From positions 1-64,000 of the forward strand of contig NZ_JAQTMS010000026.1 in assembly GCF_028714215.1 (NCBI RefSeq): DNA of 64,000 nucleotides. Reading direction: 5' to 3'. The notes under the pieces are model-generated. The model did not search any database. It saw nothing but the letters and a program-made list of their open reading frames with translations, and was not told the DNA's origin. This document shows, one piece after another, positions 1 to 64,000 of the stretch. Each line of letters starts with the position of its first letter. Within the stretch, counting starts at the first letter, position 1. A program made the translations under genes and the position numbers. This stretch comes from Rhodoferax sp. Its GTDB lineage: Bacteria; Pseudomonadota; Gammaproteobacteria; Burkholderiales; Burkholderiaceae_C.

Positions 1-1
1 T

Positions 2-310
2 TTCACCCGCGTGATGCAGGTGCTCAAGCGTGCGGCCAACCGACCCATCGGTTATGTCGATAGTGCGGTGATGCTCAACGCCAAACTCAAGCCCGGCGTC
101 ACTCTGTTGCATGTAGTGGCCTTGACCAAGGCACTGGGTGAACTCAAAAGCGTCAAAGACGTGCAGCCTGAGTCGTACCGTTGGACCGATGGCACCGAGT
201 CGTATGTGAACTGCGAATTTCACCACGGCAAGTTGAAAAAATGGGAGTTGATGCGTCCGCTTCAAGCCGGGGAAGCGGCGAATGAACCGGGCGTCTGCCG
301 AGCCTCGTAA
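2..310 (+). CDS. C-terminal part of an unrecognised protein, cut by the left edge
   Basis: The reading frame is open from the left edge and stops at 308-310, so the gene begins upstream. About 102 residues are visible. There is no membrane segment, signal peptide or Cys cluster, and I do not recognise the family. The end of the protein (YRWTDGTESYVNCEFHHGKL) looks like a small soluble domain whose strands end in a W/F-rich sheet. It lies 157 bases upstream of ilvE on the same strand. That gap holds no gene and ends with the ilvE ribosome site. Coding reality is supported only by frame length and codon character. Confidence 0.5.
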   Translation, partial: FTRVMQVLKRAANRPIGYVDSAVMLNAKLKPGVTLLHVVALTKALGELKSVKDVQPESYRWTDGTESYVNCEFHHGKLKKWELMRPLQAGEAANEPGVCRAS

Positions 311-467
311 AATCGGCATCTTGGAGGACCTGATACTTGGCGAGACCGGTTGTCGTCACGCCAGGCGTCGCCAGCCCTGCGCTCAACTAAACTGAGACTT
401 TTCCGGACAGACCTCAGCCACCCGATACGAGCCAGTTCTGTCCTGAATATTTTAAAAAGGAAATACG

Positions 468-1406
468 ATGAACCCGTTACCCCCTTCCATGTCTGACCGT
501 GACGGCAAAATCTGGATGGACGGCCAACTGGTGGACTGGCGTGAAGCCAAGATCCACGTACTGACCCACACCCTGCATTACGGCTGCGGCGCCTTCGAGG
601 GCGTGCGCGCCTACAACACGGTCAACGGCACGGCGATTTTCCGGCTCGAGGAGCATACCGAGCGACTCTTCAACAGCGCCAAGATTTTGCGCATGAAGAT
701 CCCCTTCACGAAGGAAGAGGTCAACGAGGCGCAAAAAACGGTGGTACGCGAGAACAAGCTTGAATCCTGCTACCTGCGGCCGCTGACCTGGATCGGCGAC
801 AAGAAGCTCGGCGTTTCTCCAAAAGGCAACACCATTCATTTGATGGTGGCGGCCTGGCCTTGGGGTGCCTACCTGGGTGAAGAAGGCATGCGCCAAGGCA
901 TACGCGTCAAGATTTCAAGCTACACCCGGCATCACGTCAACATCACCATGACGCAGGCCAAGGCGGTGAGCAACTACACCAACTCGATCCTGGCCAATAT
1001 GGAAGTCACCGACGAAGGCTACGATGAAGCCATGTTGCTCGACGCCAATGGCTTTGTCTCTGAAGGGGCCGGCGAAAACCTTTTTGTGGTCAAGGGCGGC
1101 GTCGTCTACACGCCCGACCTGTCGGCCGGCGCCCTTAACGGCATCACCCGCAACACCGTGTTCCATATCTGCCAGGACCTGGGGCTGGAAGTGATCCAGA
1201 AGCGCATCACCCGCGACGAGGTCTACATCAGCGATGAAGCCTTCTTCACGGGCACCGCCGCCGAGGTAACGCCGATTCGTGAACTCGACCGGATTGTGCT
1301 CGGTAGCGGCTCGCGCGGCCCGATCACCGAGAAAATCCAGAGCGCGTTCTTCGACATCGTGAATGGCCGCAACCCGAAATATGCGCATTGGCTATCGAAG
1401 GTCTGA
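468..1406 (+). CDS. ilvE: Branched-chain amino acid aminotransferase
   Basis: PLP-dependent fold-type IV transaminase that interconverts valine, leucine and isoleucine with their 2-oxo acids, using glutamate/2-oxoglutarate. It is cytoplasmic. The protein has 312 residues, close to the usual IlvE length. It shows the N-terminal HTLHYGCGAFEGVRAY block, the PLP-binding lysine in QAKAVSNY (K165), and the cofactor phosphate region EGAGENLF. The ATG at 468 follows an AAAGGAA ribosome site. A short zinc-finger gene and waaF follow on the same strand, an order I know from Comamonadaceae. Nothing unusual is seen in the enzyme. Confidence 0.96.
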   Translation: MNPLPPSMSDRDGKIWMDGQLVDWREAKIHVLTHTLHYGCGAFEGVRAYNTVNGTAIFRLEEHTERLFNSAKILRMKIPFTKEEVNEAQKTVVRENKLESCYLRPLTWIGDKKLGVSPKGNTIHLMVAAWPWGAYLGEEGMRQGIRVKISSYTRHHVNITMTQAKAVSNYTNSILANMEVTDEGYDEAMLLDANGFVSEGAGENLFVVKGGVVYTPDLSAGALNGITRNTVFHICQDLGLEVIQKRITRDEVYISDEAFFTGTAAEVTPIRELDRIVLGSGSRGPITEKIQSAFFDIVNGRNPKYAHWLSKV

Positions 1407-1462
1407 ACCCTTGTCAAACAGGCCCCGATTGAACGCCAAAGAGAATCATCCATAGGAAGAAC

Positions 1463-1669
1463 ATGAGCCAATCGAATATTGAACTTCTTGCCAAAGACCT
1501 GAACGCCCAAGGCGGTGTCTATTGCCCCAATCCCAAGGCCGATATGAAGCTCTGGAACAGCCATCCGAAGGTTTACCTGGACGTGGCCCACACCGGCGAG
1601 GCCAAGTGCCCCTACTGCGGCACCGTGTACACACTGAAGACCGGCGAGCACTTCAGCGGCCAGCACTGA
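1463..1669 (+). CDS. Small zinc-finger protein, zf-CHCC type
   Basis: A 68-residue protein with Cys21 (VYCPNP) and a CPYCG knuckle near residues 49-53, plus histidines at VAHTG and GQH. This is the pattern of the zf-CHCC family, which also includes the mitochondrial complex I subunit NDUFS6. The bacterial members are small cytoplasmic proteins of unproven role. It sits 56 bases after ilvE and only 6 bases before the waaF start, so it is probably co-transcribed with both. The family call is firm from the Cys spacing; the function is not known. Confidence 0.88.
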   Translation: MSQSNIELLAKDLNAQGGVYCPNPKADMKLWNSHPKVYLDVAHTGEAKCPYCGTVYTLKTGEHFSGQH

Positions 1670-1675
1670 GTCACA

Positions 1676-2740
1676 GTGAAGCCGGGCGCTGCCGTCCCGC
1701 CCTTCGGATCGAGGCCCGGGGCAGACCCGATCCAGGGCGGCAGTGACAGCCTCGTCATCGCGCCCCAGTGGATCGGCGATGCGGTCATGACCGAGCCTCT
1801 GCTGCGCCGCCTGAAAACGCACGGCCAACGCCTCACGGTAGGCGCCCTGCCCTGGGTGGCACCAGTCTATCGCCTGATGCCGCAAGTGGCAGAGGTCATT
1901 GAATTCCCATTTGCCCATGGCGGCCTGCAATGGAAGGCGCGGCGCAGTCTGGCGCGCCAGTTCGAGGGCCGTTTTGACACGGCCTATATCTGCCCCAACT
2001 CCCTGAAGAGCGCCTTGTTGCCGTTTCTGGCAAGTATCCCGAAACGGATCGGCTATCTGGGCGAAGCACGGGTCGGTCTGCTGACGCACCGTCTGAAAAA
2101 CCCGCCCAAGTCACAGCGTCCGCCGATGGTTGTGTTTTACTCGGCGCTCAGCGGTGACGCCAACATTGCGAACGATCGACCACGGCTGCAACTCGACCGC
2201 GCCGAAGTCGACCAGGCGCTGCAACAACTGGGCTTGCAGCACGCGGCCTATTACGTTTTTGCGCCGGGGGCCGAATACGGTCCGGCCAAACGCTGGCCGG
2301 CGGCTCATTTTGCCGAATTGGCGCGCCGGCTGGAGCGGACCGTGGTGTTGCTGGGATCGGACAAGGAATTTGCCTTGTGCAACGAGATTGCCGTACCGGT
2401 CAATGCCCAGCAACCCGGCAAATGCCTCAATCTGGCAGGGAAAACGTCGCTGGCCGATGCCTTGCGTGTGATAGCTGCCGCAAAAGCAACCGTCAGCAAT
2501 GACTCCGGCCTGATGCATGTGGCAGCCGCTTTGGGTGTCAGTCAGGTTGCCATCTTTGGCTCCAGCAGCCCGTTGCACACCCCGCCCCTGAATGCCAAGG
2601 CCAACGTGCTGTGGCTCAAGCAGAATCCCGCTTACCGGCCGGCCCTCGACTGCGCACCCTGTTTTGAGCGGTTGTGCCCACTAGGGCATACGCGCTGCCT
2701 GACGGATATTGCAGCCGACGATGTGCTGCCTTATTTGTAG
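1676..2740 (+). CDS. waaF: LPS heptosyltransferase II (GT9)
   Basis: Glycosyltransferase family 9 enzyme that adds the second L-glycero-D-manno-heptose to the inner core of lipopolysaccharide, at the cytoplasmic face of the inner membrane. The N-terminal half has the family block SLVIAPQWIGDAVMTEPLL, and the C-terminal half has the donor-binding motif NDSGLMHVAAALGV and the FGSSSPLHTPP loop. Length is 354 residues against roughly 340-350 for the family. The GTG at 1676 gives about 24 residues before the conserved start, so a slightly later start is possible. It follows the zf-CHCC gene by 6 bases. Its 3' end faces the convergent kinase gene at 2976. Confidence 0.93.
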   Translation: MKPGAAVPPFGSRPGADPIQGGSDSLVIAPQWIGDAVMTEPLLRRLKTHGQRLTVGALPWVAPVYRLMPQVAEVIEFPFAHGGLQWKARRSLARQFEGRFDTAYICPNSLKSALLPFLASIPKRIGYLGEARVGLLTHRLKNPPKSQRPPMVVFYSALSGDANIANDRPRLQLDRAEVDQALQQLGLQHAAYYVFAPGAEYGPAKRWPAAHFAELARRLERTVVLLGSDKEFALCNEIAVPVNAQQPGKCLNLAGKTSLADALRVIAAAKATVSNDSGLMHVAAALGVSQVAIFGSSSPLHTPPLNAKANVLWLKQNPAYRPALDCAPCFERLCPLGHTRCLTDIAADDVLPYL

Positions 2741-2756
2741 CAAATAGGGCAAAAAA

Positions 2757-2776
2757 AAGCCACCCGAAGGTGGCTT
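2757..2776 (-). terminator. Intrinsic terminator for the minus-strand kinase operon
   Basis: A perfect 8-bp stem (AAGCCACC/GGTGGCTT) closes a 4-base loop. Read on the minus strand it is followed by a run of eight U (A-tract at 2751-2758 on the plus strand). It therefore ends transcripts coming from the histidine kinase gene that stops at 2976, leaving a 200-base 3' untranslated region. It lies only 16 bases past the waaF stop on the other strand. Confidence 0.7.
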
Positions 2777-2895
2777 GAAAAAATTCCCGAGGGAACTTCG
2801 TTGGAACGCTACATTTCGAAGCGCTTGAGCACTGTCAAATTTGACTAGGCTCCAACACATGATCACTGTGACAGCAGTTGGGTCCAACTTTACCA

Positions 2896-2948
2896 AGCGT
2901 CAAGCGTGAGCACCATCCCCCATTTGGGGGATATGACGCTGTTTTTTT
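2896..2948 (+). terminator. Intrinsic terminator for the ilvE-waaF transcript
   Basis: A two-part hairpin. The outer stem is AGCGTC (2896-2901) with GACGCT (2935-2940), and the inner stem is ATCCCCC (2915-2921) with GGGGGAT (2926-2932). Seven T follow at 2942-2948. It would end plus-strand transcripts from waaF about 200 bases beyond its stop codon, so the two convergent transcripts overlap between the two terminators. Confidence 0.6.
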
Positions 2949-2975
2949 CACCCAAAAGACAACTTTTTGTAAGGA

Positions 2976-4259
2976 TTAACCCTTGTTGCCCAAATCCATA
3001 GGCAAGCGAACCACAAAACACGCGCCGCCCTCGGGACGGTTCTCGCAATCCACGGTACCACCGTGACGAACGACTATCGATTTGACCAACGCCAGTCCCA
3101 AGCCGACACCGCCATCACGCTCGGTCGCCCCGGGAAGTCGGTAAAAAGGCTCGAAAATGCGCTCGCGCAACTCAGGCGGCACACCCGGGCCGCGGTCGCA
3201 AACACGGATCACGGCTTGCCTATCGAGCCGGCCCAAGGTCACGGTAATGTTGCCGGCCGCATGGCGACGAGCGTTCTCCAGCAGGTTGCGCATGACCCGA
3301 CGCAGCAACTTGGTAACGCCCTGCACCGGCAAGGCAGAAGTCTCGTCCTGCGCACCCACAGGGGCGGCCGGATCACTGACCCCCTGGAATTCGAACTCGG
3401 CACCGACCCGGGCACATTCCTCGGCCGCCAGGCCAATCAGATCAACCGGCTCTATCGTGCCCAGATCGGCCTCCCGGGCGTCGAGTCGGCTGGCGAGCAG
3501 AATTTCTTCGATCAACTGATCAAGCTCGGCAATATTGCGGGCAATCTCGTTCTTGAAGGTCGGTGACGAAGGTGAGCCCATCAGCTCCAGCCCCATGCGA
3601 ATCCGGGTCAGCGGCGAGCGCAGTTCGTGCGAGGCATTGGCCAGCAGCGATTTTTGCGACGCCAGCAAGGATTCATGTGACTTCACCAGATTTTCAATGC
3701 GCTGGGCTGCGTGGTTGAAACGTGCCGCCAGAAAAGCCACCTCATCCTGGCCGGCCTCGGGCACCCGAATCGACAGATCTCCTTCACCCCATTTTTCAAC
3801 ACCGTTTTGCAGCAATTCAAGACGACGGGTGAGTTTGCGAATGATCGGGTACGTGGCCAGTGCCACGGCCAGCGCCACCAGCGCCAGGGTCCAGAAAAAC
3901 CCGAACGGGGCCAGATTCCAGGGTGAGCGCGGCGGCCGCGGCAATTGCATGTGCACAATTTGACCGTCCAGCATCAGCACCACAAACTCGGGGCCATTGG
4001 CATTCTGGCTTTGCAGCCCAAACGACGGTGCTTGCGCCTCAGGCTCGCCGTGGGGTCGCGCCATGATCGCAGCGCCGGGCGGGCGCCGGCGGCGGGAATG
4101 GCCATTGCCAATGATTTGCCCGGCTTCGTTGCGGATGACGACGTCGCGCAGCGGCGGCTCGACCGTGAGTCGCCAGGCCCAGCCGACCAAAAAAGTCAGT
4201 ACCGCCACCGCCAGCACCACGGCCAGCCAGATGCGCGCGTACAGTTTCTTCAGGAACAT
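2976..4259 (-). CDS. Sensor histidine kinase (HAMP, HisKA, HATPase)
   Basis: Inner-membrane sensor kinase of 427 residues. Transmembrane segments lie near residues 10-30 and 120-140 and bracket a periplasmic loop of about 90 residues rich in Arg and Pro. A HAMP linker follows (about 140-193), then the phospho-acceptor H211 in ASHELRSPLTRIR, and an ATPase domain with N box (RNLLENARRHA), DRGPGV and GLGLAL. It starts 20 bases after its response regulator. It resembles the CpxA/RstB group, which senses envelope conditions, but the small sensor domain gives no ligand. The signal is unknown. Confidence 0.92.
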   Translation of the reverse strand: MFLKKLYARIWLAVVLAVAVLTFLVGWAWRLTVEPPLRDVVIRNEAGQIIGNGHSRRRRPPGAAIMARPHGEPEAQAPSFGLQSQNANGPEFVVLMLDGQIVHMQLPRPPRSPWNLAPFGFFWTLALVALAVALATYPIIRKLTRRLELLQNGVEKWGEGDLSIRVPEAGQDEVAFLAARFNHAAQRIENLVKSHESLLASQKSLLANASHELRSPLTRIRMGLELMGSPSSPTFKNEIARNIAELDQLIEEILLASRLDAREADLGTIEPVDLIGLAAEECARVGAEFEFQGVSDPAAPVGAQDETSALPVQGVTKLLRRVMRNLLENARRHAAGNITVTLGRLDRQAVIRVCDRGPGVPPELRERIFEPFYRLPGATERDGGVGLGLALVKSIVVRHGGTVDCENRPEGGACFVVRLPMDLGNKG

Positions 4260-4279
4260 GCTTGGAACTTGGCAGCTTC

Positions 4280-4984
4280 TCAGTCTTGCTGGCGGGCAAA
4301 TACATAGCCCACGCCACGGACCGTGAGAATGCGCTTGGGATCCTTGGCATCGACCTCGATGGCGGCACGGATGCGCCCCATGTGCACATCGATGGAGCGG
4401 TCAAAGGCGTCGAGTTCACGGCCGCGCACGGCCTCCATGATCTGATCCCGGGTCAGCACCCGACCGGCGCGCTCGGCCAGCGCCACCAGCAAATCAAACT
4501 GGTAGGAAGTCAAGTCGCAAACCTGACCGGCAACACTGACGGTGCGGGCATCGCGGTCAATCTCAAGCGTGCCGAACCGCAGTTGCTTGCCAGCTTGTGG
4601 CAGGCCCTCCACGCGACGTCGCAAGACTGCGCGAATACGCGCCAGCAGTTCGCGCGGCTCGAACGGTTTGGGCAGGTAGTCATCGGCACCGATTTCGAGC
4701 CCGATGATGCGGTCCATCGGATCACCTTTGGCGGTCAACATCAATACCGGGGTCTGCGCCAGGGCGCCAGGCATGGACCGGATGCGCCGACACACCTCCA
4801 GTCCATCCATGTCGGGCAACATCAAATCCAGTATCACCAAATCGGGCGGACTGGCCTGCACCGCATCCAGCCCGCTCTGCGCGTCCCCAGCGTGGCTCAG
4901 CGCAAAGCCGGACTGCCCCAGGTACTCTCCCACCATCTGCGCCAGGCGGGCATCGTCTTCGATCATTAGCAAGTGTTGACTCAT
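4280..4984 (-). CDS. OmpR-family response regulator
   Basis: DNA-binding response regulator of 234 residues. The receiver domain shows the acidic pair D10/D11, phospho-acceptor D53 (VILDLMLP), T84 and K106 (YLPKPF). A winged-helix effector domain follows (about 130-230), ending in GRIRAAIEVDAKDPKRILTV. It is the first gene of a two-gene operon with the kinase that begins 20 bases later, and its target genes are not obvious from the window. The ATG at 4984 gives the standard receiver N-terminus. It is RstA/CpxR-like by overall build, but I do not assign a named orthologue. Confidence 0.94.
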   Translation of the reverse strand: MSQHLLMIEDDARLAQMVGEYLGQSGFALSHAGDAQSGLDAVQASPPDLVILDLMLPDMDGLEVCRRIRSMPGALAQTPVLMLTAKGDPMDRIIGLEIGADDYLPKPFEPRELLARIRAVLRRRVEGLPQAGKQLRFGTLEIDRDARTVSVAGQVCDLTSYQFDLLVALAERAGRVLTRDQIMEAVRGRELDAFDRSIDVHMGRIRAAIEVDAKDPKRILTVRGVGYVFARQQD

Positions 4985-5059
4985 GGTTGCAGTCTAGGGC
5001 AGCGCCCGATCAAGTGGTTGAAGCGATCGTAAAGTTAAGTAAATGAAAACGGGCCTACT

Positions 5060-6385
5060 CTAGGAGTTTTTGACTCTGGACGCCAGCCCCACCAGAAATA
5101 GCACAGGCAACCCCAGCAGAGCAGTCGCAACGAAGAAGTTTTGATAGCCGAAAGCATCCACATAACGCCCCGAATAACCTGCCAGGAACTTGGGCGCCAG
5201 CAACATCATCGAACTGAATATGGCGTACTGGGTAGCGGAGTAGTTTATGTTTGTCAAACTTGAGAGGTAGGCTATGAAGGCCGCCGAGGCAATGCCGCTG
5301 GACAGGTTATCGGCCGAGATCACGAAAATCAGCGCCGTCACATCATGGCCACGCGTTCCCAGCCAGGCAAAAAGCAGATTGCTGGCCGCACTCAGGATGG
5401 CGCCCAGCATCAACACCCGCATGACGCCCAGCCGCAATGCCAGTGCACCGCCCAGAAAAGCGCCGGCCAGCGTCATGATGACGCCGTAAATCTTGGTCAC
5501 CGCCGCCACTTCGTCCTTGCTGTAACCCATGTCGACATAAAACGGATTGGCCATGATGCCCATCACCACATCGCTGATCCGGTAGACGGCGATCAGCGCC
5601 AGAATCAGCAGCGCCTGCTTGCCGTAGCGCTGCAAAAAATCCGCAAACGGAGCCACCAATGCGCCATGCAACCAGTCACGCGCATTCCTTGTCCGGGGCA
5701 TTGCCCGCTGCACCGGCTCGGACGATAGCAATACGGTCAGCAAGCCTGGCAGCATCGATAGCGCCATGATCAGATAAGCCGTTTGCCACGCGGCGTGCTG
5801 ATAATTCGAAACGCCAGCCACTTCGGCCCGGGCGGCGATCCACAAGACACCGGCGCCGGCCCAGATCATGGCCAGGCGGTAACCGGTTTGATAGGCGGCG
5901 GCAAGGGCCGCCTGGCGCTCGGTGCCGGCGGATTCAATGCGGAAGGCATCCAGTGCAATGTCTTGCGTGGCCGAGCCGAAGGCCACCGCCAGGGCGCCCC
6001 ATGCGACCGGCTGCAAGGCAATTTGCGGGTTATTGAAGGACATCGCCACCAAGCCACCCATGACCGCCAGTTGCGCCAGCAGCAGCCAGCTGCGGCGGCG
6101 CCCCAGCCAACTCGTGAGCAGCGGAATCGGCAGCCGGTCCACCAAGGGCGCCCAGACCCATTTAAAGGCATATGCCAGACCAACCCAGCTCAGGTAGCCA
6201 ATGGTAGTGCGGTCTATGCCGGCTTCGCGCAGCCAGAAACTCAGGGTGCCAAGTACCAACAGCAAGGGCAGGCCGGCGGAAAACCCCAGCAGCAGCATGC
6301 GCAGTGTCGGCAACTCCAGGTAAACCTTGAAAGTGGCAAGCCAGGAGGGCTTGATTTGGCGGGCGTCGGCGGCACTTGGTGTCAT
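5060..6385 (-). CDS. ampG: AmpG-type muropeptide permease (MFS)
   Basis: Major-facilitator transporter of the AmpG family, which imports anhydro-muropeptides (GlcNAc-anhMurNAc peptides) from periplasm to cytoplasm for cell-wall recycling. The 441 residues contain about 12-14 hydrophobic segments. The N-terminal block (LRMLLLGFSAGLPLLLVLGT) and the AmpG signature around SATQDIALDAFRIE are clear. The gene stands alone on the minus strand, back to back with the M48 protease gene, with only about 35 bases between the two starts. The window also carries a broken murU, so the recycling pathway downstream of this importer may be altered. Confidence 0.9.
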   Translation of the reverse strand: MTPSAADARQIKPSWLATFKVYLELPTLRMLLLGFSAGLPLLLVLGTLSFWLREAGIDRTTIGYLSWVGLAYAFKWVWAPLVDRLPIPLLTSWLGRRRSWLLLAQLAVMGGLVAMSFNNPQIALQPVAWGALAVAFGSATQDIALDAFRIESAGTERQAALAAAYQTGYRLAMIWAGAGVLWIAARAEVAGVSNYQHAAWQTAYLIMALSMLPGLLTVLLSSEPVQRAMPRTRNARDWLHGALVAPFADFLQRYGKQALLILALIAVYRISDVVMGIMANPFYVDMGYSKDEVAAVTKIYGVIMTLAGAFLGGALALRLGVMRVLMLGAILSAASNLLFAWLGTRGHDVTALIFVISADNLSSGIASAAFIAYLSSLTNINYSATQYAIFSSMMLLAPKFLAGYSGRYVDAFGYQNFFVATALLGLPVLFLVGLASRVKNS

Positions 6386-6420
6386 GCGTCAATAATACGC
6401 GCCGCCTTGTGCAATTCCGG

Positions 6421-7329
6421 ATGCCAAGCATGAGACCCAACAAGCCCATGATCCAAACCCATCAACGGCGCCCGCCGCATCGCCTGATTCGGCAAGTGGC
6501 GACTCTTTTATTGGCGCTGTCACCTGCGACCATGCCCTTCGCAACAGCGCGCGAAGGCGTTGACGTGGGTGCTAACTCGGCGTTCAGCAAGCTGGTCCCG
6601 GCCGACGGCGTGGAGCGCTCCGCCGGTCAGCAATATGCACAGTTGCTGCAACAGGCAGCCGCGCAGAATGCCTTGGGGGGCAAAGACCACCCCCAAGTGA
6701 AGCGGCTGCGCGCGATTGCCCAACGCATCATCCCCCTGGCCGTGGCCTGGAATCCACGCGCCAAGGACTGGCGCTGGGAGGTCAACCTGATTGGCAGCAA
6801 ACAGATCAACGCGTTTTGCATGCCCGGTGGCAAGATCGCTTTCTACAGCGGCATCCTGGAGCAACTTAAGCTCTCGGACGACGAGGTGGCGATGGTGATG
6901 GGGCACGAAATTGCCCATGCCCTGCGCGAGCATGCCCGTGAACGCATGGGTAAAAGCGCCCTCACCCAGGGCGCGGCTCGGCTCGGCGGCGCTGTTGCTT
7001 CCAGCATGCTGGGCATCGATCCGCGCCTGACCGATGGACTGGCACGCGGCGGCGCCAATCTGTTGACCCTGAAGTTCAGCCGAGGCGATGAGTCCGAGGC
7101 TGACCTGGTGGGCATGGAGCTGGCTGCTCGTGCCGGCTACGACCCCAGGGCCGGTGTCGCCCTATGGCAAAAGATGAGCGCCGCCAGCAAAGGCGCGCCG
7201 CCGCAATGGCTGTCGACCCATCCTTCCGGCCAGTCCCGCATTGCCGATATTGAAAAAAACCTGCCGAAGGTCATGCCCCTCTACGAGCAGGCCAAAAAGG
7301 GCGGGCACCGGCAAATCAGTGGCTGGTAG
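6421..7329 (+). CDS. M48-family zinc metalloprotease, exported
   Basis: Periplasmic or membrane-associated peptidase of family M48, related to LoiP/YggG-type quality-control proteases. It has the HEIAH zinc motif preceded by MVMG, and a downstream glutamate ligand in GDESEADLVGME. A signal-like hydrophobic stretch (VATLLLALSPATMPFATA) follows a basic N-terminus. I chose the ATG at 6421; ATGs at 6430 and 6448 are also possible, and an upstream TTG would overlap the start of ampG. The next two genes (TlpA-like, YchJ-like) follow with gaps of 9 and 3 bases, so they form one operon. Substrate unknown. Confidence 0.87.
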   Translation: MPSMRPNKPMIQTHQRRPPHRLIRQVATLLLALSPATMPFATAREGVDVGANSAFSKLVPADGVERSAGQQYAQLLQQAAAQNALGGKDHPQVKRLRAIAQRIIPLAVAWNPRAKDWRWEVNLIGSKQINAFCMPGGKIAFYSGILEQLKLSDDEVAMVMGHEIAHALREHARERMGKSALTQGAARLGGAVASSMLGIDPRLTDGLARGGANLLTLKFSRGDESEADLVGMELAARAGYDPRAGVALWQKMSAASKGAPPQWLSTHPSGQSRIADIEKNLPKVMPLYEQAKKGGHRQISGW

Positions 7330-7338
7330 ACTTCGGTG

Positions 7339-7851
7339 ATGAAATCGATTCTCTCCTTGTTGCTGTTGTGTTTTCTTGTCACAACATCTGTGGCCTCGGC
7401 AAAAACTCCCGGCGAGGTCGAGATCGGCGCAACGCTGCGGGAGGCCACGCTGCAGGGCCTGTCAGGCCGCTCCCGGAAATTGTCGGAATTTCGCGGCAAG
7501 CCGCTGATCATCAACGTCTGGGCCAGTTGGTGCGGACCCTGTCGCCAGGAAATGGGCTCGCTGGAAAGACTCTCCCGCAGCAAAGTCGGAAAACAGTTGA
7601 CGATGATCGGCATTTCGACCGATGACTACCCCGAAGAAGCCAAGGGTTTCCTGAAAAAAGCCAAAACAACTTTCAGCCACTTCATCGACAGTCAGCTGGT
7701 GCTGGAACACATGCTGGGGGCGGATCGATTGCCGTTGACGCTGCTGGTCGATGCACAGGGTCGGGTGCTCGACAAATACTATGGCGCCCAGGAATGGGAC
7801 AGTCCCGAGGCCATCAAGGTGGTCGCAAAAACCTTGCGCATCCCGCTCTGA
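7339..7851 (+). CDS. TlpA-like thioredoxin-fold protein, periplasmic
   Basis: A 170-residue thiol-disulfide protein of the TlpA/ResA group. It has an N-terminal signal peptide (MKSILSLLLLCFLVTTSVASA) followed by a thioredoxin fold whose active site is WCGPC, in the context VWASWCGPCRQEM. The cis-proline is in LPLTLLVDAQG. Such proteins reduce disulfides in periplasmic partners such as cytochrome c or its maturation factors; the partner here is not shown by the neighbours. The ATG at 7339 directly follows a GTG in the same frame. The gene lies 9 bases after the M48 protease gene. Confidence 0.9.
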   Translation: MKSILSLLLLCFLVTTSVASAKTPGEVEIGATLREATLQGLSGRSRKLSEFRGKPLIINVWASWCGPCRQEMGSLERLSRSKVGKQLTMIGISTDDYPEEAKGFLKKAKTTFSHFIDSQLVLEHMLGADRLPLTLLVDAQGRVLDKYYGAQEWDSPEAIKVVAKTLRIPL

Positions 7852-7854
7852 CCG

Positions 7855-8280
7855 ATGGGACCTGACGGCGCTTCAAGGAAAAACCGGCCATCGGACCGCA
7901 CGCCCTGTCCCTGCGGTAGTGCGCAGCCCTATGCGGCATGTTGCGGTGTGTGGCATAGCGGCCTGACGCAAGGTGTACACGCCGCCACGCCCGAGGCACT
8001 GATGCGCTCGCGCTACAGCGCCTATGTGCTGGGGCTGATCGACTATCTGCTGGGCACCTGGCATCCGTCCACCGCGCCGGGCGAGTTGGAGCTGGCACCG
8101 CTCAAGTGGCTGGGGCTGGAAGTGCGCCACACGCAGGTCGCGGGCGACGCCGGCGTGGTGGAATTTGTGGCGCGCTGCCGCGACGGCGGCCGGGCCCAGC
8201 GTCTACATGAGACCAGCCGCTTTGTACGCCAGGAAGGCCGCTGGTATTACATCGATGGCCAGATGGTCGGGTCGGAGTAG
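7855..8280 (+). CDS. YchJ-family SEC-C metal-binding protein
   Basis: A 141-residue protein of the UPF0225/YchJ family. The N-terminus carries an SEC-C-like zinc motif (CPCGSAQPYAACC), followed by the family block ALMRSRYSAYVLGLIDYLLGTW and an NTF2-like C-terminal half ending in GRWYYIDGQ. The SEC-C motif is known from SecA, where it binds zinc and helps contact SecB and ribosomes, but the role of YchJ proteins is unproven. The start lies 3 bases after the TlpA-like stop codon, so translation is probably coupled. Confidence 0.9.
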   Translation: MGPDGASRKNRPSDRTPCPCGSAQPYAACCGVWHSGLTQGVHAATPEALMRSRYSAYVLGLIDYLLGTWHPSTAPGELELAPLKWLGLEVRHTQVAGDAGVVEFVARCRDGGRAQRLHETSRFVRQEGRWYYIDGQMVGSE

Positions 8281-8336
8281 ACGCAAAGTCTGTGCCGCAA
8301 AGGGGGTTGTTCATGGCTCCCTCCGGAACAGGAAAT

Positions 8337-11306
8337 CTATGTCAGATGCTTGCCGATAATGCCGGCCAGCTCAAACATCGTCACCTGCGGTTTACCAAAG
8401 ACGGCCAGCAATTTGGCGTCGGCGTTGATGGCCCGCTTGTTGGCCGGGTCCTGCAAACCGTTGGCTTTGATGTAGTCCCATAGTTGCTTGATGACTTGCG
8501 TGCGTGCCACCGCCTGGCCGCCAATGACGGCCGCCAGTGCGGCGCTGGGTTGCAGACCTGCGGCGCTGCTGGTTTTGCGCGGCGCCTTGGGTTTGGCGCT
8601 CTTGGTTGCTGGCTTGACAGCAACTTTCTTGGCCGGCACTTTTCTTCCGGCCGACGCCGTGCTTGCGGCACCAGCGGTTCCCGGCTTTGTGGCCACCGCC
8701 GCTTTGGCTGGTGGTTTGGCGGTCGTCTTGCGCGGCGGGAACTTCGACGGCGCAAACTCGAAGTTGACCTTGCCCGCCTGTGCATCCCACGCCAGCATGG
8801 CTTTGAAGCCACGGCGTGTGCGCATGGAGACAAATTTGTCGAGCAGATCGGTCTTGCCGGTGGCCAGCAATTTGCTCATTTGCTCGCGTGTAATGGGTTG
8901 CTGGAGAATGATCTGACCGCTTTTAAAGTCGCAGCTTGGGGTCGCTTGCGCCAGCGTGGGCACTGATTTTTCACAGACGTAACTCTTGCCGTGTTCAAAC
9001 ACGGGAGCGCCGCATTTGGGGCAGGCGCCGAGTGATTGCTGCGCTGAGAAGTCGATCAGTTCGCCGCTTTCCTCGCCCTTCTTGTCGTCACCAAAATCGA
9101 ATTCGAGCTTGTAGTTCTTGCTCTCGTCATCGAACTTGATGATCATCTCGGCAGTAAACGGCCAACCCGCCTTGGAACGAAAACCGTCCAGCGGACCGAT
9201 CTTCTTGTCGCGCAGGAATTGCTCCACCTCGGCGATCTCGAAAGTCCGCCCCGCCGGAGTTTTGCCAAAAGAGAAACCGCAGCCGTCCGCGCTGCCGATT
9301 TTGCCGGTGCAGCTGTAGCGGCGGTAGTTCTCTTTCATTACGCCGCCGCAATTGGGGCACGGGGCCTGCAAGGTGGCGTAGTCGCCGGGCACCGTGTCGC
9401 GGTCGTATTCCTTGGCCTTTTTCACCATGCGCTCGGTCATGGCGGCGATTTCGGCCATGAAGGACTCGCGCTTGAGCTTGCCGTGCTCCATCTGCGCCAG
9501 CTTGTACTCCCACTCGCCGGTCAACTCAGCTTTGGACAACTCTTCCACGCCTAAGCCGCGCAACAATGTCATCAGTTGAAACGCCTTCGCCGTCGGAATC
9601 AATTCACGACCTTCGCGCAACATGTATTTTTCGACAATCAGGCCTTCGATGATGCTCGACCGGGTGGCTGGCGTGCCCAGACCTTTTTCATGCATGGCAG
9701 CCCGCAATTCGTCATCTTCAATGGTCTTGCCGGCACCCTCCATGGCGCCCAGCAGGGTCGCTTCCGAGTAGCGCGCCGGGGGCCGCGTCTTCAGGGCCTT
9801 GGGCTCCACCGCTTGCGCCTTGACCAGTTCGCCGGCTTTGACCGGCACCAGGTTGCCAGGGCTCCTGTCGTCGCCGTCTTTGACCTCGTCGGCCGCTTCC
9901 TTGCCGTAAATCGCCAGCCAGCCGGGCTTGACCAGCACCTTGCCTTCGGTCTTGAAGCTGTGAGGGATGACGGTCGTTATTCGGGTGGTGATCTGATATT
10001 CGGCGCTGGGGAAGAACACCGCCATGAAGCGGCGCACCACCAGATCGTAAATTTTTTGCTCCGCTTCGCTTAGACCGTGTGGCGCCTGCAACGTCGGGAT
10101 GATGGCAAAGTGATCGCTGACCTTGGTATTGTCGAAGATCCGCTTGCTCTTGCCGAGGTAGTTGCCCTTGAGCGCGGTCGCGGCGTACGGCGCCAAGTGT
10201 TTCATGCCGCTGCCGGAGATCATCTCGAAAGTCTGCTTGACCACCGGCAAATAGTCTTCGGGCAGGGCGCGCGAGTCGGTACGCGGATAAGTCAAGGCCT
10301 TGTGGCGCTCGTACAGGCTTTGTGCGATCGACAGCGTGGTTTTGGCGGAGAAACCAAATTTGCCATTGGCCTCACGCTGCAGGCTGGTCAGGTCGAACAA
10401 CAGGGGCGACGCCTGGGTAGCAGGTTTGCTTTCTTCGGTAACACTGGCTTTCTGGCCGCGCACGGCTTCGGCGATGGCGCGCGCCTCACGCTCGCTCCAG
10501 AGGCGGTCGGCCTTCAACTCGGCATCGACCTCGTCGGTGTTGCCGGCGGCGACATTGGCGGCTGAGCGCTTCCACTTGGGGTCGAACCATTTGGCGTTGT
10601 AGTCACCGGCCTCGGTGGCGAAAGTGGCGTGCACCTCCCAGTAATCCCGGCTAACGAATTTGCGAATGATTTCCTCACGCTCCACCACCACCGACAAAGT
10701 GGGCGTCTGGACCCGTCCCACCGTGGTCAGGAAGAAGCCGCCATCGCGCGAGTTGAAGGCCGTCATGGCACGCGTGCCATTGATGCCGACCAACCAGTCA
10801 GCCTCGCTACGGCAGCGCGCCGCGTCGGCCAGGGGCAGCATCTGCTGGTCGCTGCGCAATGCGTTGAAGCCATCCCGGATGGCCTGCGGCGTCATCGACT
10901 GCAGCCAAAGGCGCTGCACCGGCAGTTTGACTTTGCTGTACTGCTGGATCAAGCGGAAAATCAGCTCGCCCTCACGCCCGGCGTCGCAGGCGTTGATCAG
11001 AGCTCCGACATCCTTGCGCTTGGCCTGCTTGACGATGGCATTGAGCCGTGTCCTGGTCTTGTCCATCGGTTTGACATCGAAGTGCGGTGGAATCACGGGC
11101 AAGTGAGCGAAACTCCACTTGCCGCGCTTGACATCAAATTCCTCCGGCGCCTGAATTTCAAGCAGATGCCCAACGGCACTGGTAACGACGTATTTCTCGC
11201 TTTCGAAATGCTCGTCGTGTTTCTCGAATTTCCCCGCCACGGGCGTAAGCGCCCGCACAATGTCCTGGGCAACGGAAGGCTTCTCGGCAATGACCAATGT
11301 TTTCAT
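8337..11306 (-). CDS. topB: DNA topoisomerase III with lysine-rich tail and C-terminal SWIB domain
   Basis: Type IA topoisomerase of 989 residues that passes one DNA strand through a nick in another and decatenates replication or recombination intermediates. The Toprim domain starts at the N-terminus (E8; DAGREGE at 108-114). The catalytic tyrosine is Y340 in ALTYPRTDS. Two Cys4-type zinc modules follow (CPNCGG..., CPKCGA...). Residues about 855-917 form a Lys/Ala/Pro linker resembling histone H1 tails, and 918-989 is a SWIB/MDM2-like domain (LWDYIKANGLQDP, INADAKL, TMFEL). I start at the ATG at 11304-11306; the open frame extends further but over the neighbour's promoter. SWIB fusions to topoisomerases are known, for example in Chlamydia TopA. 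It faces the SET gene. Confidence 0.93.
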   Translation of the reverse strand: MKTLVIAEKPSVAQDIVRALTPVAGKFEKHDEHFESEKYVVTSAVGHLLEIQAPEEFDVKRGKWSFAHLPVIPPHFDVKPMDKTRTRLNAIVKQAKRKDVGALINACDAGREGELIFRLIQQYSKVKLPVQRLWLQSMTPQAIRDGFNALRSDQQMLPLADAARCRSEADWLVGINGTRAMTAFNSRDGGFFLTTVGRVQTPTLSVVVEREEIIRKFVSRDYWEVHATFATEAGDYNAKWFDPKWKRSAANVAAGNTDEVDAELKADRLWSEREARAIAEAVRGQKASVTEESKPATQASPLLFDLTSLQREANGKFGFSAKTTLSIAQSLYERHKALTYPRTDSRALPEDYLPVVKQTFEMISGSGMKHLAPYAATALKGNYLGKSKRIFDNTKVSDHFAIIPTLQAPHGLSEAEQKIYDLVVRRFMAVFFPSAEYQITTRITTVIPHSFKTEGKVLVKPGWLAIYGKEAADEVKDGDDRSPGNLVPVKAGELVKAQAVEPKALKTRPPARYSEATLLGAMEGAGKTIEDDELRAAMHEKGLGTPATRSSIIEGLIVEKYMLREGRELIPTAKAFQLMTLLRGLGVEELSKAELTGEWEYKLAQMEHGKLKRESFMAEIAAMTERMVKKAKEYDRDTVPGDYATLQAPCPNCGGVMKENYRRYSCTGKIGSADGCGFSFGKTPAGRTFEIAEVEQFLRDKKIGPLDGFRSKAGWPFTAEMIIKFDDESKNYKLEFDFGDDKKGEESGELIDFSAQQSLGACPKCGAPVFEHGKSYVCEKSVPTLAQATPSCDFKSGQIILQQPITREQMSKLLATGKTDLLDKFVSMRTRRGFKAMLAWDAQAGKVNFEFAPSKFPPRKTTAKPPAKAAVATKPGTAGAASTASAGRKVPAKKVAVKPATKSAKPKAPRKTSSAAGLQPSAALAAVIGGQAVARTQVIKQLWDYIKANGLQDPANKRAINADAKLLAVFGKPQVTMFELAGIIGKHLT

Positions 11307-11339
11307 CTGACTACAATCCATTTTCTCGCGGGCGCACGG

Positions 11340-11375
11340 GCGCACGCACATGCACGTGAGCGCGCACGCACGCGC
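11340..11375. repeat. Alternating purine-pyrimidine tract between topB and the SET gene
   Basis: Strict alternation of purine and pyrimidine runs from 11340 to 11358 and again from 11360 to 11375, mostly GC and CA steps. One phase break lies at 11358-11359. Such tracts can flip to left-handed Z-DNA under negative supercoiling. It lies in the divergent promoter region of a topoisomerase gene, where supercoiling-sensitive control would make sense, but no effect is shown by the sequence alone. Confidence 0.6.
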
Positions 11376-11408
11376 CCATACGAGTTCACCATACCAAATT
11401 TTTAAACT

Positions 11409-11900
11409 GTGTCCAAAAATATTGCCTCCGGAGTCGGCCGCCGCATTCAAACCCGTCGCTCCGGTGTGCATGGAAAAGGTGTTTTCGCGCTGCAGGATAT
11501 TGCCGAAGGCGAAACCCTGATCGAATACGTGGGCCAGATCATCAGTTGGTCGGAGGCGCAAAAGCGTCATCCGCACGATCCCGCCGATCCCAACCACACG
11601 TTTTATTTTCACCTTGACGAAACCCGCGTCATCGATGCCTTGGTCGGCGGCAACTCTTCGCGCTGGATCAACCACGCCTGCACACCCAATTGCGAAGCAG
11701 ACGAGCAGAACGGGCGAATTTTCATCAAGGCGTTGCGCAATATCCGGGCCGGTGAAGAGCTCCACTACGACTATGGTCTGATCATCGACCAGCGTTACAC
11801 GCCCAAGCTCAAGGCCGAATACCCTTGCTGGTGCGGCTCCAAGAACTGCCGCGGCACGCTGCTGGCCCCCAAACGCACACGCCGCCAGAAGAGGCCATGA
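11409..11900 (+). CDS. SET-domain protein lysine methyltransferase
   Basis: A 163-residue protein consisting almost wholly of a SET domain with post-SET region. It would transfer methyl groups from SAM to lysine. Visible signatures are GVHGKGVFA near the start, the pseudoknot motif WINHACTPNC (N88, H89), GEELHYDYG with Y120 and Y122, and post-SET zinc cysteines CWCGSKNC (140-147). The tail is basic (APKRTRRQKRP). The start is GTG at 11409. birA begins in a 4-base ATGA overlap with its stop. It is divergent from topB, whose product carries a lysine-rich tail and SWIB domain; that tail is a plausible but unproven substrate. Confidence 0.92.
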   Translation: MSKNIASGVGRRIQTRRSGVHGKGVFALQDIAEGETLIEYVGQIISWSEAQKRHPHDPADPNHTFYFHLDETRVIDALVGGNSSRWINHACTPNCEADEQNGRIFIKALRNIRAGEELHYDYGLIIDQRYTPKLKAEYPCWCGSKNCRGTLLAPKRTRRQKRP

Positions 11901-12697
11901 GCAGCGCAATGGGATGGCCGGTGGAGCAGATCAGGCAGGCGCTGGCAGCCCATCTACCCGGCTTTCGCGTTGAAGTGCTGGCACAGCTTGATTCCACCAA
12001 TACCGAACTGATGCGGCGCGCCCGCAACGGGCAAATGGAGCCGGTGCTGCTGGTGGCCGAGCAGCAAACAGCCGGGCGCGGCCGACTGGGGCGCCAGTGG
12101 TTCAGTGGGGAGGGGACAAGTGTGGGGGCGATATCTTCGCTGACTTTTTCGCTGGGCCTGCCCCTGGCGCCGCGCGACTGGTCTGGCTTGTCGCTGGCCG
12201 TCGGTCTGAGCGTGGTGCAAAGCCTGCATCCCGATCTGCGCTTGAAGTGGCCCAACGACGTGTGGTGGCATGGGCGCAAACTGGCAGGCATTCTGATCGA
12301 GACCGCCAGCCTCGGGGAAAACCGCTATGCCGTGGTCGGCATCGGCGTCAACATCAAACCGCGCGCCAGCGCCGGCCTTGCCACCCCGGCGGCCTGGTTG
12401 CAGGAACTGCTGCCAGCAGTGGACGCGTCGCAAGCGCTGCTGCGAATCGCCGCACCTCTGCTGCAAACCATCAAGACGTTTGAGCAACTGGGGTTTGCAC
12501 CGTTTCAGGCGCGTTTCGCCGAACGCGATGCCCTGCGCGGGCTAGGCGTTGCGCTGAGCGACGGCAGGGTCGGCGTGGCGCAAGGGGTCGATGGCGCTGG
12601 CGCTTTACGTCTTCACACGGCACAAGGTCCGCAGAAAATCACCAGCGCCGAGGTCAGCGTGCGCCCCGTGTCGCCGCCGTCTTTGGCCGCACTGTGA
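11897..12697 (+). CDS. birA: Biotin-[acetyl-CoA-carboxylase] ligase, single-domain
   Basis: Biotin protein ligase of 266 residues that activates biotin with ATP and attaches it to the carboxyl carrier protein of acetyl-CoA carboxylase. The biotinyl-AMP loop GRGRLGRQW, the catalytic block KWPNDVWWHGRKLAGILIE and GIGVNIK are all present. There is no N-terminal helix-turn-helix, so unlike E. coli BirA it should not act as a repressor. The ATG at 11897 overlaps the SET gene stop (ATGA), which indicates coupled translation. A SPOR-domain gene follows 28 bases later. Confidence 0.94.
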   Translation: MSSAMGWPVEQIRQALAAHLPGFRVEVLAQLDSTNTELMRRARNGQMEPVLLVAEQQTAGRGRLGRQWFSGEGTSVGAISSLTFSLGLPLAPRDWSGLSLAVGLSVVQSLHPDLRLKWPNDVWWHGRKLAGILIETASLGENRYAVVGIGVNIKPRASAGLATPAAWLQELLPAVDASQALLRIAAPLLQTIKTFEQLGFAPFQARFAERDALRGLGVALSDGRVGVAQGVDGAGALRLHTAQGPQKITSAEVSVRPVSPPSLAAL

Positions 12698-12725
12698 CGA
12701 TCGCGCTTTTTTTGTAAACCCTCTT

Positions 12726-13382
12726 ATGTTGCGCCTTGTTGCCCTGACCCTGGTGCTGCTCAACGCCGTCTATTTCGCCTGGTCGCACCGGCTGTTGCCT
12801 GGTTTTGCACCCGAGCAACAAACCGAACCGCAGCGCATGGGTTGGCAGCTTAGGCCGGATAGCCTGCACCTGCTCACGGCGCCAGAGCCGCGCCCCGCCG
12901 AGGCCCAGCCAGCAGCAGGTGCCGCCCCGCCGCCAATTTGCCTGCAGGCGGGTCTTTTTGACGAAGCACAGAGTGCGCTGTTGCGCACCGCGCTGGCGGC
13001 CACCTTGCCGCCGGGTTCGTGGACACTGGACGCCGCGGCGGAACCGGCACGCTGGATTGTCTACATGGGCAAATTTCCAAACGACGAGGCCTTGGCCAAG
13101 AAGCGTGCCGAATTGGCCTCATTGAATTTGCGCTACGAGCCGCTGGTCAATCCGACGCTGCAATTGGGTTTGTCGCTGGGCCAGTTCGAGACCCAGGCAG
13201 CTGCCACGGCCGGACTCGCCGCCTTGAGCCGGCGCGGCGTGCGCAGCGCGCGAGTGATCCAAGAACGCGCCGAGTTGCGCGGCGTGATGCTGCGGATGTC
13301 AGGCGCTGAGCCGGTACTGCGCACCCGTTTCGAAGCGTTGCGCCCGGTGTTGGCGGACAAAGCGGTAAGCCCCTGCCGCTAA
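12726..13382 (+). CDS. SPOR-domain protein, membrane-anchored
   Basis: A 218-residue protein with one N-terminal hydrophobic segment (LRLVALTLVLLNAVYFAWS) acting as an anchor, a Pro/Ala-rich stretch near residues 50-75, and a C-terminal SPOR-like repeat region (about 95-200). The motif WIVYMGKFPNDEALAKKRAEL and the matching LSLGQFETQAAATAGLAAL mark the SPOR half-repeats. SPOR domains bind denuded septal peptidoglycan, so a role at the division site is likely, although this protein lacks any other known domain. I use the ATG at 12726, which places the anchor at the start. It probably shares a transcript with birA. Confidence 0.8.
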   Translation: MLRLVALTLVLLNAVYFAWSHRLLPGFAPEQQTEPQRMGWQLRPDSLHLLTAPEPRPAEAQPAAGAAPPPICLQAGLFDEAQSALLRTALAATLPPGSWTLDAAAEPARWIVYMGKFPNDEALAKKRAELASLNLRYEPLVNPTLQLGLSLGQFETQAAATAGLAALSRRGVRSARVIQERAELRGVMLRMSGAEPVLRTRFEALRPVLADKAVSPCR

Positions 13383-14830
13383 GCCGAGGCGGCACCGGTT
13401 TCAGCAACAAAACGCACACTGAAACGAGCCCCTGGCGGCAGCTGTCCGGGCCGCGTGTCTTCGATGGCCACCGTGGCATTGTGCAGATAGGCAATTTCCA
13501 TGACGATGCGCAAGCCCAGTCCGGAGCCGTCGACTTCGGTGCCCAAGGCACGGTAAAACGGACGAAATATCAACTCCCGCTCCGCCAGCGGAACGCCTGG
13601 CCCGGAATCTTCGACCTGCAGCACCAGCGTCTTGCCAAAAGGATCTGTCAGTACCCGCGCCGTGATCACGCCGGGCTTGTCAACACTGGAGGGGGTGTAA
13701 TTGATGGCGTTGTCCAGCAGATTTCGAATCAGTTCCTTGAGCAGCGTCGGGTTGCCCGCCAACTGGCCCCCTTCGGCGCCAGGCTGGGTGCCCTCAAAGC
13801 CCAGGTCAATGTGCTTCTCGATGGCCCGTGGCACACAGTCCCGCACCACCTCCATGGTCAGTTCGGCCAGATCGCAGCTGGTACGCGGCATTTCCGAACC
13901 GCTGCTTTCGGCCCGCGCCAGTGCCAATAATTGGTTGACGGTATGGGTGGCCCGGATGCTGGAGCGCCCAATCTGGCGCAGCGACTGTTTCAGCTCCTCG
14001 GTATTGGCCCCTTCGCGTTGCGCCAAGTCAGCCTGCATGCGCAGACCCGCAAGAGGCGTCTTGAGTTGATGTGCGGCGTCGGCCAGGAAGCGCTTTTGCG
14101 TGGCAATGGAGTCCTTCAGTCGCATCAGGAGATCGTTCACGGAAGACACCAAAGGAACCACCTCCAGCGGTACCGCTTGTGCATCAATGGGACTCAAGTC
14201 GTCGGGTTTGCGCGCGCGTATGCGCTCTTCCAGCCGGTTCAGGGGCTTGATGGCCTGCACCAGCGCCAACCAAACCAGCAGCACCGCCATCGGCAGCACG
14301 ACAAACTGCGGCAGCATGACGCCCTTGACAATTTCAGTCGCCAGAATCGAGCGCTTCTCCAGCGTTTCCGCCACCTGCACCAGCGCCGGTCTGGCGTTGG
14401 GCAGGGCCAGTTTGACCCAGGTGTAGGCGATCTTGACATCCACGCCGTGTACTTCGGCGTCACGGATGCGAACCTCACCGAAAAAAACCTTTTCGTCTTC
14501 CGCCGGCAATGGCAGGTCGCGCTCGCCGCTGAGAAACTCACCGTGCGCTCCCAGTACCTGGTAATAAACCGTGTCCGAGTCATCGGCGCGCAGCAATTCG
14601 CGCGCTGGCAGCGGCAGATTGAACTGGACCCGGTTATTGCTGACATTGACCAACTGCGCCAATGCGCCGGCGTTGTACTCCAAGGCCCTGTCAAACGGCT
14701 TTCCGGCAATGTTTTGCGCCACCAGCCAGGTCAATACCAGGCTGACCGGCCACAGCAACAACATGGGGGTCAGCATCCAGTCCAGGATTTCCCCAAACAG
14801 CGAGCGCTGTTCCTGGTGGAAGATGTTCAC
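13379..14830 (-). CDS. Sensor histidine kinase, TctE/QseC-like
   Basis: Inner-membrane kinase of 483 residues. The first transmembrane segment is near 20-40. A periplasmic sensor of the 2CSK_N type (about 40-170) follows, with repeated L-P-N-A elements, then a second membrane segment near 174-194, a HAMP-like region, phospho-acceptor H254 in DAAHQLKTPLAGLR, and the ATPase domain with DNAINYTP, DSGPGVP and GSGLGLRI. Its ATG overlaps the stop of the response regulator gene (ATGA, 14827-14830), so the pair is translationally coupled. The sensor type is used in citrate/tricarboxylate and quorum-type systems, but the ligand here is unknown. Confidence 0.92.
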   Translation of the reverse strand: MNIFHQEQRSLFGEILDWMLTPMLLLWPVSLVLTWLVAQNIAGKPFDRALEYNAGALAQLVNVSNNRVQFNLPLPARELLRADDSDTVYYQVLGAHGEFLSGERDLPLPAEDEKVFFGEVRIRDAEVHGVDVKIAYTWVKLALPNARPALVQVAETLEKRSILATEIVKGVMLPQFVVLPMAVLLVWLALVQAIKPLNRLEERIRARKPDDLSPIDAQAVPLEVVPLVSSVNDLLMRLKDSIATQKRFLADAAHQLKTPLAGLRMQADLAQREGANTEELKQSLRQIGRSSIRATHTVNQLLALARAESSGSEMPRTSCDLAELTMEVVRDCVPRAIEKHIDLGFEGTQPGAEGGQLAGNPTLLKELIRNLLDNAINYTPSSVDKPGVITARVLTDPFGKTLVLQVEDSGPGVPLAERELIFRPFYRALGTEVDGSGLGLRIVMEIAYLHNATVAIEDTRPGQLPPGARFSVRFVAETGAASA

Positions 14831-15501
14831 CCTGGGATTTTTTCCAGGCAGTAACCCAAGCCTCGAACCGTGGCAATACGGACCGGCCCTTTTTCTATCT
14901 TTTTACGCAGGCGGTGGATGTAGACCTCGATCGCGTTATTGCTCACTTCTTCGCCCCACTCGCACAGTCGCTCCACCAATTGGTCCTTGCTCACCAGGCG
15001 GCCAGCGCGTTGCAGCAGCACTTCAAGCAAGCCCAGTTCACGGGCTGACAGTTCTATCATGACGCCATCGATGGTGGCCACCCGGCCGGACTGGTCGTAT
15101 ATCAATGGCCCGTGTTTGATGGTGCTGCTGGCCGTGCCCATGCCACGGCGACCGAGCGCGCGGACACGGGCTTCGAGTTCCTGCAGGCTGAAAGGTTTGG
15201 CCATGTAGTCGTCCGCGCCATAGTCCAGTCCCTTGACGCGCTCATCCACGCTGTCGGCCGCCGTCAGGATCAGGACCGGCAAGGACGAGCCGCGCGCCCG
15301 GAGTTTTTTCAGTACTTCCAGGCCATGCATTTTGGGCAGCCCCAAGTCCAGAATGACCAAGTCGAACTCGGTGTTGGTCATGAGCGCGGCATCGGCCTCG
15401 GAGCCACTGGCCACGTGGTCCACCGCGGCGCCCGAACTGCGCAGGGTGCGTAGCAGGCCATCGGCCAGTACCTGGTCATCTTCAACAATCAGAATTCGCA
15501 T
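14827..15501 (-). CDS. OmpR-family response regulator, TctD/QseB-like
   Basis: A 224-residue response regulator with acidic pocket E7/D8/D9, phospho-acceptor D52 (VILDLGLP), T80 and K102 (YMAKPF). A C-terminal winged helix ends in RLRKKIEKGPVRIATVRGLGY. The start is the ATG at 15499-15501, preceded by GGAG at a good distance; a longer start at 15513 lacks such a site. The kinase gene begins in a 4-base overlap with this stop. No transporter gene accompanies the pair, so the regulated genes cannot be named from this window. Confidence 0.93.
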   Translation of the reverse strand: MRILIVEDDQVLADGLLRTLRSSGAAVDHVASGSEADAALMTNTEFDLVILDLGLPKMHGLEVLKKLRARGSSLPVLILTAADSVDERVKGLDYGADDYMAKPFSLQELEARVRALGRRGMGTASSTIKHGPLIYDQSGRVATIDGVMIELSARELGLLEVLLQRAGRLVSKDQLVERLCEWGEEVSNNAIEVYIHRLRKKIEKGPVRIATVRGLGYCLEKIPG

Positions 15502-15581
15502 GTCTGTCTCCATTGTGGGCGAAGGCCATGGGCGGCATTCTTTTTTTGCGCAATTCTAGGCGCCGCTGCCCGGCCATTGGC

Positions 15582-16130
15582 TCAGGCAGCATACGCCTCC
15601 AGGCCGATCGCCACAACGGTGGCAACCTGCGCTCCCACAGCGGCGCGGAATTCAGCCTCGGCCTGCGCTACCGCAGCGCCAAATGCCTGTAGCCAACTCA
15701 GTCCAACCGCGGTGAATACGATGCGCCGGGCACGCGCATCGCGAGCGTCAGCCAAGCGCGTCACCAGTCCCCATGCCTCACATTGCTCCACCAACTTGCC
15801 CATGGCCTGCTTGCTCATGTTGGCGCGCGCGGCCAGCTCCGTCAAGCGCGACCCCTCCAGCGCCAGATGGCGCGTGATGTGAATGTGTGACGCGCTCAGG
15901 CAGCCCCGCGCCGCCAGATTGGACAGGGCCAGCGGCACATCTTCATTGCGCGACATCAGGAACAGGACACGGGCATCAAAGCGCTGTAGCGCCTGATGCA
16001 TCCAGTGCCCCAAGTGCGCTTGCCGCCAGCCCAGCCGGATATCGTGCACCCGGTCGGCGCCCTCCCCCGGCGCCAAGGCGCCAGCGGAAGCGGAAGCGGA
16101 AGCGGGAATGGTTTTGGAGCTGTTTATCAC
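15582..16130 (-). CDS. MarR-family transcriptional regulator
   Basis: A 182-residue winged-helix regulator. The recognition region reads LTELAARANMSKQAMGKLVEQCEAWGLV, followed by a wing with DARDARARRIVFT, both typical of MarR proteins, which usually repress nearby genes and respond to small aromatic compounds. The N-terminus carries a low-complexity Ser-Ala run encoded by hexanucleotide repeats at 16084-16107. The gene is divergent from recA. Its only close neighbours are recA and a two-component system, so the target is unclear; autoregulation is the default guess. Confidence 0.85.
   Translation of the reverse strand: MINSSKTIPASASASAGALAPGEGADRVHDIRLGWRQAHLGHWMHQALQRFDARVLFLMSRNEDVPLALSNLAARGCLSASHIHITRHLALEGSRLTELAARANMSKQAMGKLVEQCEAWGLVTRLADARDARARRIVFTAVGLSWLQAFGAAVAQAEAEFRAAVGAQVATVVAIGLEAYAA
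16084..16107. repeat. Tandem hexanucleotide GCGGAA, 3 perfect copies plus 1 variant
   Basis: Three exact copies (16084-16101) and a fourth GCGGGA copy lie inside the 5' end of the MarR-family gene. They encode the Ser-Ala repeat at residues about 10-17 of that protein. Copy number changes would keep the frame. Confidence 0.85.
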
Positions 16131-16167
16131 GCTGCAAATAGTAAACCAAATTGACTAAAAAAACCAC

Positions 16168-16195
16168 TTGAGAATTTCAACAAATGTAATAAACT
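16168..16195 (+). promoter_or_regulatory. Candidate recA promoter
   Basis: A TTGAGA hexamer (16168-16173) and a TAAACT hexamer (16190-16195), 16 bases apart, give a moderate sigma-70 match. They stand just upstream of the LexA box at 16214-16229 and about 90 bases before the recA start. Confidence 0.4.
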
Positions 16196-16213
16196 ACTGT
16201 TCAAGCATCCAGC

Positions 16214-16229
16214 CTGTTGTTAAAAACAG
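16214..16229 (+). promoter_or_regulatory. LexA (SOS) box upstream of recA
   Basis: CTGT-N8-ACAG, read as CTGTTGTTAAAAACAG, matches the core of the proteobacterial LexA site exactly. It lies 54 bases before the recA ATG. Binding of LexA here would repress recA and recX until DNA damage. The position just downstream of the candidate promoter fits repression. Confidence 0.85.
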
Positions 16230-16283
16230 AGGATGCATCCGGTCCAACCCCGACCTAACCTGTTGCCATTCAAGGAGAATTTC

Positions 16284-17366
16284 ATGGACGCACCCGTCAA
16301 AACCGTAAGCCCGGCCAGCAGTGAAAAAGCAAAAGCCCTGCAAGTGGCTCTGGCCCAGATTGAAAAACAGTTTGGCAAGGGCACCATCATGCGCCTGGGC
16401 GAGGGCGAGGTGATCGAAGACATCCAGGTGGTCTCCACGGGCTCCCTGGGTCTGGACATTGCCTTGGGGGTGGGCGGCTTGCCGCGTGGTCGCGTGGTTG
16501 AAATCTACGGCCCGGAATCAAGCGGCAAAACGACACTGACCTTGCAAGTGATCGCCGAGATGCAAAAAGTTGGCGGCCAATGCGCATTCATCGATGCCGA
16601 GCATGCACTGGACATTCAGTACGCCCAAAAGCTGGGCGTGAACCTGCAGGATTTGCTGATTTCCCAACCCGATACCGGCGAGCAAGCGCTGGAAATTGTC
16701 GACAGCCTGGTGCGCTCCGGCGCAGTCGACTTGATCGTGGTCGACTCGGTCGCGGCCCTGACGCCGAAAGCCGAGTTGGAGGGCGAAATGGGCGACTCCT
16801 TGCCCGGTCTGCAGGCCCGGTTGATGAGCCAGGCGCTGCGCAAACTCACGGCTCATATCAAGAAGACCAACTGCATGGTGATCTTCATCAACCAAATCCG
16901 CATGAAGATCGGCGTCATGTTCGGCAGCCCCGAGACCACCACCGGTGGCAATGCGCTCAAGTTCTACGCCTCGGTGCGGCTGGACATCCGCCGCACCGGC
17001 ACCATCAAGAAAGGCGATGACTCGATCGGCAATGAGACCAAGGTTAAGGTCGTCAAGAACAAGGTGGCGCCGCCGTTCAAAACCGCCGAGTTCGACATCT
17101 TGTTCGGCGAGGGCATCAGCCGCCACGGCGAGATCATCGATATGGGTGTAAACGCCAACATCCTGGACAAGTCGGGCGCCTGGTACGCCTACAACGGCGA
17201 AAAAATCGGCCAGGGCCGCGACAATGCCCGTGAATTCCTGCGCGAAAACCCGGAGTTGTCGCATGAAATTGAAAACAAGGTGCGTGCTTCGCTGGGCATT
17301 CCTTTGTTACCAAGTCTGGCGGAGCCCGATGCGAAGGCCAAACCAGCTGCCAAAAAAGCGGCTTAA
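16284..17366 (+). CDS. recA: Recombinase RecA
   Basis: ATP-dependent recombinase that forms filaments on single-stranded DNA, drives strand exchange, and triggers LexA self-cleavage. The 360 residues match the normal length. Walker A is GPESSGKT (76-83). The block [20 protein letters not shown] and the loop [12 protein letters not shown] are diagnostic. The C-terminal tail is Lys/Ala-rich rather than strongly acidic. The ATG at 16284 follows AAGGAG; an in-frame start 17 codons earlier lacks a ribosome site and overlaps the leader. recX follows 28 bases later, and the LexA box upstream indicates SOS control. Confidence 0.98.
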
Positions 17367-17394
17367 CCCCTCTTGAGCCAGCCCGCAGCCTCCC

Positions 17395-17838
17395 ATGTCG
17401 TTTGCCCAGCCTTCCCTTAAAGGCCGTGCCTTGCGGTTGCTGAGCGGCCGCGAATATTCACGGGCTGAACTTGAACGCAAGCTTGAGAGCTTTGAAACAG
17501 AGCCTGGCGCACTGGCCCGGGTGCTGGACGAGCTACAGGTCAAAGGCTTTATCAGCGAACAACGGGTCATCGAATCGGTGCTGCATCGCCGCGCTGACAG
17601 GTTGGGCACAACGCGCATCAAGCAGGAGTTGCTGGGCAAAGGCCTGGACTCCGAGGCGGTTGCCCAAGCGCTGGTCGGCTTGCAGGCCAACGAGCGCGAG
17701 CGGGCGCTGGAGGTCTGGCGCAAAAAATTCGGTGAGCCGCCGGCCGATGCCCAGGCAGCCGCCAGGCAAATGCGCTTCCTTGCTGCGCGCGGATTTGGCG
17801 CGGACGCGATCCGTCGCGTGGTCAAAGTCCCAGCATGA
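17395..17838 (+). CDS. recX: RecA regulator RecX
   Basis: A 147-residue all-helical protein of the RecX family, which limits RecA filament growth and its ATPase. The three-helix repeats are visible: [20 protein letters not shown], then [19 protein letters not shown] and the C-terminal [17 protein letters not shown]. It follows recA by 28 bases and is probably made from SOS read-through. Its last 17 bases overlap the end of argC on the opposite strand, so neither gene can have a terminator of its own there. Confidence 0.93.
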
Positions 17839-18745
17839 GCTTGAGGTTTTGCACCGCCGCGCCGCTGGCACCTTTGCCCAGGTTGTCCAGGCGCGCAACC
17901 AGCACGGCCTGACGCAAGGGCTCGTTGGTAAACACCCGCAACTCCATCTTGTTGGTGTCATTGAGTGCCAGCGCATCCAGCCGACCGTTCTCAGTGGGCG
18001 CTTCCACCGTGACCCATTCACTGCCCTTATAGTGGGCCAGCAGTGCGTTATGCAAGTCGACACCTCTGGGTTTGGCCGGCAGGGCATCAAGGTGCAGCGG
18101 CAACAGGACCAACAAACCCTGACGGAAATTGCCGACGGACGGAACAAAGATCGGCCGCCGCGTCAAGCCGCCATGTTTCATGATCTCTGGTACATGCTTG
18201 TGGGCCAGTCCCAGGCCATAGATCTCGAACAAGGGAGCCGTACCGGCTTCATAAGCCTCGATCATGCTGCGCCCGCCGCCAGAGTAGCCGCTGGTTGAAG
18301 TCAGGGTAACGGGGAAATCGGAAGGCAAAAGCCCCGTATCCACCAAAGGACGCAGCAGGGCAATGGCCCCGGTGGCGTGGCAGCCCGGATTGCTGACCCG
18401 GCGCGCATCGGCCACGGCCTGGCGCTGGCCGGGTGTCAATTCAGGGAAGCCGAGGACCCAGTCTGGTGCCGTGCGGTGGGCCGTGGAGGCGTCGATGATC
18501 TTGGGGCCAGCTTGGCCAGTGGCCTCTTCCAATGCATCAATCATTGCCACGGATTCAACGGCCGCCTGATCGTGCAGGCAAAGCACCACCAGGTCGACTT
18601 GTGACATCAGGTCACGCTTGGCCGCCGCATTTTTGCGCAACTCGGGTGCAATGCTGACCAGCTCAATGCCGGGCATGCCTTGCAAACGCTCCCGAATCTG
18701 AAGTCCGGTGGTGCCGGCTTCGCCGTCGATGAATATCTTGTGCAT
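17822..18745 (-). CDS. argC: N-acetyl-gamma-glutamyl-phosphate reductase, short type
   Basis: NADPH-dependent enzyme of arginine synthesis that reduces N-acetylglutamyl phosphate to the semialdehyde. The 307 residues match the shorter type-2 ArgC rather than the roughly 340-residue type. Seen are the N-terminal nucleotide-binding [14 protein letters not shown], the catalytic Cys122 in [10 protein letters not shown], and [14 protein letters not shown]. The gene is alone on the minus strand, divergent from sucC across a 254-base gap that holds promoters but no gene I can see, and it overlaps recX by 17 bases at the 3' end. Confidence 0.95.
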
Positions 18746-18999
18746 GGACTGGCTCCCGATCGGCGTAGGTTGAAATGCGGTGTAAGACTGGTAAAAGTTT
18801 GGTGCGTTGCAGCATGATACAGTCCGAATCCGTGTTGTCCAGTGCCTGCCGCAATGCCTTCAAGTTTGCGACAGGTCAAGAATCATCCACTCCTGAGCCG
18901 CGCGGGACAAACGGTGGCCCAGCCAGCCCTGCCCTCAACTTAGAATGAAACTTTGTGGGAAAGACCTTCAGCTCTGTCCCCACCTGATTAGGAAACTTT

Positions 19000-20163
<1,164 letters not shown>

Positions 20164-20232
20164 AACCTTGCGGGACGGACCGCAGTCTGCGCAGCGAACA
20201 AGCCCTGTCCCCAACCGACCAAGAAGTGAATC

Positions 20233-21126
20233 ATGTCCATCCTCATCAATAAAGACACCAAAGTCATCACCCAGGGCATTACCGGCAAGACCGGTCAATT
20301 CCACACCGAGAAGTGCCAGGAATACGCCAACGGTAAAAACTGTTTCGTGGCCGGGGTGAACCCGAAAAAGGCCGGCGAGTCGATCTTCAATATCCCGATT
20401 TACGCCTCGGTCAAGGAAGCGGCCAGGCAAACCGGCGCCACCGTGTCGGTCATCTACGTGCCGCCGGCCGGCGCGGCCGCGGCCATCTGGGAAGCCGTTG
20501 AGGCCGACCTGGACCTGACGATTTGCATCACGGAAGGCATTCCGGTGCGCGACATGCTCGAAGTGCGCAACAAAATGCGCGCCCGTGAAGCCGCTGGCGG
20601 CAAGAAGACCTTGCTGCTAGGCCCCAACTGCCCCGGTTTGATTACGCCGGACGAAATCAAGATCGGCATCATGCCCGGTCACATTCACCGCAAGGGTCGT
20701 ATCGGTGTGGTCAGTCGCTCCGGTACCCTGACCTACGAAGCGGTGGCCCAGCTCACCGAGATCGGCTTGGGCCAGTCGACTGCCGTCGGCATTGGCGGCG
20801 ACCCCATCAACGGCCTGAAGCACATCGACATCATGCAAGCCTTCAACAACGATCCGGACACCGACGCCGTCATCATGATTGGTGAAATCGGCGGTCCGGA
20901 CGAAGCCGACGCGGCGCGCTGGTGCAAAGCCAACATGAAAAAACCCATCGTCGGCTTTATCGCCGGCGTGACGGCACCGGCGGGCAAACGCATGGGACAC
21001 GCCGGCGCCTTGATCTCCGGAGGTGCCGACACGGCCGATGCCAAACTGGCGGTGATGGAGGAGTGCGGGTTCAAGATCACGCGCAATCCCTCCGAAATGG
21101 CCAAGTTGTTGAAGGCCCTGCTGTAG
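20233..21126 (+). CDS. sucD: Succinyl-CoA synthetase alpha subunit
   Basis: CoA-binding subunit carrying the phosphohistidine intermediate, which lies in [14 protein letters not shown]. Length 297 residues is near the norm. The N-terminal Rossmann region shows [12 protein letters not shown] and [12 protein letters not shown]. It is co-transcribed with sucC. A strong hairpin at 21183-21219 lies between its stop and the next gene, terC, and may limit read-through. Confidence 0.98.
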
Positions 21127-21182
21127 GCAAGAGACGGACCAGCGGGCGGTCAAGAGGCCGTTACACTTGCGAACCGACAGGT

Positions 21183-21219
21183 AAGAAGCGCTCCAAACAC
21201 CGTGTTTTGGGCGCTTCTT
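21183..21219 (+). terminator. Strong hairpin after sucD, without a U-tract
   Basis: AAGAAGCGC (21183-21191) pairs perfectly with GCGCTTCTT (21211-21219), and the interior CCAAACAC/GTGTTTTGG extends the stem with one bulge. No run of U follows, so it may be an attenuator, an RNA-processing or mRNA-stabilising site rather than a classical terminator. It lies 57 bases past sucD and 26 bases before terC. Confidence 0.5.
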
Positions 21220-21244
21220 GCATTGGCAACACAGGAGAGCGTGG

Positions 21245-21937
21245 ATGGAATTGCTGCAAAGTGTCGACTTTTGGATTGGTCTGCTCAAGATTGTCTGGAT
21301 CAATATCATTTTGTCGGGCGACAACGCGGTAGTGATAGCACTGGCGGCCCGTTCCTTGCCGCCCGACCAACAAAAAAAGGCAATTTTCTGGGGCTCCGGT
21401 GCCGCCGTGGTGTTGCGTATCGCCTTGACCGTGGTTGCCGCCAAATTGCTGCAATTGTCATTTCTGCAAATCGTCGGCGGACTGCTGCTGTTGTGGATTG
21501 GCGTTCAATTGCTTAGCGAAGAGGAAGAGGGGGAAGGGCACGCGAAAGAAACCGGCAGCCTGCTGGCGGCGGTGCGCACCATCCTGATTGCCGACCTCGT
21601 GATGAGCCTGGACAACGTCATCGCGGTGGCAGCGGCGGCCAAAGGCAGCATGCTGTTGCTGATATTGGGCCTGGCCATCAGCATTCCGCTGGTGATTTTC
21701 GGCAGTACGCTGATGATCCGGCTGATGGAGCGTTTCCCCATCATCGTAACGCTGGGGGCTGCGCTGATTGGCTGGGTCGGGGGCGAAACCATCGTCAGCG
21801 ACGTGGCTTTAAGAGGGCTGACCTCCGGCAATCCCTGGCTGCATTACGCCGGCGCGGCAACGGGTGCTGTCTTGGTGCTGGGCTTGGGGCGAGCGCTCCA
21901 GCGGCGCCATGCCACGGCCCCTCAGACAGGTAGCTGA
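21245..21937 (+). CDS. TerC-family integral membrane protein
   Basis: A 230-residue protein with about seven membrane segments. The family motifs are intact: the first (SGDNAVVIALAARSLP) and the second (DLVMSLDNVIAVAAAA) carry the paired acidic and Asn residues thought to bind metal. TerC/YkoY proteins are linked to manganese export and metal loading of exported proteins in several bacteria; tellurite resistance is only one phenotype. The ATG at 21245 follows CAGGAG. Its stop overlaps the phosphatase start by one base (TGATG), so the two are coupled, which is unusual company for TerC. Confidence 0.9.
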   Translation: MELLQSVDFWIGLLKIVWINIILSGDNAVVIALAARSLPPDQQKKAIFWGSGAAVVLRIALTVVAAKLLQLSFLQIVGGLLLLWIGVQLLSEEEEGEGHAKETGSLLAAVRTILIADLVMSLDNVIAVAAAAKGSMLLLILGLAISIPLVIFGSTLMIRLMERFPIIVTLGAALIGWVGGETIVSDVALRGLTSGNPWLHYAGAATGAVLVLGLGRALQRRHATAPQTGS

Positions 21938-22725
21938 TGAATTACACCTTCTGTTCGCAAACCCATCCAGGCCGGGTCCGGGACAACAACGAGGATTCGG
22001 TGGTATTTGATGACGCCACCTACCTGGGCGTTTTGGCTGATGGCATGGGTGGTTACAACGCCGGCGAGGTTGCCAGCGGCATGGCCACCGCGTTCATCAA
22101 AACGGAGCTGAGCAAGTGGCTGTCCGAAGCTGGCGAGCAGGCCAGCATCCGTGAAGTCAGACGGGCTCTCGAAATTTGTGTTGACAACGCAAATCGTTCA
22201 ATTTTCATTGCTTCCCGCACAAACCCTCAGTACGCGGGCATGGGAACCACTTTGGTGGTGGGTGTTTTTCAAGCAGACCTGCTGGTATTGGGACATATCG
22301 GGGACTCCCGCTGCTATCGCCTGCGTGGCAACGAGTTGCTGCAGATCACCAAGGATCACTCGCTGCTGCAAGAGCAGATCGACGCCGGCTTGTTGACGCC
22401 CAGACAGGCGGCAATTTCTCCCCTCAGAAATCTGGTCACACGGGCCGTGGGCGTCGAAAATGAAGTGCAACTCGAAATCAACGAACATCGCGTGGAGGCC
22501 GGTGATATTTACTTGATGTGTTCGGATGGACTGTCCGACATGATGGAGGACACGGCGATTTCAAGCATCCTGCAAAATGGCTCGGCTTTGACTCAAATGG
22601 CCAACGAGTTGGTGTCCCAGGCGAATAAAAATGGCGGACGGGATAACATCACTGTGTTGCTGACGCAAGCCCACAGCGCGCCGGAGAAACGCGGTTTAAT
22701 ATCCAGATGGCTTGGAAAACAGTAA
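21937..22725 (+). CDS. PP2C-type serine/threonine protein phosphatase
   Basis: A 262-residue metal-dependent phosphatase of the PppA/Stp type, cytoplasmic. The metal-binding and catalytic blocks are all present: RDNNEDS near residue 20, LADGMGG near 38-44, GDSRCYRLR, MCSDGLSDM and GRDNITVLL at the C-terminal end. It would remove phosphate from Ser/Thr of target proteins. It is coupled to terC and followed 45 bases later by an FHA phosphopeptide-binding protein, so a phospho-signalling switch is likely. No cognate Ser/Thr kinase is found in the window. Confidence 0.94.
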   Translation: MNYTFCSQTHPGRVRDNNEDSVVFDDATYLGVLADGMGGYNAGEVASGMATAFIKTELSKWLSEAGEQASIREVRRALEICVDNANRSIFIASRTNPQYAGMGTTLVVGVFQADLLVLGHIGDSRCYRLRGNELLQITKDHSLLQEQIDAGLLTPRQAAISPLRNLVTRAVGVENEVQLEINEHRVEAGDIYLMCSDGLSDMMEDTAISSILQNGSALTQMANELVSQANKNGGRDNITVLLTQAHSAPEKRGLISRWLGKQ

Positions 22726-22770
22726 GCTCATGAGAACTTCAACCACTAGTTTCAGTATCAGGAGTCGGTC

Positions 22771-23361
22771 ATGCCCAAAGTGATTGTGTCGATCGACGGT
22801 GTTGTCATCAAGGAAGTCCAATTGACAAAGGACAGCACCAGCTTGGGTCGGCGACCCTATAACGATATCGTGATTGACAATCTGGCCGTCAGTGGCGAGC
22901 ACGCCGTATTGCAGATGGCGGGTGGCGAGGTCTATCTGGAAGACCTTAACAGTACCAATGGCACTTACGTCAACGGCAAGGCCACCAAGAGGCAGTTGCT
23001 TCGGGATGGGGACACCATAGAGGTCGGCAAATATCAAATCCAGTTTGTCAACGAAGCGGCCGAAGACAGTGCCGCCTCCCTGACGGGCGAGGCAGCGGAC
23101 CTCCAGGCGGCGATCAAGGTCCTGTCAGGTGCCGCGGCAGGCCGGCAGGTGCCCTTGACCAAGGAAGTAACCACCATCGGAAAACCGGGTGTCGCAGTTG
23201 CCGCGATTACCCGTCGCCAGCGCAGTTTTGTGGTCCACCATGTCGAAGGCGCGGGCCGCCCGGCGCTCAACGGGATTCCCATCGGGGCCGAGCCGATGCC
23301 CTTGAAAAGCGGCGACCTGATCGAACTGGCAGGTACCCAGATGCAATTCATCCAGACCTGA
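22771..23361 (+). CDS. FHA-domain protein with a second degenerate FHA-like half
   Basis: A 196-residue protein. Residues about 5-90 form a standard FHA phosphothreonine-binding domain: LGRRPYNDIVID, then SGEHAVL and LNSTNGTYVNG with the conserved Gly-Arg, Ser, His and Asn. Residues about 112-196 look like a second FHA fold (LSGAAAGRQVPLTKEVTTIG ... ALNGIPI ... LKSGDLIEL), but the Ser-x-x-His pair is replaced, so binding there is doubtful. An AGGAG site precedes the ATG. It lies between a PP2C phosphatase and a pilus-type ATPase, a natural adaptor position. Confidence 0.9.
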   Translation: MPKVIVSIDGVVIKEVQLTKDSTSLGRRPYNDIVIDNLAVSGEHAVLQMAGGEVYLEDLNSTNGTYVNGKATKRQLLRDGDTIEVGKYQIQFVNEAAEDSAASLTGEAADLQAAIKVLSGAAAGRQVPLTKEVTTIGKPGVAVAAITRRQRSFVVHHVEGAGRPALNGIPIGAEPMPLKSGDLIELAGTQMQFIQT

Positions 23362-23413
23362 TTTACCGTGCACACCACCTTCGCTGTTTGCGCACGCGTC
23401 AGGAGTTTGCGTC

Positions 23414-25834
23414 ATGGGTGAAGCAATAAAGTCCCCGGTGTTGCAGAGCAATCCCAGGAACACATCTTCCGAGACTGGAACTTCGCCTGCCGATAAGCAG
23501 GGTATGACGTTTGAAGCTTTTTTTTACAAGCAGCTTCAACAGGTAACCGCCCGCATTCACGAAACCGACAACCTTGAGCAGATCATGCTGGAGGCGAGTC
23601 AGGATATCTGCAAGCTGTTCAATGCCGAACGACTGACTCTCTATGCCGTCAACGAAGACCAGACCGCCATCGTCTCCAAGGTCAAGACCGGCCTCAAGAG
23701 CAGTCGCGAACTCAAGCTGCCGATCACGCCCCAGAGCATTGCCGGCTACGTCGCCTTTAGCAAGCAGTTGCTCAACCTTTCGGACGTTTACGACGACCAG
23801 GCACTGAAAAAAATCCATCCGGCACTCACCTTTCTGAAGGAGGTGGACCATCGCTCAGGCTATCGAACCCGTCAGATGCTGGTAGCCCCGATTCTTGAAG
23901 GCGGCACGCTGCATGGCGTGTTGCAGGTCATCAACAACAAAAGCAACCAACCCTTCAACGAGCTCGAAGTCGAGGGTGTTTCGCAACTTTGCAAAACGCT
24001 GGCGGTCGCCATTCGGCAACGCGTCCAGAAGGCGGCCGAGAATGCCCGGCGCAAGGCCACCAAGTACGATGGCTTGGTGGCTGATGGTGTCATGACGGCG
24101 GACGAACTTGCGCAATGCCTGCTGGCGGCACGCAACGAAGACATACCGGTGGAGCAACTTCTGATCACCCGTTACAAGGTTCACCCGGCACAAATTGGTC
24201 CCTCGTTGGCCAAGTTTTTTGGTGTGCCCTATGAACCGCTCAACCCGGGTCGCATTCGCTCGGAAATGCTTCATGGTTCGCTCAAACGCGAGTTCATCGA
24301 AGAGCAGGGCTGGATTCCGCTGGAAGAGTCGCCGGAGGGCCTGGTCGTCATGTGCCTGGACCCGGAAGCGACGCGCAACGCCCGGGTGGTACCGCAAGTT
24401 TTTCCCCGCATCACCCGCTTTGCCTACCGGGTCACCACCCAGATCGAGTTTGCGGAAACGTTGGGACAAATATTTGGCGTCGGGGTAGAGGGTGGTTCGA
24501 TCGACGAATTGCTGGCCGACATGGATGTTGGTGCGCTCGATGATGGCAGCAACGACGACTCGCTGGAATCGGCGGCGGCCGACAACGAACTGGTCAAGTT
24601 CGTCAACAAGGTCATCATCGATGCCTACCAGCAAAAGGCCTCCGACATTCACATCGAGCCGATGCCGGGCAAACTCAAGACCGGCATCCGGCTTCGCATT
24701 GACGGCACCCTGCAACCCTATGTCGAAGTGCCGGCGCATTTTCGCCAGGCCATGGTGACCCGTCTGAAGATCATGTGCGACCTCGACATTTCAGAGCGTC
24801 GCAAGCCGCAGGACGGCAAGATCAAGTTCAAGAAATATGGCCCGCTGGACATCGAACTGCGGGTTGCCACCATTCCGTCCGCCGGTGGCGTGGAAGACGT
24901 GGTGATGCGTATCTTGGCTGCCGGCGAGCCGATTCCGCTGGACAAGCTGGGCTTGACCCCGCACAACAAGGAGCGGGTCATTCGCACCATTGAGCGACCC
25001 TATGGCTTGTTCTATGTGTGCGGCCCCACCGGCTCCGGCAAGACCACCACGCTGCACTCCATCCTGAAGCACCTGAATACGCCGGAAACCAAAATCTGGA
25101 CGGCTGAAGACCCGGTGGAAATCACGCAAAAAGGTTTGCGCCAGGTCCAGATCAACCGCAAGGCCGGCATTGACTTCGCGCTCGTCATGCGGGCTTTTTT
25201 GCGGGCCGATCCCGACATCATCATGGTCGGCGAATCCAGAGACAAGGAAACGGTGGCGATGGGTGTGGAGGCCTCGCTCACCGGTCACCTGGTGTTCTCG
25301 ACCCTGCACACCAACTCGGCACCCGAGTCCATCACGCGCCTGCTGGACATGGGCATGGACCCCTTCAACTTTGCCGATGCGCTATTGGGTATTCTGGCGC
25401 AGCGGCTGGCCAAGAAGCTGTGCGATTGCAAGGAATCCTATGTGCCTGATGCGGAGGAATTGCGCCTTTTTGCAATCGAATATTCCGAAGAACTCCGACA
25501 CTCGGCGGCCTGGGTCGCTGACTATGAAGGCGAAATCAAGAAATTGATCGAGGGCTGGCACAAGACTTACGCTCAGGACGGCCAACTCAGGTTTTACCGC
25601 CACGTGGGTTGCGACAAGTGCAATAAAACCGGCTACAAAGGCCGCGTCGGTCTGCACGAACTGCTGATCGCCTCGGACGACATCAAAAAACTCATCCAGG
25701 AGCGTGCCCGCGTGGCTGAGATTTTTGCCGCCGCAGTGGAAGGCGGTATGCGCACCCTGAAGATGGACGGCATGGAAAAGATCATGATGGGCCTGACCGA
25801 CATCAAGATGGTCAGATCGGTTTGCATCAAATAG
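23414..25834 (+). CDS. GAF-domain PilB/GspE-type secretion ATPase
   Basis: An 806-residue AAA-like ATPase of the type II/IV secretion and pilus-assembly family. It has a GAF domain near 45-205 that PilB itself lacks, an N-terminal MshEN/T2SSE-like domain (about 225-360), an acidic linker (365-390), and the ATPase domain. Walker A is GPTGSGKTTTL (537-547), the Asp/His boxes are intact, and Walker B is DIIMVGESRD. The zinc-binding cysteines (KLCDCKE, CDKCNKTG) are present. The GAF domain suggests control by a small ligand or partner. It follows PP2C and FHA genes and precedes a pilin gene. A core pilus PilB may lie elsewhere. Confidence 0.92.
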   Translation: MGEAIKSPVLQSNPRNTSSETGTSPADKQGMTFEAFFYKQLQQVTARIHETDNLEQIMLEASQDICKLFNAERLTLYAVNEDQTAIVSKVKTGLKSSRELKLPITPQSIAGYVAFSKQLLNLSDVYDDQALKKIHPALTFLKEVDHRSGYRTRQMLVAPILEGGTLHGVLQVINNKSNQPFNELEVEGVSQLCKTLAVAIRQRVQKAAENARRKATKYDGLVADGVMTADELAQCLLAARNEDIPVEQLLITRYKVHPAQIGPSLAKFFGVPYEPLNPGRIRSEMLHGSLKREFIEEQGWIPLEESPEGLVVMCLDPEATRNARVVPQVFPRITRFAYRVTTQIEFAETLGQIFGVGVEGGSIDELLADMDVGALDDGSNDDSLESAAADNELVKFVNKVIIDAYQQKASDIHIEPMPGKLKTGIRLRIDGTLQPYVEVPAHFRQAMVTRLKIMCDLDISERRKPQDGKIKFKKYGPLDIELRVATIPSAGGVEDVVMRILAAGEPIPLDKLGLTPHNKERVIRTIERPYGLFYVCGPTGSGKTTTLHSILKHLNTPETKIWTAEDPVEITQKGLRQVQINRKAGIDFALVMRAFLRADPDIIMVGESRDKETVAMGVEASLTGHLVFSTLHTNSAPESITRLLDMGMDPFNFADALLGILAQRLAKKLCDCKESYVPDAEELRLFAIEYSEELRHSAAWVADYEGEIKKLIEGWHKTYAQDGQLRFYRHVGCDKCNKTGYKGRVGLHELLIASDDIKKLIQERARVAEIFAAAVEGGMRTLKMDGMEKIMMGLTDIKMVRSVCIK

Positions 25835-25849
25835 CCACCGATGCTTGGC

Positions 25850-25881
25850 GACAAAAGTGTCAGCCGTGACAAATTTTGTCA
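25850..25881. promoter_or_regulatory. Two GACA/TGTC palindromes upstream of the pilin gene
   Basis: GACAAAAGTGTC (25850-25861) and the 15-base palindrome TGACAAATTTTGTCA (25867-25881) lie 73-119 bases upstream of the sigma-54-like site. In Pseudomonas, PilR binds repeated (C/G)TGTC motifs in this kind of position, so these are candidate activator sites. Confidence 0.45.
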
Positions 25882-25953
25882 GTTTATGCGCCTCATTTCT
25901 TCGGATTTCCCAAATTCCGTCGCAAAACAAGCCTATTCGCCAGCAAAAATGGA

Positions 25954-25969
25954 TGGCATGAAATCTGCT
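25954..25969 (+). promoter_or_regulatory. Sigma-54-type promoter of the pilin gene
   Basis: TGGCATGAAATCTGCT fits the -24/-12 consensus, with GG and GC separated by exactly ten bases. It lies 51 bases before the pilin ATG. Pilin genes of many gram-negative bacteria use RpoN with the PilSR system, which supports the call. Confidence 0.65.
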
Positions 25970-26019
25970 TTTAACCCCTGTCCCGTCATTGGTTTTTGTT
26001 GTTAACTAAGGAGCTATTT

Positions 26020-26436
26020 ATGAAGCGTTCTATGCAAAAGGGTTTTACCCTGATCGAATTGATGATCGTGGTTGCGATCATCGGCATTTTGGCGGCGGTG
26101 GCTTTGCCAGCTTATCAGGATTACACCACCCGGGCCAAGGTGACTGAGGTGATTCTTGCCGCGTCTGGTGCAAAGACATCGATCACGGAAGCGGCGGCCA
26201 GCTATGGCGCATTGCCTGCCGCCGGCACTGTTTCAGTGGCCATTAATAGCCAGGTTTCCAAATACGTCAGCGGTGTCGCGTGGGACGGAACGAATATTAC
26301 CGCCACGGCCACGGGTGATACGAACATTAGCACCAGCACCATTACCCTGAAGGCTGTCTTGACCAGCGGTCAAATTGCTTGGACTTGCAGCGGCACGATT
26401 CCGGCAAAATACCGTCCGGCAAGCTGCCAGGGTTGA
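26020..26436 (+). CDS. pilA: Type IV major-pilin-like protein
   Basis: A 138-residue type IVa pilin precursor. The short leader MKRSMQKG ends in Gly8, cut by PilD before Phe9, and the mature start [20 protein letters not shown] carries the essential Glu5. The C-terminal half has a disulfide pair, C123 and C136, that encloses the D-region. The ATG at 26020 follows AAGGAG. Mature pilin assembles into a surface fibre for adhesion, twitching or DNA uptake. It sits between a pilus-type ATPase and an oligosaccharyltransferase, and has its own sigma-54-like promoter and a strong terminator, so it is probably a separate, highly expressed transcript. Confidence 0.95.
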
Positions 26437-26464
26437 TTTGTAGAGTTGAAGATACTTACTTCTA

Positions 26465-26492
26465 AAAAGAGGCCCTTCCGGGGCCTTTTTTT
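26465..26492 (+). terminator. Intrinsic terminator after the pilin gene
   Basis: AGGCCC (26470-26475) and GGGCCT (26481-26486) form a GC-rich stem around a 5-base loop, followed by a run of T to 26492. It lies 34 bases past the pilin stop and separates it from the oligosaccharyltransferase gene. Confidence 0.85.
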
Positions 26493-26539
26493 ATATACTT
26501 TAAATTCTTTTGCCCCTTTGGTTTTGATCCGTTGATGTG

Positions 26540-28258
26540 ATGACCGCAACGACCAAGCAAGTCATGACGCCTGTTTGGCTGATTGGCTGGGCCTTCGCGC
26601 TGGCGGCGGGCTGGCTGTTGCCCAACCATCAGCCACCCTGGTCAAGTTTTCACATGGACGCGTGGATAGCCAGCGTGCTGGCGCTTGGCTCGATCACTGT
26701 GATTTTTCGTGCAACCGGACCGGTAGTCTGGCACGGCATCACGTTGACGGTCGCAGCATTGGTCCTTGTTCCCGTTCTACAGTACGGTTTTGGTCTGGTG
26801 CTATTGTCCGGCACCGCCTGGATCAGCAGCGCCTACCTGATCGGCTTCCTGCTGGCCTTGTTAACCGGTGCACGCTGGGAGTCGGCCAGCCCGGGTCAAC
26901 TGGCCGATGGCTTGTTTCTGGCGATTGGCATGGCCGCATTGCTGTCAGTAGCTTTGCAGTTGCACCAGTGGCTGGCACTCGATTTACTGGATGCCTGGTC
27001 GATGGGGACCGGCAATGGCCGACCGTTCGCCAATTTTGGCCAGCCCAACCAGTTGGCTACATTTTTGCTGTGGGGCCTGTTGGCTGTCGTCTGGGGGCTG
27101 CTTCGCCGCCACATTGGTATCGGGACGGCACTTTTTGTTGCACTGTACATGCTGTTTGGCCTTGCCCTCACGCAGTCCAGGTCTGCCTGGATTGCGGTCG
27201 GTGTGCTGGTCTTGGCGAGCTGGTTCTGGCGCCGTTTGTGGCCTGACCGGCTCTGGCCCTGGCTTGCTGCGGGGCTGACCTTGTATTTCGCTGTCTGTAC
27301 CCTATCGCTGGATTGGTTGAGTCAGGCTCTGCTGCTGAGCAAACAGGCAGGCGCAAGCGAAGCGGTCCGCATTGCCAGCGAGCTGCGGCCGCTGATCTGG
27401 TCGATACTTATTGATGCTGCTTGGCAACATCCGGTGCTCGGTTATGGGTGGAATCAAGTCGGCCTTGCACAATTGACGGTGGCTCTCAACCGCCCTCCTC
27501 TTCAACTTCTCCTCGCTCACTCGCACAATCTCTTTCTTGATCTCATTTTGTGGTGCGGAATACCGGTGGGCCTACTGGTATCGTTCTACCTGGTACGCTG
27601 GTTCTGGCTTCGGCTACGCGCCGTCAGCCGTGCGGAAGACGCAGTATTGTTGCTTTTTTTGCTGGTGGTCGGCAATCACGCCCTGCTGGAACTGCCTTTG
27701 CATTACGCCTACTTTTTACTGCCTGCCGGGCTGATCATGGGCGCCCTCAATGTCCGACTCCATTCCCGGCCCATCGTGCTGACCGGCCACTGGAGCCTGA
27801 TCTTGCCATGCCTGGTATCCGTTGCGCTGCTGACGACGATCATCCACGACTACTTAAGGGTAGAGACCAGCTACCAGGAGTTGCGTTTTGAACAGGCCCG
27901 CATCAAAACCGAGAGCCCAGGCAAACCACCGGATGTTCTGCTGCTCACACAGTGGCGGGAAGCCATTAGCCTGTCGCGGTTTGAACCAACCAGTGGCATG
28001 AGTGCCCATGATCTGGACTGGATGCACAGGGTTGCCAGTACCTACCCGGGTGGCGCCACCATCCCTAAACTTGCGCTGGCACTGGCGCTGAACAAGCAAC
28101 CGGTTGAGGCCCGGCAATGGCTGGAAAAATTGTGCTGGATCGAGCCCCAGCCGCAATGCCAAGCTGTTAGGAGGTACTGGGCTGATCAAGCGCTGAAGCA
28201 TCCCGAGCTGGCAGCGCTTCCCTGGCCGGATTCAGCTTCAGTTGCCACGCCGCCCTGA
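26540..28258 (+). CDS. pglL: PglL/O-antigen-ligase-type oligosaccharyltransferase
   Basis: A 572-residue inner-membrane enzyme with about ten to twelve membrane segments and a large soluble C-terminal tail. The Wzy/WaaL-type core is seen around NGRPFANFGQPNQLAT and the periplasmic loop YGWNQVGLAQ, followed by the HSHNLFLDLILWCGIPVG block that carries the catalytic His. The tail (about 435-570) matches the Wzy_C_2/PglL C-terminal region. These enzymes move lipid-linked glycan onto Ser of pilins. Position directly after a pilin gene makes pilin the obvious acceptor. The first ATG in frame is at 26540, next to a GTG at 26537. Confidence 0.85.
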   Translation: MTATTKQVMTPVWLIGWAFALAAGWLLPNHQPPWSSFHMDAWIASVLALGSITVIFRATGPVVWHGITLTVAALVLVPVLQYGFGLVLLSGTAWISSAYLIGFLLALLTGARWESASPGQLADGLFLAIGMAALLSVALQLHQWLALDLLDAWSMGTGNGRPFANFGQPNQLATFLLWGLLAVVWGLLRRHIGIGTALFVALYMLFGLALTQSRSAWIAVGVLVLASWFWRRLWPDRLWPWLAAGLTLYFAVCTLSLDWLSQALLLSKQAGASEAVRIASELRPLIWSILIDAAWQHPVLGYGWNQVGLAQLTVALNRPPLQLLLAHSHNLFLDLILWCGIPVGLLVSFYLVRWFWLRLRAVSRAEDAVLLLFLLVVGNHALLELPLHYAYFLLPAGLIMGALNVRLHSRPIVLTGHWSLILPCLVSVALLTTIIHDYLRVETSYQELRFEQARIKTESPGKPPDVLLLTQWREAISLSRFEPTSGMSAHDLDWMHRVASTYPGGATIPKLALALALNKQPVEARQWLEKLCWIEPQPQCQAVRRYWADQALKHPELAALPWPDSASVATPP

Positions 28259-28313
28259 CGCGTTCTCCAGGTTTCGAGCGAACCCTTGGCGACCGGAGCG
28301 ACGCCCCATGACC

Positions 28314-30833
28314 TCAGATTGCTCCGGTTTGGCTGTCCGCCGGTGTTGATGCCACAAAGGACTCTGCTGGTAAACCGCTACACCAACGCAGCCACATGGT
28401 GCGCAAGGCATCGGCCAGTGCGGCCGCAATCAGGCCCGGCTGGCCCACAGCGCTTTGGCTAAAACGCTCCCGCATCCCCGCGCGCAAATCAGCCAGCTCA
28501 GCCAAGTGGTCTGCCCAGTAGACCCCCTTGCGCACAAAATCTTGCTGGTCGTTGGCCACAAACGCGTTCAAACCCAACTGCCCCATGATGGCCGCACCAT
28601 AGCGTCCCGCTGGCGTGCTACCAGCCAAGGCCAGGGTCGGCACGCCCATCCACACCGCACTCCAACTGGTGGTAGCCCCGTTGTATGGAAAAGTGTCTAG
28701 ACAAATATCCACCTGGTGATGCAGTTCATGGTAGGCCTTCAATCCGCCACGGCCATGCCAGTGCACTCGCTCGCGCGCGATGCCTTCCTGCGCCAGCCAC
28801 TGCATACATTGCCCATCCTCGGCTCCACCCTCAATCAGCATTTTGGCGTTCGGCAACGCCCGTAACAGTTCGGCCCACCAGGCAACCACGGTGCGATTGA
28901 TCTTGCTGGGCCGATTGAAACTGCCAAAGGTGAGAAAGCCATTGCTCAGCGCAGGCAAGGCTTTGACGGGCGGGGCAACGTCGCTTGGCTGAAACGGAGC
29001 CAGGGCGGGCAAGCGAACGATGCACTCGGAGAACTGATCGTCAAATTGCCCGACTGGTAGCACATGCTGGTCTGCCAGGTAGTAGTCAACGGCCTGCAAG
29101 CCGGTGGTGCCGGGGTAACCCAGCCAACTTACCTGCACCGGTGCCGGTTTGTGGGCCAACGTGCGCAGCCGGTTCAAGGCAGTATGGCCAGACAGATCGA
29201 TCAGTATATCGATGCGATCATCGCCAATCTGCTTGGCCACAACGGCATCCGGAAGCCCGACCACATTGTGCCAGTGCTCGAAAAATCCTTTCAGACGCCG
29301 GGTTTCGCTGTCTTCGGCCGCGTTGTTGTTGTAGGCGTGCAATGACAACTCGGGATGTTTCGACAAACGCTCCAGGACCGGCCCGACGAATTGGGTTACC
29401 ACATGACTTCGAAAATCGCCGGAGACAAATCCGATCTCCAACTTACGATCAGGTTGGCGGGCGTTGACGTGCGCAGGCCAAGTGCTGCGTAACGGCGCCT
29501 CAAACTTTTCAGCAAAGCGGCGGTGTTCAGCAAACAATGCGTGAGCATCGTGCTCCTCACTGTGACTCAGACCAAACAAAAGATTGCTGTAGAGCAAATT
29601 GCCGCCGCAGGCCGCAGGTTCCGAACCGACCTCAGTGGCGCGACGAAAACTCTCTATGGCTTCCGGCAATCGCCCCAAACGCCACTGCGACCCTCCAAGA
29701 TTACTGAGAAGGACGTCGCAATCGGGGATGATCTCCAGGGCGGCCAGATGGTATTTCTCGGCCTCCGCAAAGTTCCCCATGGCGAGCAGCGCATTGCCCA
29801 GGTTGGTCAGCGCGCTCGGATACAAAGGCCTGAGCGTGAGGGCCTGTCTGCTGTGCTGCTCCGCCTCCCGGTGTTTGCCAAGCTCAAGATAGACAAGGCC
29901 CAGGTCCCGATGGGTTTCAGCCGAATCCGGCTCAATCGCCAAAGCCGTGTCGAAACACTCAATGGAGGCCTCTCGCTCTCCCATCTTTAGCAAGACATTG
30001 CCCTTGCCCCGGTACGAGACAACGTGCGTGGCATCCAGATCAAGCGCCTTCTCGAAGCTCGCCAGCGCACCCTTCAGATCTCCCTTCGCATCTTGATTGG
30101 CAGCGTGGCCGGCGTGCGCGTCGGGTGAAGCTGTATCCGTGTCCAGTGCACATTGCACATGTTGTGCCGCCGAATCAAGATCTCCCTGCGCCCGAAATAC
30201 CGCTGCCAAATTGGTATGCGCCTGCACCAGATTGGGATCCACCTTCAGCGCGTCTGCGTAACAGCTGCGGGCCTGCGGCCACTCCTCCATAAACGAATAG
30301 AGGTTGCCCAAAAACAGTGAAAAAGATGCGTTTTCCGGGTACCGCTGAATGCCGCTTGTAATCAGCTCACGAGCCCTGTTCAATTCCTTGATTTGAAACA
30401 ATGCGTGGCACAACTCGCCATAAAGGGGCTCGAAAGCAGGTCTCAGGTCCAGCGCCTTCTGAAAATACTCTGCCGCTTTTTCAAACTGACGCAACTCATC
30501 AAAGGTCTGGCCGAGCAGATAGACCGCATCAAAGTTATCGGGCTTGAGTTTTACCGCCGAATCGAGCGCTTCTTGGGCCGCTTCCAGCTTGCCAAGCTCT
30601 TTGAGCGCAAACCCCAAACTGATATGAGCGTCTGCGGAATTGGGGTCTGAAGCTACAGCTTTCTGGTACCAATCGATGGCACTATGCAAGTCACCGCTGT
30701 CCAGGAATTGATTGCCACGCCGCCTTTGCGCAACACTCTCGGCCAATGCATCGGAATTGGCAAGCGGTGCTGCGGCAGCGACGTCGGCGCCGGCTTTCTT
30801 GCCCAAGAAAAAACGGCCTAACCATTTACTCAT
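28314..30833 (-). CDS. TPR protein with O-GlcNAc-transferase-like (GT41) catalytic domain
   Basis: An 839-residue protein. After a basic N-terminus (KWLGRFFLGKKAG) come about ten to eleven tetratricopeptide repeats (residues about 40-430), then a GT41 catalytic region: EIGFVSGDFRSHVV, VSWLGYPGTTG, FGSFNRPSKI and DTFPYNGATTSWSAVWMGVP. This is the build of eukaryotic OGT/SPINDLY and of bacterial homologues that glycosylate proteins in the cytoplasm from UDP- or GDP-sugar donors. The acceptor here is unknown. I start at the ATG at 30831-30833. It converges with the oligosaccharyltransferase gene, 55 bases away. Confidence 0.92.
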   Translation of the reverse strand: MSKWLGRFFLGKKAGADVAAAAPLANSDALAESVAQRRRGNQFLDSGDLHSAIDWYQKAVASDPNSADAHISLGFALKELGKLEAAQEALDSAVKLKPDNFDAVYLLGQTFDELRQFEKAAEYFQKALDLRPAFEPLYGELCHALFQIKELNRARELITSGIQRYPENASFSLFLGNLYSFMEEWPQARSCYADALKVDPNLVQAHTNLAAVFRAQGDLDSAAQHVQCALDTDTASPDAHAGHAANQDAKGDLKGALASFEKALDLDATHVVSYRGKGNVLLKMGEREASIECFDTALAIEPDSAETHRDLGLVYLELGKHREAEQHSRQALTLRPLYPSALTNLGNALLAMGNFAEAEKYHLAALEIIPDCDVLLSNLGGSQWRLGRLPEAIESFRRATEVGSEPAACGGNLLYSNLLFGLSHSEEHDAHALFAEHRRFAEKFEAPLRSTWPAHVNARQPDRKLEIGFVSGDFRSHVVTQFVGPVLERLSKHPELSLHAYNNNAAEDSETRRLKGFFEHWHNVVGLPDAVVAKQIGDDRIDILIDLSGHTALNRLRTLAHKPAPVQVSWLGYPGTTGLQAVDYYLADQHVLPVGQFDDQFSECIVRLPALAPFQPSDVAPPVKALPALSNGFLTFGSFNRPSKINRTVVAWWAELLRALPNAKMLIEGGAEDGQCMQWLAQEGIARERVHWHGRGGLKAYHELHHQVDICLDTFPYNGATTSWSAVWMGVPTLALAGSTPAGRYGAAIMGQLGLNAFVANDQQDFVRKGVYWADHLAELADLRAGMRERFSQSAVGQPGLIAAALADALRTMWLRWCSGLPAESFVASTPADSQTGAI

Positions 30834-30857
30834 GTTGGTCAAATTGAGGTGAGGTGA

Positions 30858-31154
30858 TTACAGCTGCTTTACCAGCCACTCAGTCAGATCGTCAATGTAT
30901 TTAGCGTCGTACCCGGCATCTTTGAGGGTCCATTTGAAGCTGTTAGCAAGTTGGGCCTTGGTATAAAAGTTCAACTTGTTGGCAGCCTTGAACTGGCTTA
31001 GGCGAAGACTCAGCTTGCCAAGGATGCCGCTGGTTTTGACGGCGAATTTTTTTTCGTCTCTGTGCGTGTCCAGTGGCATTCTCTCGATAAAAAATCGAGC
31101 CAACTCAGCACCGAATTCGTTTGCGGCTTTTGCATCAAACCATTTAAACAGCAT
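30858..31154 (-). CDS. Small unrecognised protein
   Basis: A 98-residue soluble protein, start ATG at 31152-31154 after AGGAT. It has a basic, helix-rich sequence (WFDAKAANEFGAELARFFIE at the N-terminus; TEWLVKQL at the end). There is no signal peptide, membrane segment or Cys. I recall similar short proteins of unknown role in Comamonadaceae but cannot name a family. It lies 24 bases upstream of the TPR/GT41 gene on the same strand, so the two are likely co-transcribed. An upstream in-frame extension exists but lacks a ribosome site. Confidence 0.65.
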   Translation of the reverse strand: MLFKWFDAKAANEFGAELARFFIERMPLDTHRDEKKFAVKTSGILGKLSLRLSQFKAANKLNFYTKAQLANSFKWTLKDAGYDAKYIDDLTEWLVKQL

Positions 31155-31312
31155 ACAAAATCCTATTTTCATCTTGACAAATTGAAAAACGACGACGCTC
31201 CGAGCCCGGCTGCACTCGATCGCACACATGCACGTATGCTATCTGCAATTGCTACGTAGACATTGAAAGGGCGTACGGTACGGCAAGGCTGTCAGTTCAA
31301 TGGAACTCACAG

Positions 31313-31990
31313 TCACTGGGAAGGAGGCAGATTCAGAAGCAACCGTTGCGCCGCTGTCGGCGCTTGCTTGAATACCAGGGCGCCGATAGCAAACTCGGTG
31401 TTCGAGGCATTCAGCCAGACCTCGGCAAAGCCCGCCGCCAGCAGCACCTGGCGCAAGGAGTTGGGTGTAAACCCGGTCTTGTGGGCGTAAAAATCGACGC
31501 CACTGGCAGCGATCTGTTTTCCCCAGCCATACATGACGTCATGGACGGATATGGGTCCGGCGGGTGACTGGTACAGAATGCCATGGATATCACCACCGTT
31601 CTCGACGAAATGGCGCATCACCTGTTGCATGTCGGGCACATGGATTTCGGCAAACCCGTCAGGTTTCAAGACATGCAGGAAACCGGCCAGAACCTTGCTG
31701 ACGTCGTGCTGGTAGTAGTGCTCAAGGTTGTGGGAACAATAAACGGCATCAAACAGGCTGCTTGGCAGGGTTCCGAGTTGACGCGCGTCCAACACCACGT
31801 CGGCACCGGTCAAGGGGTCTATGTCCAGCAGCAGGTGTGTCCAGTCTTGGTACCACTGCGGAATAGCGATCTCCCTACTGCCGCCGCCCACATTGAGCAC
31901 GCGCCGGGTCGCGCCATCGCCGGGCGCCAGAACTGCTGGCGCGGGCTCTTTGCGTCCCAGAACATTCTTGATGACGTTCAACAGAATCAT
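31313..31990 (-). CDS. Class I SAM-dependent methyltransferase
   Basis: A 225-residue protein with a Rossmann methyltransferase core. Motif I is VLNVGGGSREIA, the acidic residue after strand 2 is in LLLDIDPLTGADVVLDA, and the post-motif region reads FDAVYCSHNLEHYYQHDV, as in type-11 methyltransferases. The C-terminal part (HDVMYGWGKQIA, HKTGFTPNSLRQVL) matches proteins found with glycan or surface-polysaccharide genes. The substrate is unknown. The gene ends the minus-strand run that includes pepP, 10 bases upstream, so it may be co-transcribed with pepP. Confidence 0.85.
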   Translation of the reverse strand: MILLNVIKNVLGRKEPAPAVLAPGDGATRRVLNVGGGSREIAIPQWYQDWTHLLLDIDPLTGADVVLDARQLGTLPSSLFDAVYCSHNLEHYYQHDVSKVLAGFLHVLKPDGFAEIHVPDMQQVMRHFVENGGDIHGILYQSPAGPISVHDVMYGWGKQIAASGVDFYAHKTGFTPNSLRQVLLAAGFAEVWLNASNTEFAIGALVFKQAPTAAQRLLLNLPPSQ

Positions 31991-32000
31991 AGGCCCGGCC

Positions 32001-33386
32001 TCACTCCCGCATCAGCGCCTCGATCTCCGCGACCGTCACCGGGACGCCACGGCTGATAAGTTCGCAGCCGGTCTGCGTCACGATGGCGTCGTCCTCGATC
32101 CGGATGCCGATGTCGTGAAACTGTGTCGGCACGCCTTCCGCGGCGCGCACGTAAAGGCCTGGCTCTATCGTCAGCACCACGCCGGGTTGCAGAATCCGGC
32201 TGGGTCGGTCCTTGATGATTTCACCGCTCAACGGGTCCTTGCGCTCGCTCACCGTGCCGACCTCCGACGGTTCGATGTAACCACCGCAATCGTGCACGTC
32301 CATGCCCAGCCAATGGCCGGTGCGGTGCATGTAGAACTGGAAGTAGGCACGCTTCTCGATCACGTCCTCCAAGCCACCCACCTTGTTACGGTCCAGCAGA
32401 CCCAAGTCCAGCAGGCCTTGCGCCAGCACCTTGACAGTGGCCTCGTGCGGGTCGGTAAAGCGGGCACCGGCGCGGGTGGCGACGATCGCCGCCTGCTGCG
32501 AGGCCAGCACCAGTTCGTAGAGCGCACGCTGCGGGCCGCTGAACTTGCCGTTGGCCGGAAAAGTGCGGGTGATGTCCGAGGCGTAGCCATCGAGCTCGCA
32601 AGCGGCGTCGATCAACACCAGTTCGCCGTCGCGCACCAGGCCGGCATCGGCCCGGTAGTGCAATACACAGGCGTTGGCGCCGGCTGCCACGATAGAGCCA
32701 TAGGCCGGGTATTGCGAGCCGTGACGGCGAAATTCGTGCAACAGCTCGGCATCCAGATGGTATTCGCGCACCTCCTGGCCGTCGCGCAGCATGCGGGCAC
32801 TTAGACGCATGGCACGGACATGAGCGCCAGCACTGATCTCGGCGGCGCGGCGCATGATGGCCTGTTCGTGGCTGTCCTTGACCAGCCGCATCTCGTCGAG
32901 CAGACCGCACAGATCGCGCTGCTGCCCCGGGCACAGCGCACCATAGCGCACGCGAGCCCGCAGGCTGCCCAGCCAGCCGTCAATGCGCGTCTCCAGCGCC
33001 TTGTGCGTGGCAAACGGGTACCAGACGGCATCGCGTCCATCCAGCAGTTCGGGCAGCCTGGCATCGAGCTCGGTCACCGGGTAGGCGGCGTCCACTCCCA
33101 GATGTGCCACGGCTGCGGTCGGTCCAAGCCGGTAGCCGTCCCAGATCTCGCGCTCCAGGTCTTTCGGCTGACAAAACAGGGTCGTCGTGCCGTCGCCGCC
33201 GATCAGCAGCCAGCTCCTGGGTTCGGTAAAGCCGCTCAGATAATAAAAATAACTGTCGTGCCGGTATAAGAAATCGGAATCACGGTTGCGCTGCTGCTCC
33301 GGCGCGCTGGGCACAATGGCAAGGCCCTTGGGTCCCAGCAGGCTGGCCAGCTTGGCGCGGCGTTGGGCGTAGGGTGCAGTACTCAT
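32001..33386 (-). CDS. pepP: Xaa-Pro aminopeptidase (aminopeptidase P)
   Basis: A 461-residue metallopeptidase (family M24B) that removes the N-terminal residue from peptides with proline in position 2. The N-terminal AMP_N domain precedes a pita-bread catalytic domain. The dinuclear metal ligands are visible: two Asp in DAACELDGYASDITRTF, His in HRTGHWLGMDVHD, and Glu in TIEPGLYV and IRIEDDAIV. The ATG overlaps the stop of the upstream antitoxin gene by four bases, so this housekeeping gene is translationally coupled to a toxin-antitoxin unit. In related bacteria murU usually precedes pepP; here murU is decayed further upstream. Confidence 0.95.
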   Translation of the reverse strand: MSTAPYAQRRAKLASLLGPKGLAIVPSAPEQQRNRDSDFLYRHDSYFYYLSGFTEPRSWLLIGGDGTTTLFCQPKDLEREIWDGYRLGPTAAVAHLGVDAAYPVTELDARLPELLDGRDAVWYPFATHKALETRIDGWLGSLRARVRYGALCPGQQRDLCGLLDEMRLVKDSHEQAIMRRAAEISAGAHVRAMRLSARMLRDGQEVREYHLDAELLHEFRRHGSQYPAYGSIVAAGANACVLHYRADAGLVRDGELVLIDAACELDGYASDITRTFPANGKFSGPQRALYELVLASQQAAIVATRAGARFTDPHEATVKVLAQGLLDLGLLDRNKVGGLEDVIEKRAYFQFYMHRTGHWLGMDVHDCGGYIEPSEVGTVSERKDPLSGEIIKDRPSRILQPGVVLTIEPGLYVRAAEGVPTQFHDIGIRIEDDAIVTQTGCELISRGVPVTVAEIEALMRE

Positions 33387-33610
33387 GCCACGGACTCCCC
33401 CTGCGCCTTGCGCAACAGTTCGAACCCACGTTCCACGCGGTTGCTGCCGCGCAGGGCACGCTGCATAAATCGGGTCTCGGTGTCGAACTCGACCAGCGCT
33501 TGCGTGGTCAACTCATCGAGCAGTCGAGCCAGACTCATGCCGCGCTGCTCGGCCATGGCCTTGAGTCGTTCGTGCTTGTAATCGGGCAGGCGCAAGGTGA
33601 ATGCACTCAT
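33383..33610 (-). CDS. RHH-type antitoxin-like DNA-binding protein
   Basis: A 75-residue protein whose N-terminus (SAFTLRLPDYKHERLKAMAE) has the beta-strand plus two-helix pattern of ribbon-helix-helix antitoxins, followed by a charged tail likely to bind the toxin. The ATG at 33608-33610 overlaps the end of the PIN toxin gene by four bases, and its stop overlaps the pepP start by four. The order toxin-then-antitoxin is less common than the reverse. Such antitoxins neutralise the PIN nuclease and repress the shared promoter. Confidence 0.8.
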   Translation of the reverse strand: MSAFTLRLPDYKHERLKAMAEQRGMSLARLLDELTTQALVEFDTETRFMQRALRGSNRVERGFELLRKAQGESVA

Positions 33611-34026
33611 GATGACAACTCCTTCAATAACTGGGGTGGCGTGGCAACCCGAAGCATGGGAAACCGCAACTCCATGGCGGCGAAATCGCGCGTATTCCAC
33701 GTGACGATATGACTGGCGCCACTGGCCACCGCAAGCTCAAGCACATGATTGTCACCTTCATCGCGCAAATTGGGTCGCCAGGAAAAATAGGTCTTTACCC
33801 AGCGACATTGGGCAAGAAATATATCCAATAATTCGTCACGTTCGCTGGCGTCCAGGCGGCAGCCCTGAAACAAGCTGTTGCGCGACATGACATCTTCATA
33901 CTCCAGCAACAAGGCCGAACCCATGGCCGCCGTGAGTTCTCGGCTCAAGCATTTGCGGATGATCAGCGCAGAGGCGCCTGTGCCCATGCAGGCACCCACA
34001 AAAACATTGGTATCCACGACAATCAT
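33607..34026 (-). CDS. PIN-domain toxin-like ribonuclease
   Basis: A 139-residue PIN-domain protein. The acidic metal-binding residues are in place: D5 (VVDTN), E42 or E44 (LLLEYEDV), D89/D92 (LRDEGDNHVLELAV) and D114 (WNTRDF). Proteins of this family cut RNA, often specific tRNAs, and are toxins when freed from their antitoxin. It is followed in a 4-base overlap by an RHH antitoxin gene, which supports the toxin call. The pair sits between a decayed murU and pepP, a place that in relatives normally has no such module, so it was probably acquired there. Confidence 0.85.
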   Translation of the reverse strand: MIVVDTNVFVGACMGTGASALIIRKCLSRELTAAMGSALLLEYEDVMSRNSLFQGCRLDASERDELLDIFLAQCRWVKTYFSWRPNLRDEGDNHVLELAVASGASHIVTWNTRDFAAMELRFPMLRVATPPQLLKELSS

Positions 34027-34044
34027 GGGTCAATGATACCCTCC

Positions 34045-34342
34045 TTAGCGCATTTTGGCATCTCTGGCGGTATCAAAACCCGAAAGACTTCGAACTCCTT
34101 GATTGAACTGCTCCAGTCGCTGCGGTGTACCGACATCGGCCCAGGCGCCATCGTACAGTTGCGTCGATACCAGGCCATTGTCCATGGCGGCGCGCAACAG
34201 CGCTTCCATGGACCACTGCATCAAGGGCTTGCCGCGCAGCGTCAGCAGCGGGTTGGGCGTGGCGTCGGTCAGCGGGCGCAGGCGTTCGCCGCGGCCAGCG
34301 GCCAGCGGCCAGCAGCATGGCGGCAACGCGCGTGGTCGGCAT
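34045..34342 (-). pseudogene. murU: Remnant of murU, frameshifted and internally deleted
   Basis: Two frames together spell a nucleotidyltransferase like MurU, which makes UDP-MurNAc from recycled MurNAc-1-phosphate. The start (MPTTRVAAMLLAAGR) is in one frame and the rest (GRGERLRPLTDATPNPLL ...) in another. The break falls in three tandem copies of a 7-bp unit at 34291-34311; two copies would restore MLLAAGRGER exactly. Even then the protein would have only 96 residues against about 225-240, because WSMEAL joins directly to the C-terminal LRAAMDNGLV, GAWADVGTPQRLEQ. The central catalytic part is missing, so it cannot be active. Confidence 0.85.
34291..34311. repeat. murU: Three tandem copies of a 7-bp unit inside the murU remnant
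   Basis: GCGGCCA is repeated at 34291-34297, 34298-34304 and 34305-34311. One copy fewer restores the reading frame of the murU N-terminus, so the third copy is the frameshift, most simply from replication slippage. Confidence 0.9.
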
Positions 34343-34353
34343 AACCAAGGCTC

Positions 34354-35475
34354 TTATCGCACGCCTATGCTCACCTTGCCGAACACCGCTTGCGCTTCGC
34401 GCGGCAGGCCGCGCCAGTAGACCGGATTGGCAGTTACCTGAGCACCCAGGGCCGCGGCCGCCTGCCAGCCCCAGCGCGGCTGGTACATGAAGGCGCGGGC
34501 CAGGGCAACCAGATCGGCGTCGCCGGCCTGCAAGACCGCTTCCGCCTGCTGCGCTTCGGTGATCAGACCGACGGCGGTCGTCACCATGCCGCTGGCGGCG
34601 CGGATCTGCCGCGCAAACGGCACCTGGTAGCCGACGCCCAAAGTGATTTTCTGGGCCGGCGAGATGCCGCCGGACGAGACGTGAATAAAGTCGCAACCGG
34701 CGGCTTTCAGGCGCTTGGCAAATTCGGCGCTTTGCGCCACGTCCCAGGCGCCCTCGACCCAGTCGGAGGCCGAAATGCGCAGGCCCAGCACGCCGTCGAA
34801 CACCTTCCGCACGGCGGCAAAAACCTCCAGTGGGTAGCGGATCCGGTTCTCGAAACTGCCGCCATAGGCATCGCTGCGTTTGTTCGCAATGGGCGACAAA
34901 AATTCATGCAGCAAATAGCCGTGCGCACAATGGATTTCCACCGCCTCGATGCCGATGTCATCGGCGCGCTGCGCGGCCGCCGCAAAAGCGTCCCGCGTCT
35001 GGGCCATCTTCTCCAGGGTCATGGCGGTGGGCGCTGCCTCGCTGGGCAAATGCGGCTCGGCCGACGGCGCAAAAGTTTCCCAGCCACCCTGCCCGGGCGC
35101 GAGCAACTGGGCGCCGTTCCAGGGCAGGGCGCTGGAGGCTTTGCGCCCGGCGTGCGCCAACTGAATGCAGACCGCCATCGGCGGCGCCAGTTGGCGCGCG
35201 CGTTTCAGCATATCGGCCAGTGCGCTGGCGGTACGCTCGTCCCACAGGCCCAGACAGGCCGGCGTGATACGGCCTTCCGGCACGACGGCGGTGGCCTCCA
35301 GGGTGAACAGCGCGGCGCCGCTGTTGAGCAGGTTGCCCCAGTGCATCAAATGCCAATCGGTGGCCGCGCCGTCGCGCGCCTGGTACTGGCACATCGGAGC
35401 AATCACGATGCGGTTGGGCAGCGTCAGGCCGCCCCGGGGTGAGGGCAAGTGCAGAGGGGAAAATAGTTTGCTCAT
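34354..35475 (-). CDS. Old-yellow-enzyme-type NADH:flavin oxidoreductase (YqjM/NamA-like)
   Basis: A 373-residue FMN-dependent TIM-barrel ene-reductase of the YqjM/NamA class, which reduces activated C=C bonds using NAD(P)H. Seen are the N-terminal NRIVIAPMCQYQA, substrate-site QLAHAGRKAS, the paired histidines in EIHCAHGYLLHEF, SPIANKRSDAYGGSFENR and the C-terminal phosphate-binding region. Natural substrates are usually unknown; such enzymes detoxify electrophiles such as maleimides or nitro compounds. It is the first gene of the minus-strand run, 11 bases before the murU remnant. The promoter side carries a palindromic repeat element. Confidence 0.9.
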   Translation of the reverse strand: MSKLFSPLHLPSPRGGLTLPNRIVIAPMCQYQARDGAATDWHLMHWGNLLNSGAALFTLEATAVVPEGRITPACLGLWDERTASALADMLKRARQLAPPMAVCIQLAHAGRKASSALPWNGAQLLAPGQGGWETFAPSAEPHLPSEAAPTAMTLEKMAQTRDAFAAAAQRADDIGIEAVEIHCAHGYLLHEFLSPIANKRSDAYGGSFENRIRYPLEVFAAVRKVFDGVLGLRISASDWVEGAWDVAQSAEFAKRLKAAGCDFIHVSSGGISPAQKITLGVGYQVPFARQIRAASGMVTTAVGLITEAQQAEAVLQAGDADLVALARAFMYQPRWGWQAAAALGAQVTANPVYWRGLPREAQAVFGKVSIGVR

Positions 35476-35490
35476 GGGAATGTCCTGAAG

Positions 35491-35548
35491 TTGTCATTGC
35501 GGGCTTGACCCGCAATCCATGGATCCCGGATCGAGTCCGGGATGACAA
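35491..35548. repeat. Intergenic palindromic repeat element
   Basis: An outer inverted repeat (TTGTCAT at 35491-35497, ATGACAA at 35542-35548) encloses two hairpins: TTGCGGG/CCCGCAA (35497-35515) and ATCCCGGA/TCCGGGAT (35523-35543). The wording (gcgggcttgacccgc, atcccggatcgag) is that of dispersed intergenic repeats seen in many proteobacterial genomes. It occupies the 224-base gap between divergent genes. The rest of the gap holds the tkt promoter side and no gene. Confidence 0.75.
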
Positions 35549-35699
35549 GTTGGATTAAAAGCTAATGTATTGCAAGCATAGCCCATGACGACTTGATGCC
35601 AGCGCAGGGCACCGCGCCGGGCGACCGCAAGCGCCCGCTTCACACCCCGGTAAAATAGCGCGTTTACCCTTACCCAGAACTATCCCGGAGTTGGCACAG

Positions 35700-38794
<3,095 letters not shown>

Positions 38795-38818
38795 GCGCGG
38801 CCTTCGCCGACCCCGACA

Positions 38819-38844
38819 AAGCGCGCCCCCGGGCGCGCTTTTTT
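38819..38844 (+). terminator. Intrinsic terminator after gap
   Basis: AAGCGCGCC and GGCGCGCTT form a GC-rich stem of nine or ten pairs around a very short loop, followed by TTTT at 38841-38844. It lies 25 bases past the gap stop and 15 bases before the convergent AraC-family gene. Confidence 0.85.
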
Positions 38845-38858
38845 ATGCGTTTGAAGTC

Positions 38859-39791
38859 TTACAAGGGTGCCACCGGAATACAAATCTGGCAATCGAACGC
38901 GCCGGTCTCCGGGTCGCAACCCGAGCCTTGCGGGTAGTACTCGAAAAACGGGCGCGAATCGAGTTGGAAGCCGCTCGATGGCAACCACTGCGCCAGCATG
39001 GCAGCCCAGGCGTCGGGCATATCCTTCGCCGGCTCCCTGACCTCAAGCACAGCGTATCTGCCGCCTGGAATGGTGGCTTTTTGCGCGCCGCCGGCGGGTA
39101 CAAAATCGTCAGCCACCTCGGCGCAAGCATCGTAACGGCATTGTTCGGGCGCGGTGACGCGCGGGTCGTCGTGGCAGATGCCGTAGCGCGGACGCTCCAG
39201 CAGTCCATTCGTGAGCAGCCAGGGGTACGCCCGGCTTTGCCAGAACAGGGAGATCGATGTGCCATACGGGCCGACGTGGCGCAGATAGGCAACGGTCTTG
39301 GGTTTGCGGTCTATCAGTTTTACTTCCATGAGGAACTCCATAGCTTGGTTGTGGGAGGCCTCATGCTCCGGCGAAACCCCTTGCGATGCCTGATCGATCT
39401 TGCGCTTCGCCTGATTCAGATTGCCATCTGCCTTGCCGCGGCTGGCTTGCTGCCGGCGCCAGGCGCTGGGTGAGCAGCCCAATCTGGATTTGAAGGCACG
39501 GGAGAAGGCTTCCGCCGAGCCAAAACCGACCGATAGAGCGATCTGCAATACCGGTACCCGTGGCTGCGCCACAAGACGTGTGGCGGACGTCTCCAGCCGC
39601 CGCCGGCGCTGATAATCGCCCAGCGTCTCGCCCATCCAGGCAGCGAACAGGCGATGAAAATGGAAGGTGGAAAAATGGGCTACTTGCGCCAGGTCGGCGA
39701 GGGCCAGCGATTGGTCCAGATGCCGGTCGATATGCTGGAGCACCCGGTGCATGCGGGCGTCATAGCGGGACCGCTTGTCCTGAGAATTCAC
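38859..39791 (-). CDS. AraC-family regulator with GyrI-like effector domain
   Basis: A 310-residue regulator. The N-terminal half is an AraC/XylS double helix-turn-helix (LALADLAQVAHFSTFHFHRLF; IALSVGFGSAEAFSRAFKSRLG). The C-terminal half (about 155-310) is a GyrI-like/SOUL-type small-molecule-binding domain, as in Rob and BmrR-type regulators, beginning VKLIDRKPKTVAYLRHVGPY. Such proteins usually answer to lipophilic drugs or stress compounds. The ATG overlaps the stop of the upstream DUF6157 gene by four bases. It is the last gene of the minus-strand operon that begins at 43076. Confidence 0.9.
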   Translation of the reverse strand: MNSQDKRSRYDARMHRVLQHIDRHLDQSLALADLAQVAHFSTFHFHRLFAAWMGETLGDYQRRRRLETSATRLVAQPRVPVLQIALSVGFGSAEAFSRAFKSRLGCSPSAWRRQQASRGKADGNLNQAKRKIDQASQGVSPEHEASHNQAMEFLMEVKLIDRKPKTVAYLRHVGPYGTSISLFWQSRAYPWLLTNGLLERPRYGICHDDPRVTAPEQCRYDACAEVADDFVPAGGAQKATIPGGRYAVLEVREPAKDMPDAWAAMLAQWLPSSGFQLDSRPFFEYYPQGSGCDPETGAFDCQICIPVAPL

Positions 39792-40213
39792 GTTTCTTGC
39801 GTTCCGCGCCGGCTGCGCAGGGCGGAATATTTTTTCATTTTTTTGTCTTGCACGAAGCCCCGGTAAGCCTCGCTTTCGACGGCATAGATGGCGATTCGGC
39901 CGTGCTGGTCATAGTGCGCGCCCCAACCGTATTTCTTGGTCAACGGCGAGGCCCGCATGCAAGCGCAAGGCTTCACGAAGTACGCTTCCCATAGCTGTTG
40001 GCGCTGGGCTTGCAACACGGCAGGCGGTATTTGTTTGTGCTGCACGTGGGTGGCGAACTTCAGTTCTTCCAGGGTGTAGCCATAGGGTTTGCTGCTCAGC
40101 AGTTGGTATTCGATGCTGGCGATGGAGCGCCGCTGGCCCCGGTCTTGCGGCACGATGGCGGTCCGGGTCGCGCAGTCTGGCGCGATCTGGATGAACTGGT
40201 TGCAGGGATTCAT
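39788..40213 (-). CDS. DUF6157-like protein
   Basis: A 141-residue protein that I match to the DUF6157 family by NQFIQIAPDC near the start, the central YQLLSSKPYGYTLEELKF, and the strongly conserved ACMRASPLTKKYGWGAHYD followed by GRIAIYAVES. Function is unknown. It has no signal peptide or membrane segment, and its C-terminus is basic. It overlaps the AraC-family gene by four bases downstream and lies 42 bases after the first VOC gene, so it belongs to the DHFR/VOC/SRPBCC operon. Confidence 0.75.
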   Translation of the reverse strand: MNPCNQFIQIAPDCATRTAIVPQDRGQRRSIASIEYQLLSSKPYGYTLEELKFATHVQHKQIPPAVLQAQRQQLWEAYFVKPCACMRASPLTKKYGWGAHYDQHGRIAIYAVESEAYRGFVQDKKMKKYSALRSRRGTQET

Positions 40214-40255
40214 GTTCGCGCCTTCATTCTGTCGGCAGCTGGCAAATTCAAGGCA

Positions 40256-40726
40256 TCACTGCCGAGCTGAAAACATGGCGTCGCAACGCCTCTGCATTTC
40301 GTCGAACGACACGTCCTCGATATGCGTCAGGATATGCCACTTGTGGCCGAACGGATCGAGCAGCGTGCCGGATCGGTCGCCATAGAACTGGTCCTTGACC
40401 GGCTCGATCAGCGTCGCGCCGGCATCCAGCGCGCGCTGGAAGGTGGCGTCCACGTTGACCACGTAGAAAGCGATGCCCACCGGCGAGCCGCCCAGGGTCG
40501 CCGGGCTTTTGTTGCCCCAGGCCGGCATCTCCTCGGCCAGCATGATTCGGCCATCGCCGACCTGCAGTTCGGCATGCCCCACAGTGCCGCCCGGCATGGC
40601 AATGCGCCCGATCTCCCTGGCACCGAAGGCGCGCCGGTAAAACTCGATGGCGGCCTTCGCATCCTTGACGGCAAGGTAAGGCGTGATGGCGTGAAATCCC
40701 GTGGGGATGTGCTTGACTGCGTTCAT
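40256..40726 (-). CDS. VOC-superfamily protein, PhnB-like (first copy)
   Basis: A 156-residue protein of the vicinal-oxygen-chelate fold. The N-terminus TPYLAVKDAKAAIEFYRRAFGA and the C-terminal LLDPFGHKWHILTHIEDV are typical of the PhnB/glyoxalase-bleomycin-resistance group. Metal-binding residues (His near GHAEL, Glu in IEPV, His in GHKW) are plausible. Function ranges from glyoxalase to drug sequestration, and no substrate can be named. Its ATG overlaps the stop of the next VOC gene upstream (40723-40726). Confidence 0.88.
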   Translation of the reverse strand: MNAVKHIPTGFHAITPYLAVKDAKAAIEFYRRAFGAREIGRIAMPGGTVGHAELQVGDGRIMLAEEMPAWGNKSPATLGGSPVGIAFYVVNVDATFQRALDAGATLIEPVKDQFYGDRSGTLLDPFGHKWHILTHIEDVSFDEMQRRCDAMFSARQ

Positions 40727-41196
40727 GCTGGCTCCTGGGCTCGCCGCAAAGCGGCAATATCGATTTTCTTCATTTGCAGCATGGCCTGCATCACTCTTGC
40801 CGATTTCACCGGATCGGGGTCACTCAGCAACTTGACCAGGACGGTCGGAACGATCTGCCACGAGACGCCGAATTTGTCGGTCAGCCAGCCGCATTGGACC
40901 TCCTGCCCGCCGGCGCCCAGCTTGTCCCACATGTCATCGACTTCCTGCTGCGTCTCGCAGTTCACGACAAACGAGATGGCGGGAGAGATCTGGTAGACCG
41001 GGCCACCGTTCAAGGCGACGAACTCCTGTCCGTCGAGCAGAAAACTGGCGGTCATGACCGAACCCTTGGGTCCCGGCCCGGCCTCGCCGTAACGATTGAC
41101 AGTCAGAACCTTGGAGTTCCTGAAAATCGAAACGTAGAAATTCATAGCCTCCTCGGCCTGATGGTCAAACCACAGAAAGGGGGTGATTTTTTGCAT
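40723..41196 (-). CDS. VOC-superfamily protein, PhnB/3-demethylubiquinone-methyltransferase-like (second copy)
   Basis: A 157-residue VOC-fold protein of the type often misnamed 3-demethylubiquinone-9 3-methyltransferase. It begins ITPFLWFDHQAEEAMNFYVSIF, and its core contains GQEFVALNGGP and CGWLTDKFGVSWQIVPTVL. It is related to but clearly different from the downstream copy. Start and stop codons of the two genes overlap by four bases. Biochemical role unknown. Confidence 0.87.
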   Translation of the reverse strand: MQKITPFLWFDHQAEEAMNFYVSIFRNSKVLTVNRYGEAGPGPKGSVMTASFLLDGQEFVALNGGPVYQISPAISFVVNCETQQEVDDMWDKLGAGGQEVQCGWLTDKFGVSWQIVPTVLVKLLSDPDPVKSARVMQAMLQMKKIDIAALRRAQEPA

Positions 41197-41210
41197 GCTG
41201 TGTTACTCCT

Positions 41211-41440
41211 TTACGCCTGCTTTTCGGGCAAGCACTGAAACCACTTTTTCGCCACCGCCTTGAGCCTGGTGAGACCCAACTCGAAGTCCTTGCCGACCAT
41301 TTTGTCCAGGCTATAAAACAGACTCATGACTTTCACGACAAAATTCTGCGTGCCACGTAGAAGGTGTCCGGCAGGGTTGTGGCATGGAGCAGGACGGCGG
41401 CGAGCAGCACGAGCACGGCGATGACGCTGGTTTTAAGCAT
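41211..41440 (-). pseudogene. Internally deleted SRPBCC (polyketide-cyclase-like) gene
   Basis: From an ATG at 41438-41440 the first 35 residues (MLKTSVIAVLVLLAAVLLHA..., ending FYVARRILS) match the membrane-leader N-terminus of SRPBCC/polyketide-cyclase proteins. After a stop at 41333-41335 another frame carries the family C-terminus (VMSLFYSLDKMVGKDFELGL...) to 41211. About 100 central residues are gone and the junction shifts the frame. It lies between the AHSA1 and VOC genes of the operon. I know the family pattern well enough for the call, but the exact junction needs an alignment. Confidence 0.7.
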
Positions 41441-41479
41441 GTGACTTCTCCGGTCCGGGTCATCGCTGACACAACCCGT

Positions 41480-41887
41480 TCACTGAAGTTTTTCAACGTG
41501 CCTGGCAAAATTGTTCAAGATGGCTTGCCATCCCTGGCGCTGTTGCTCCACCGGATTTTCGGATTCGGCATCGAACGTGACGCGCAGCGTGACAGCGTTT
41601 GCGTCCGTCACGAACTCGACTGCGCCAGTACGGTCTCCAAACCGATACTCGATCAACTCGCCCGGTACGATCCTGGTGTACGTTCCGGCGAAGTCAAAGC
41701 CGAAGCTGCCGTCCTTGGCCTCCATGCGCGAGGTGAACGCTCCACCCACGCGCAAATCGACAGAGGCTTTGGTGGTGTGCCAATCCTCGGATGCGGTATT
41801 CCATTGCTTGATGTCGTCGGGTGTTGTGTAGGCGCTCCAGACCTTGGCGAGGGGCGCTTTGACGCTGGTTTCAACGCTGATTTTCAT
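41480..41887 (-). CDS. SRPBCC/AHSA1-family protein
   Basis: A 135-residue START-like (Bet v 1) fold protein of the Activator-of-Hsp90-ATPase-homologue group. It begins MKISVETSVKAPLAKVWSAYT and shows the typical DIKQWNTASEDW, DLRVGGAFTSRMEAKDGSFGFDFAG and the C-terminal QGWQAILNNFARHVE. Bacterial members bind small hydrophobic ligands; true Hsp90 work is unlikely. Intact, unlike its neighbour at 41211-41440. Part of the operon starting at 43076. Confidence 0.9.
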   Translation of the reverse strand: MKISVETSVKAPLAKVWSAYTTPDDIKQWNTASEDWHTTKASVDLRVGGAFTSRMEAKDGSFGFDFAGTYTRIVPGELIEYRFGDRTGAVEFVTDANAVTLRVTFDAESENPVEQQRQGWQAILNNFARHVEKLQ

Positions 41888-41955
41888 GCTGTGACTCCTT
41901 GTGGGATGGCAACTGACTCAATATCAAGCGACTTCTGCGGCGCTGCCCGGCTGGC

Positions 41956-42369
41956 TCACTGCGGGACGATCACCATCCAGCTCACGCCAAAGCGGTCGGC
42001 CACCACGCCAAAGCAGGGCGAAAAGAAAGTCTTGCCCAGCGGCATCCGGATCTGGCCGCCGTTGGCCAATGCGTTGTAGAAACGCTGGGCCTGCGCCGCG
42101 TCCGCCGCCCCGACGGAGAGCGAAAAGCCCTGGAAGTTGGCCTTCGTGGCACTGTTGCCATCCGAGAGCATGAGCGTGGTCTCGCCTATGCGCAGGCTGG
42201 CGTGCATGATCTTGTGCTCGAAACCCGGCGGCAGCATGCCCGGCGGGTGTGGCTCGGGGCTTTCGTCCATGCGCATCTGCATGACGACCTCGGCGCCCAG
42301 TGCCTGCTGGTAAAAGGCGATGGCTTCTTCGCCTTGGCCGTTGAAAAACAGATAGGGCTCGACTTTCAT
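41956..42369 (-). CDS. VOC-superfamily protein, PhnB-like (third copy)
   Basis: A 137-residue VOC-fold protein. It starts at the ATG 42367-42369 after AAGGAG. The N-terminus VEPYLFFNGQGEEAIAFYQQ and the C-terminal PCFGVVADRFGVSWMVIVPQ place it in the PhnB group. It is the third VOC protein of this operon, the others being at 40256 and 40723. Three paralogues in one operon point to a family that handles related small ligands, but no substrate is evident. Confidence 0.88.
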   Translation of the reverse strand: MKVEPYLFFNGQGEEAIAFYQQALGAEVVMQMRMDESPEPHPPGMLPPGFEHKIMHASLRIGETTLMLSDGNSATKANFQGFSLSVGAADAAQAQRFYNALANGGQIRMPLGKTFFSPCFGVVADRFGVSWMVIVPQ

Positions 42370-42461
42370 GGGAACTCCTTTTTCGGTGGTTACAGGGCTG
42401 GACAAAGTTATCGATCAGAAGAATGATTTTTTGCTTGTGGGTTTAGGTCTGGCTGCCGGCT

Positions 42462-43076
42462 TCAATCGAGCGCAAACGAGCCGGTCTTGAGTTCTCCGGC
42501 ACGTCGATACACACTGACAATGGCGCCCTTGCTGGTGGCGTGCGAGCGCAGCAACTTCAAGGTGGCCGGCACGCTGCCGGCGCCGAACAGCCGCTTGCCG
42601 GTGCCCAGCACAACCGGAAAGGTCAACAGCCGGTACTCATCGATCAGGTCATGCGCCATCAGCGTCTGCGCCAGGCCGCAACTGCCATGCACTTGCACCT
42701 CGCGCGAGAAGCGTTTTTTGAGTTCGCCGACCTGTTTCACGACGTCGCGAACCGGCGAACTGGCACTCCAGTTGAACGTCGTCAGTGTGCGCGAAGCGAC
42801 GAATTTGGGAAGCGAATTCAGCTTGCTGGCAATCGGGTCGTCGGCATCGGTGACCCGCGGCCAATGGCCCGAGAAGATGTCGTAAGTGGTCCGACCGAGC
42901 AGGAAGGCATCCGCCTTCGAGAAGATCTCCACCATGGTCTGGCCCATGTCTTCGTCGGCATGGGGGAACAGCCAGCCACCATAAGGGAAGTTGCCGCTGC
43001 GGTCCTCGCCCGGAGCACCGGGGGCCTGCATCACGCCATCGAGCGTCAGGAATGTCGTCAAAGTCAGTTCAGCCAC
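42462..43076 (-). CDS. RibD_C/DHFR-like reductase, first gene of the VOC operon
   Basis: A 204-residue protein of the dihydrofolate-reductase-like RibD C-terminal family. It starts TTFLTLDGVMQAPGAPGEDR and has FLLGRTTYDIFSGHWP, VHGSCGLAQTLMAHDLIDEYRLL and PVVLGTGKRLF. Members bind NADPH, but the reaction is mostly unknown. I choose the GTG at 43074-43076 because GGAG sits just upstream; an in-frame ATG at 43136 would overlap the operator. The promoter at 43148-43177 has a palindrome in its spacer. A second family member heads the other operon at 55030. Confidence 0.88.
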   Translation of the reverse strand: MAELTLTTFLTLDGVMQAPGAPGEDRSGNFPYGGWLFPHADEDMGQTMVEIFSKADAFLLGRTTYDIFSGHWPRVTDADDPIASKLNSLPKFVASRTLTTFNWSASSPVRDVVKQVGELKKRFSREVQVHGSCGLAQTLMAHDLIDEYRLLTFPVVLGTGKRLFGAGSVPATLKLLRSHATSKGAIVSVYRRAGELKTGSFALD

Positions 43077-43118
43077 AAGTGTCTCCAATTTCCCGTGCAA
43101 GTCGAATTTGATTTCATT

Positions 43119-43135
43119 TGTGTACAGAGTACACA
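43119..43135. promoter_or_regulatory. Palindromic operator, GTGTAC type (site A1)
   Basis: TGTGTAC-AGA-GTACACA, a perfect 7+3+7 palindrome, lies between the DHFR-like gene and the second palindrome at 43155. The same arm recurs at 55733-55751 in front of the TetR-family gene. Confidence 0.7.
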
Positions 43136-43147
43136 TTGAATAAGCGA

Positions 43148-43177
43148 ATAATAATGGACAGTGTCCACAATTGGCAA
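43148..43177 (-). promoter_or_regulatory. Promoter of the DHFR/VOC/SRPBCC operon, spacer filled by an operator
   Basis: On the minus strand TTGCCA (43172-43177) and TATTAT (43148-43153) are 18 bases apart. The 13-base palindrome TGGACAGTGTCCA (43155-43167) lies wholly in the spacer, the classical position for a repressor. Transcripts would start about 60 bases before the GTG at 43076. Confidence 0.6.
43155..43167. promoter_or_regulatory. Palindromic operator TGGACAGTGTCCA (site A2)
   Basis: A perfect 13-base palindrome, identical to the ones at 44671-44683 and 55769-55781. Its centre is 34 bases from the centre of site A1. Confidence 0.75.
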
Positions 43178-43181
43178 TGCC

Positions 43182-43206
43182 ATGACTGCCGTGTCAACAA
43201 TTAGCC
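43182..43206 (+). pseudogene. Stub of a TetR-type gene start
   Basis: The bases from about 43174 on match the start region of the TetR-family gene at 55796: gcaatgcc, then ATGACTGCC and TCAACAAT, encoding MTA-STI. Similarity stops near 43206, just before the end of the XRE-family gene. The frame runs only about 34 codons. It looks like the scar of a deleted paralogue that was once divergent from the DHFR-like gene. Confidence 0.5.
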
Positions 43207-43236
43207 CACGGCACACAGCCGCCGGCCAGACTGAAA

Positions 43237-44079
43237 TCAAGCGCCTTGTGACGACGCCAGCAAGGCCAGCAGCGCTTGCCGGGTGAATTGGTCGGCCGGG
43301 AAGAACGTTTCCAGCGCCAGTTCCTGCAAGGTGACGTCGACCGGTGAACCGAAGATGGTGGTGGTGCTGATGAAGCTGAGCACACCGATCGCGGTCCGGA
43401 ACTTGAAGGGCACCACAATGCCCGCCGGTTCGCCTTCCGGCGCTGAACCGGCGGCCGCGTCGGGCACCGGGTAAGTCATGAGTTCCGCCAGCAGAGCCGC
43501 CAGCAGCGGGTCGGCGGTGGCCCCGATTTGCTGGCGCAGGCGCTCGAACAAGTGGCTGCGCCATTGCGCCAGATTCACGATGTTGCCGGCGATGCCCAGC
43601 GGGTGCAGGCTCAGGCGCAACACGTTGACTGGCGCTTGCAGCAGCGACGCATCGGCTCCGGCCAGCAGCGACGCCAGCATGCGGTTGGCGGCGATCAGAT
43701 TCCAGTGCCGGTCCAGCGCCAGCGCGGGATAGGGCTCGTGGCTGGTCAGCAGCAGTTCCACCGCCTGGCGCGCCGCATCCAGCGCCGGGTCGCCCAGCGG
43801 TCGCTCGCGGTACATCGGCGCGTAGCCGGCCGCCACCAGCAAGGCATTGCGCTCACGCAGCGGAATGTCCAGTCGCGCCGACAGGCGCAACACCATTTCG
43901 CGGCTGGGAAGCGAGCGTCCGGTCTCGACAAAACTGAGGTGCCGGGTCGAGATGTCGGCTTCGTGCGCCAACTCAAGCTGGCTCAGGCGCCGGCGCTGAC
44001 GCCAGTGGCGCAAGTGGTCGCCAAACGGCGGCGCCGTGCCGCGCGACGAACTGCCGAGGTATGGGGTGCTTGCATTCAT
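43237..44079 (-). CDS. XRE-family regulator with MmyB-like ligand domain
   Basis: A 280-residue regulator. Residues about 18-75 form an XRE helix-turn-helix (DHLRHWRQRRRLSQLELAHE, STRHLSFVETGRSLPS). The C-terminal half (about 95-265) is an MmyB-type PAS-like ligand domain, recognisable by LDRHWNLIAANRMLASLLAG and FSFISTTTIFGSPVDVTLQELALE-like text near the end. MmyB regulators often control a neighbouring oxidoreductase or transporter. I start at the ATG 44077-44079. The small membrane-protein gene at 44240 is divergent and is the likely target. Confidence 0.9.
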   Translation of the reverse strand: MNASTPYLGSSSRGTAPPFGDHLRHWRQRRRLSQLELAHEADISTRHLSFVETGRSLPSREMVLRLSARLDIPLRERNALLVAAGYAPMYRERPLGDPALDAARQAVELLLTSHEPYPALALDRHWNLIAANRMLASLLAGADASLLQAPVNVLRLSLHPLGIAGNIVNLAQWRSHLFERLRQQIGATADPLLAALLAELMTYPVPDAAAGSAPEGEPAGIVVPFKFRTAIGVLSFISTTTIFGSPVDVTLQELALETFFPADQFTRQALLALLASSQGA

Positions 44080-44239
44080 GGCGCCATCGTAAAGCCTGGC
44101 CGGCCGGTGTTCCATTACCTGCCAGGTCATCGACTGGCGGCAGCGGCACCGCAATGATGCAGCCCGGCCGCAGCGATCCGATAGCCCGCTGCGCCGACTC
44201 GCTCCCGTTGCCGGCTATCCCAACCCAAGGAGTTTGCTC

Positions 44240-44662
44240 ATGTCTACCACCTCGTTCATGTCTGCCCCCAACTTTTTGCGCAACGTGCTGCGCGCCGATG
44301 CAATGTCGTGCCTGGCCTGCGGCCTGCTGCAGGTCGTCGTCCCCGACACCATGGCCCCATTGACGGGCTTGCCGCCCGCGCTGCTGGTGTACAGCGGCGA
44401 ATTTCTGCTGCTCTACGCCGCGCTGGTGGCCTTTCTCTCCACCCGCGTGCCGCTGCCGCGGCCGCTGGTCTGGCTGCTGCTGGCCGGCAATCTGGGCTGG
44501 GCGCTGGCTTGCCTGCTGCTGCTGGTCAGCGGCAGCGTGGTAGCCACCGCGCTTGGCACGGCGTATCTGCTGGTTCAGGCGCTGACGGTGTGCGTGCTGG
44601 CCGACTTGCAGTTTTTCGGTCTGTGCCGGCAGCGTCAAACCAGCGCCAAGGTGGCCCTATAA
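44240..44662 (+). CDS. Small integral membrane protein, unrecognised
   Basis: A 140-residue protein with four hydrophobic segments (about 20-40, 48-67, 72-93, 97-120) and a short cytoplasmic-like tail (GLCRQRQTSAKVAL). The ATG at 44240 follows AAGGAG. I do not recognise a specific family; the size and topology resemble the many short four-helix proteins found beside regulators. It faces the XRE/MmyB regulator across 160 bases that hold their promoters. A perfect TATAAT at 44658-44663 inside its 3' end may start the downstream efflux transcript. Confidence 0.75.
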   Translation: MSTTSFMSAPNFLRNVLRADAMSCLACGLLQVVVPDTMAPLTGLPPALLVYSGEFLLLYAALVAFLSTRVPLPRPLVWLLLAGNLGWALACLLLLVSGSVVATALGTAYLLVQALTVCVLADLQFFGLCRQRQTSAKVAL

Positions 44663-44670
44663 TTCGCATG

Positions 44671-44683
44671 TGGACAGTGTCCA
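44671..44683. promoter_or_regulatory. Palindromic operator TGGACAGTGTCCA (site B1)
   Basis: Identical to the palindromes at 43155 and 55769. It begins 8 bases after a perfect TATAAT (44658-44663), so a repressor here would cover the transcription start of the RND efflux operon. Confidence 0.75.
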
Positions 44684-44706
44684 TAATCGGTGTTAGCATT
44701 TAATTG

Positions 44707-44719
44707 TGGATGGCGTCCA
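44707..44719. promoter_or_regulatory. Near-palindromic operator TGGATGGCGTCCA (site B2)
   Basis: Same half-sites as B1 with one mismatched pair, extended to GTGGA...TCCAC at 44706-44720. Centre-to-centre distance from B1 is 36 bases, close to the 33-34 bases between paired sites elsewhere. It lies about 90 bases before the outer-membrane factor start. Confidence 0.6.
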
Positions 44720-44813
44720 CATTGAATACTTGTACCCTGAAGCGTTCGACCCTCCGAAGTCAAATTGAAACGCCTGGGTGACGCCTTGCCGCCTCGGTTT
44801 TTAGGGAATTTAC

Positions 44814-46316
44814 ATGCTTGTTGCAGCAGCCCTCAAGGGCTACCGTGTGGTCCGGCGCCGGCCCGTGGCGCGCCATTTTTCCGACCGGCAGCGCCGCTGG
44901 CTGCCGCTGCTGGCGCTGGCGCTGGCGCTTGGCGCCTGCGCCGGCCTGCCGCCTAGCGCCAACCAAACATCGACAGCAGCAAGCTTGACGGCACCGTCGC
45001 AATGGCAGGCGCCACTGCCGCACGGCGGTCAACTGACCGACCTCAGTCACTGGTGGCAACAGTTCAACGACCCGCTGCTGACGCAGCTCATCGACGCCGC
45101 GCAGGCGCTCAGCCCGACGCTGGCGGCGGCGCAGTCGCGCATCGCGCAAGCGCGCGCGGCGCAGGTGGCGGCTGGTGCCGCACTGGGCCCGACCCTGAAC
45201 GCCAGCTTCAGCGCCAGCCGCGGCCGCCAGGACTTGAGCCTGCCGCTGGGCAGCAGCACATCGGCTGGCCTGCAAGCGGCCTGGGAGTTGGACCTGTTCG
45301 GCGGCAACGCCGCCGGCCGTGACGCGGCGCAAGCCCGGCTCTCCGGCGCCCAGGCGTCGTGGCATGAAGCCCGCGTGTCAGTGGCGGCCGAGGTGGCCGG
45401 CGCCTACCTCGCGCTGCGCGCCTGCGAGGCCCAACTGGCGCAAACGCAGCTCGACGCCAGCTCGCGCGCCGAGACCGCGCGCCTGACCGAACTGGCAACC
45501 AGGGCCGGCTTTCAAACCTCTGCCACTGCCGCGCTGGCACGCGCCAGCGCGGCCCAGGGCAGCAGCCTGCTGACCCAACAGCGCGCCCAATGCGACCTTG
45601 GCGTCAAGTCGCTGGTGGCCCTGACCGGCTTGGCCGAGCCTGCTTTGCGCAGCCAACTTGCCGGCGGCAGCGCGCAGTTGCCGCAGCCGGCGCAGATCGC
45701 CGTCAGCAGCGTTCCGGCCGAAGTGCTGGCGCAGCGCCCGGACTTGTTCAACGCCGCGCGCCAGGTGCTGGCCGCCAGCGCCGACCTGAGCCAGTCGCAG
45801 GCGCAACGCTATCCGCGCATTGTTTTGAGCGGCAACATCGCCGCCGCCCGCTTCGCCAGCGCCGCCGGCACGCTGGACGACACGCTGTGGAGCCTGGGTC
45901 CGGTGTCGGTGTCGCTGCCTTTGTTCGACGGCGGCGCGCGCCGCGCCAACGTGGAAGCGGCCCGCGCGCGCTACCGGGAGGCCGGCGCCAACTACGCAGC
46001 CCGGCTGCGCACGGCAGTGCGGGAAGTCGAAGAAGCCTTGATCACGCTGCAAAGCACGGCCGCGCGCAGCGGCGACGCGCAGGTCGCCAGCGCGGGCTTT
46101 GCCGTCTCGTACCGGGCCACCGAGGCGCGCTTCAAGGGCGGCCTGGCCAGCCTGTTCGAACTGGAAGACGCACGCCGCAGCCTGCTGCAGGCGCAGAGTA
46201 CCCTGATCGAATTGCAGCGCGAACGCGTCGCCGCCTGGATCTCCTTGTACCGCGCGCTGGGCGGTGGCTGGACCGCCGAGGCGCCAGCCGCGGCGCAGGC
46301 CGCCAGCCAGGACTGA
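44814..46316 (+). CDS. RND efflux outer-membrane factor, NodT/OprM type lipoprotein
   Basis: A 500-residue TolC-family channel that links an RND pump to the outside. After a basic N-terminus, the hydrophobic LPLLALALALGAC forms a lipobox with Cys42 as the lipidated residue. The two repeats of coiled-coil and beta-strand follow, with HWWQQFNDPLL, the repeated alpha-helical hairpins rich in Ala/Gln, and PLFDGGARRANVEAARARYREA in the second half. The n-region before the lipobox is long, so a later start is possible. It is first in the efflux operon, 30 bases before the adaptor gene. Confidence 0.92.
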   Translation: MLVAAALKGYRVVRRRPVARHFSDRQRRWLPLLALALALGACAGLPPSANQTSTAASLTAPSQWQAPLPHGGQLTDLSHWWQQFNDPLLTQLIDAAQALSPTLAAAQSRIAQARAAQVAAGAALGPTLNASFSASRGRQDLSLPLGSSTSAGLQAAWELDLFGGNAAGRDAAQARLSGAQASWHEARVSVAAEVAGAYLALRACEAQLAQTQLDASSRAETARLTELATRAGFQTSATAALARASAAQGSSLLTQQRAQCDLGVKSLVALTGLAEPALRSQLAGGSAQLPQPAQIAVSSVPAEVLAQRPDLFNAARQVLAASADLSQSQAQRYPRIVLSGNIAAARFASAAGTLDDTLWSLGPVSVSLPLFDGGARRANVEAARARYREAGANYAARLRTAVREVEEALITLQSTAARSGDAQVASAGFAVSYRATEARFKGGLASLFELEDARRSLLQAQSTLIELQRERVAAWISLYRALGGGWTAEAPAAAQAASQD

Positions 46317-46346
46317 CCTTCCCCGAATTTCCTTCCTCATTCAAGC

Positions 46347-47504
46347 ATGTCCATGAAATACCATCTTCAACCCCGCTGGATCGTGCTGGCAGTCGCCTCG
46401 CTGGTGCTGCTGGGCCTGGCCTCGTTGGCCCTCACCGATCGCACGCCCGAGGCCAAGAAGCCCGCCGCCCAGGTCAAACCGGCACTCACGGTCAACCTCA
46501 CCGAGCCGCAGAGGACGACGCTGCCAATGAAAATCGAAGCCAACGGCAACCTGGCGGCCTGGCAGGAAGCCAGCATAGGCACCGAGGCCAACGGCCTGCG
46601 GCTGGCCGAGGTGCGCGTCAACGTCGGCGACCAGGTCGAGCGCGGCCAGGTGCTGGCCACTTTCGCGCCCGACATGATTCTGGCCGACCTGGCCCAGATG
46701 CGCGCCAACCTGGCGCAGGAAGAAGCCACCTTGGCGGAGGCCGCCGCCAACGCCCAGCGAGCCCGCGAATTGCAGACTACCGGCGCCCTCAGCGCGCAGC
46801 AGATCAACCAGTACCTGACCGCCGAACGCACCGCGCAAGCGCGCGTCGAGGCGCAGCGCGCGATCGCCAGAACGCAGCAACTGCGACTGGCGCAAACCCA
46901 GGTGCTGGCGCCCGACAGGGGCGTGATCTCGGCCCGCAGCGCCACCGTGGGCGCGGTGCTACCGGCCGGGCAGGAGTTGTTCCGCATGATTCGCCAGGGC
47001 CGGCTGGAATGGCGGGCCGAGGTCTCTTCGGCCGATCTGGCCTACCTCAAACCCGGCATGAGCGCCAGCGTCACGCCGGCCAACGGGACGCGCATCAAGG
47101 GCACGCTGCGCATGGTGGCGCCAACGGTCGATGCCGCCACCCGCATGGGCCTGGTCTACGTCGACCTGCCGGCGCACGGCGCGGCCAAGGCCGGCATGTT
47201 TGCGCGCGGCGAGTTCGAGACCGGCAGCGGCGTGGCGCTGACGCTGCCGCAGAGCGCGGTGCTGCTGCGCGACGGCTTCAGCTATGTGCTGCGCGTGGGT
47301 GCCGATTCCAAGGTCGCCCTGACGAAAGTCGCGGTCGGGCGGCGCGCCGGCGAGCGCATCGAGATCACCGGCGGACTCGACGCCAAGGCGCGTGTCGTTG
47401 CCGCCGGCGGCGGCTTTCTGTCGGATGGCGACACGGTTCGGGTGGTCGAATCGGCGCCGGCACCGAAGAGCGCGGCCAGCGCCAGTGGCGCGCAGGCGAG
47501 GTGA
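46347..47504 (+). CDS. RND efflux periplasmic adaptor (HlyD/AcrA family)
   Basis: A 385-residue membrane-fusion protein anchored by one N-terminal segment (IVLAVASLVLLGLASLAL). The lipoyl half-motif EANGLRLAEVRVNVGDQVERGQVLATF and its partner in LAQTQVLAPDRGVISARSAT flank an alpha-helical hairpin. Beta-barrel and membrane-proximal domains follow. It joins the pump at 47512 to the outer-membrane factor at 44814, and the three genes are close together (30 and 7 bases). A second in-frame ATG lies two codons later. Confidence 0.93.
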   Translation: MSMKYHLQPRWIVLAVASLVLLGLASLALTDRTPEAKKPAAQVKPALTVNLTEPQRTTLPMKIEANGNLAAWQEASIGTEANGLRLAEVRVNVGDQVERGQVLATFAPDMILADLAQMRANLAQEEATLAEAAANAQRARELQTTGALSAQQINQYLTAERTAQARVEAQRAIARTQQLRLAQTQVLAPDRGVISARSATVGAVLPAGQELFRMIRQGRLEWRAEVSSADLAYLKPGMSASVTPANGTRIKGTLRMVAPTVDAATRMGLVYVDLPAHGAAKAGMFARGEFETGSGVALTLPQSAVLLRDGFSYVLRVGADSKVALTKVAVGRRAGERIEITGGLDAKARVVAAGGGFLSDGDTVRVVESAPAPKSAASASGAQAR

Positions 47505-47511
47505 GCGGGCC

Positions 47512-50500
47512 ATGGCAATAAACGTTTCCGCCTGGTCGATCCGCAAACCGGTACCCTCGGTGCTGCTCTTCATCATGCTCACGCTGGTGGGTTTGATGAG
47601 TTTTCGCGCCATGAAGATCCAGCAGTTTCCCGACATCGATCTGCCGATGGTGATCGTCAGCGCGTCGCTGCCGGGCGCCGCCCCGGCGCAGATGGAAACC
47701 GAGGTGGCGCGCAAGATCGAGAACTCGCTGGCCAGCATACAGGGCTTGAAGCACATCTACACCAAGGTGCAGGACGGCATGGCCACCGTGACGGCCGAGT
47801 TCCGCCTCGAGAAACCGACCCAGGAGGCGATGGACGACGTGCGCGACGCGGTGCAGCGCATCCGCTCCGACCTGCCGGCCGAGCTGCGCGACCCGGCCAT
47901 CAGCAAGATGGATTTTGCCGGCATGCCGGTGCTGACCTACACCGTGTCGTCGTCGCGCATGGACGACGAGGCGCTGTCCTGGTTTGTCGACAACCAGGTC
48001 AGCAAGGCGCTGCTGGCGGTGCGCGGCGTCGGCGCCGTCGGGCGCGTCGGCGGCGTGCAGCGCGAGGTCCGCATCGAGCTCGACCCGGCGCGCCTGTTTG
48101 CGCTCAACGCCACCGCGGCGGAGATCTCGCGGCGCCTGCGCGAGGTCCAGCAGGACGCCTCCGGCGGCCGCACCGACCTGGGCGGCGGCGAGCAATCGGT
48201 GCGCACCATCGCCACCGTGCATTCGGCGCAGGAGCTGGGCGCGCTGGAGCTGACCCTGGGTGACGGCCGGCGCATCCGCCTGAACCAGGTCGCCAGCGTC
48301 AGCGACACGGTGGCCGAGCAGCGCGCCACGGCCTTGCTGAACGGCCAAGCGGTGGTCGGTTTCGAGATCACGCGTTCGCGCGGCGCCAGCGAGGTGGAGG
48401 TTGCCAAGGGCGTGCACGCCGCGCTCGATACGCTCAAAGCCCAGCACCCGGACGTGACGATCACCGAGGCCTTCAACTTCGTCGACCCGGTGATCGAGAA
48501 CTACAACGGCTCGCTGGCGCTGATGCTCGAAGGCGCGATCCTGGCGGTGATCGTGGTCTGGCTGTTCCTGCGCGAGTGGCGTGCCACCTTCATCTCGGCG
48601 GTGGCACTGCCGCTGTCCATCATCCCGACTTTCGCGGCCATGCACTGGATGGGTTTCAGCGTCAACGTCATCACGCTGCTGTCGCTGTCGCTGGTGGTGG
48701 GCATCCTGGTTGATGATGCGATCGTCGAGATCGAGAACATCATGCGCCACCTCAGCCAGGGCAAGTCGCCGTTCCAGGCGGCACTGGAGGCGGCCGACGA
48801 GATCGGGCTGGCGGTGATCGCGACCACCTTCACGCTGATCGCGGTGTTTCTGCCGACCGCCTTCATGGACGGCGTGGCCGGCAAGTTTTTTGTGCAGTTC
48901 GGCTGGACCGCCGCGATCGCGGTCTTCTTCTCGCTGGCGGTGGCGCGCATGCTGACGCCCATGATGGCCGCCTACATCCTGCGTGCGCCGAAGAAGCCGC
49001 ACGTGGAGCCGCGCTGGCTGAAGGGGTATCTGCGCCTGGCCGCCTGGTGCCTGAAGCACCGCCTCTGGACGCTGCTGGCCACCGTGCTGTTCGCGCTGGG
49101 CTCCTGCACGCCCCTGTTCGTCGGCAAGATCGCCGGCGGCTTCATCCCGCCCGACGATTTGTCGCAGACCCAGGTCTACATTTCGCTGCCGCCCGGCAGC
49201 ACCTTCGGGCAGACGCTGGCGGTGGCCGAGCAGGCGCGCCAGATCGTGCAGAAGAACCCTCATGTGAAGATGGTCTACACCGCGGTGGGCGGCGGCAAGG
49301 CCGGTGCCGACCCATTCCTGTCGAGCGGCGCGGCCGAGGTGCGCAAGGCCACCTTGACGATCAACCTGACGCCGCGCGCCGAACGCCCCGGCGTCAGCAA
49401 GCAGGCGATCGAAGGCGATTTGCGCCGCGCCCTGGAAGCCGTGGCCGGAGCGCGCCTGAACGTCGGTTTCGGCGGCTCGTCGGAGAAATTCATGCTGGTG
49501 CTGGCCGGTGTCGATGGCGAGGCACTGAACGCCCACGCCGCGCTGGTGGAGCAGGAGTTGCGCGGCCTTCCCGGCATCGGCGCGGTGACCTCCACCGCCA
49601 GCCTGCAGCGCCCCGAACTGGTGGTGCGGCCGGACAACGCCCGCGCCGCCGACCTGGGCGTGACCTCGGCGGCGATTGCCGACACCTTGCGCATCGCCAC
49701 CACCGGCGACTACGACCAGGGCCTGGCCAAGCTCAACTTCTCGCAACGCCAGATCCCGGTGGTGGTGCGCCTGCCCGACGCCGCCCGGCAAGACCTGCGC
49801 TTGCTGGAGCGGCTGGCGGTTCCCGGTGCCCGCGGACCGGTGGCGCTGGGCAACGTGGCAACGCTGGCGATGGACAGCGGACCGGCGCAGATCGACCGCT
49901 ACGACCGGCTGCGCAACGTCAATTTCGAGATCGAGCTCAATGGCCAGCCGCTCGGCAAGGTACAGGCCGAGGCGGATGCGCTGCCCAGCCTGGCCAAGCT
50001 GCCCAGCGGCATCAGCAAGACCGCGGTCGGTGACGCCGAGGCGATGGGCGAGTTGTTCGCCAGCTTCGGCCTGGCCATGGCCACCGGCGTGCTGTGCATC
50101 TACATCGTGCTGGTGCTGCTGTTCCACGCCTGGGTGCAGCCGGTCACCATCCTGGTGGCGCTGGCGCTGTCGATCCCGGGCGCCATCCTGGCCCTCTTCA
50201 TCACCCGCACCGACCTGACCATGCCGTCCATGATCGGCATGATCATGCTGATGGGCATCGCCACCAAGAACTCCATCCTGCTGGTCGAGTACGCGATCAT
50301 GGCGCGCCGCGAGCACGGCCTGAACCGCTGGGACGCCCTGCTGGACGCCTGCCGCAAGCGCGCCCGCCCGATCGTCATGACCACCATCGCCATGGGCGCC
50401 GGCATGCTGCCCATTGCCATCGGCTTCGGCACCGACCCGAGCTTTCGCGCGCCGATGGCGATCGTGGTGATCGGCGGTCTGATCACCTCCACCTTCCTCA

Positions 50501-50625
50501 GCCTGCTGGTGATCCCGGTGGTGTTCACTTTCGTCGACGATCTGGTGCAAAGCCTGAGCCGGCGCTTCCGGCCTGAGGCCGTGGCGCCAGCGCCGGCAGC
50601 ACCGGCAGCGGCCGACGCACATTGA
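47512..50625 (+). CDS. RND efflux pump, HAE-1 type inner-membrane transporter
   Basis: A 1037-residue proton-driven exporter with 12 membrane helices and two large periplasmic loops. The TM4 relay motif is VDDAIVEIENI, with the two Asp used for proton transfer, and the TM10 region has ATKNSILLVEYA with the Lys partner. The N-terminal WSIRKPVPSVLLFIMLTLVGLMSF and FPDIDLPMV blocks are typical. Real start is the ATG at 47512, 7 bases after the adaptor stop. Substrate range cannot be told from sequence; drugs or solvents are usual. Operators upstream suggest TetR-type repression. Confidence 0.95.
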   Translation: MAINVSAWSIRKPVPSVLLFIMLTLVGLMSFRAMKIQQFPDIDLPMVIVSASLPGAAPAQMETEVARKIENSLASIQGLKHIYTKVQDGMATVTAEFRLEKPTQEAMDDVRDAVQRIRSDLPAELRDPAISKMDFAGMPVLTYTVSSSRMDDEALSWFVDNQVSKALLAVRGVGAVGRVGGVQREVRIELDPARLFALNATAAEISRRLREVQQDASGGRTDLGGGEQSVRTIATVHSAQELGALELTLGDGRRIRLNQVASVSDTVAEQRATALLNGQAVVGFEITRSRGASEVEVAKGVHAALDTLKAQHPDVTITEAFNFVDPVIENYNGSLALMLEGAILAVIVVWLFLREWRATFISAVALPLSIIPTFAAMHWMGFSVNVITLLSLSLVVGILVDDAIVEIENIMRHLSQGKSPFQAALEAADEIGLAVIATTFTLIAVFLPTAFMDGVAGKFFVQFGWTAAIAVFFSLAVARMLTPMMAAYILRAPKKPHVEPRWLKGYLRLAAWCLKHRLWTLLATVLFALGSCTPLFVGKIAGGFIPPDDLSQTQVYISLPPGSTFGQTLAVAEQARQIVQKNPHVKMVYTAVGGGKAGADPFLSSGAAEVRKATLTINLTPRAERPGVSKQAIEGDLRRALEAVAGARLNVGFGGSSEKFMLVLAGVDGEALNAHAALVEQELRGLPGIGAVTSTASLQRPELVVRPDNARAADLGVTSAAIADTLRIATTGDYDQGLAKLNFSQRQIPVVVRLPDAARQDLRLLERLAVPGARGPVALGNVATLAMDSGPAQIDRYDRLRNVNFEIELNGQPLGKVQAEADALPSLAKLPSGISKTAVGDAEAMGELFASFGLAMATGVLCIYIVLVLLFHAWVQPVTILVALALSIPGAILALFITRTDLTMPSMIGMIMLMGIATKNSILLVEYAIMARREHGLNRWDALLDACRKRARPIVMTTIAMGAGMLPIAIGFGTDPSFRAPMAIVVIGGLITSTFLSLLVIPVVFTFVDDLVQSLSRRFRPEAVAPAPAAPAAADAH

Positions 50626-50645
50626 AAAGTCAGGAGCCACGCAAC

Positions 50646-51068
50646 ATGAAATCTCTGCACCTGCTACCGGTCACCCTCCTCAGCCTGTCGGCGGTTTCCT
50701 GTGGCGGGGGCGGCGACGCGCCAACTCCGCCGGGCACGGTCAGCTTCGTCATGCGGCTGCACGGGTTTCCCGGCAGCGAGGAGTTTCGTGTGGCAACCGC
50801 CTCGGCCGACTTCATCGCCAAGGCCCGGGCGCAACTGCTGCTGCCCGAAGCGCAGCGCAGCCTCTTTGTCAACGGCGCCATCGCCGCCGGCAGTGCCGGT
50901 GTGAACACCGGCTGGAGCTGGCATTTCTCGGACGCCGCTCTGGTGGAGTCGGCGATCGAGCTGTGCGATGGCCGGCCCAGCATGGTTGAAGCCAACCAGG
51001 ACTACTGGCTCAACACGGTCAAGCGCTTCTGCCCCTGGCCATCCTACGTCTACGCCGAGGCCACTTGA
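50646..51068 (+). CDS. BP74-like lipoprotein
   Basis: A 140-residue predicted lipoprotein. Signal MKSLHLLPVTLLSLSAVSC places the lipidated Cys at residue 19, followed by a Gly-rich spacer. The rest matches the N-terminal domain of BP74-type calmodulin-binding proteins: FVMRLHGFPGSEEFRVATAS, then A..INGAI-like segments, WSWHF.DAALVE.AIELCD and a final FCPWPSYVYAE. Such domains are short secreted or lipid-anchored modules whose bacterial role is unknown. It lies 20 bases after the RND pump and is probably the fourth gene of the efflux operon. Confidence 0.7.
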   Translation: MKSLHLLPVTLLSLSAVSCGGGGDAPTPPGTVSFVMRLHGFPGSEEFRVATASADFIAKARAQLLLPEAQRSLFVNGAIAAGSAGVNTGWSWHFSDAALVESAIELCDGRPSMVEANQDYWLNTVKRFCPWPSYVYAEAT

Positions 51069-51078
51069 GCGAGCCAGC

Positions 51079-52005
51079 TCACGAGGGCGCCTTGGCTTTG
51101 ACGCGCTGTTCGACAAACTGCACCAGAAGCTGATTGAACCTGGCCGGCTGGTCGTAGAACACGGCGTGGCCGGCGCCTTCGACGACGGCGCTGCTGGCCA
51201 GCGGAATCGCCTGCTGCAACTGTTCGCTTCGGTCCTCCGCGGTGCCGGCCACCACCAGCAGGGTAGGCACTTCGATGCGCCGCAGCGCCGGCCGGTAGTC
51301 CTTGCCCATGAAATCGAGCACCAGATTGGCCACGCCCACGCTGCTGGGGGTTCGCATGGCATTGCCGACGATCGTGTCGAGTTCAGCGGGCGACAGCGGT
51401 TGGCTGAAGATGTACGGCATCATGGCCTCCAGGTACTCGCGCGGATTAGCTGCATAGAAGGGCATCCGTCCCAGGCTTGAGCGCAGCTCCCGGATGTCGA
51501 CGTCGGCGGCGCCGGCCGACACCGTGGCATCGACCAGCACCAGGCCAGCGACTTCCGCGGTACCGAACGCCAGCGCGTAGGCGGCCACGTCCTGCACGCC
51601 TTGCGACCAGCCGACCAGCACCGGCTTGTGCAAATGCAGCGTCTTGATCAGGTTGGCGATGTCGACGGCCCGATGGTCCGGGCTGTTCGAGTGATCCAGT
51701 TGGGTCGAGCCGCCTTGTGAGCGCGGATCGAACGCCACCACGTGGTAGCGCTCGCTCAAGGCGGTGATCTGCTTGCGCCAGATGTCCGCCGTGAAGCACC
51801 AGCCGGGGACCAACAGGATGACCTGGGCGTCCTTTGGGCCGGCCTCGATCACGCGCAGCTTGATGTCCGCCGAGACGGCCACCAGCCGGTCGGAAATTGC
51901 TTGCTCCGAGTGCGCCATCGAAGGCGCCCACAGTGCGCACCCCAGCAACAGGGCCAGGGTCCACGCCTTCGCCAACAGCATCGGTCTTTGGTTCGTCACC
52001 ATCAT
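51079..52005 (-). CDS. Exported alpha/beta hydrolase
   Basis: A 308-residue alpha/beta-hydrolase-fold protein with a signal peptide (LLAKAWTLALLLGCALWAPSMAHS). The nucleophile elbow is GWSQG (Ser), the oxyanion region is LLVPGWCFTADIW, and the catalytic His is in GAGHAVFYD. It belongs to the broad haloperoxidase/esterase-like group; the substrate is unknown. GGAGGAG stands just before the ATG at 52003-52005. It converges with the BP74-like gene, 10 bases apart, so it is not part of the efflux transcript. Confidence 0.88.
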   Translation of the reverse strand: MMVTNQRPMLLAKAWTLALLLGCALWAPSMAHSEQAISDRLVAVSADIKLRVIEAGPKDAQVILLVPGWCFTADIWRKQITALSERYHVVAFDPRSQGGSTQLDHSNSPDHRAVDIANLIKTLHLHKPVLVGWSQGVQDVAAYALAFGTAEVAGLVLVDATVSAGAADVDIRELRSSLGRMPFYAANPREYLEAMMPYIFSQPLSPAELDTIVGNAMRTPSSVGVANLVLDFMGKDYRPALRRIEVPTLLVVAGTAEDRSEQLQQAIPLASSAVVEGAGHAVFYDQPARFNQLLVQFVEQRVKAKAPS

Positions 52006-52127
52006 GATTTGCTCCTCCAGGGGCTGTTCACTCTACCTTAAGAAATCCCTAAGACTCAACTGGGAAGATGCCGGCACTGGGGGCATGGGCTCTGCCCAAA
52101 TTGTCAGCTAATCGGTATTTTCCAAAA

Positions 52128-52505
52128 ATGTTTTCCCTTGTTTCCCGTTTCACGACCAGTCTGATGGGCCTTATCGGCGAATCGGCATCGAGCGCAGAAG
52201 TTGAAATTCGGGTCGAGGAAATCCGCCGGGAAATGCTGGCCATCATGTCGGAACTCCCGGATCAGCAGGGCGCACGATCGGCGCCCTGGACCCGGGTCTG
52301 GGCCAAGGTATCGCGGGCCGCCAACATCCAGACACTTTGGTATTTGCGCATTGATCTGATGGCGCTGCTGTCAGCGCATTGTGGCGAACATGTGGCGCGC
52401 GACAAGTTGGCCGCCATCACCAAAATGTTTCGTGGTGTGTTGCCACCCGCTCAGATGGCAAGACCAGACCGCCGTCGCCAGTCAAAACTGAGGCCTCTTG
52501 AATAG
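52128..52505 (+). CDS. Small unrecognised protein
   Basis: A 125-residue soluble protein, mostly helical, with an acidic stretch (EVEIRVEEIRREMLAIMSELP) and a basic C-terminus (RPDRRRQSKLRPLE). No signal peptide or known motif is seen. The ATG at 52128 is one of several possible starts (another in frame at 52068). It lies alone on the plus strand between two minus-strand genes. Codon use looks like the neighbours. I cannot assign a function. Confidence 0.55.
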   Translation: MFSLVSRFTTSLMGLIGESASSAEVEIRVEEIRREMLAIMSELPDQQGARSAPWTRVWAKVSRAANIQTLWYLRIDLMALLSAHCGEHVARDKLAAITKMFRGVLPPAQMARPDRRRQSKLRPLE

Positions 52506-52511
52506 GCGGGA

Positions 52512-52904
52512 TCACGCCAGTTCAACCTTCATTTTCCGGTCTTTCTTCCGTGAGTTTTCCTGCACGCGAAACGCAACGATTTTCTTGATCAGTTTCAGCG
52601 GCAGTGGCCGGTCGATGGGAAACTGAATGGCACCTTTGGAGGTTTTGTAGATTCTTAACTCGTGCTGGAATGGGGCGATCCCACTCGGTGTGGGATAGAG
52701 TCCTATGTGTCGCTCGAAGGCAGCGAAATGCACAAGATTGCCTTTGAAGTAAAGGGTTGGCATTTGATAGCTTATTTTCTCGATGGCCTCGGGTGCCGCC
52801 AGGCTGATGGCTGATCGCAGTTCCTGCAAGATGGCTTGCACAGCTTCGGGAAACCCCTGGATGTATTGGTCGATTGACGCGATTTTTTCGGCTGGCGTTT
52901 TCAT
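52512..52904 (-). CDS. DUF1801 (YdhG-like) protein
   Basis: A 130-residue protein of the DUF1801/YdhG family. The typical IDQYIQGFPEAVQAILQELRSAI, EKISYQMPTLYFKGNLVHFAAF and HIGLYPTPSGI are present. Some relatives, such as Fra in Bacillus, act as frataxin-like iron chaperones, but most are untested. Start ATG at 52902-52904 after CAGGAG. It follows the membrane-protein gene by 14 bases and ends the DHFR-led operon starting at 55626. Confidence 0.88.
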   Translation of the reverse strand: MKTPAEKIASIDQYIQGFPEAVQAILQELRSAISLAAPEAIEKISYQMPTLYFKGNLVHFAAFERHIGLYPTPSGIAPFQHELRIYKTSKGAIQFPIDRPLPLKLIKKIVAFRVQENSRKKDRKMKVELA

Positions 52905-52918
52905 GTTCGGCTCCTGGT

Positions 52919-53809
52919 TCATGAAAGTTTCGCGGGCTCATGGCGCAGCGTCAGCAGCCAGCCGACCAGGCAACCAAAAATGAAATTGGAGGAGGCGGTT
53001 TCCCTCAGGTGGGCCATGCGTACTGCTTCAGGCATGTAGGGGTTGGGTAGCAGAAGCTGGGCACTCATCAGCACGGCGAACAGCAAGCCGACCATCAGGG
53101 CGGTCTCCGGCCAGCGCCCTTTCGTCATGCGCACCACCGGCAAGGCGATCGCCACCCACAACAGGGCGCGCAGGATCTGGAACGGGATCAGCCAAAAGGT
53201 GTCTGTCAGCACGACGCTCATGCGGGCGAGGAAGCTGCCTTCGTCGACACCGCCGTAATACGCCGGCACCGCAGGGTTTCGCCAGGCAATGAAATAGCCA
53301 AAAGTGAAATACACAATGAGGTAAGCCAAAGCCAGTGCCGCCAGCCGCCAGGCCCATTGCGGCGCGGGCATGAGCAAGCGCGGATTGAGTTCCTGGTCGT
53401 CGTCGGCTTCGGCTTTCCTCTTTCCCAGTACGAGAACGGCAAGCGCCGAGAAGGGGGCAGCAATCAGGGCACCCATCAGAAACAAGCGCGGCAACATGCC
53501 CGCTGGCAGACGCGTGACAAACACGGCCGTCTCGATTTGCGACATGAACGTCATCACGCCATAAAAGACAAAAAACACGGTCGCAACAAGCCGCCAGCCG
53601 GCCCAGCGGGAGCGAAGAACAAGATATGTCAAAACCAGCGTGCATAAAAAGCAGTCCGCCAGCAGCAGCCCGGCCGCCGGTGCGCCGGAATTTTCAGGCG
53701 CCGGAGCATTGCCCTGCAAGCCCACTGCGCTGGCTGCCACGGCAAAGCAGATGAAGAGAATCGCCGTCAGGGCGGCGACTTTGAGCACGATGAAAATAGT
53801 CGTCTTCAT
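52919..53809 (-). CDS. Polytopic membrane protein, unrecognised
   Basis: A 296-residue protein with about seven hydrophobic segments: the first near 8-28, others near 46-66, 75-95, 105-127, 155-172, 208-230 and 235-255. The cytoplasmic loop has a KRKAEADDD patch. No transporter or enzyme signature is recognised. The start ATG at 53807-53809 gives a signal-anchor-like first helix. It lies between the beta-lactamase-fold gene and the DUF1801 gene and is probably part of the same operon. Confidence 0.8.
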   Translation of the reverse strand: MKTTIFIVLKVAALTAILFICFAVAASAVGLQGNAPAPENSGAPAAGLLLADCFLCTLVLTYLVLRSRWAGWRLVATVFFVFYGVMTFMSQIETAVFVTRLPAGMLPRLFLMGALIAAPFSALAVLVLGKRKAEADDDQELNPRLLMPAPQWAWRLAALALAYLIVYFTFGYFIAWRNPAVPAYYGGVDEGSFLARMSVVLTDTFWLIPFQILRALLWVAIALPVVRMTKGRWPETALMVGLLFAVLMSAQLLLPNPYMPEAVRMAHLRETASSNFIFGCLVGWLLTLRHEPAKLS

Positions 53810-53824
53810 GTCTTTCTTCGCCCA

Positions 53825-55033
53825 TCAGGCTTCCAGCGAACGGTACGCATGGGTCCAGAAATCCTTGAACACCGCCGGCGGTTCCGGTGAATCCATCAAG
53901 CGTTGCGTCAACAGGATGCCGACGAAGTCGTGCGTCGGGTCCGAGTAGGCGGAAGTGCCGAAACCGCCGTCCCAGCCGAAGCGGCCCGGCACGGTCCATG
54001 GCTGCTCCGGGTGGATGTTGACTGCCATGCCAAAACCCCAACTGCTGTGATTGCCGAAGAATATCTGCGCGCCTCGTCGCTGTTCAGGCGTGAGTTGATC
54101 GCGGGTCATCGCTTCGATGGCGGCCTTGGATAGGAGTCGCTCGCGACCCCAGACACCTTTGTTCAAGAGCAGGCGGCAGAAGGCGTGGTAGTCGTCGACC
54201 GTTGATACCAGTCCACCGGCGCCCGATTGGAAGGCTGGCGGGCGACTGTATTCGCTGTTCTGCGAACTGTCGAACAGTTCCAGTTTTTTGCTATCGTGAT
54301 TGAACTGATAGAGGCCCGGCAGTCGATCCATCTTTGACGCCGGAACGCTGAACGCCGTGTCCTTCATACCCAGCGGATCGAACAGCCGCTCGCGCAGGAA
54401 GGCTTCGAAGGATTTCCCGGCAACACGGGCCAGCAAAACGCCCAGTACGTCGCAGCCCGTGTTGTAGGCCCAACGCTCGCCCGGCTGGTACATCAGCGGC
54501 AGCTCGCCCAATCGGCGCATCCATTCATCCGTGCCAGGCATCAGCGACGGATGTGGTGGGCCATCACCGCCCAGATGCCCGTCACGGATCGGTTGCTGAA
54601 TGGGACAGCTTCCCGGCAGCGCCATGACACTGCCGAAGCCGAAGCAAAACGTCAGCAGGTCGCGCAGTGCGATTGGGCGCTGGGCGGGAACCGTGTCGTC
54701 GAGTTGCGCGTCAATGCGCCTGAGCACCTTGCGCTTGGCCAACTCAGGCAGCCAGCGTTCAACGGCATCGTCAAGCCGTAGTTTGCCGTCGTCGACCAGC
54801 ATCATGGTGGCGGCCGCGGTGATCGGCTTGGTAATCGACGCAACCCGGAAGATGGTGTCGCGGCGCATTGGATCTTTTCCATCAACCGTCTTCATACCGA
54901 TCGCATCGACGTGAATTTCGTTGCCACAACTTAGCAGCGTGACGATGCCGGGAATAGCGCCGTGTTCGACGTAGCCCATCATCGCGCGGCGCAGATCCGC
55001 GAGGCGCGTCCTGTTGAGTTTGTTTGTAGTCAT
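53825..55033 (-). CDS. Beta-lactamase-family serine hydrolase
   Basis: A 402-residue penicillin-binding-protein-like hydrolase (class C beta-lactamase/esterase EstB group). The catalytic SxxK is SITK in FRVASITKPITAA; the Tyr motif is in GERWAYNTGCDVLG; a third box is seen near WGFGMAVN or FGWDGGFGTSAY. There is no signal peptide, so cytoplasmic esterase or peptidase activity is more likely than true beta-lactamase. Its first codon overlaps the DHFR-like gene stop by four bases (55030-55033), making the two coupled. Confidence 0.9.
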   Translation of the reverse strand: MTTNKLNRTRLADLRRAMMGYVEHGAIPGIVTLLSCGNEIHVDAIGMKTVDGKDPMRRDTIFRVASITKPITAAATMMLVDDGKLRLDDAVERWLPELAKRKVLRRIDAQLDDTVPAQRPIALRDLLTFCFGFGSVMALPGSCPIQQPIRDGHLGGDGPPHPSLMPGTDEWMRRLGELPLMYQPGERWAYNTGCDVLGVLLARVAGKSFEAFLRERLFDPLGMKDTAFSVPASKMDRLPGLYQFNHDSKKLELFDSSQNSEYSRPPAFQSGAGGLVSTVDDYHAFCRLLLNKGVWGRERLLSKAAIEAMTRDQLTPEQRRGAQIFFGNHSSWGFGMAVNIHPEQPWTVPGRFGWDGGFGTSAYSDPTHDFVGILLTQRLMDSPEPPAVFKDFWTHAYRSLEA

Positions 55034-55626
55034 TTCCCGAGCGACCGATACCGGTTGACGACGATGCCGCAGCTATAGGAAGTTGATTCGAGCAACTTGA
55101 GCTTCAGGCCTTCGCGCGGATTGTTGAAAATCGACAATCCATCCCCGACCGCAGTCGGATTCACGAAAAATTGAAACTCGTCGACCAATCCAGCCGCGAC
55201 CAAGGCCGACGCGAAGCCGACGCCGCCAAAAGTGATGATGTTCCTGCCAGGTCGACGCTTCAGCGCCTTCACTTCCCTGATCATGCCGCCGTCAGCCACC
55301 ACCGTGCGGTCCCACTTCGATTTCTGGAGCTTGTCGGTAACCACGATCTTGTTTGCATCGACTATTTTTCGGGCAAAAGCGTAGTGCGGGTTGGCAGGAA
55401 AATTGGCGGCAGCCCGGCCCCAGTGCTCAAGGTAGCCTTCTTCCGCCATCTTGCGGCTTAACAGAATGCTGTCGATCGAATCGAAAATGACATTGAAGTC
55501 GCTCTTGAGTTGCTGGTCCCATGGGCATGGGTCGTTCCAGTTCCAGACCTGCCAATCGAGATCGGGATTGGCAGCGGCGACGTAGCCGTCGACCGACATC
55601 TGCATTTGCAATATCAGTTTTCTCAC
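55030..55626 (-). CDS. RibD_C/DHFR-like reductase, first gene of the second operon
   Basis: A 198-residue dihydrofolate-reductase-like protein. It begins KLILQMQMSVDGYVAA, continues with DSILLSRKMAEEGYLEHWG and the NADPH-site GGVGFASALVAAGLVDEF. It is a distant paralogue of the protein at 42462. It faces the TetR-family gene, and both share a promoter region with two palindromes, so the regulator very probably controls it. The next gene begins in a 4-base overlap. Function unknown. Confidence 0.88.
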   Translation of the reverse strand: MRKLILQMQMSVDGYVAAANPDLDWQVWNWNDPCPWDQQLKSDFNVIFDSIDSILLSRKMAEEGYLEHWGRAAANFPANPHYAFARKIVDANKIVVTDKLQKSKWDRTVVADGGMIREVKALKRRPGRNIITFGGVGFASALVAAGLVDEFQFFVNPTAVGDGLSIFNNPREGLKLKLLESTSYSCGIVVNRYRSLGK

Positions 55627-55727
55627 GCTCTTTTCTCCAATGTCTGATTACCAACCTGTACCTTTCCAACCGGCCGGTGCATGCCGTTTGCGCAGCAACC
55701 CGACTTGGCGGCATCGAGGGAATACGC

Positions 55728-55757
55728 TTGAATTGTGTACGCCGTACACAATAGAAT
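55728..55757 (+). promoter_or_regulatory. Promoter of the TetR-family gene with operator in the spacer
   Basis: TTGAAT (55728-55733) and TAGAAT (55752-55757) are 18 bases apart. The 19-base palindrome TTGTGTACGCCGTACACAA (55733-55751) fills the spacer. This points to autoregulation of the TetR-family gene. Confidence 0.6.
55733..55751. promoter_or_regulatory. Palindromic operator, GTGTAC type (site C1)
   Basis: Perfect 8+3+8 palindrome (arms TTGTGTAC/GTACACAA, spacer GCC). The same arm is found at 43119-43135. Confidence 0.75.
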
Positions 55758-55768
55758 AGCAGGGATAA

Positions 55769-55781
55769 TGGACAGTGTCCA
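55769..55781. promoter_or_regulatory. Palindromic operator TGGACAGTGTCCA (site C2)
   Basis: Perfect 13-base palindrome identical to those at 43155 and 44671. On the minus strand it lies between TTGCGG (55786-55791) and TATCCC (55762-55767), an 18-base spacer, in the promoter of the DHFR-like gene at 55030-55626. Confidence 0.75.
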
Positions 55782-55795
55782 CAACCCGCAATGCC

Positions 55796-56446
55796 ATGAC
55801 TGCCAGATCAACAATAACGCCGCCGGTGCGCAGCACCTACCGTCACGGCGACCTGCATCGTGCATTGCTGGAGGCCGGCATCGAGCTGGCGCGCCAAGGT
55901 GGTCCCGAGGCTGTTGTGCTGCGTGAAGCAACGCGGCGCGCCGGCGTGGCGCCCAACGCCGCCTACCGCCACTTCGCCAGCCGGGAAGCGCTGCTGCAGG
56001 CGGTGCGCGCGGCCTCCCTGCAGGCCGTGGCGGCGGCGATGGAGGCCGAGCTGGCGACCCTGCCGCGCAAGCTGTCGCCAGCCGACTTCGCCCGCGCCAG
56101 CGTGCGCGCGGTGGGCACTGGCTACCTGCGCTTTGCCCTGGCCGAGACCGGTTTGTTCCGCACTGCTTTTGCCGCTTCCGACAAACTGCTGCAAGGCACG
56201 CCCGAGCTGTCCACCGCCGGCGCCAGCGGCCTGAACCCTTTCGAGCTACTGGGCGCCGCCCTGGACAAGCTGGTCGAGGCCGGGGTGATGCCGGCCAAGC
56301 GCCGCCCCGGCGCCGAATTTCTGGCCTGGTCGGCGGTGCACGGGCTGGCCATGCTGGTGGTCGACGGCCCGCTGCGCAACGTCATCGGCCCGCAGATGCA
56401 GCAGGTCGGGCAACGGCTGCTGGACATGGTGGAGAAGGGTTTGTAA
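55796..56446 (+). CDS. TetR/AcrR-family transcriptional regulator
   Basis: A 216-residue TetR-family repressor. The N-terminal helix-turn-helix spans about residues 17-60 (DLHRALLEAGIELARQG; VLREATRRAGVAPNAAYRHFASREALLQAV). The C-terminal ligand domain resembles the WHG/TetR_C group (YLRFALAETGLFRTAF; LAWSAVHGLAMLVVDGPL). The ATG at 55796 lies 14 bases past operator C2. Matching palindromes in front of the RND efflux operon and the other DHFR-led operon make it the candidate regulator of all four transcripts. The ligand is unknown. A racemase gene follows 13 bases later. Confidence 0.92.
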   Translation: MTARSTITPPVRSTYRHGDLHRALLEAGIELARQGGPEAVVLREATRRAGVAPNAAYRHFASREALLQAVRAASLQAVAAAMEAELATLPRKLSPADFARASVRAVGTGYLRFALAETGLFRTAFAASDKLLQGTPELSTAGASGLNPFELLGAALDKLVEAGVMPAKRRPGAEFLAWSAVHGLAMLVVDGPLRNVIGPQMQQVGQRLLDMVEKGL

Positions 56447-56459
56447 CGGGCCTCCTGCC

Positions 56460-57170
56460 ATGCCGCAACACATCGGAATTGTGGGCTGCTCCGCCGAAGG
56501 CGCGGCGCTCTGTTATCGAACCCTCTGCCTCGAAGGCGCGCAGTTGCTGGGCCGACACGCGCATCCCGAGATCTCGCTGCACACGCACTCGCTGGCCGAC
56601 TACGTCGACTGCCTGGACCGCAACGACTGGCCGGGCGTGGCCCAGCTTATGCTGTCCTCCGCCCACAAGCTGGCCAACAGCGGCGCCGACTTTCTGATCT
56701 GTCCCGACAACACCATCCACCAGGCTTTTGCCTGCCTTGAAAACCGCTCTCCGCTGCCTTGGCTGCACATCGCCGAGGTCGTCGCCAGCGAGGCCGCGCA
56801 ACGCGGCTTTCAGCGCCTGGGCCTTAGCGGCACGCGCTGGCTGGTGGAGAGCGAGGTCTATCCCGAAAAACTGAGCGCCCGTGGACTGGCGTATCTGCGC
56901 CCGACCGAGGTCGAGCGCTGCGAGATCAACCGCATCATCATGGACGAGCTGGTGTGCGGTGTCGTCCGGCCGCAAAGCGTGGCCTATTTTCAGAAGGTCT
57001 TCGCAGGCATGAAAGACCAGGGCTGCGACGCCGTCATCCTGGGCTGCACCGAAATTCCCTTGCTCATGAACGACGCGAATTCCGCGCTGCCGACACTGGA
57101 CTCGACACGGCTGCTGGCGCGCGCGGCGTTGCGGCGGGCAGTGGCCAGCGAGCGCCCTTGCGATCACTGA
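56460..57170 (+). CDS. Aspartate/glutamate racemase-family protein
   Basis: A 236-residue protein of the Asp/Glu racemase fold, two alpha/beta domains each normally giving one catalytic cysteine. The second site is intact (ILGCTEIPLL). The first reads CPDNTIH (Cys81, Asp83): the Cys that usually stands directly before Asn-Thr is replaced by Asp, and Cys81 lies two residues earlier. It may therefore be a one-Cys racemase variant or act on another substrate. The ATG at 56460 lies 13 bases after the TetR-family gene, so it is probably co-transcribed with it. Confidence 0.85.
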   Translation: MPQHIGIVGCSAEGAALCYRTLCLEGAQLLGRHAHPEISLHTHSLADYVDCLDRNDWPGVAQLMLSSAHKLANSGADFLICPDNTIHQAFACLENRSPLPWLHIAEVVASEAAQRGFQRLGLSGTRWLVESEVYPEKLSARGLAYLRPTEVERCEINRIIMDELVCGVVRPQSVAYFQKVFAGMKDQGCDAVILGCTEIPLLMNDANSALPTLDSTRLLARAALRRAVASERPCDH

Positions 57171-57173
57171 AAC

Positions 57174-58781
57174 TCAGTCCGCCACGGCGTGGTCCGATTG
57201 AGCCTTCAAATAGGGAAAAAACTGACGATCCGCCCCCAGGATGTGGTGCGCCACCAGATCGTGCGCCAGAAACTGGAACAGCTCCCCGATATCGAGGTCC
57301 TTGGCTCTGAAGCGACTGACCAGGTAGCGGGCGTGATCTATCAGTTCGCGGTGCATCGCGACATGCCCCGGCGCCGCCGGGAAGTCGGTCGCCAGAATGA
57401 TCGCTTCCTCTTCCTCGAAATGCTGGGCAACCGCGCAAATCAGCACCTCCATGAGGATTGCCACCTCATCGATCGGCCGGTCGGAAAGCAGTGCCGCAAG
57501 AACGCTGTTGACGTGTCCGAACAAGGCGCCATGCTGGGCGTCGAGTCCGGCTTGACCACATGCGTAGGCCGGCTGCCAGACCAGTTGCACCAGATTCTCG
57601 GCAACGCTTTTTCCGAGGCCCGCAACCTGACGCGCCTGCGGAGCCAGCCGCACCTGGTTGCGCCCGCCATGCTTGGCGTGATAGAGGGCCTCGTCGGCCG
57701 CCCGCAACAAGGCCGCCACATCCTTGTAGGCATCGTTCACCATGACGGCCAGGCCGCTGCTGATGGTGACCTTGCCGCCGTCCGATTGCGGGTGGGGAAT
57801 TTCCAGCGCTTCGATGGAACGGCGCAATTCCTCGGCCAGCCGCTGCGCGGTGGCGGCGTCCATGCCAGGCAGAACCAGCAGGAATTCCTCACCGCCGTAG
57901 CGCGCCGCCAGATCGCTGGCCCGCTTGGCGCTGGCCTGCAGGGTTTTCGCGATCGATATCAAACATCGATCACCGGCCTGATGACCGTAGTGATCGTTGT
58001 ACTTCTTGAAATCGTCGACATCGATCATGATCAGGGACAGTGGCTTGCCTTCCCGCTTGCAGCTCGCCAGTTCCCGCTCCAGGGTGCTGTCGAGGTAGCG
58101 CCGGTTGTAGAGCATGGTCAGCGCATCGTGCGTGGCCTGCTCGCGCAACTGTTGCTGCAAACCCTCGATTTCCTGCAGGTGCAGGACCAGCGTCTGGTTG
58201 GCGTTCAACAGTTCCTTCTCTCGTTCCCGCAACGCCTCCCGGACCCGGCGCAACTGGAGGTTGCGGGTAAATCCGACGTTGCCGATCACTAGCACGTAGC
58301 CGCAGATGCCGACCAGGCAAGCCAGCGTGACCGGCCAATCGGTCTGCGGCGAGAAGCTGAGGCCGCCAGCACCGATGACCCCCAGCAACGCGCCAACCAG
58401 CAGCGCCAGCACGGTCGCCGGAAGCCGACGCCAGCCCTTGTTGGCGGCGTTATTGGTCAAGGTGGCAATCAAGGCGGCAAAGCTCAACCAGAGGGGAAAT
58501 GCCAGCGCCGCCATGTAGGCGCCTAGCAACAAAGAGTCGATCAGCAGGTTGTCCATCTCCGCTTTCAGCGAGTCGGCAGCGCGCGACGCGCGCCAATACT
58601 GAAGGTGCGGATAAACCAGAAACAGCAAGGCCAGAAGTACCCAGGCAGTGGCCCCGTAATTTCTGGCCGCCATGTGCACCCCGCTGGCGACAAACATCAA
58701 GGCGAGGGACACGGCACGCATGCGGTAGTGCATGCGCACCAGCCAGCGGGTTCTGCTGTGTGGTTCCGGGTATTGGGTCAT
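57174..58781 (-). CDS. MASE2-GGDEF-hemerythrin diguanylate cyclase
   Basis: A 535-residue inner-membrane enzyme that would make cyclic di-GMP. The N-terminal MASE2 sensor region (about 10-180) has five or six membrane segments. A helical linker with EKELLNANQTLVLHLQEIEGLQ leads to a GGDEF domain with intact signature GGEEF and an inhibitory RASD site five residues before it. The C-terminal domain (about 405-530) is a bacteriohemerythrin: ligands in GLDAQHGALF, HFEEEEAI, HVAMHREL and HHILGAD are complete. A di-iron centre that binds O2 would link oxygen or redox state to c-di-GMP level. It converges with the racemase gene. Confidence 0.93.
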   Translation of the reverse strand: MTQYPEPHSRTRWLVRMHYRMRAVSLALMFVASGVHMAARNYGATAWVLLALLFLVYPHLQYWRASRAADSLKAEMDNLLIDSLLLGAYMAALAFPLWLSFAALIATLTNNAANKGWRRLPATVLALLVGALLGVIGAGGLSFSPQTDWPVTLACLVGICGYVLVIGNVGFTRNLQLRRVREALREREKELLNANQTLVLHLQEIEGLQQQLREQATHDALTMLYNRRYLDSTLERELASCKREGKPLSLIMIDVDDFKKYNDHYGHQAGDRCLISIAKTLQASAKRASDLAARYGGEEFLLVLPGMDAATAQRLAEELRRSIEALEIPHPQSDGGKVTISSGLAVMVNDAYKDVAALLRAADEALYHAKHGGRNQVRLAPQARQVAGLGKSVAENLVQLVWQPAYACGQAGLDAQHGALFGHVNSVLAALLSDRPIDEVAILMEVLICAVAQHFEEEEAIILATDFPAAPGHVAMHRELIDHARYLVSRFRAKDLDIGELFQFLAHDLVAHHILGADRQFFPYLKAQSDHAVAD

Positions 58782-58972
58782 GGGCTGAGTCGGGTGCTTG
58801 CTGCTTTATACCGTTTATTCTTGACAGCGACCATAGGCATTTGCAGTGTCCGCAAGGGCGGCTTCCCAATCGCGGTCATGGATCGGCTGTCACGGTTCGA
58901 TGATGCCCTCCGGCACAGGTTATATTGTTGTCGCTGGGTCTTTCCTGCGTCTTTCCTTTTCGAGCCACTGCC

Positions 58973-59899
58973 ATGCCAAACTCATCTCCAGTCGACCAGG
59001 TTTCACAAAGACAAAACATCGGCGTCATCGGCCTGGGAGCCATGGGCCGGGGCATGGCCGCCTCGCTGCGCCGCGCCGGCTACCAGGTGCATGTCTGCGA
59101 CGTCCGGCTCGATGCGGCGCAGGCTTTTGCCGCGGACGGCGGCGTCGCTTGCGCCAGCCCGGCGGAACTGGCTGAGCATTGCGAGGTGCTGGTCAGCGTG
59201 GTGGTCAACGCGGCGCAGACCGAGGCCGTGCTGTTCGGCGCCGGCGGCGCCGCTGCCGCCTTGAGGCCCGGCAGCCTGTTCATCATGTGCTCCACCGTGG
59301 ACCCCAACTGGTCGGTGGCGCTGGAAGCGCGGCTGGCCGAGCAAGGCGTGCTGTACCTGGATGCCCCGATCTCCGGCGGTGCCGCCAAGGCCGCTTCCGG
59401 CCAGATGACCATGATGACCGCCGGCAGCGCCGCCGCCTACGCCAAGGCCGGGGGTGCGCTGGACGCGATGGCGGCCAAGGTCTACAAGCTGGGCGACCGG
59501 GCCGGCAACGGCAGCAAGGTCAAGATCATCAACCAGTTGCTGGCCGGCGTGCACATCGCCGCCGCTGCCGAGGCCATGGCGCTGGGCTTGCGTGAAGGCG
59601 TCGATGCCAAAGCGATTTACGAAGTCATCACGAACAGCGCCGGCAACAGCTGGATGTTCGAGAACCGCATGGCCCATGTGCTCTCGGCCGACTACACGCC
59701 GCTGTCGGCGGTCGACATCTTCGTCAAGGACCTGGGCCTGGTGCTCGACACGGCGCGCGCCAGCAAGTTCCCCCTGCCCCTGTCGGCCACGGCGCACCAG
59801 ATGTTCATGCAGGCCTCCAGCGCCGGCCATGGCCGCGAGGACGACTCCGCGGTGATCAAGATCTTCCCCGGCATCACACTGCCCGGCGCGAGCAGCTGA
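58973..59899 (+). CDS. ltnD: L-threonate dehydrogenase
   Basis: A 308-residue member of the beta-hydroxyacid dehydrogenase family that oxidises L-threonate to 2-oxo-tetronate with NAD. Signatures are GLGAMGRGMAASL (nucleotide site), the substrate loop DAPISGGAAKAASGQ and the catalytic lysine in GNGSKVKIINQLLAG. The ATG at 58973 follows the short intergenic region, and an in-frame GTG or TTG upstream is less likely. It is first of the four threonate genes and divergent from the diguanylate cyclase gene. The order with otnK, otnC and otnI supports the named activity over other family members. Confidence 0.88.
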   Translation: MPNSSPVDQVSQRQNIGVIGLGAMGRGMAASLRRAGYQVHVCDVRLDAAQAFAADGGVACASPAELAEHCEVLVSVVVNAAQTEAVLFGAGGAAAALRPGSLFIMCSTVDPNWSVALEARLAEQGVLYLDAPISGGAAKAASGQMTMMTAGSAAAYAKAGGALDAMAAKVYKLGDRAGNGSKVKIINQLLAGVHIAAAAEAMALGLREGVDAKAIYEVITNSAGNSWMFENRMAHVLSADYTPLSAVDIFVKDLGLVLDTARASKFPLPLSATAHQMFMQASSAGHGREDDSAVIKIFPGITLPGASS

Positions 59900-59957
59900 A
59901 CGACAATTCCGGCATTGTGGATTTACCGCTGCACCCGCGGCTACAGGAAACAAACCA

Positions 59958-61262
59958 ATGACCCGCCCCCTGCTCGGCTGCATTGCCGACGACTTTACCG
60001 GTGCCACCGACCTGGCCAACAACCTGGTGCGCGCCGGCATGCGCACGGTGCAAACCATTGGCGTGCCGGACGACGCCACGGCCAGCGTCGAGGCGGATGC
60101 CATCGTGGTGGCACTCAAATCCCGCACCATTGCGCCGGCCGATGCGACTGTGCAGTCGCTGGCCGCGCTGCGCTGGCTGCAATCGCAAGGCGCGCGGCAA
60201 ATCTATTTCAAGTACTGCTCCACCTTCGACTCCACGCCGCAAGGCAATATCGGCCCGGTCACCGACGCGCTGCTGGACGCCTTGCATGGCCCGGGCCAGG
60301 GTTTCACCATCGTCTGCCCGGCCTTCCCGGAAAACCAGCGCACCGTGTTCAAGGGGCATTTGTTTGTCGGCGATGTGCTGCTCAGCGACAGCGGCATGCG
60401 CCAGCACCCGCTGACGCCCATGACAGACGCCAATCTGGTGCGTGTGATGCAGGCGCAGACCCGGCGCAAGGTGGGCCTGGTGGCGCATGAGGTGGTGAGC
60501 CGTGGCGCGCCAGCCATTGCCCAGCGCTTCGCCGCCCTGCGGGCCCAGGGCGTGGGCGTGGCGGTGGTCGATGCGGTCAGCAATGCCGATCTGCTGGCCA
60601 TCGGCAGCGCACTGGCCGGCATGCCCCTGGTGACGGCCGGCTCCGGCATCGCCATCGGACTGCCCGCCAACTGGCAGGCCAGCGGCGAGCTGGCCATGGG
60701 CGCGCACGCCGACAGCTTGCCGCAAGCCAGCGGCTGGCGTGCCGTGGTGTCGGGCAGTTGCTCGCAAGCCACCAACGCCCAGGTGCTGCATTTCCGCCAA
60801 CAAGGTCGCCCCGCCTTTGCCGTCGACCCCCTGGCCATTGCGGCCGGCGAGGACGTGGTGGCGCAGGCACTGACGTGGGCCGCACCGTTGCTGGCGCAAG
60901 GCCCGGTGCTGGTCTATGCCACCGCCGAATCCAGTGCCGTGCAGGCGGTGCAGGCCAAGTTGGGCGCGGAGCGGGCCGGCGAGCTGGTGGAGCAGGCCTT
61001 GTCACGCATCGCCGTCGGATTGGTGAACCTGGGGGTGCGCCAACTGGTGGTGGCGGGCGGCGAAACCTCCGGCGCGGTGGTGCAGGCGCTGGGTGTACGG
61101 CAGATGGCCATCGGCCCACAGATCGACCCCGGCGTGCCTTGGACGGCAGTGCAATCCGCCACCTGGCCTGGAGAGACTTTGCACGTGGCGCTGAAGTCCG
61201 GTAATTTCGGCAGCACCGATTTCTTCAGCAAGGCCTTCACCCTGCTGGAAGCGGCAGCATGA
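59958..61262 (+). CDS. otnK: 3-oxo-tetronate kinase
   Basis: A 434-residue four-carbon acid sugar kinase (DUF1537 family) that phosphorylates 3-oxo-tetronate to the 4-phosphate using ATP. The N-terminal sugar-binding domain has ADDFTGATDLANNLVRAG and the C-terminal nucleotide-binding domain has VVAGGETSGAVVQALG. It follows ltnD by 58 bases. The neighbouring decarboxylase gene begins 58 bases after its stop. Its role in threonate or erythronate use follows from this context. Confidence 0.92.
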   Translation: MTRPLLGCIADDFTGATDLANNLVRAGMRTVQTIGVPDDATASVEADAIVVALKSRTIAPADATVQSLAALRWLQSQGARQIYFKYCSTFDSTPQGNIGPVTDALLDALHGPGQGFTIVCPAFPENQRTVFKGHLFVGDVLLSDSGMRQHPLTPMTDANLVRVMQAQTRRKVGLVAHEVVSRGAPAIAQRFAALRAQGVGVAVVDAVSNADLLAIGSALAGMPLVTAGSGIAIGLPANWQASGELAMGAHADSLPQASGWRAVVSGSCSQATNAQVLHFRQQGRPAFAVDPLAIAAGEDVVAQALTWAAPLLAQGPVLVYATAESSAVQAVQAKLGAERAGELVEQALSRIAVGLVNLGVRQLVVAGGETSGAVVQALGVRQMAIGPQIDPGVPWTAVQSATWPGETLHVALKSGNFGSTDFFSKAFTLLEAAA

Positions 61263-61320
61263 GCACCGCACGGCCGCCCGAAGGTGCTCGCACCGCAGTG
61301 CTTGGCACGGAGGTTACCCA

Positions 61321-61971
61321 GTGACCCAGACCCTGCGGGAAGAAATTTGCCGCGTCGGTGCCGCGCTGTTTGCGCGCGGCTATGTGCATGCCACGGCCGG
61401 CAACATCAGCGCCCGTACCGAGGACGGCGGTTTTCTCATCACCCCTACCGATGCCTGCCTGGGCACGCTGAAGCCGGCTCGCCTGGCGGCCGTGAACGCC
61501 GCCGGCGAGCAGACCGCCGGCGAGCGTGCCTCCAAAACGCTGGCCTTGCACCGCCGCATTTATGCCGCCGAGCCAGAGGCGCGCTGCGTCATCCACACCC
61601 ATTCCACCCATCTGGTGGCGTTGACGCTGATGGGCGTCTGGCGCGCGGACGACATCCTGCCGCCCATCACGCCTTACTACGTGATGAAAGTGGGCCATGT
61701 GCCGCTGATCCCCTACCACCGCCCCGGCGACCCGGCCGTGGCCGATCTGGTGGCCCAGCGCATCGCTGCCATGCAGCAGGCCGGCACGCCTCTGCGCGCC
61801 GTCATGCTGGAGCGCCTGGGTCCCAACGTCTGGCACCGTAGTCCGGCCGAGGCCAGCGCGGTGCTGGAGGAGCTGGAAGAAACGGCCCGCCTGTACCTGC
61901 TGACCCGGCCCACGCCGCTGTCCGAAGCCCAGATCGCCGAACTGCGCACCCACTTCGGCGCGCGCTGGTGA
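61321..61971 (+). CDS. otnC: 3-oxo-tetronate 4-phosphate decarboxylase
   Basis: A 216-residue class II aldolase-fold enzyme, zinc dependent, that decarboxylates 3-oxo-tetronate 4-phosphate to dihydroxyacetone phosphate. Visible are ATAGNISARTEDGGFLITPTD near the start and the zinc-binding HTHSTH further on. Start is GTG at 61321. It lies between otnK and otnI, which is the usual order in these clusters. Confidence 0.9.
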   Translation: MTQTLREEICRVGAALFARGYVHATAGNISARTEDGGFLITPTDACLGTLKPARLAAVNAAGEQTAGERASKTLALHRRIYAAEPEARCVIHTHSTHLVALTLMGVWRADDILPPITPYYVMKVGHVPLIPYHRPGDPAVADLVAQRIAAMQQAGTPLRAVMLERLGPNVWHRSPAEASAVLEELEETARLYLLTRPTPLSEAQIAELRTHFGARW

Positions 61972-62016
61972 GACGCTGCCACCCGTCCTGATTTTTGCTT
62001 TTCGGAGAAACCCACC

Positions 62017-62838
62017 ATGCCCCGTTTTGCCGCCAACCTCAGCATGCTCTACAACGAGCATACCTTCCTGGACCGTTTCAAAGCCGCCGCCCAAGACGGC
62101 TTCACCGCAGTGGAATACCTGTTCCCCTACGCCTATCCGGCGCAAGAGCTGGCGCAGCGCCTAGCCGACCACGGTTTGCAGCAGGTGCTGTTCAACGCCC
62201 CGCCCGGCGACTGGGATGGCGGCGAGCGCGGCATCGCCTGCCTGCCAGGGCGCGAGGCTGAGTTTCGCAGCGGCTTTGCGCGTGCGCTGGAGTATGCCCA
62301 GACGCTGGCCTGCCCGCGCATCCACGTCATGGCCGGGCTGGCACCCACTGGCGTCGAGCGGGCCGCGCTGCAAGCCACTTATGAGGCCAACCTGGCCTGG
62401 GCCGCCGGGCAGGCTGCCGCTGCCGGGCGCGATGTGCTGATCGAACCCATCAACCCGCGTGACATCCCGGGCTTCTTCCTCAATCGCCAGGACGAGGCAC
62501 ACCGCATCGTGCAAAAGACTGGCGCGGCCAACCTCAAGGTCCAGTTCGACCTGTACCACTGCCAGGTCGTCGAGGGCGACGTGGCCAGCAAAATCCGCCA
62601 GTACCTGCCGACCGGCCGGGTCGGCCATTTCCAGCTGGCCGGGGTGCCCGAGCGGCATGAGCCTTCGGTCGGCGAATTGAATTACACCTACCTGTTCCGG
62701 GTGATCGACGAGGTGGCTTTGCAATGCGGTTGGACCGGCTGGATCGGTTGCGAATACCGGCCCGCGCTGGGCGCCGTCAGTGGCGCCACGTCGAAGGGGC
62801 TGGCGTGGCTGCGGGCGCTGACTACGCCCGGCGTTTGA
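62017..62838 (+). CDS. otnI: 2-oxo-tetronate isomerase
   Basis: A 273-residue TIM-barrel isomerase of the hydroxypyruvate isomerase type. It converts 2-oxo-tetronate to 3-oxo-tetronate. It shows the N-terminal [27 protein letters not shown] with the metal-binding Glu, QFDLYHCQ and IGCEYRPA near the end. With ltnD, otnK and otnC this gives the complete route from L-threonate to dihydroxyacetone phosphate. The ATG at 62017 follows GGAG. It converges with the DUF1439 gene after 48 bases. Confidence 0.92.
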
Positions 62839-62886
62839 CGGCTCAATGTCACATCGCCTGTGGCGCAACCGGGCCAGGGCTCACCG

Positions 62887-63447
62887 TCACAGCGGCTTGG
62901 GCACAAAGCCAATCGTCAAGCCGTCCTCCGTCACCGTGATGCTGCCGGGCTGCAGCCCCAGGCCATCGGCCAGCGCCAGGTCTTGCGAGCGCAACTGGTA
63001 CAACACCACTTCCAGCAAAGACTGCCGAGCCAGCGCCGGCCCGTAGACATTGAGCAACTCGGACGCCGCCGGTTGCAGGTCGGCAAAGCGCAAATGCCTG
63101 AAGCGCAGTTGGCAGGCGCGAATGGTGCGGTCGCTGGCCTCGTAACGCAGCGCGAAGTCGACATCGAAGCTGCCGCTGTGGCGGCGCCGCAGCGCCGCTC
63201 CGGCGGCCTCCACCGTCATCTGGGCGCTCAGCCGGTTCTGCTCCGGCAGCAGGTGCAGGCGCGGTGCCTGCAACTCCAGATCGAACAGACCCGGCACCGG
63301 ATAGCGCAGCGGAAAACGCTGCGCCACCACACGCTCCAATTGCTCGGCCGACACGCTGTAGGCAGGCTGGGGCGGCGGCAGCGCCGCCAAAGCCACTCCG
63401 GCCAGCGTCAGGCCAGCGACTGCGGTCAAAAGGAATCTGCGATCCAT
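62887..63447 (-). CDS. DUF1439 protein, exported
   Basis: A 186-residue protein with an N-terminal signal sequence (MDRRFLLTAVAGLTLAGVALA) and a DUF1439-like lipid-binding beta-rich body resembling E. coli YceB (YSVSAEQLERVVAQRFPLRY at the start, VYGPALARQSLLEVVLYQL near the middle). YceB is a lipoprotein, but here no Cys stands after the signal, so the protein is periplasmic rather than lipid-anchored. The ATG at 63445-63447 follows GGAGG. Confidence 0.8.
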   Translation of the reverse strand: MDRRFLLTAVAGLTLAGVALAALPPPQPAYSVSAEQLERVVAQRFPLRYPVPGLFDLELQAPRLHLLPEQNRLSAQMTVEAAGAALRRRHSGSFDVDFALRYEASDRTIRACQLRFRHLRFADLQPAASELLNVYGPALARQSLLEVVLYQLRSQDLALADGLGLQPGSITVTEDGLTIGFVPKPL

Positions 63448-63519
63448 CCGGGGCCTCCGTTGCTGGCCCGATTGTGCGCTGGGCGCCCGGATCGCAGCGC
63501 TTGAAGCATGCGCCATCAT

Positions 63520-63563
63520 GCGGTGAATACACGGCTTATTCGCCGCTCAATTTGCGGTAAATA
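63520..63563. repeat. Three GCGGYRAATA-type motifs upstream of the Fic gene
   Basis: GCGGTGAATA (63520-63529), inverted TATTCGCCGC (63537-63546) and GCGGTAAATA (63554-63563) lie about 17 bases apart just before the Fic-family start at 63580. They may be operator sites for the adjacent gene. Confidence 0.5.
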
Positions 63564-63579
63564 AGCGCATAATCGCCTC

Positions 63580-64000
63580 ATGCCCCGCAACCGCAAGCGA
63601 CTTTACCTCTGGCAGCAAGCCGACTGGCCGCACTGGCGCTTCGACGCCGCGGCCCTGGCCGAACCGCTGGCGCAAGCGCACCGCGCACAAGGCCATTTGC
63701 TGGGACGCATGGCCCAGTTGGGGCTGGCCCAGCGCGAGCAGGCCACGCTACAGGTGCTGACGCAGGAAGTCATTAAAACCAGTGAGATCGAAGGCGAGCG
63801 ACTTAATCTGGAGGCCGTGCGCTCGTCCATCGCACGCCGACTGGGCGTCGACATTGGCGCGCTGGCCCCGCCGGACCGGCATGTGGACGGGGTCGTCGAC
63901 ATGGTGCTGGACGCCACCGGCCGCTTTGATCAAGCCCTCACACCGGGGCGCCTGTTCGGCTGGCACGCCGCCCTGTTTCCGACCGGTTACAGCGGTATGG
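63580..64000 (+). CDS. Fic-family protein, N-terminal part, cut by the right edge
   Basis: The frame from ATG 63580 is open to the window end (140 codons). The N-terminus (YLWQQADWPHWRFDAAAL) matches the DUF4172 domain found in front of Fic domains. The inhibitory helix motif (S/T)xxxE(G/N) is present as TSEIEG (67-72). Fic proteins transfer AMP or other nucleotides to target proteins and are kept off by this helix. The catalytic HxFxxGNG lies beyond the edge, so activity cannot be judged here. Confidence 0.88.
   Translation, partial: MPRNRKRLYLWQQADWPHWRFDAAALAEPLAQAHRAQGHLLGRMAQLGLAQREQATLQVLTQEVIKTSEIEGERLNLEAVRSSIARRLGVDIGALAPPDRHVDGVVDMVLDATGRFDQALTPGRLFGWHAALFPTGYSGM

Follow-up and report, generated by a model that had tools for sequence, protein, structure and literature searches.

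Why one short palindrome should recur in front of genes as dissimilar as a TetR-family regulator, two RibD_C (DHFR) genes, and an RND efflux operon is the question raised by this locus, which lies in a 64,000-nucleotide stretch of Rhodoferax sp. DNA (the window). The best explanation, to which we give a probability of roughly 0.8, is that an autoregulated TetR repressor encoded at 55796–56446 controls the tetR/DHFR2, DHFR1-PhnB, and RND regions through paired operators (Table 1).

Operator sites in the window and genome

The 13-mer TGGACAGTGTCCA occurs exactly at 43155, 44671, and 55769, as the original prediction had it, and these are its only exact copies in the 5,164,643-base genome (the read-backward control gave none); all three lie inside this 13 kb, and random scatter is thus excluded. 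The near match placed at 44707 is also present, TGGATGGCGTCCA differing from the 13-mer at three positions. Arms of the form TTGTGTAC-N3-GTACACAA, predicted at 43119 and 55733, are exact at 55733, but the other copy starts at 43118 and carries one mismatch; 0.06 such matches are expected per window. We could not uphold the division into two distinct palindromes: both are variants of a single site, TGkAC-N3-GTmCA, which fits both forms, and the forms alternate in relatives. This motif occurs as three pairs in the window with the predicted close spacing of 33–36 nt (start-to-start distances 34, 36, and 33 nt), and to judge from sequence the six sites probably mark three control regions switched by a single repressor.

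What sets these sites apart is the exactness of the 13-mer, the extension of the site, and how closely the members of a pair lie, and not the core motif alone. The core TGKACNNNGTMCA is not enriched genome-wide (21 sites vs. 63 in the read-backward control), nor does the 13-mer with up to two mismatches stand out (65/56 matches vs. 50/52). Exact core sites no more than 40 nt apart are found across the genome only as the window pairs 43121/43155 and 55736/55769. A wider regulon in this genome was considered and rejected, the extended site occurring only at 43119 and 55734; among five other places fetched, two (L173 and L174) have a single site with no partner, and three one-mismatch places (L175–L177) have no exact core site.

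Table 1. Operators, genes, and copied regions in the window (1-based positions)
Feature	Position	Strand	Description and basis
Operator A	55736–55748		TGTACGCCGTACA; extended TTGTGTACGCCGTACACAA at 55733–55751; tetR promoter spacer; matrix score 28.4
Operator B	55769–55781		TGGACAGTGTCCA; DHFR2 promoter -35 and tetR leader; matrix score 29.1
Operator A copy	43121–43133		TGTACAGAGTACA; matrix score 23.3
Operator B copy	43155–43167		TGGACAGTGTCCA; DHFR1 promoter spacer; matrix score 29.1
Operator B-type site	44671–44683		TGGACAGTGTCCA; RND promoter -35; matrix score 29.8, highest of six
Operator A-type site	44707–44719		TGGATGGCGTCCA; one half-site altered; matrix score 21.7, lowest of six
TetR-family regulator	55796–56446	+	Proposed repressor of all sites; Pfam, 80 orthologue loci, AlphaFold2
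Asp/Glu racemase-family gene	56460–57170	+	13 nt after tetR; ORF list, Pfam
DHFR2, RibD_C protein	55030–55626	-	Divergent from tetR; ORF list, Pfam
Genes behind DHFR2	52512–55033	-	Beta-lactamase-family hydrolase, 296-aa protein with no Pfam match, DUF1801; predicted operon limits
DHFR1, RibD_C protein	42462–43136	-	ORF list, Pfam
Genes behind DHFR1	40256–42405	-	PhnB-like VOC, AHSA1-type, PhnB-like, glyoxalase-type; predicted operon limits
RND efflux operon	44814–50625	+	Outer membrane protein, adaptor, AcrB-type pump; ORF list, Pfam, NCBIfam
Direct copy of 55728–55834	43113–43219	+	Both operators, ATG (43183), about ten tetR codons (stub)
Stretch with diverged inverted copy	44640–44760	-	Before RND operon; compared with tetR region
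Block between direct copies	43220–55727		About 12.5 kb; comparison with flanks of relatives

The regulator and conservation of its site

The protein at 55796–56446 combines TetR_N (PF00440, E 3.2e-10) with TetR_C_33 (PF13305, E 1.3e-14), both above cut-off. Its AlphaFold2 model (pLDDT 84.8) is all-helical, and the Foldseek matches to it are TetR structures, so that the protein has the TetR fold; it reached the cut-off of no named NCBIfam TetR subfamily, the best being KstR at 27.7 bits against 280. The recognition-helix region is invariant across 20 aligned proteins.

Eighty tetR loci from across genera were fetched as the orthologue set (61–84% protein identity). An exact site lies within 300 nt upstream of tetR in 72 of them, that is, a conserved palindromic operator in the gene's own control region, the pattern expected of autoregulation; the remaining eight have no exact site within that distance, most having one-mismatch sites and one (L056) none. 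Two exact sites are present in 46 loci, with 44 of these pairs at 32–34 nt, and elsewhere in the same loci (1.43 Mb) there is a single further exact site. The usual layout is PhnB-operators-tetR, and the full module was kept in 53 aligned pairs. A matrix built from relatives only ranks the six window sites first (21.7–29.8, next best 7.9); 20 dinucleotide shuffles peaked at 14.1, and of the remaining 1,429,110 positions in those 80 loci, none scored as high as 20.

The extended pattern was found in 26 of 399 family genomes, but since the read-backward control gave 21, these counts alone are weak proof and it is location that carries the evidence. In 20 of the 26 genomes (our own excluded), the extended site adjoins tetR, VOC/PhnB, MFS, or DUF1428 genes, whereas at five of the 26 first loci no gene of the regulon is seen. 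Sites in relatives also precede VOC, MFS, and DUF1428 genes. From among the matches listed, 28 stretches with extra sites were fetched: seven carry extended second sites (L146, L147, L149, L151, L159, L160, and L169), six contain tetR itself (L161, L163, L164, L168, L170, and L171), and 13 non-extended sites, apparently coding by eye, were set aside (L145, L148, L150, L152–L158, L162, L165, and L166); L167 and L172 were left out of the sorting. Together, comparative footprinting and the sites before VOC, MFS, and DUF1428 genes strongly support the predicted regulon under the 55796–56446 protein.

Binding by some other regulator, such as the XRE/MmyB-like protein at 43240–44079 or a TetR paralogue, seems improbable. 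The XRE gene does adjoin two of the copies, and an XRE homologue lies near such a site in two Polaromonas-type loci (L189 and L205), yet only one of 81 tetR loci has an XRE homologue when 72 of 80 have the site, and among 28 loci encoding other TetR proteins, just one has a core site.

Promoter geometry and proposed mechanism

Promoter hexamers here are consensus matches only. The 13-mer had been placed in the spacers of two minus-strand promoters, which holds for that of DHFR1 (TTGCCA-18-TATTAT, 43177–43148) but not for that of DHFR2, put at 55762–55791: the scan gives TGGACA-17-TATTCT at 55781–55753, with the 13-mer supplying the -35. The RND promoter (+ strand; TGGACA-17-TAGCAT, 44671–44699) likewise has its operator on the -35. 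As foreseen, the GTGTAC palindrome occupies the spacer of the plus-strand tetR promoter (TTGAAT-18-TAGAAT, 55728–55757). The listed ORF start of DHFR1 falls inside operator A, and the GTG at 43076 is the likelier start.

In the proposed mechanism, a TetR dimer would bind the 13-bp core TGkAC-N3-GTmCA, extended as TTGTGkACnnnGTmCACAA, at paired operators about three helical turns apart. With one operator in the tetR promoter spacer and the other at the -35 of the enzyme promoter that diverges from it, bound repressor would close both directions. This genome has three copies of the intergenic module: one at tetR/DHFR2, one preceding the DHFR1-PhnB genes and accompanied by a tetR stub, and a diverged one, in inverted orientation, in front of the RND operon. 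RibD_C proteins, VOC proteins, hydrolases, and the RND pump would be held down by one repressor and released together once it binds its ligand, which is probably a toxic small molecule; a drug or a stress may be the inducer. TetR proteins can also activate, and we infer repression here.

Copied control regions and the RND pump

The direct copy at 43113–43219 aligns with the tetR region at a score of 106, where the maximum of 300 shuffles was 38, and includes 51 nt at 88% identity. With the operators masked, the direct copies still score 51 locally, mostly from the tetR start, a value with no shuffle reference of its own. Two of the three 13-mers could therefore be explained by copying with no selection, but a reading of the repeats as recent duplication and rearrangement devoid of regulatory meaning is barely credible, as the same paired sites are retained across genera at the protein identities above and precede other genes in relatives.

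Before the RND operon, the inverted stretch scores 56 against the tetR region, compared with at most 37 in 500 shuffles, part of that score coming from the operators themselves; in the forward orientation the scores of 31 and 33 scarcely exceed the highest shuffle values (30 and 31). By this alignment, the RND promoter contains a diverged, inverted copy of the tetR control region, and the site copies appear to put the drug-pump operon under the TetR repressor.

At 29 RND-OMP homologue loci (those fetched besides our own, out of 152 matching genomes), there is no exact site near the gene; one (L137) has an exact site about 1.2 kb upstream, and in another (L144), some 210 nt before the match start, there is a weak relaxed match. 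The pump as an old target is thus not supported; the window pump looks rewired, and on sequence grounds its operon looks like a newcomer to the regulon. All ten chosen ORFs upstream of RND-OMP homologues encode TetR_N + CecR_C regulators, which is not a frequency because the ORFs were chosen for TetR-like tails; five of the 29 loci have no upstream ORF of 150 aa. These observations would also fit a TetR protein controlling only itself and the enzyme operons, with the RND sites left over from rearrangement and the pump regulated otherwise, as would the altered half-site at 44707 and a pair spacing of 36, outside the usual 32–34. We consider this unlikely, however: the 44671 site scores best of the six, that at 44707 still reaches 21.7, and the operator sits on the RND -35 just as it does at DHFR2.

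The whole bidirectional tetR control region may be a copyable cassette: one event would have left direct copies around the 12.5-kb block, a third, inverted copy would have captured the RND operon, homologues of which often follow a CecR-type regulator, and the family would have recruited different pump classes by promoter copying. We hold this reading tentatively, at slightly under even odds. The block was not found in the flanks of relatives examined, except for the XRE gene and a 140-aa protein in L114. On the cassette reading, MFS pumps of other lineages would be governed by the same operators.

Comparison with known systems

Among the literature matches listed, in the parts available to us, there was no study of this TetR regulon or family. 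A widespread TetR family gains a precise predicted operator and a predicted regulon that joins VOC enzymes to an efflux pump, and the window offers an RND pump whose proposed switch of regulator, via a copied promoter, can be put to the test. Because the site is strongly conserved, the regulon should be readable in other genomes with little noise, given location.

CecR-type regulators (PF09209) share TetR_N and lie directly upstream of RND-operon homologues in relatives, but the window protein has TetR_C_33 and, by Pfam, no CecR_C. NemR, with nemA-gloA, is a TetR regulator adjoining a glyoxalase-superfamily gene, as is the window regulator; no NemR model was among the window protein's NCBIfam matches at E 0.001. 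Rv0078/EthR2 of Mycobacterium tuberculosis (DNA complex 6c31) resembles the model in fold (TM 0.62), although at 22% identity and rank 37 in the fold search. A Rhodococcus protein of unknown function, 3on2, is best both by sequence (E 2.8e-08) and by fold (TM 0.71), but only about 25% identical. TtgR, AcrR, and RamR are local TetR-family efflux repressors that resemble the window system in fold, in having an operator in the regulator's own control region, and in counting a pump among their targets, here a proposed one. The fold search matched RamR and TtgR, at low identity to the window protein (14–20% in its rows). To our knowledge, the operator, VOC targets, and copied module of the window system are not those of TtgR, AcrR, or RamR; as a regulon, it is of an ordinary kind.

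Proposed shared operator sites

The 13-mer TGGACAGTGTCCA occurs at 43155, 44671, and 55769, as the original prediction stated, and these are its sole copies in the whole 5.16-Mb genome. The second palindrome, TTGTGTAC/GTACACAA, was found at 55733 and, with one mismatch, at 43118 (predicted at 43119); the two palindromes are not separate types, as both fit TGkAC-N3-GTmCA. Sites in the window form three pairs, with start-to-start spacings of 34, 36, and 33 nt. By itself, the core motif is not above chance in this genome (21 sites vs. 63 in the read-backward control), and the case is thus built on exact 13-mers, the extended form, pairing, and conservation.

Eighty tetR orthologue loci (61–84% identity; including Polaromonas, Rhodoferax, Variovorax, Acidovorax, Cupriavidus, and Pandoraea) were kept from the collection scan. 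Exact TGKACNNNGTMCA is found upstream of the tblastn match, at a distance of ≤300 nt, in 72 of the 80, the rest of these loci (1.43 Mb) holding one such site. Two exact sites are present upstream in 46/80, with spacings of 32 (19 loci), 33 (23), 34 (2), 40 (1), and 43 (1). When one mismatch is allowed at some positions, 25 pairs at 32 nt and 28 at 33 nt align as a single module that includes the inner spacer; its approximate consensus is TTGTGTACACCGTCCACAA-aagAATAGCAaAGATAA-TGGACrcTGTCCACAT. More distant TetR proteins gave 28 loci, of which a single one contains the core site at any position.

A 19-position matrix was built from 102 unique 19-mers (both strands), all from relatives, and used to scan the window. 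The six sites were the top six places (29.8, 29.1, 29.1, 28.4, 23.3, and 21.7), and the seventh scored 7.9; maxima were 17.6 in ten mononucleotide and 14.1 in twenty dinucleotide shuffles. Across the 80 loci, 1,429,110 positions lie outside the regions upstream of tetR, and none of these reached 20. The proposed TetR regulon with shared sites is upheld and strengthened as a prediction from sequence.

Predicted promoters and proposed regulator

Operator positions within the predicted promoters are naturally read as steric repression. The GTGTAC palindrome does lie inside the tetR promoter spacer; the 13-mer, predicted in the −35/−10 spacer of two minus-strand promoters, is so placed for DHFR1 but not DHFR2.

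Features of the proposed regulon and neighboring genes
Feature	Strand	Coordinates	Promoter	Remark
AraC-type regulator with GyrI-like binding domain, and DUF6157 protein		38859–40213		Directly beyond VOC genes behind DHFR1
DHFR1	-	42462–43136	TTGCCA-18-TATTAT	Promoter encloses operator B copy
XRE (MmyB-like)/140-aa protein pair		43240–44659		Between two operator copies
RND operon	+	44814–50625	TGGACA-17-TAGCAT	−35 is operator
BP74_N-domain protein (small)		50622–51068		Directly 3' of RND pump gene
DHFR2	-	55030–55626	TGGACA-17-TATTCT	−35 is operator B
Operator A		55736–55748
Operator B		55769–55781
tetR	+	55796–56446	TTGAAT-18-TAGAAT	Promoter encloses operator A

The protein of 55796–56443 has TetR_N and TetR_C_33 domains and reached no named NCBIfam cut-off. 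Across 20 proteins (window plus 19 orthologues), T46, R47, G50, V51, P53, N54, A55, A56, Y57, R58, H59, and F60 are invariant, a pattern that a fixed operator would predict. In a Foldseek search with the AlphaFold2-predicted structure (20 sequences; pLDDT 84.8, pTM 0.81), 3on2 ranked first and the Rv0078-DNA complex 6c31 ranked 37 (TM 0.62); neither model nor matches named a ligand.

Origin of the operator copies

Alignment of 43113–43219 with 55728–55834 scored 106 (maximum of 300 shuffles, 38) and runs through the two operators and the ATG into about ten codons of tetR. The reverse-complemented RND region scored 56 against the tetR region (maximum of 500 shuffles, 37); operators common to both add to this score, making homology beyond them less certain.

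Relatives have tkt and gapA upstream, then PhnB(−)-operators-tetR(+). In the fetched flanks of 81 loci, many on contigs that stop early, gapA was found in 22, a PhnB homologue in 58, a 62887–63519 homologue in 8, and the racemase in 3; XRE and 140-aa protein homologues exceeded thresholds in one. Homologues of DHFR1, DHFR2, the serine hydrolase, the OMP, the alpha/beta hydrolase, the 296-aa protein, and DUF1801 were not found above thresholds in these loci. The window has the relatives' order with 43220–55727 between two direct copies, which fits either integrated DNA that brought in an operator region of its own or a tandem duplication in which one tetR was lost.

Within the genus, G025 has PhnB and one core site (TGGACGATGTACA) beside tetR; this orthologue (L114:9161–9559, G025:C93) carries an internal in-frame deletion, tblastn spanning residues 1–37 and 138–216. 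Its XRE/140-aa pair is oriented oppositely to the window's relative to tetR. In two other relatives (L189, L205), such genes are found close to an operator core and to a gene for DUF1428.

Sites before other genes

Thirty relatives' genomes were scanned with TGTACNNNGTMCA, and flanks were read among the matches listed. In Polaromonas A23 and AER18D-145 (L146, L147), extended sites whose partners have 2 and 1 mismatches, respectively, precede MFS and DUF1428 genes. Extended sites also precede DUF1428 in CF318 (L151) and an MFS gene in Pigmentiphaga (L160); we read the MFS proteins as DHA2 type. Another Pigmentiphaga extended-form site (L159:3031–3043) precedes an uncharacterised 118-aa ORF. In Candidimonas (L169:3031–3076), a second exact operator pair precedes a PhnB gene, with no tetR in the fetched stretch, paralleling the window's 43119 copy. 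Paired operators also precede a VOC gene at L197, L198, L210, L212, and L213, with no tetR match nearby (tblastn E 0.001), so the repressor would act from elsewhere. In Pandoraea, ABC-transporter genes are found near tetR, the operator shown there being that of tetR.

The extended pattern occurs in 26/399 family genomes versus 21 for the read-backward control, a count that alone says little. Taking one locus per genome, 14 of the 26 adjoin a tetR orthologue, one is the window's own genome, six adjoin DUF1428, VOC, or PhnB-MFS genes with no tetR in the locus, and five show none of these genes.

RND-OMP homologues match in 152/299 genomes; in the 29 loci fetched (57–74% identity), no exact site lies near the gene. 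Ten upstream ORFs, picked for TetR-like tails, all (10/10) have TetR_N plus CecR_C; the gene upstream of the window's RND operon encodes a 140-aa protein with no Pfam match. The RND arm, including its proposed rewiring, is the least certain and most interesting part of the regulon. From sequence comparison, the predicted recurrent content is a VOC enzyme plus an efflux pump, MFS in relatives and RND in the window.
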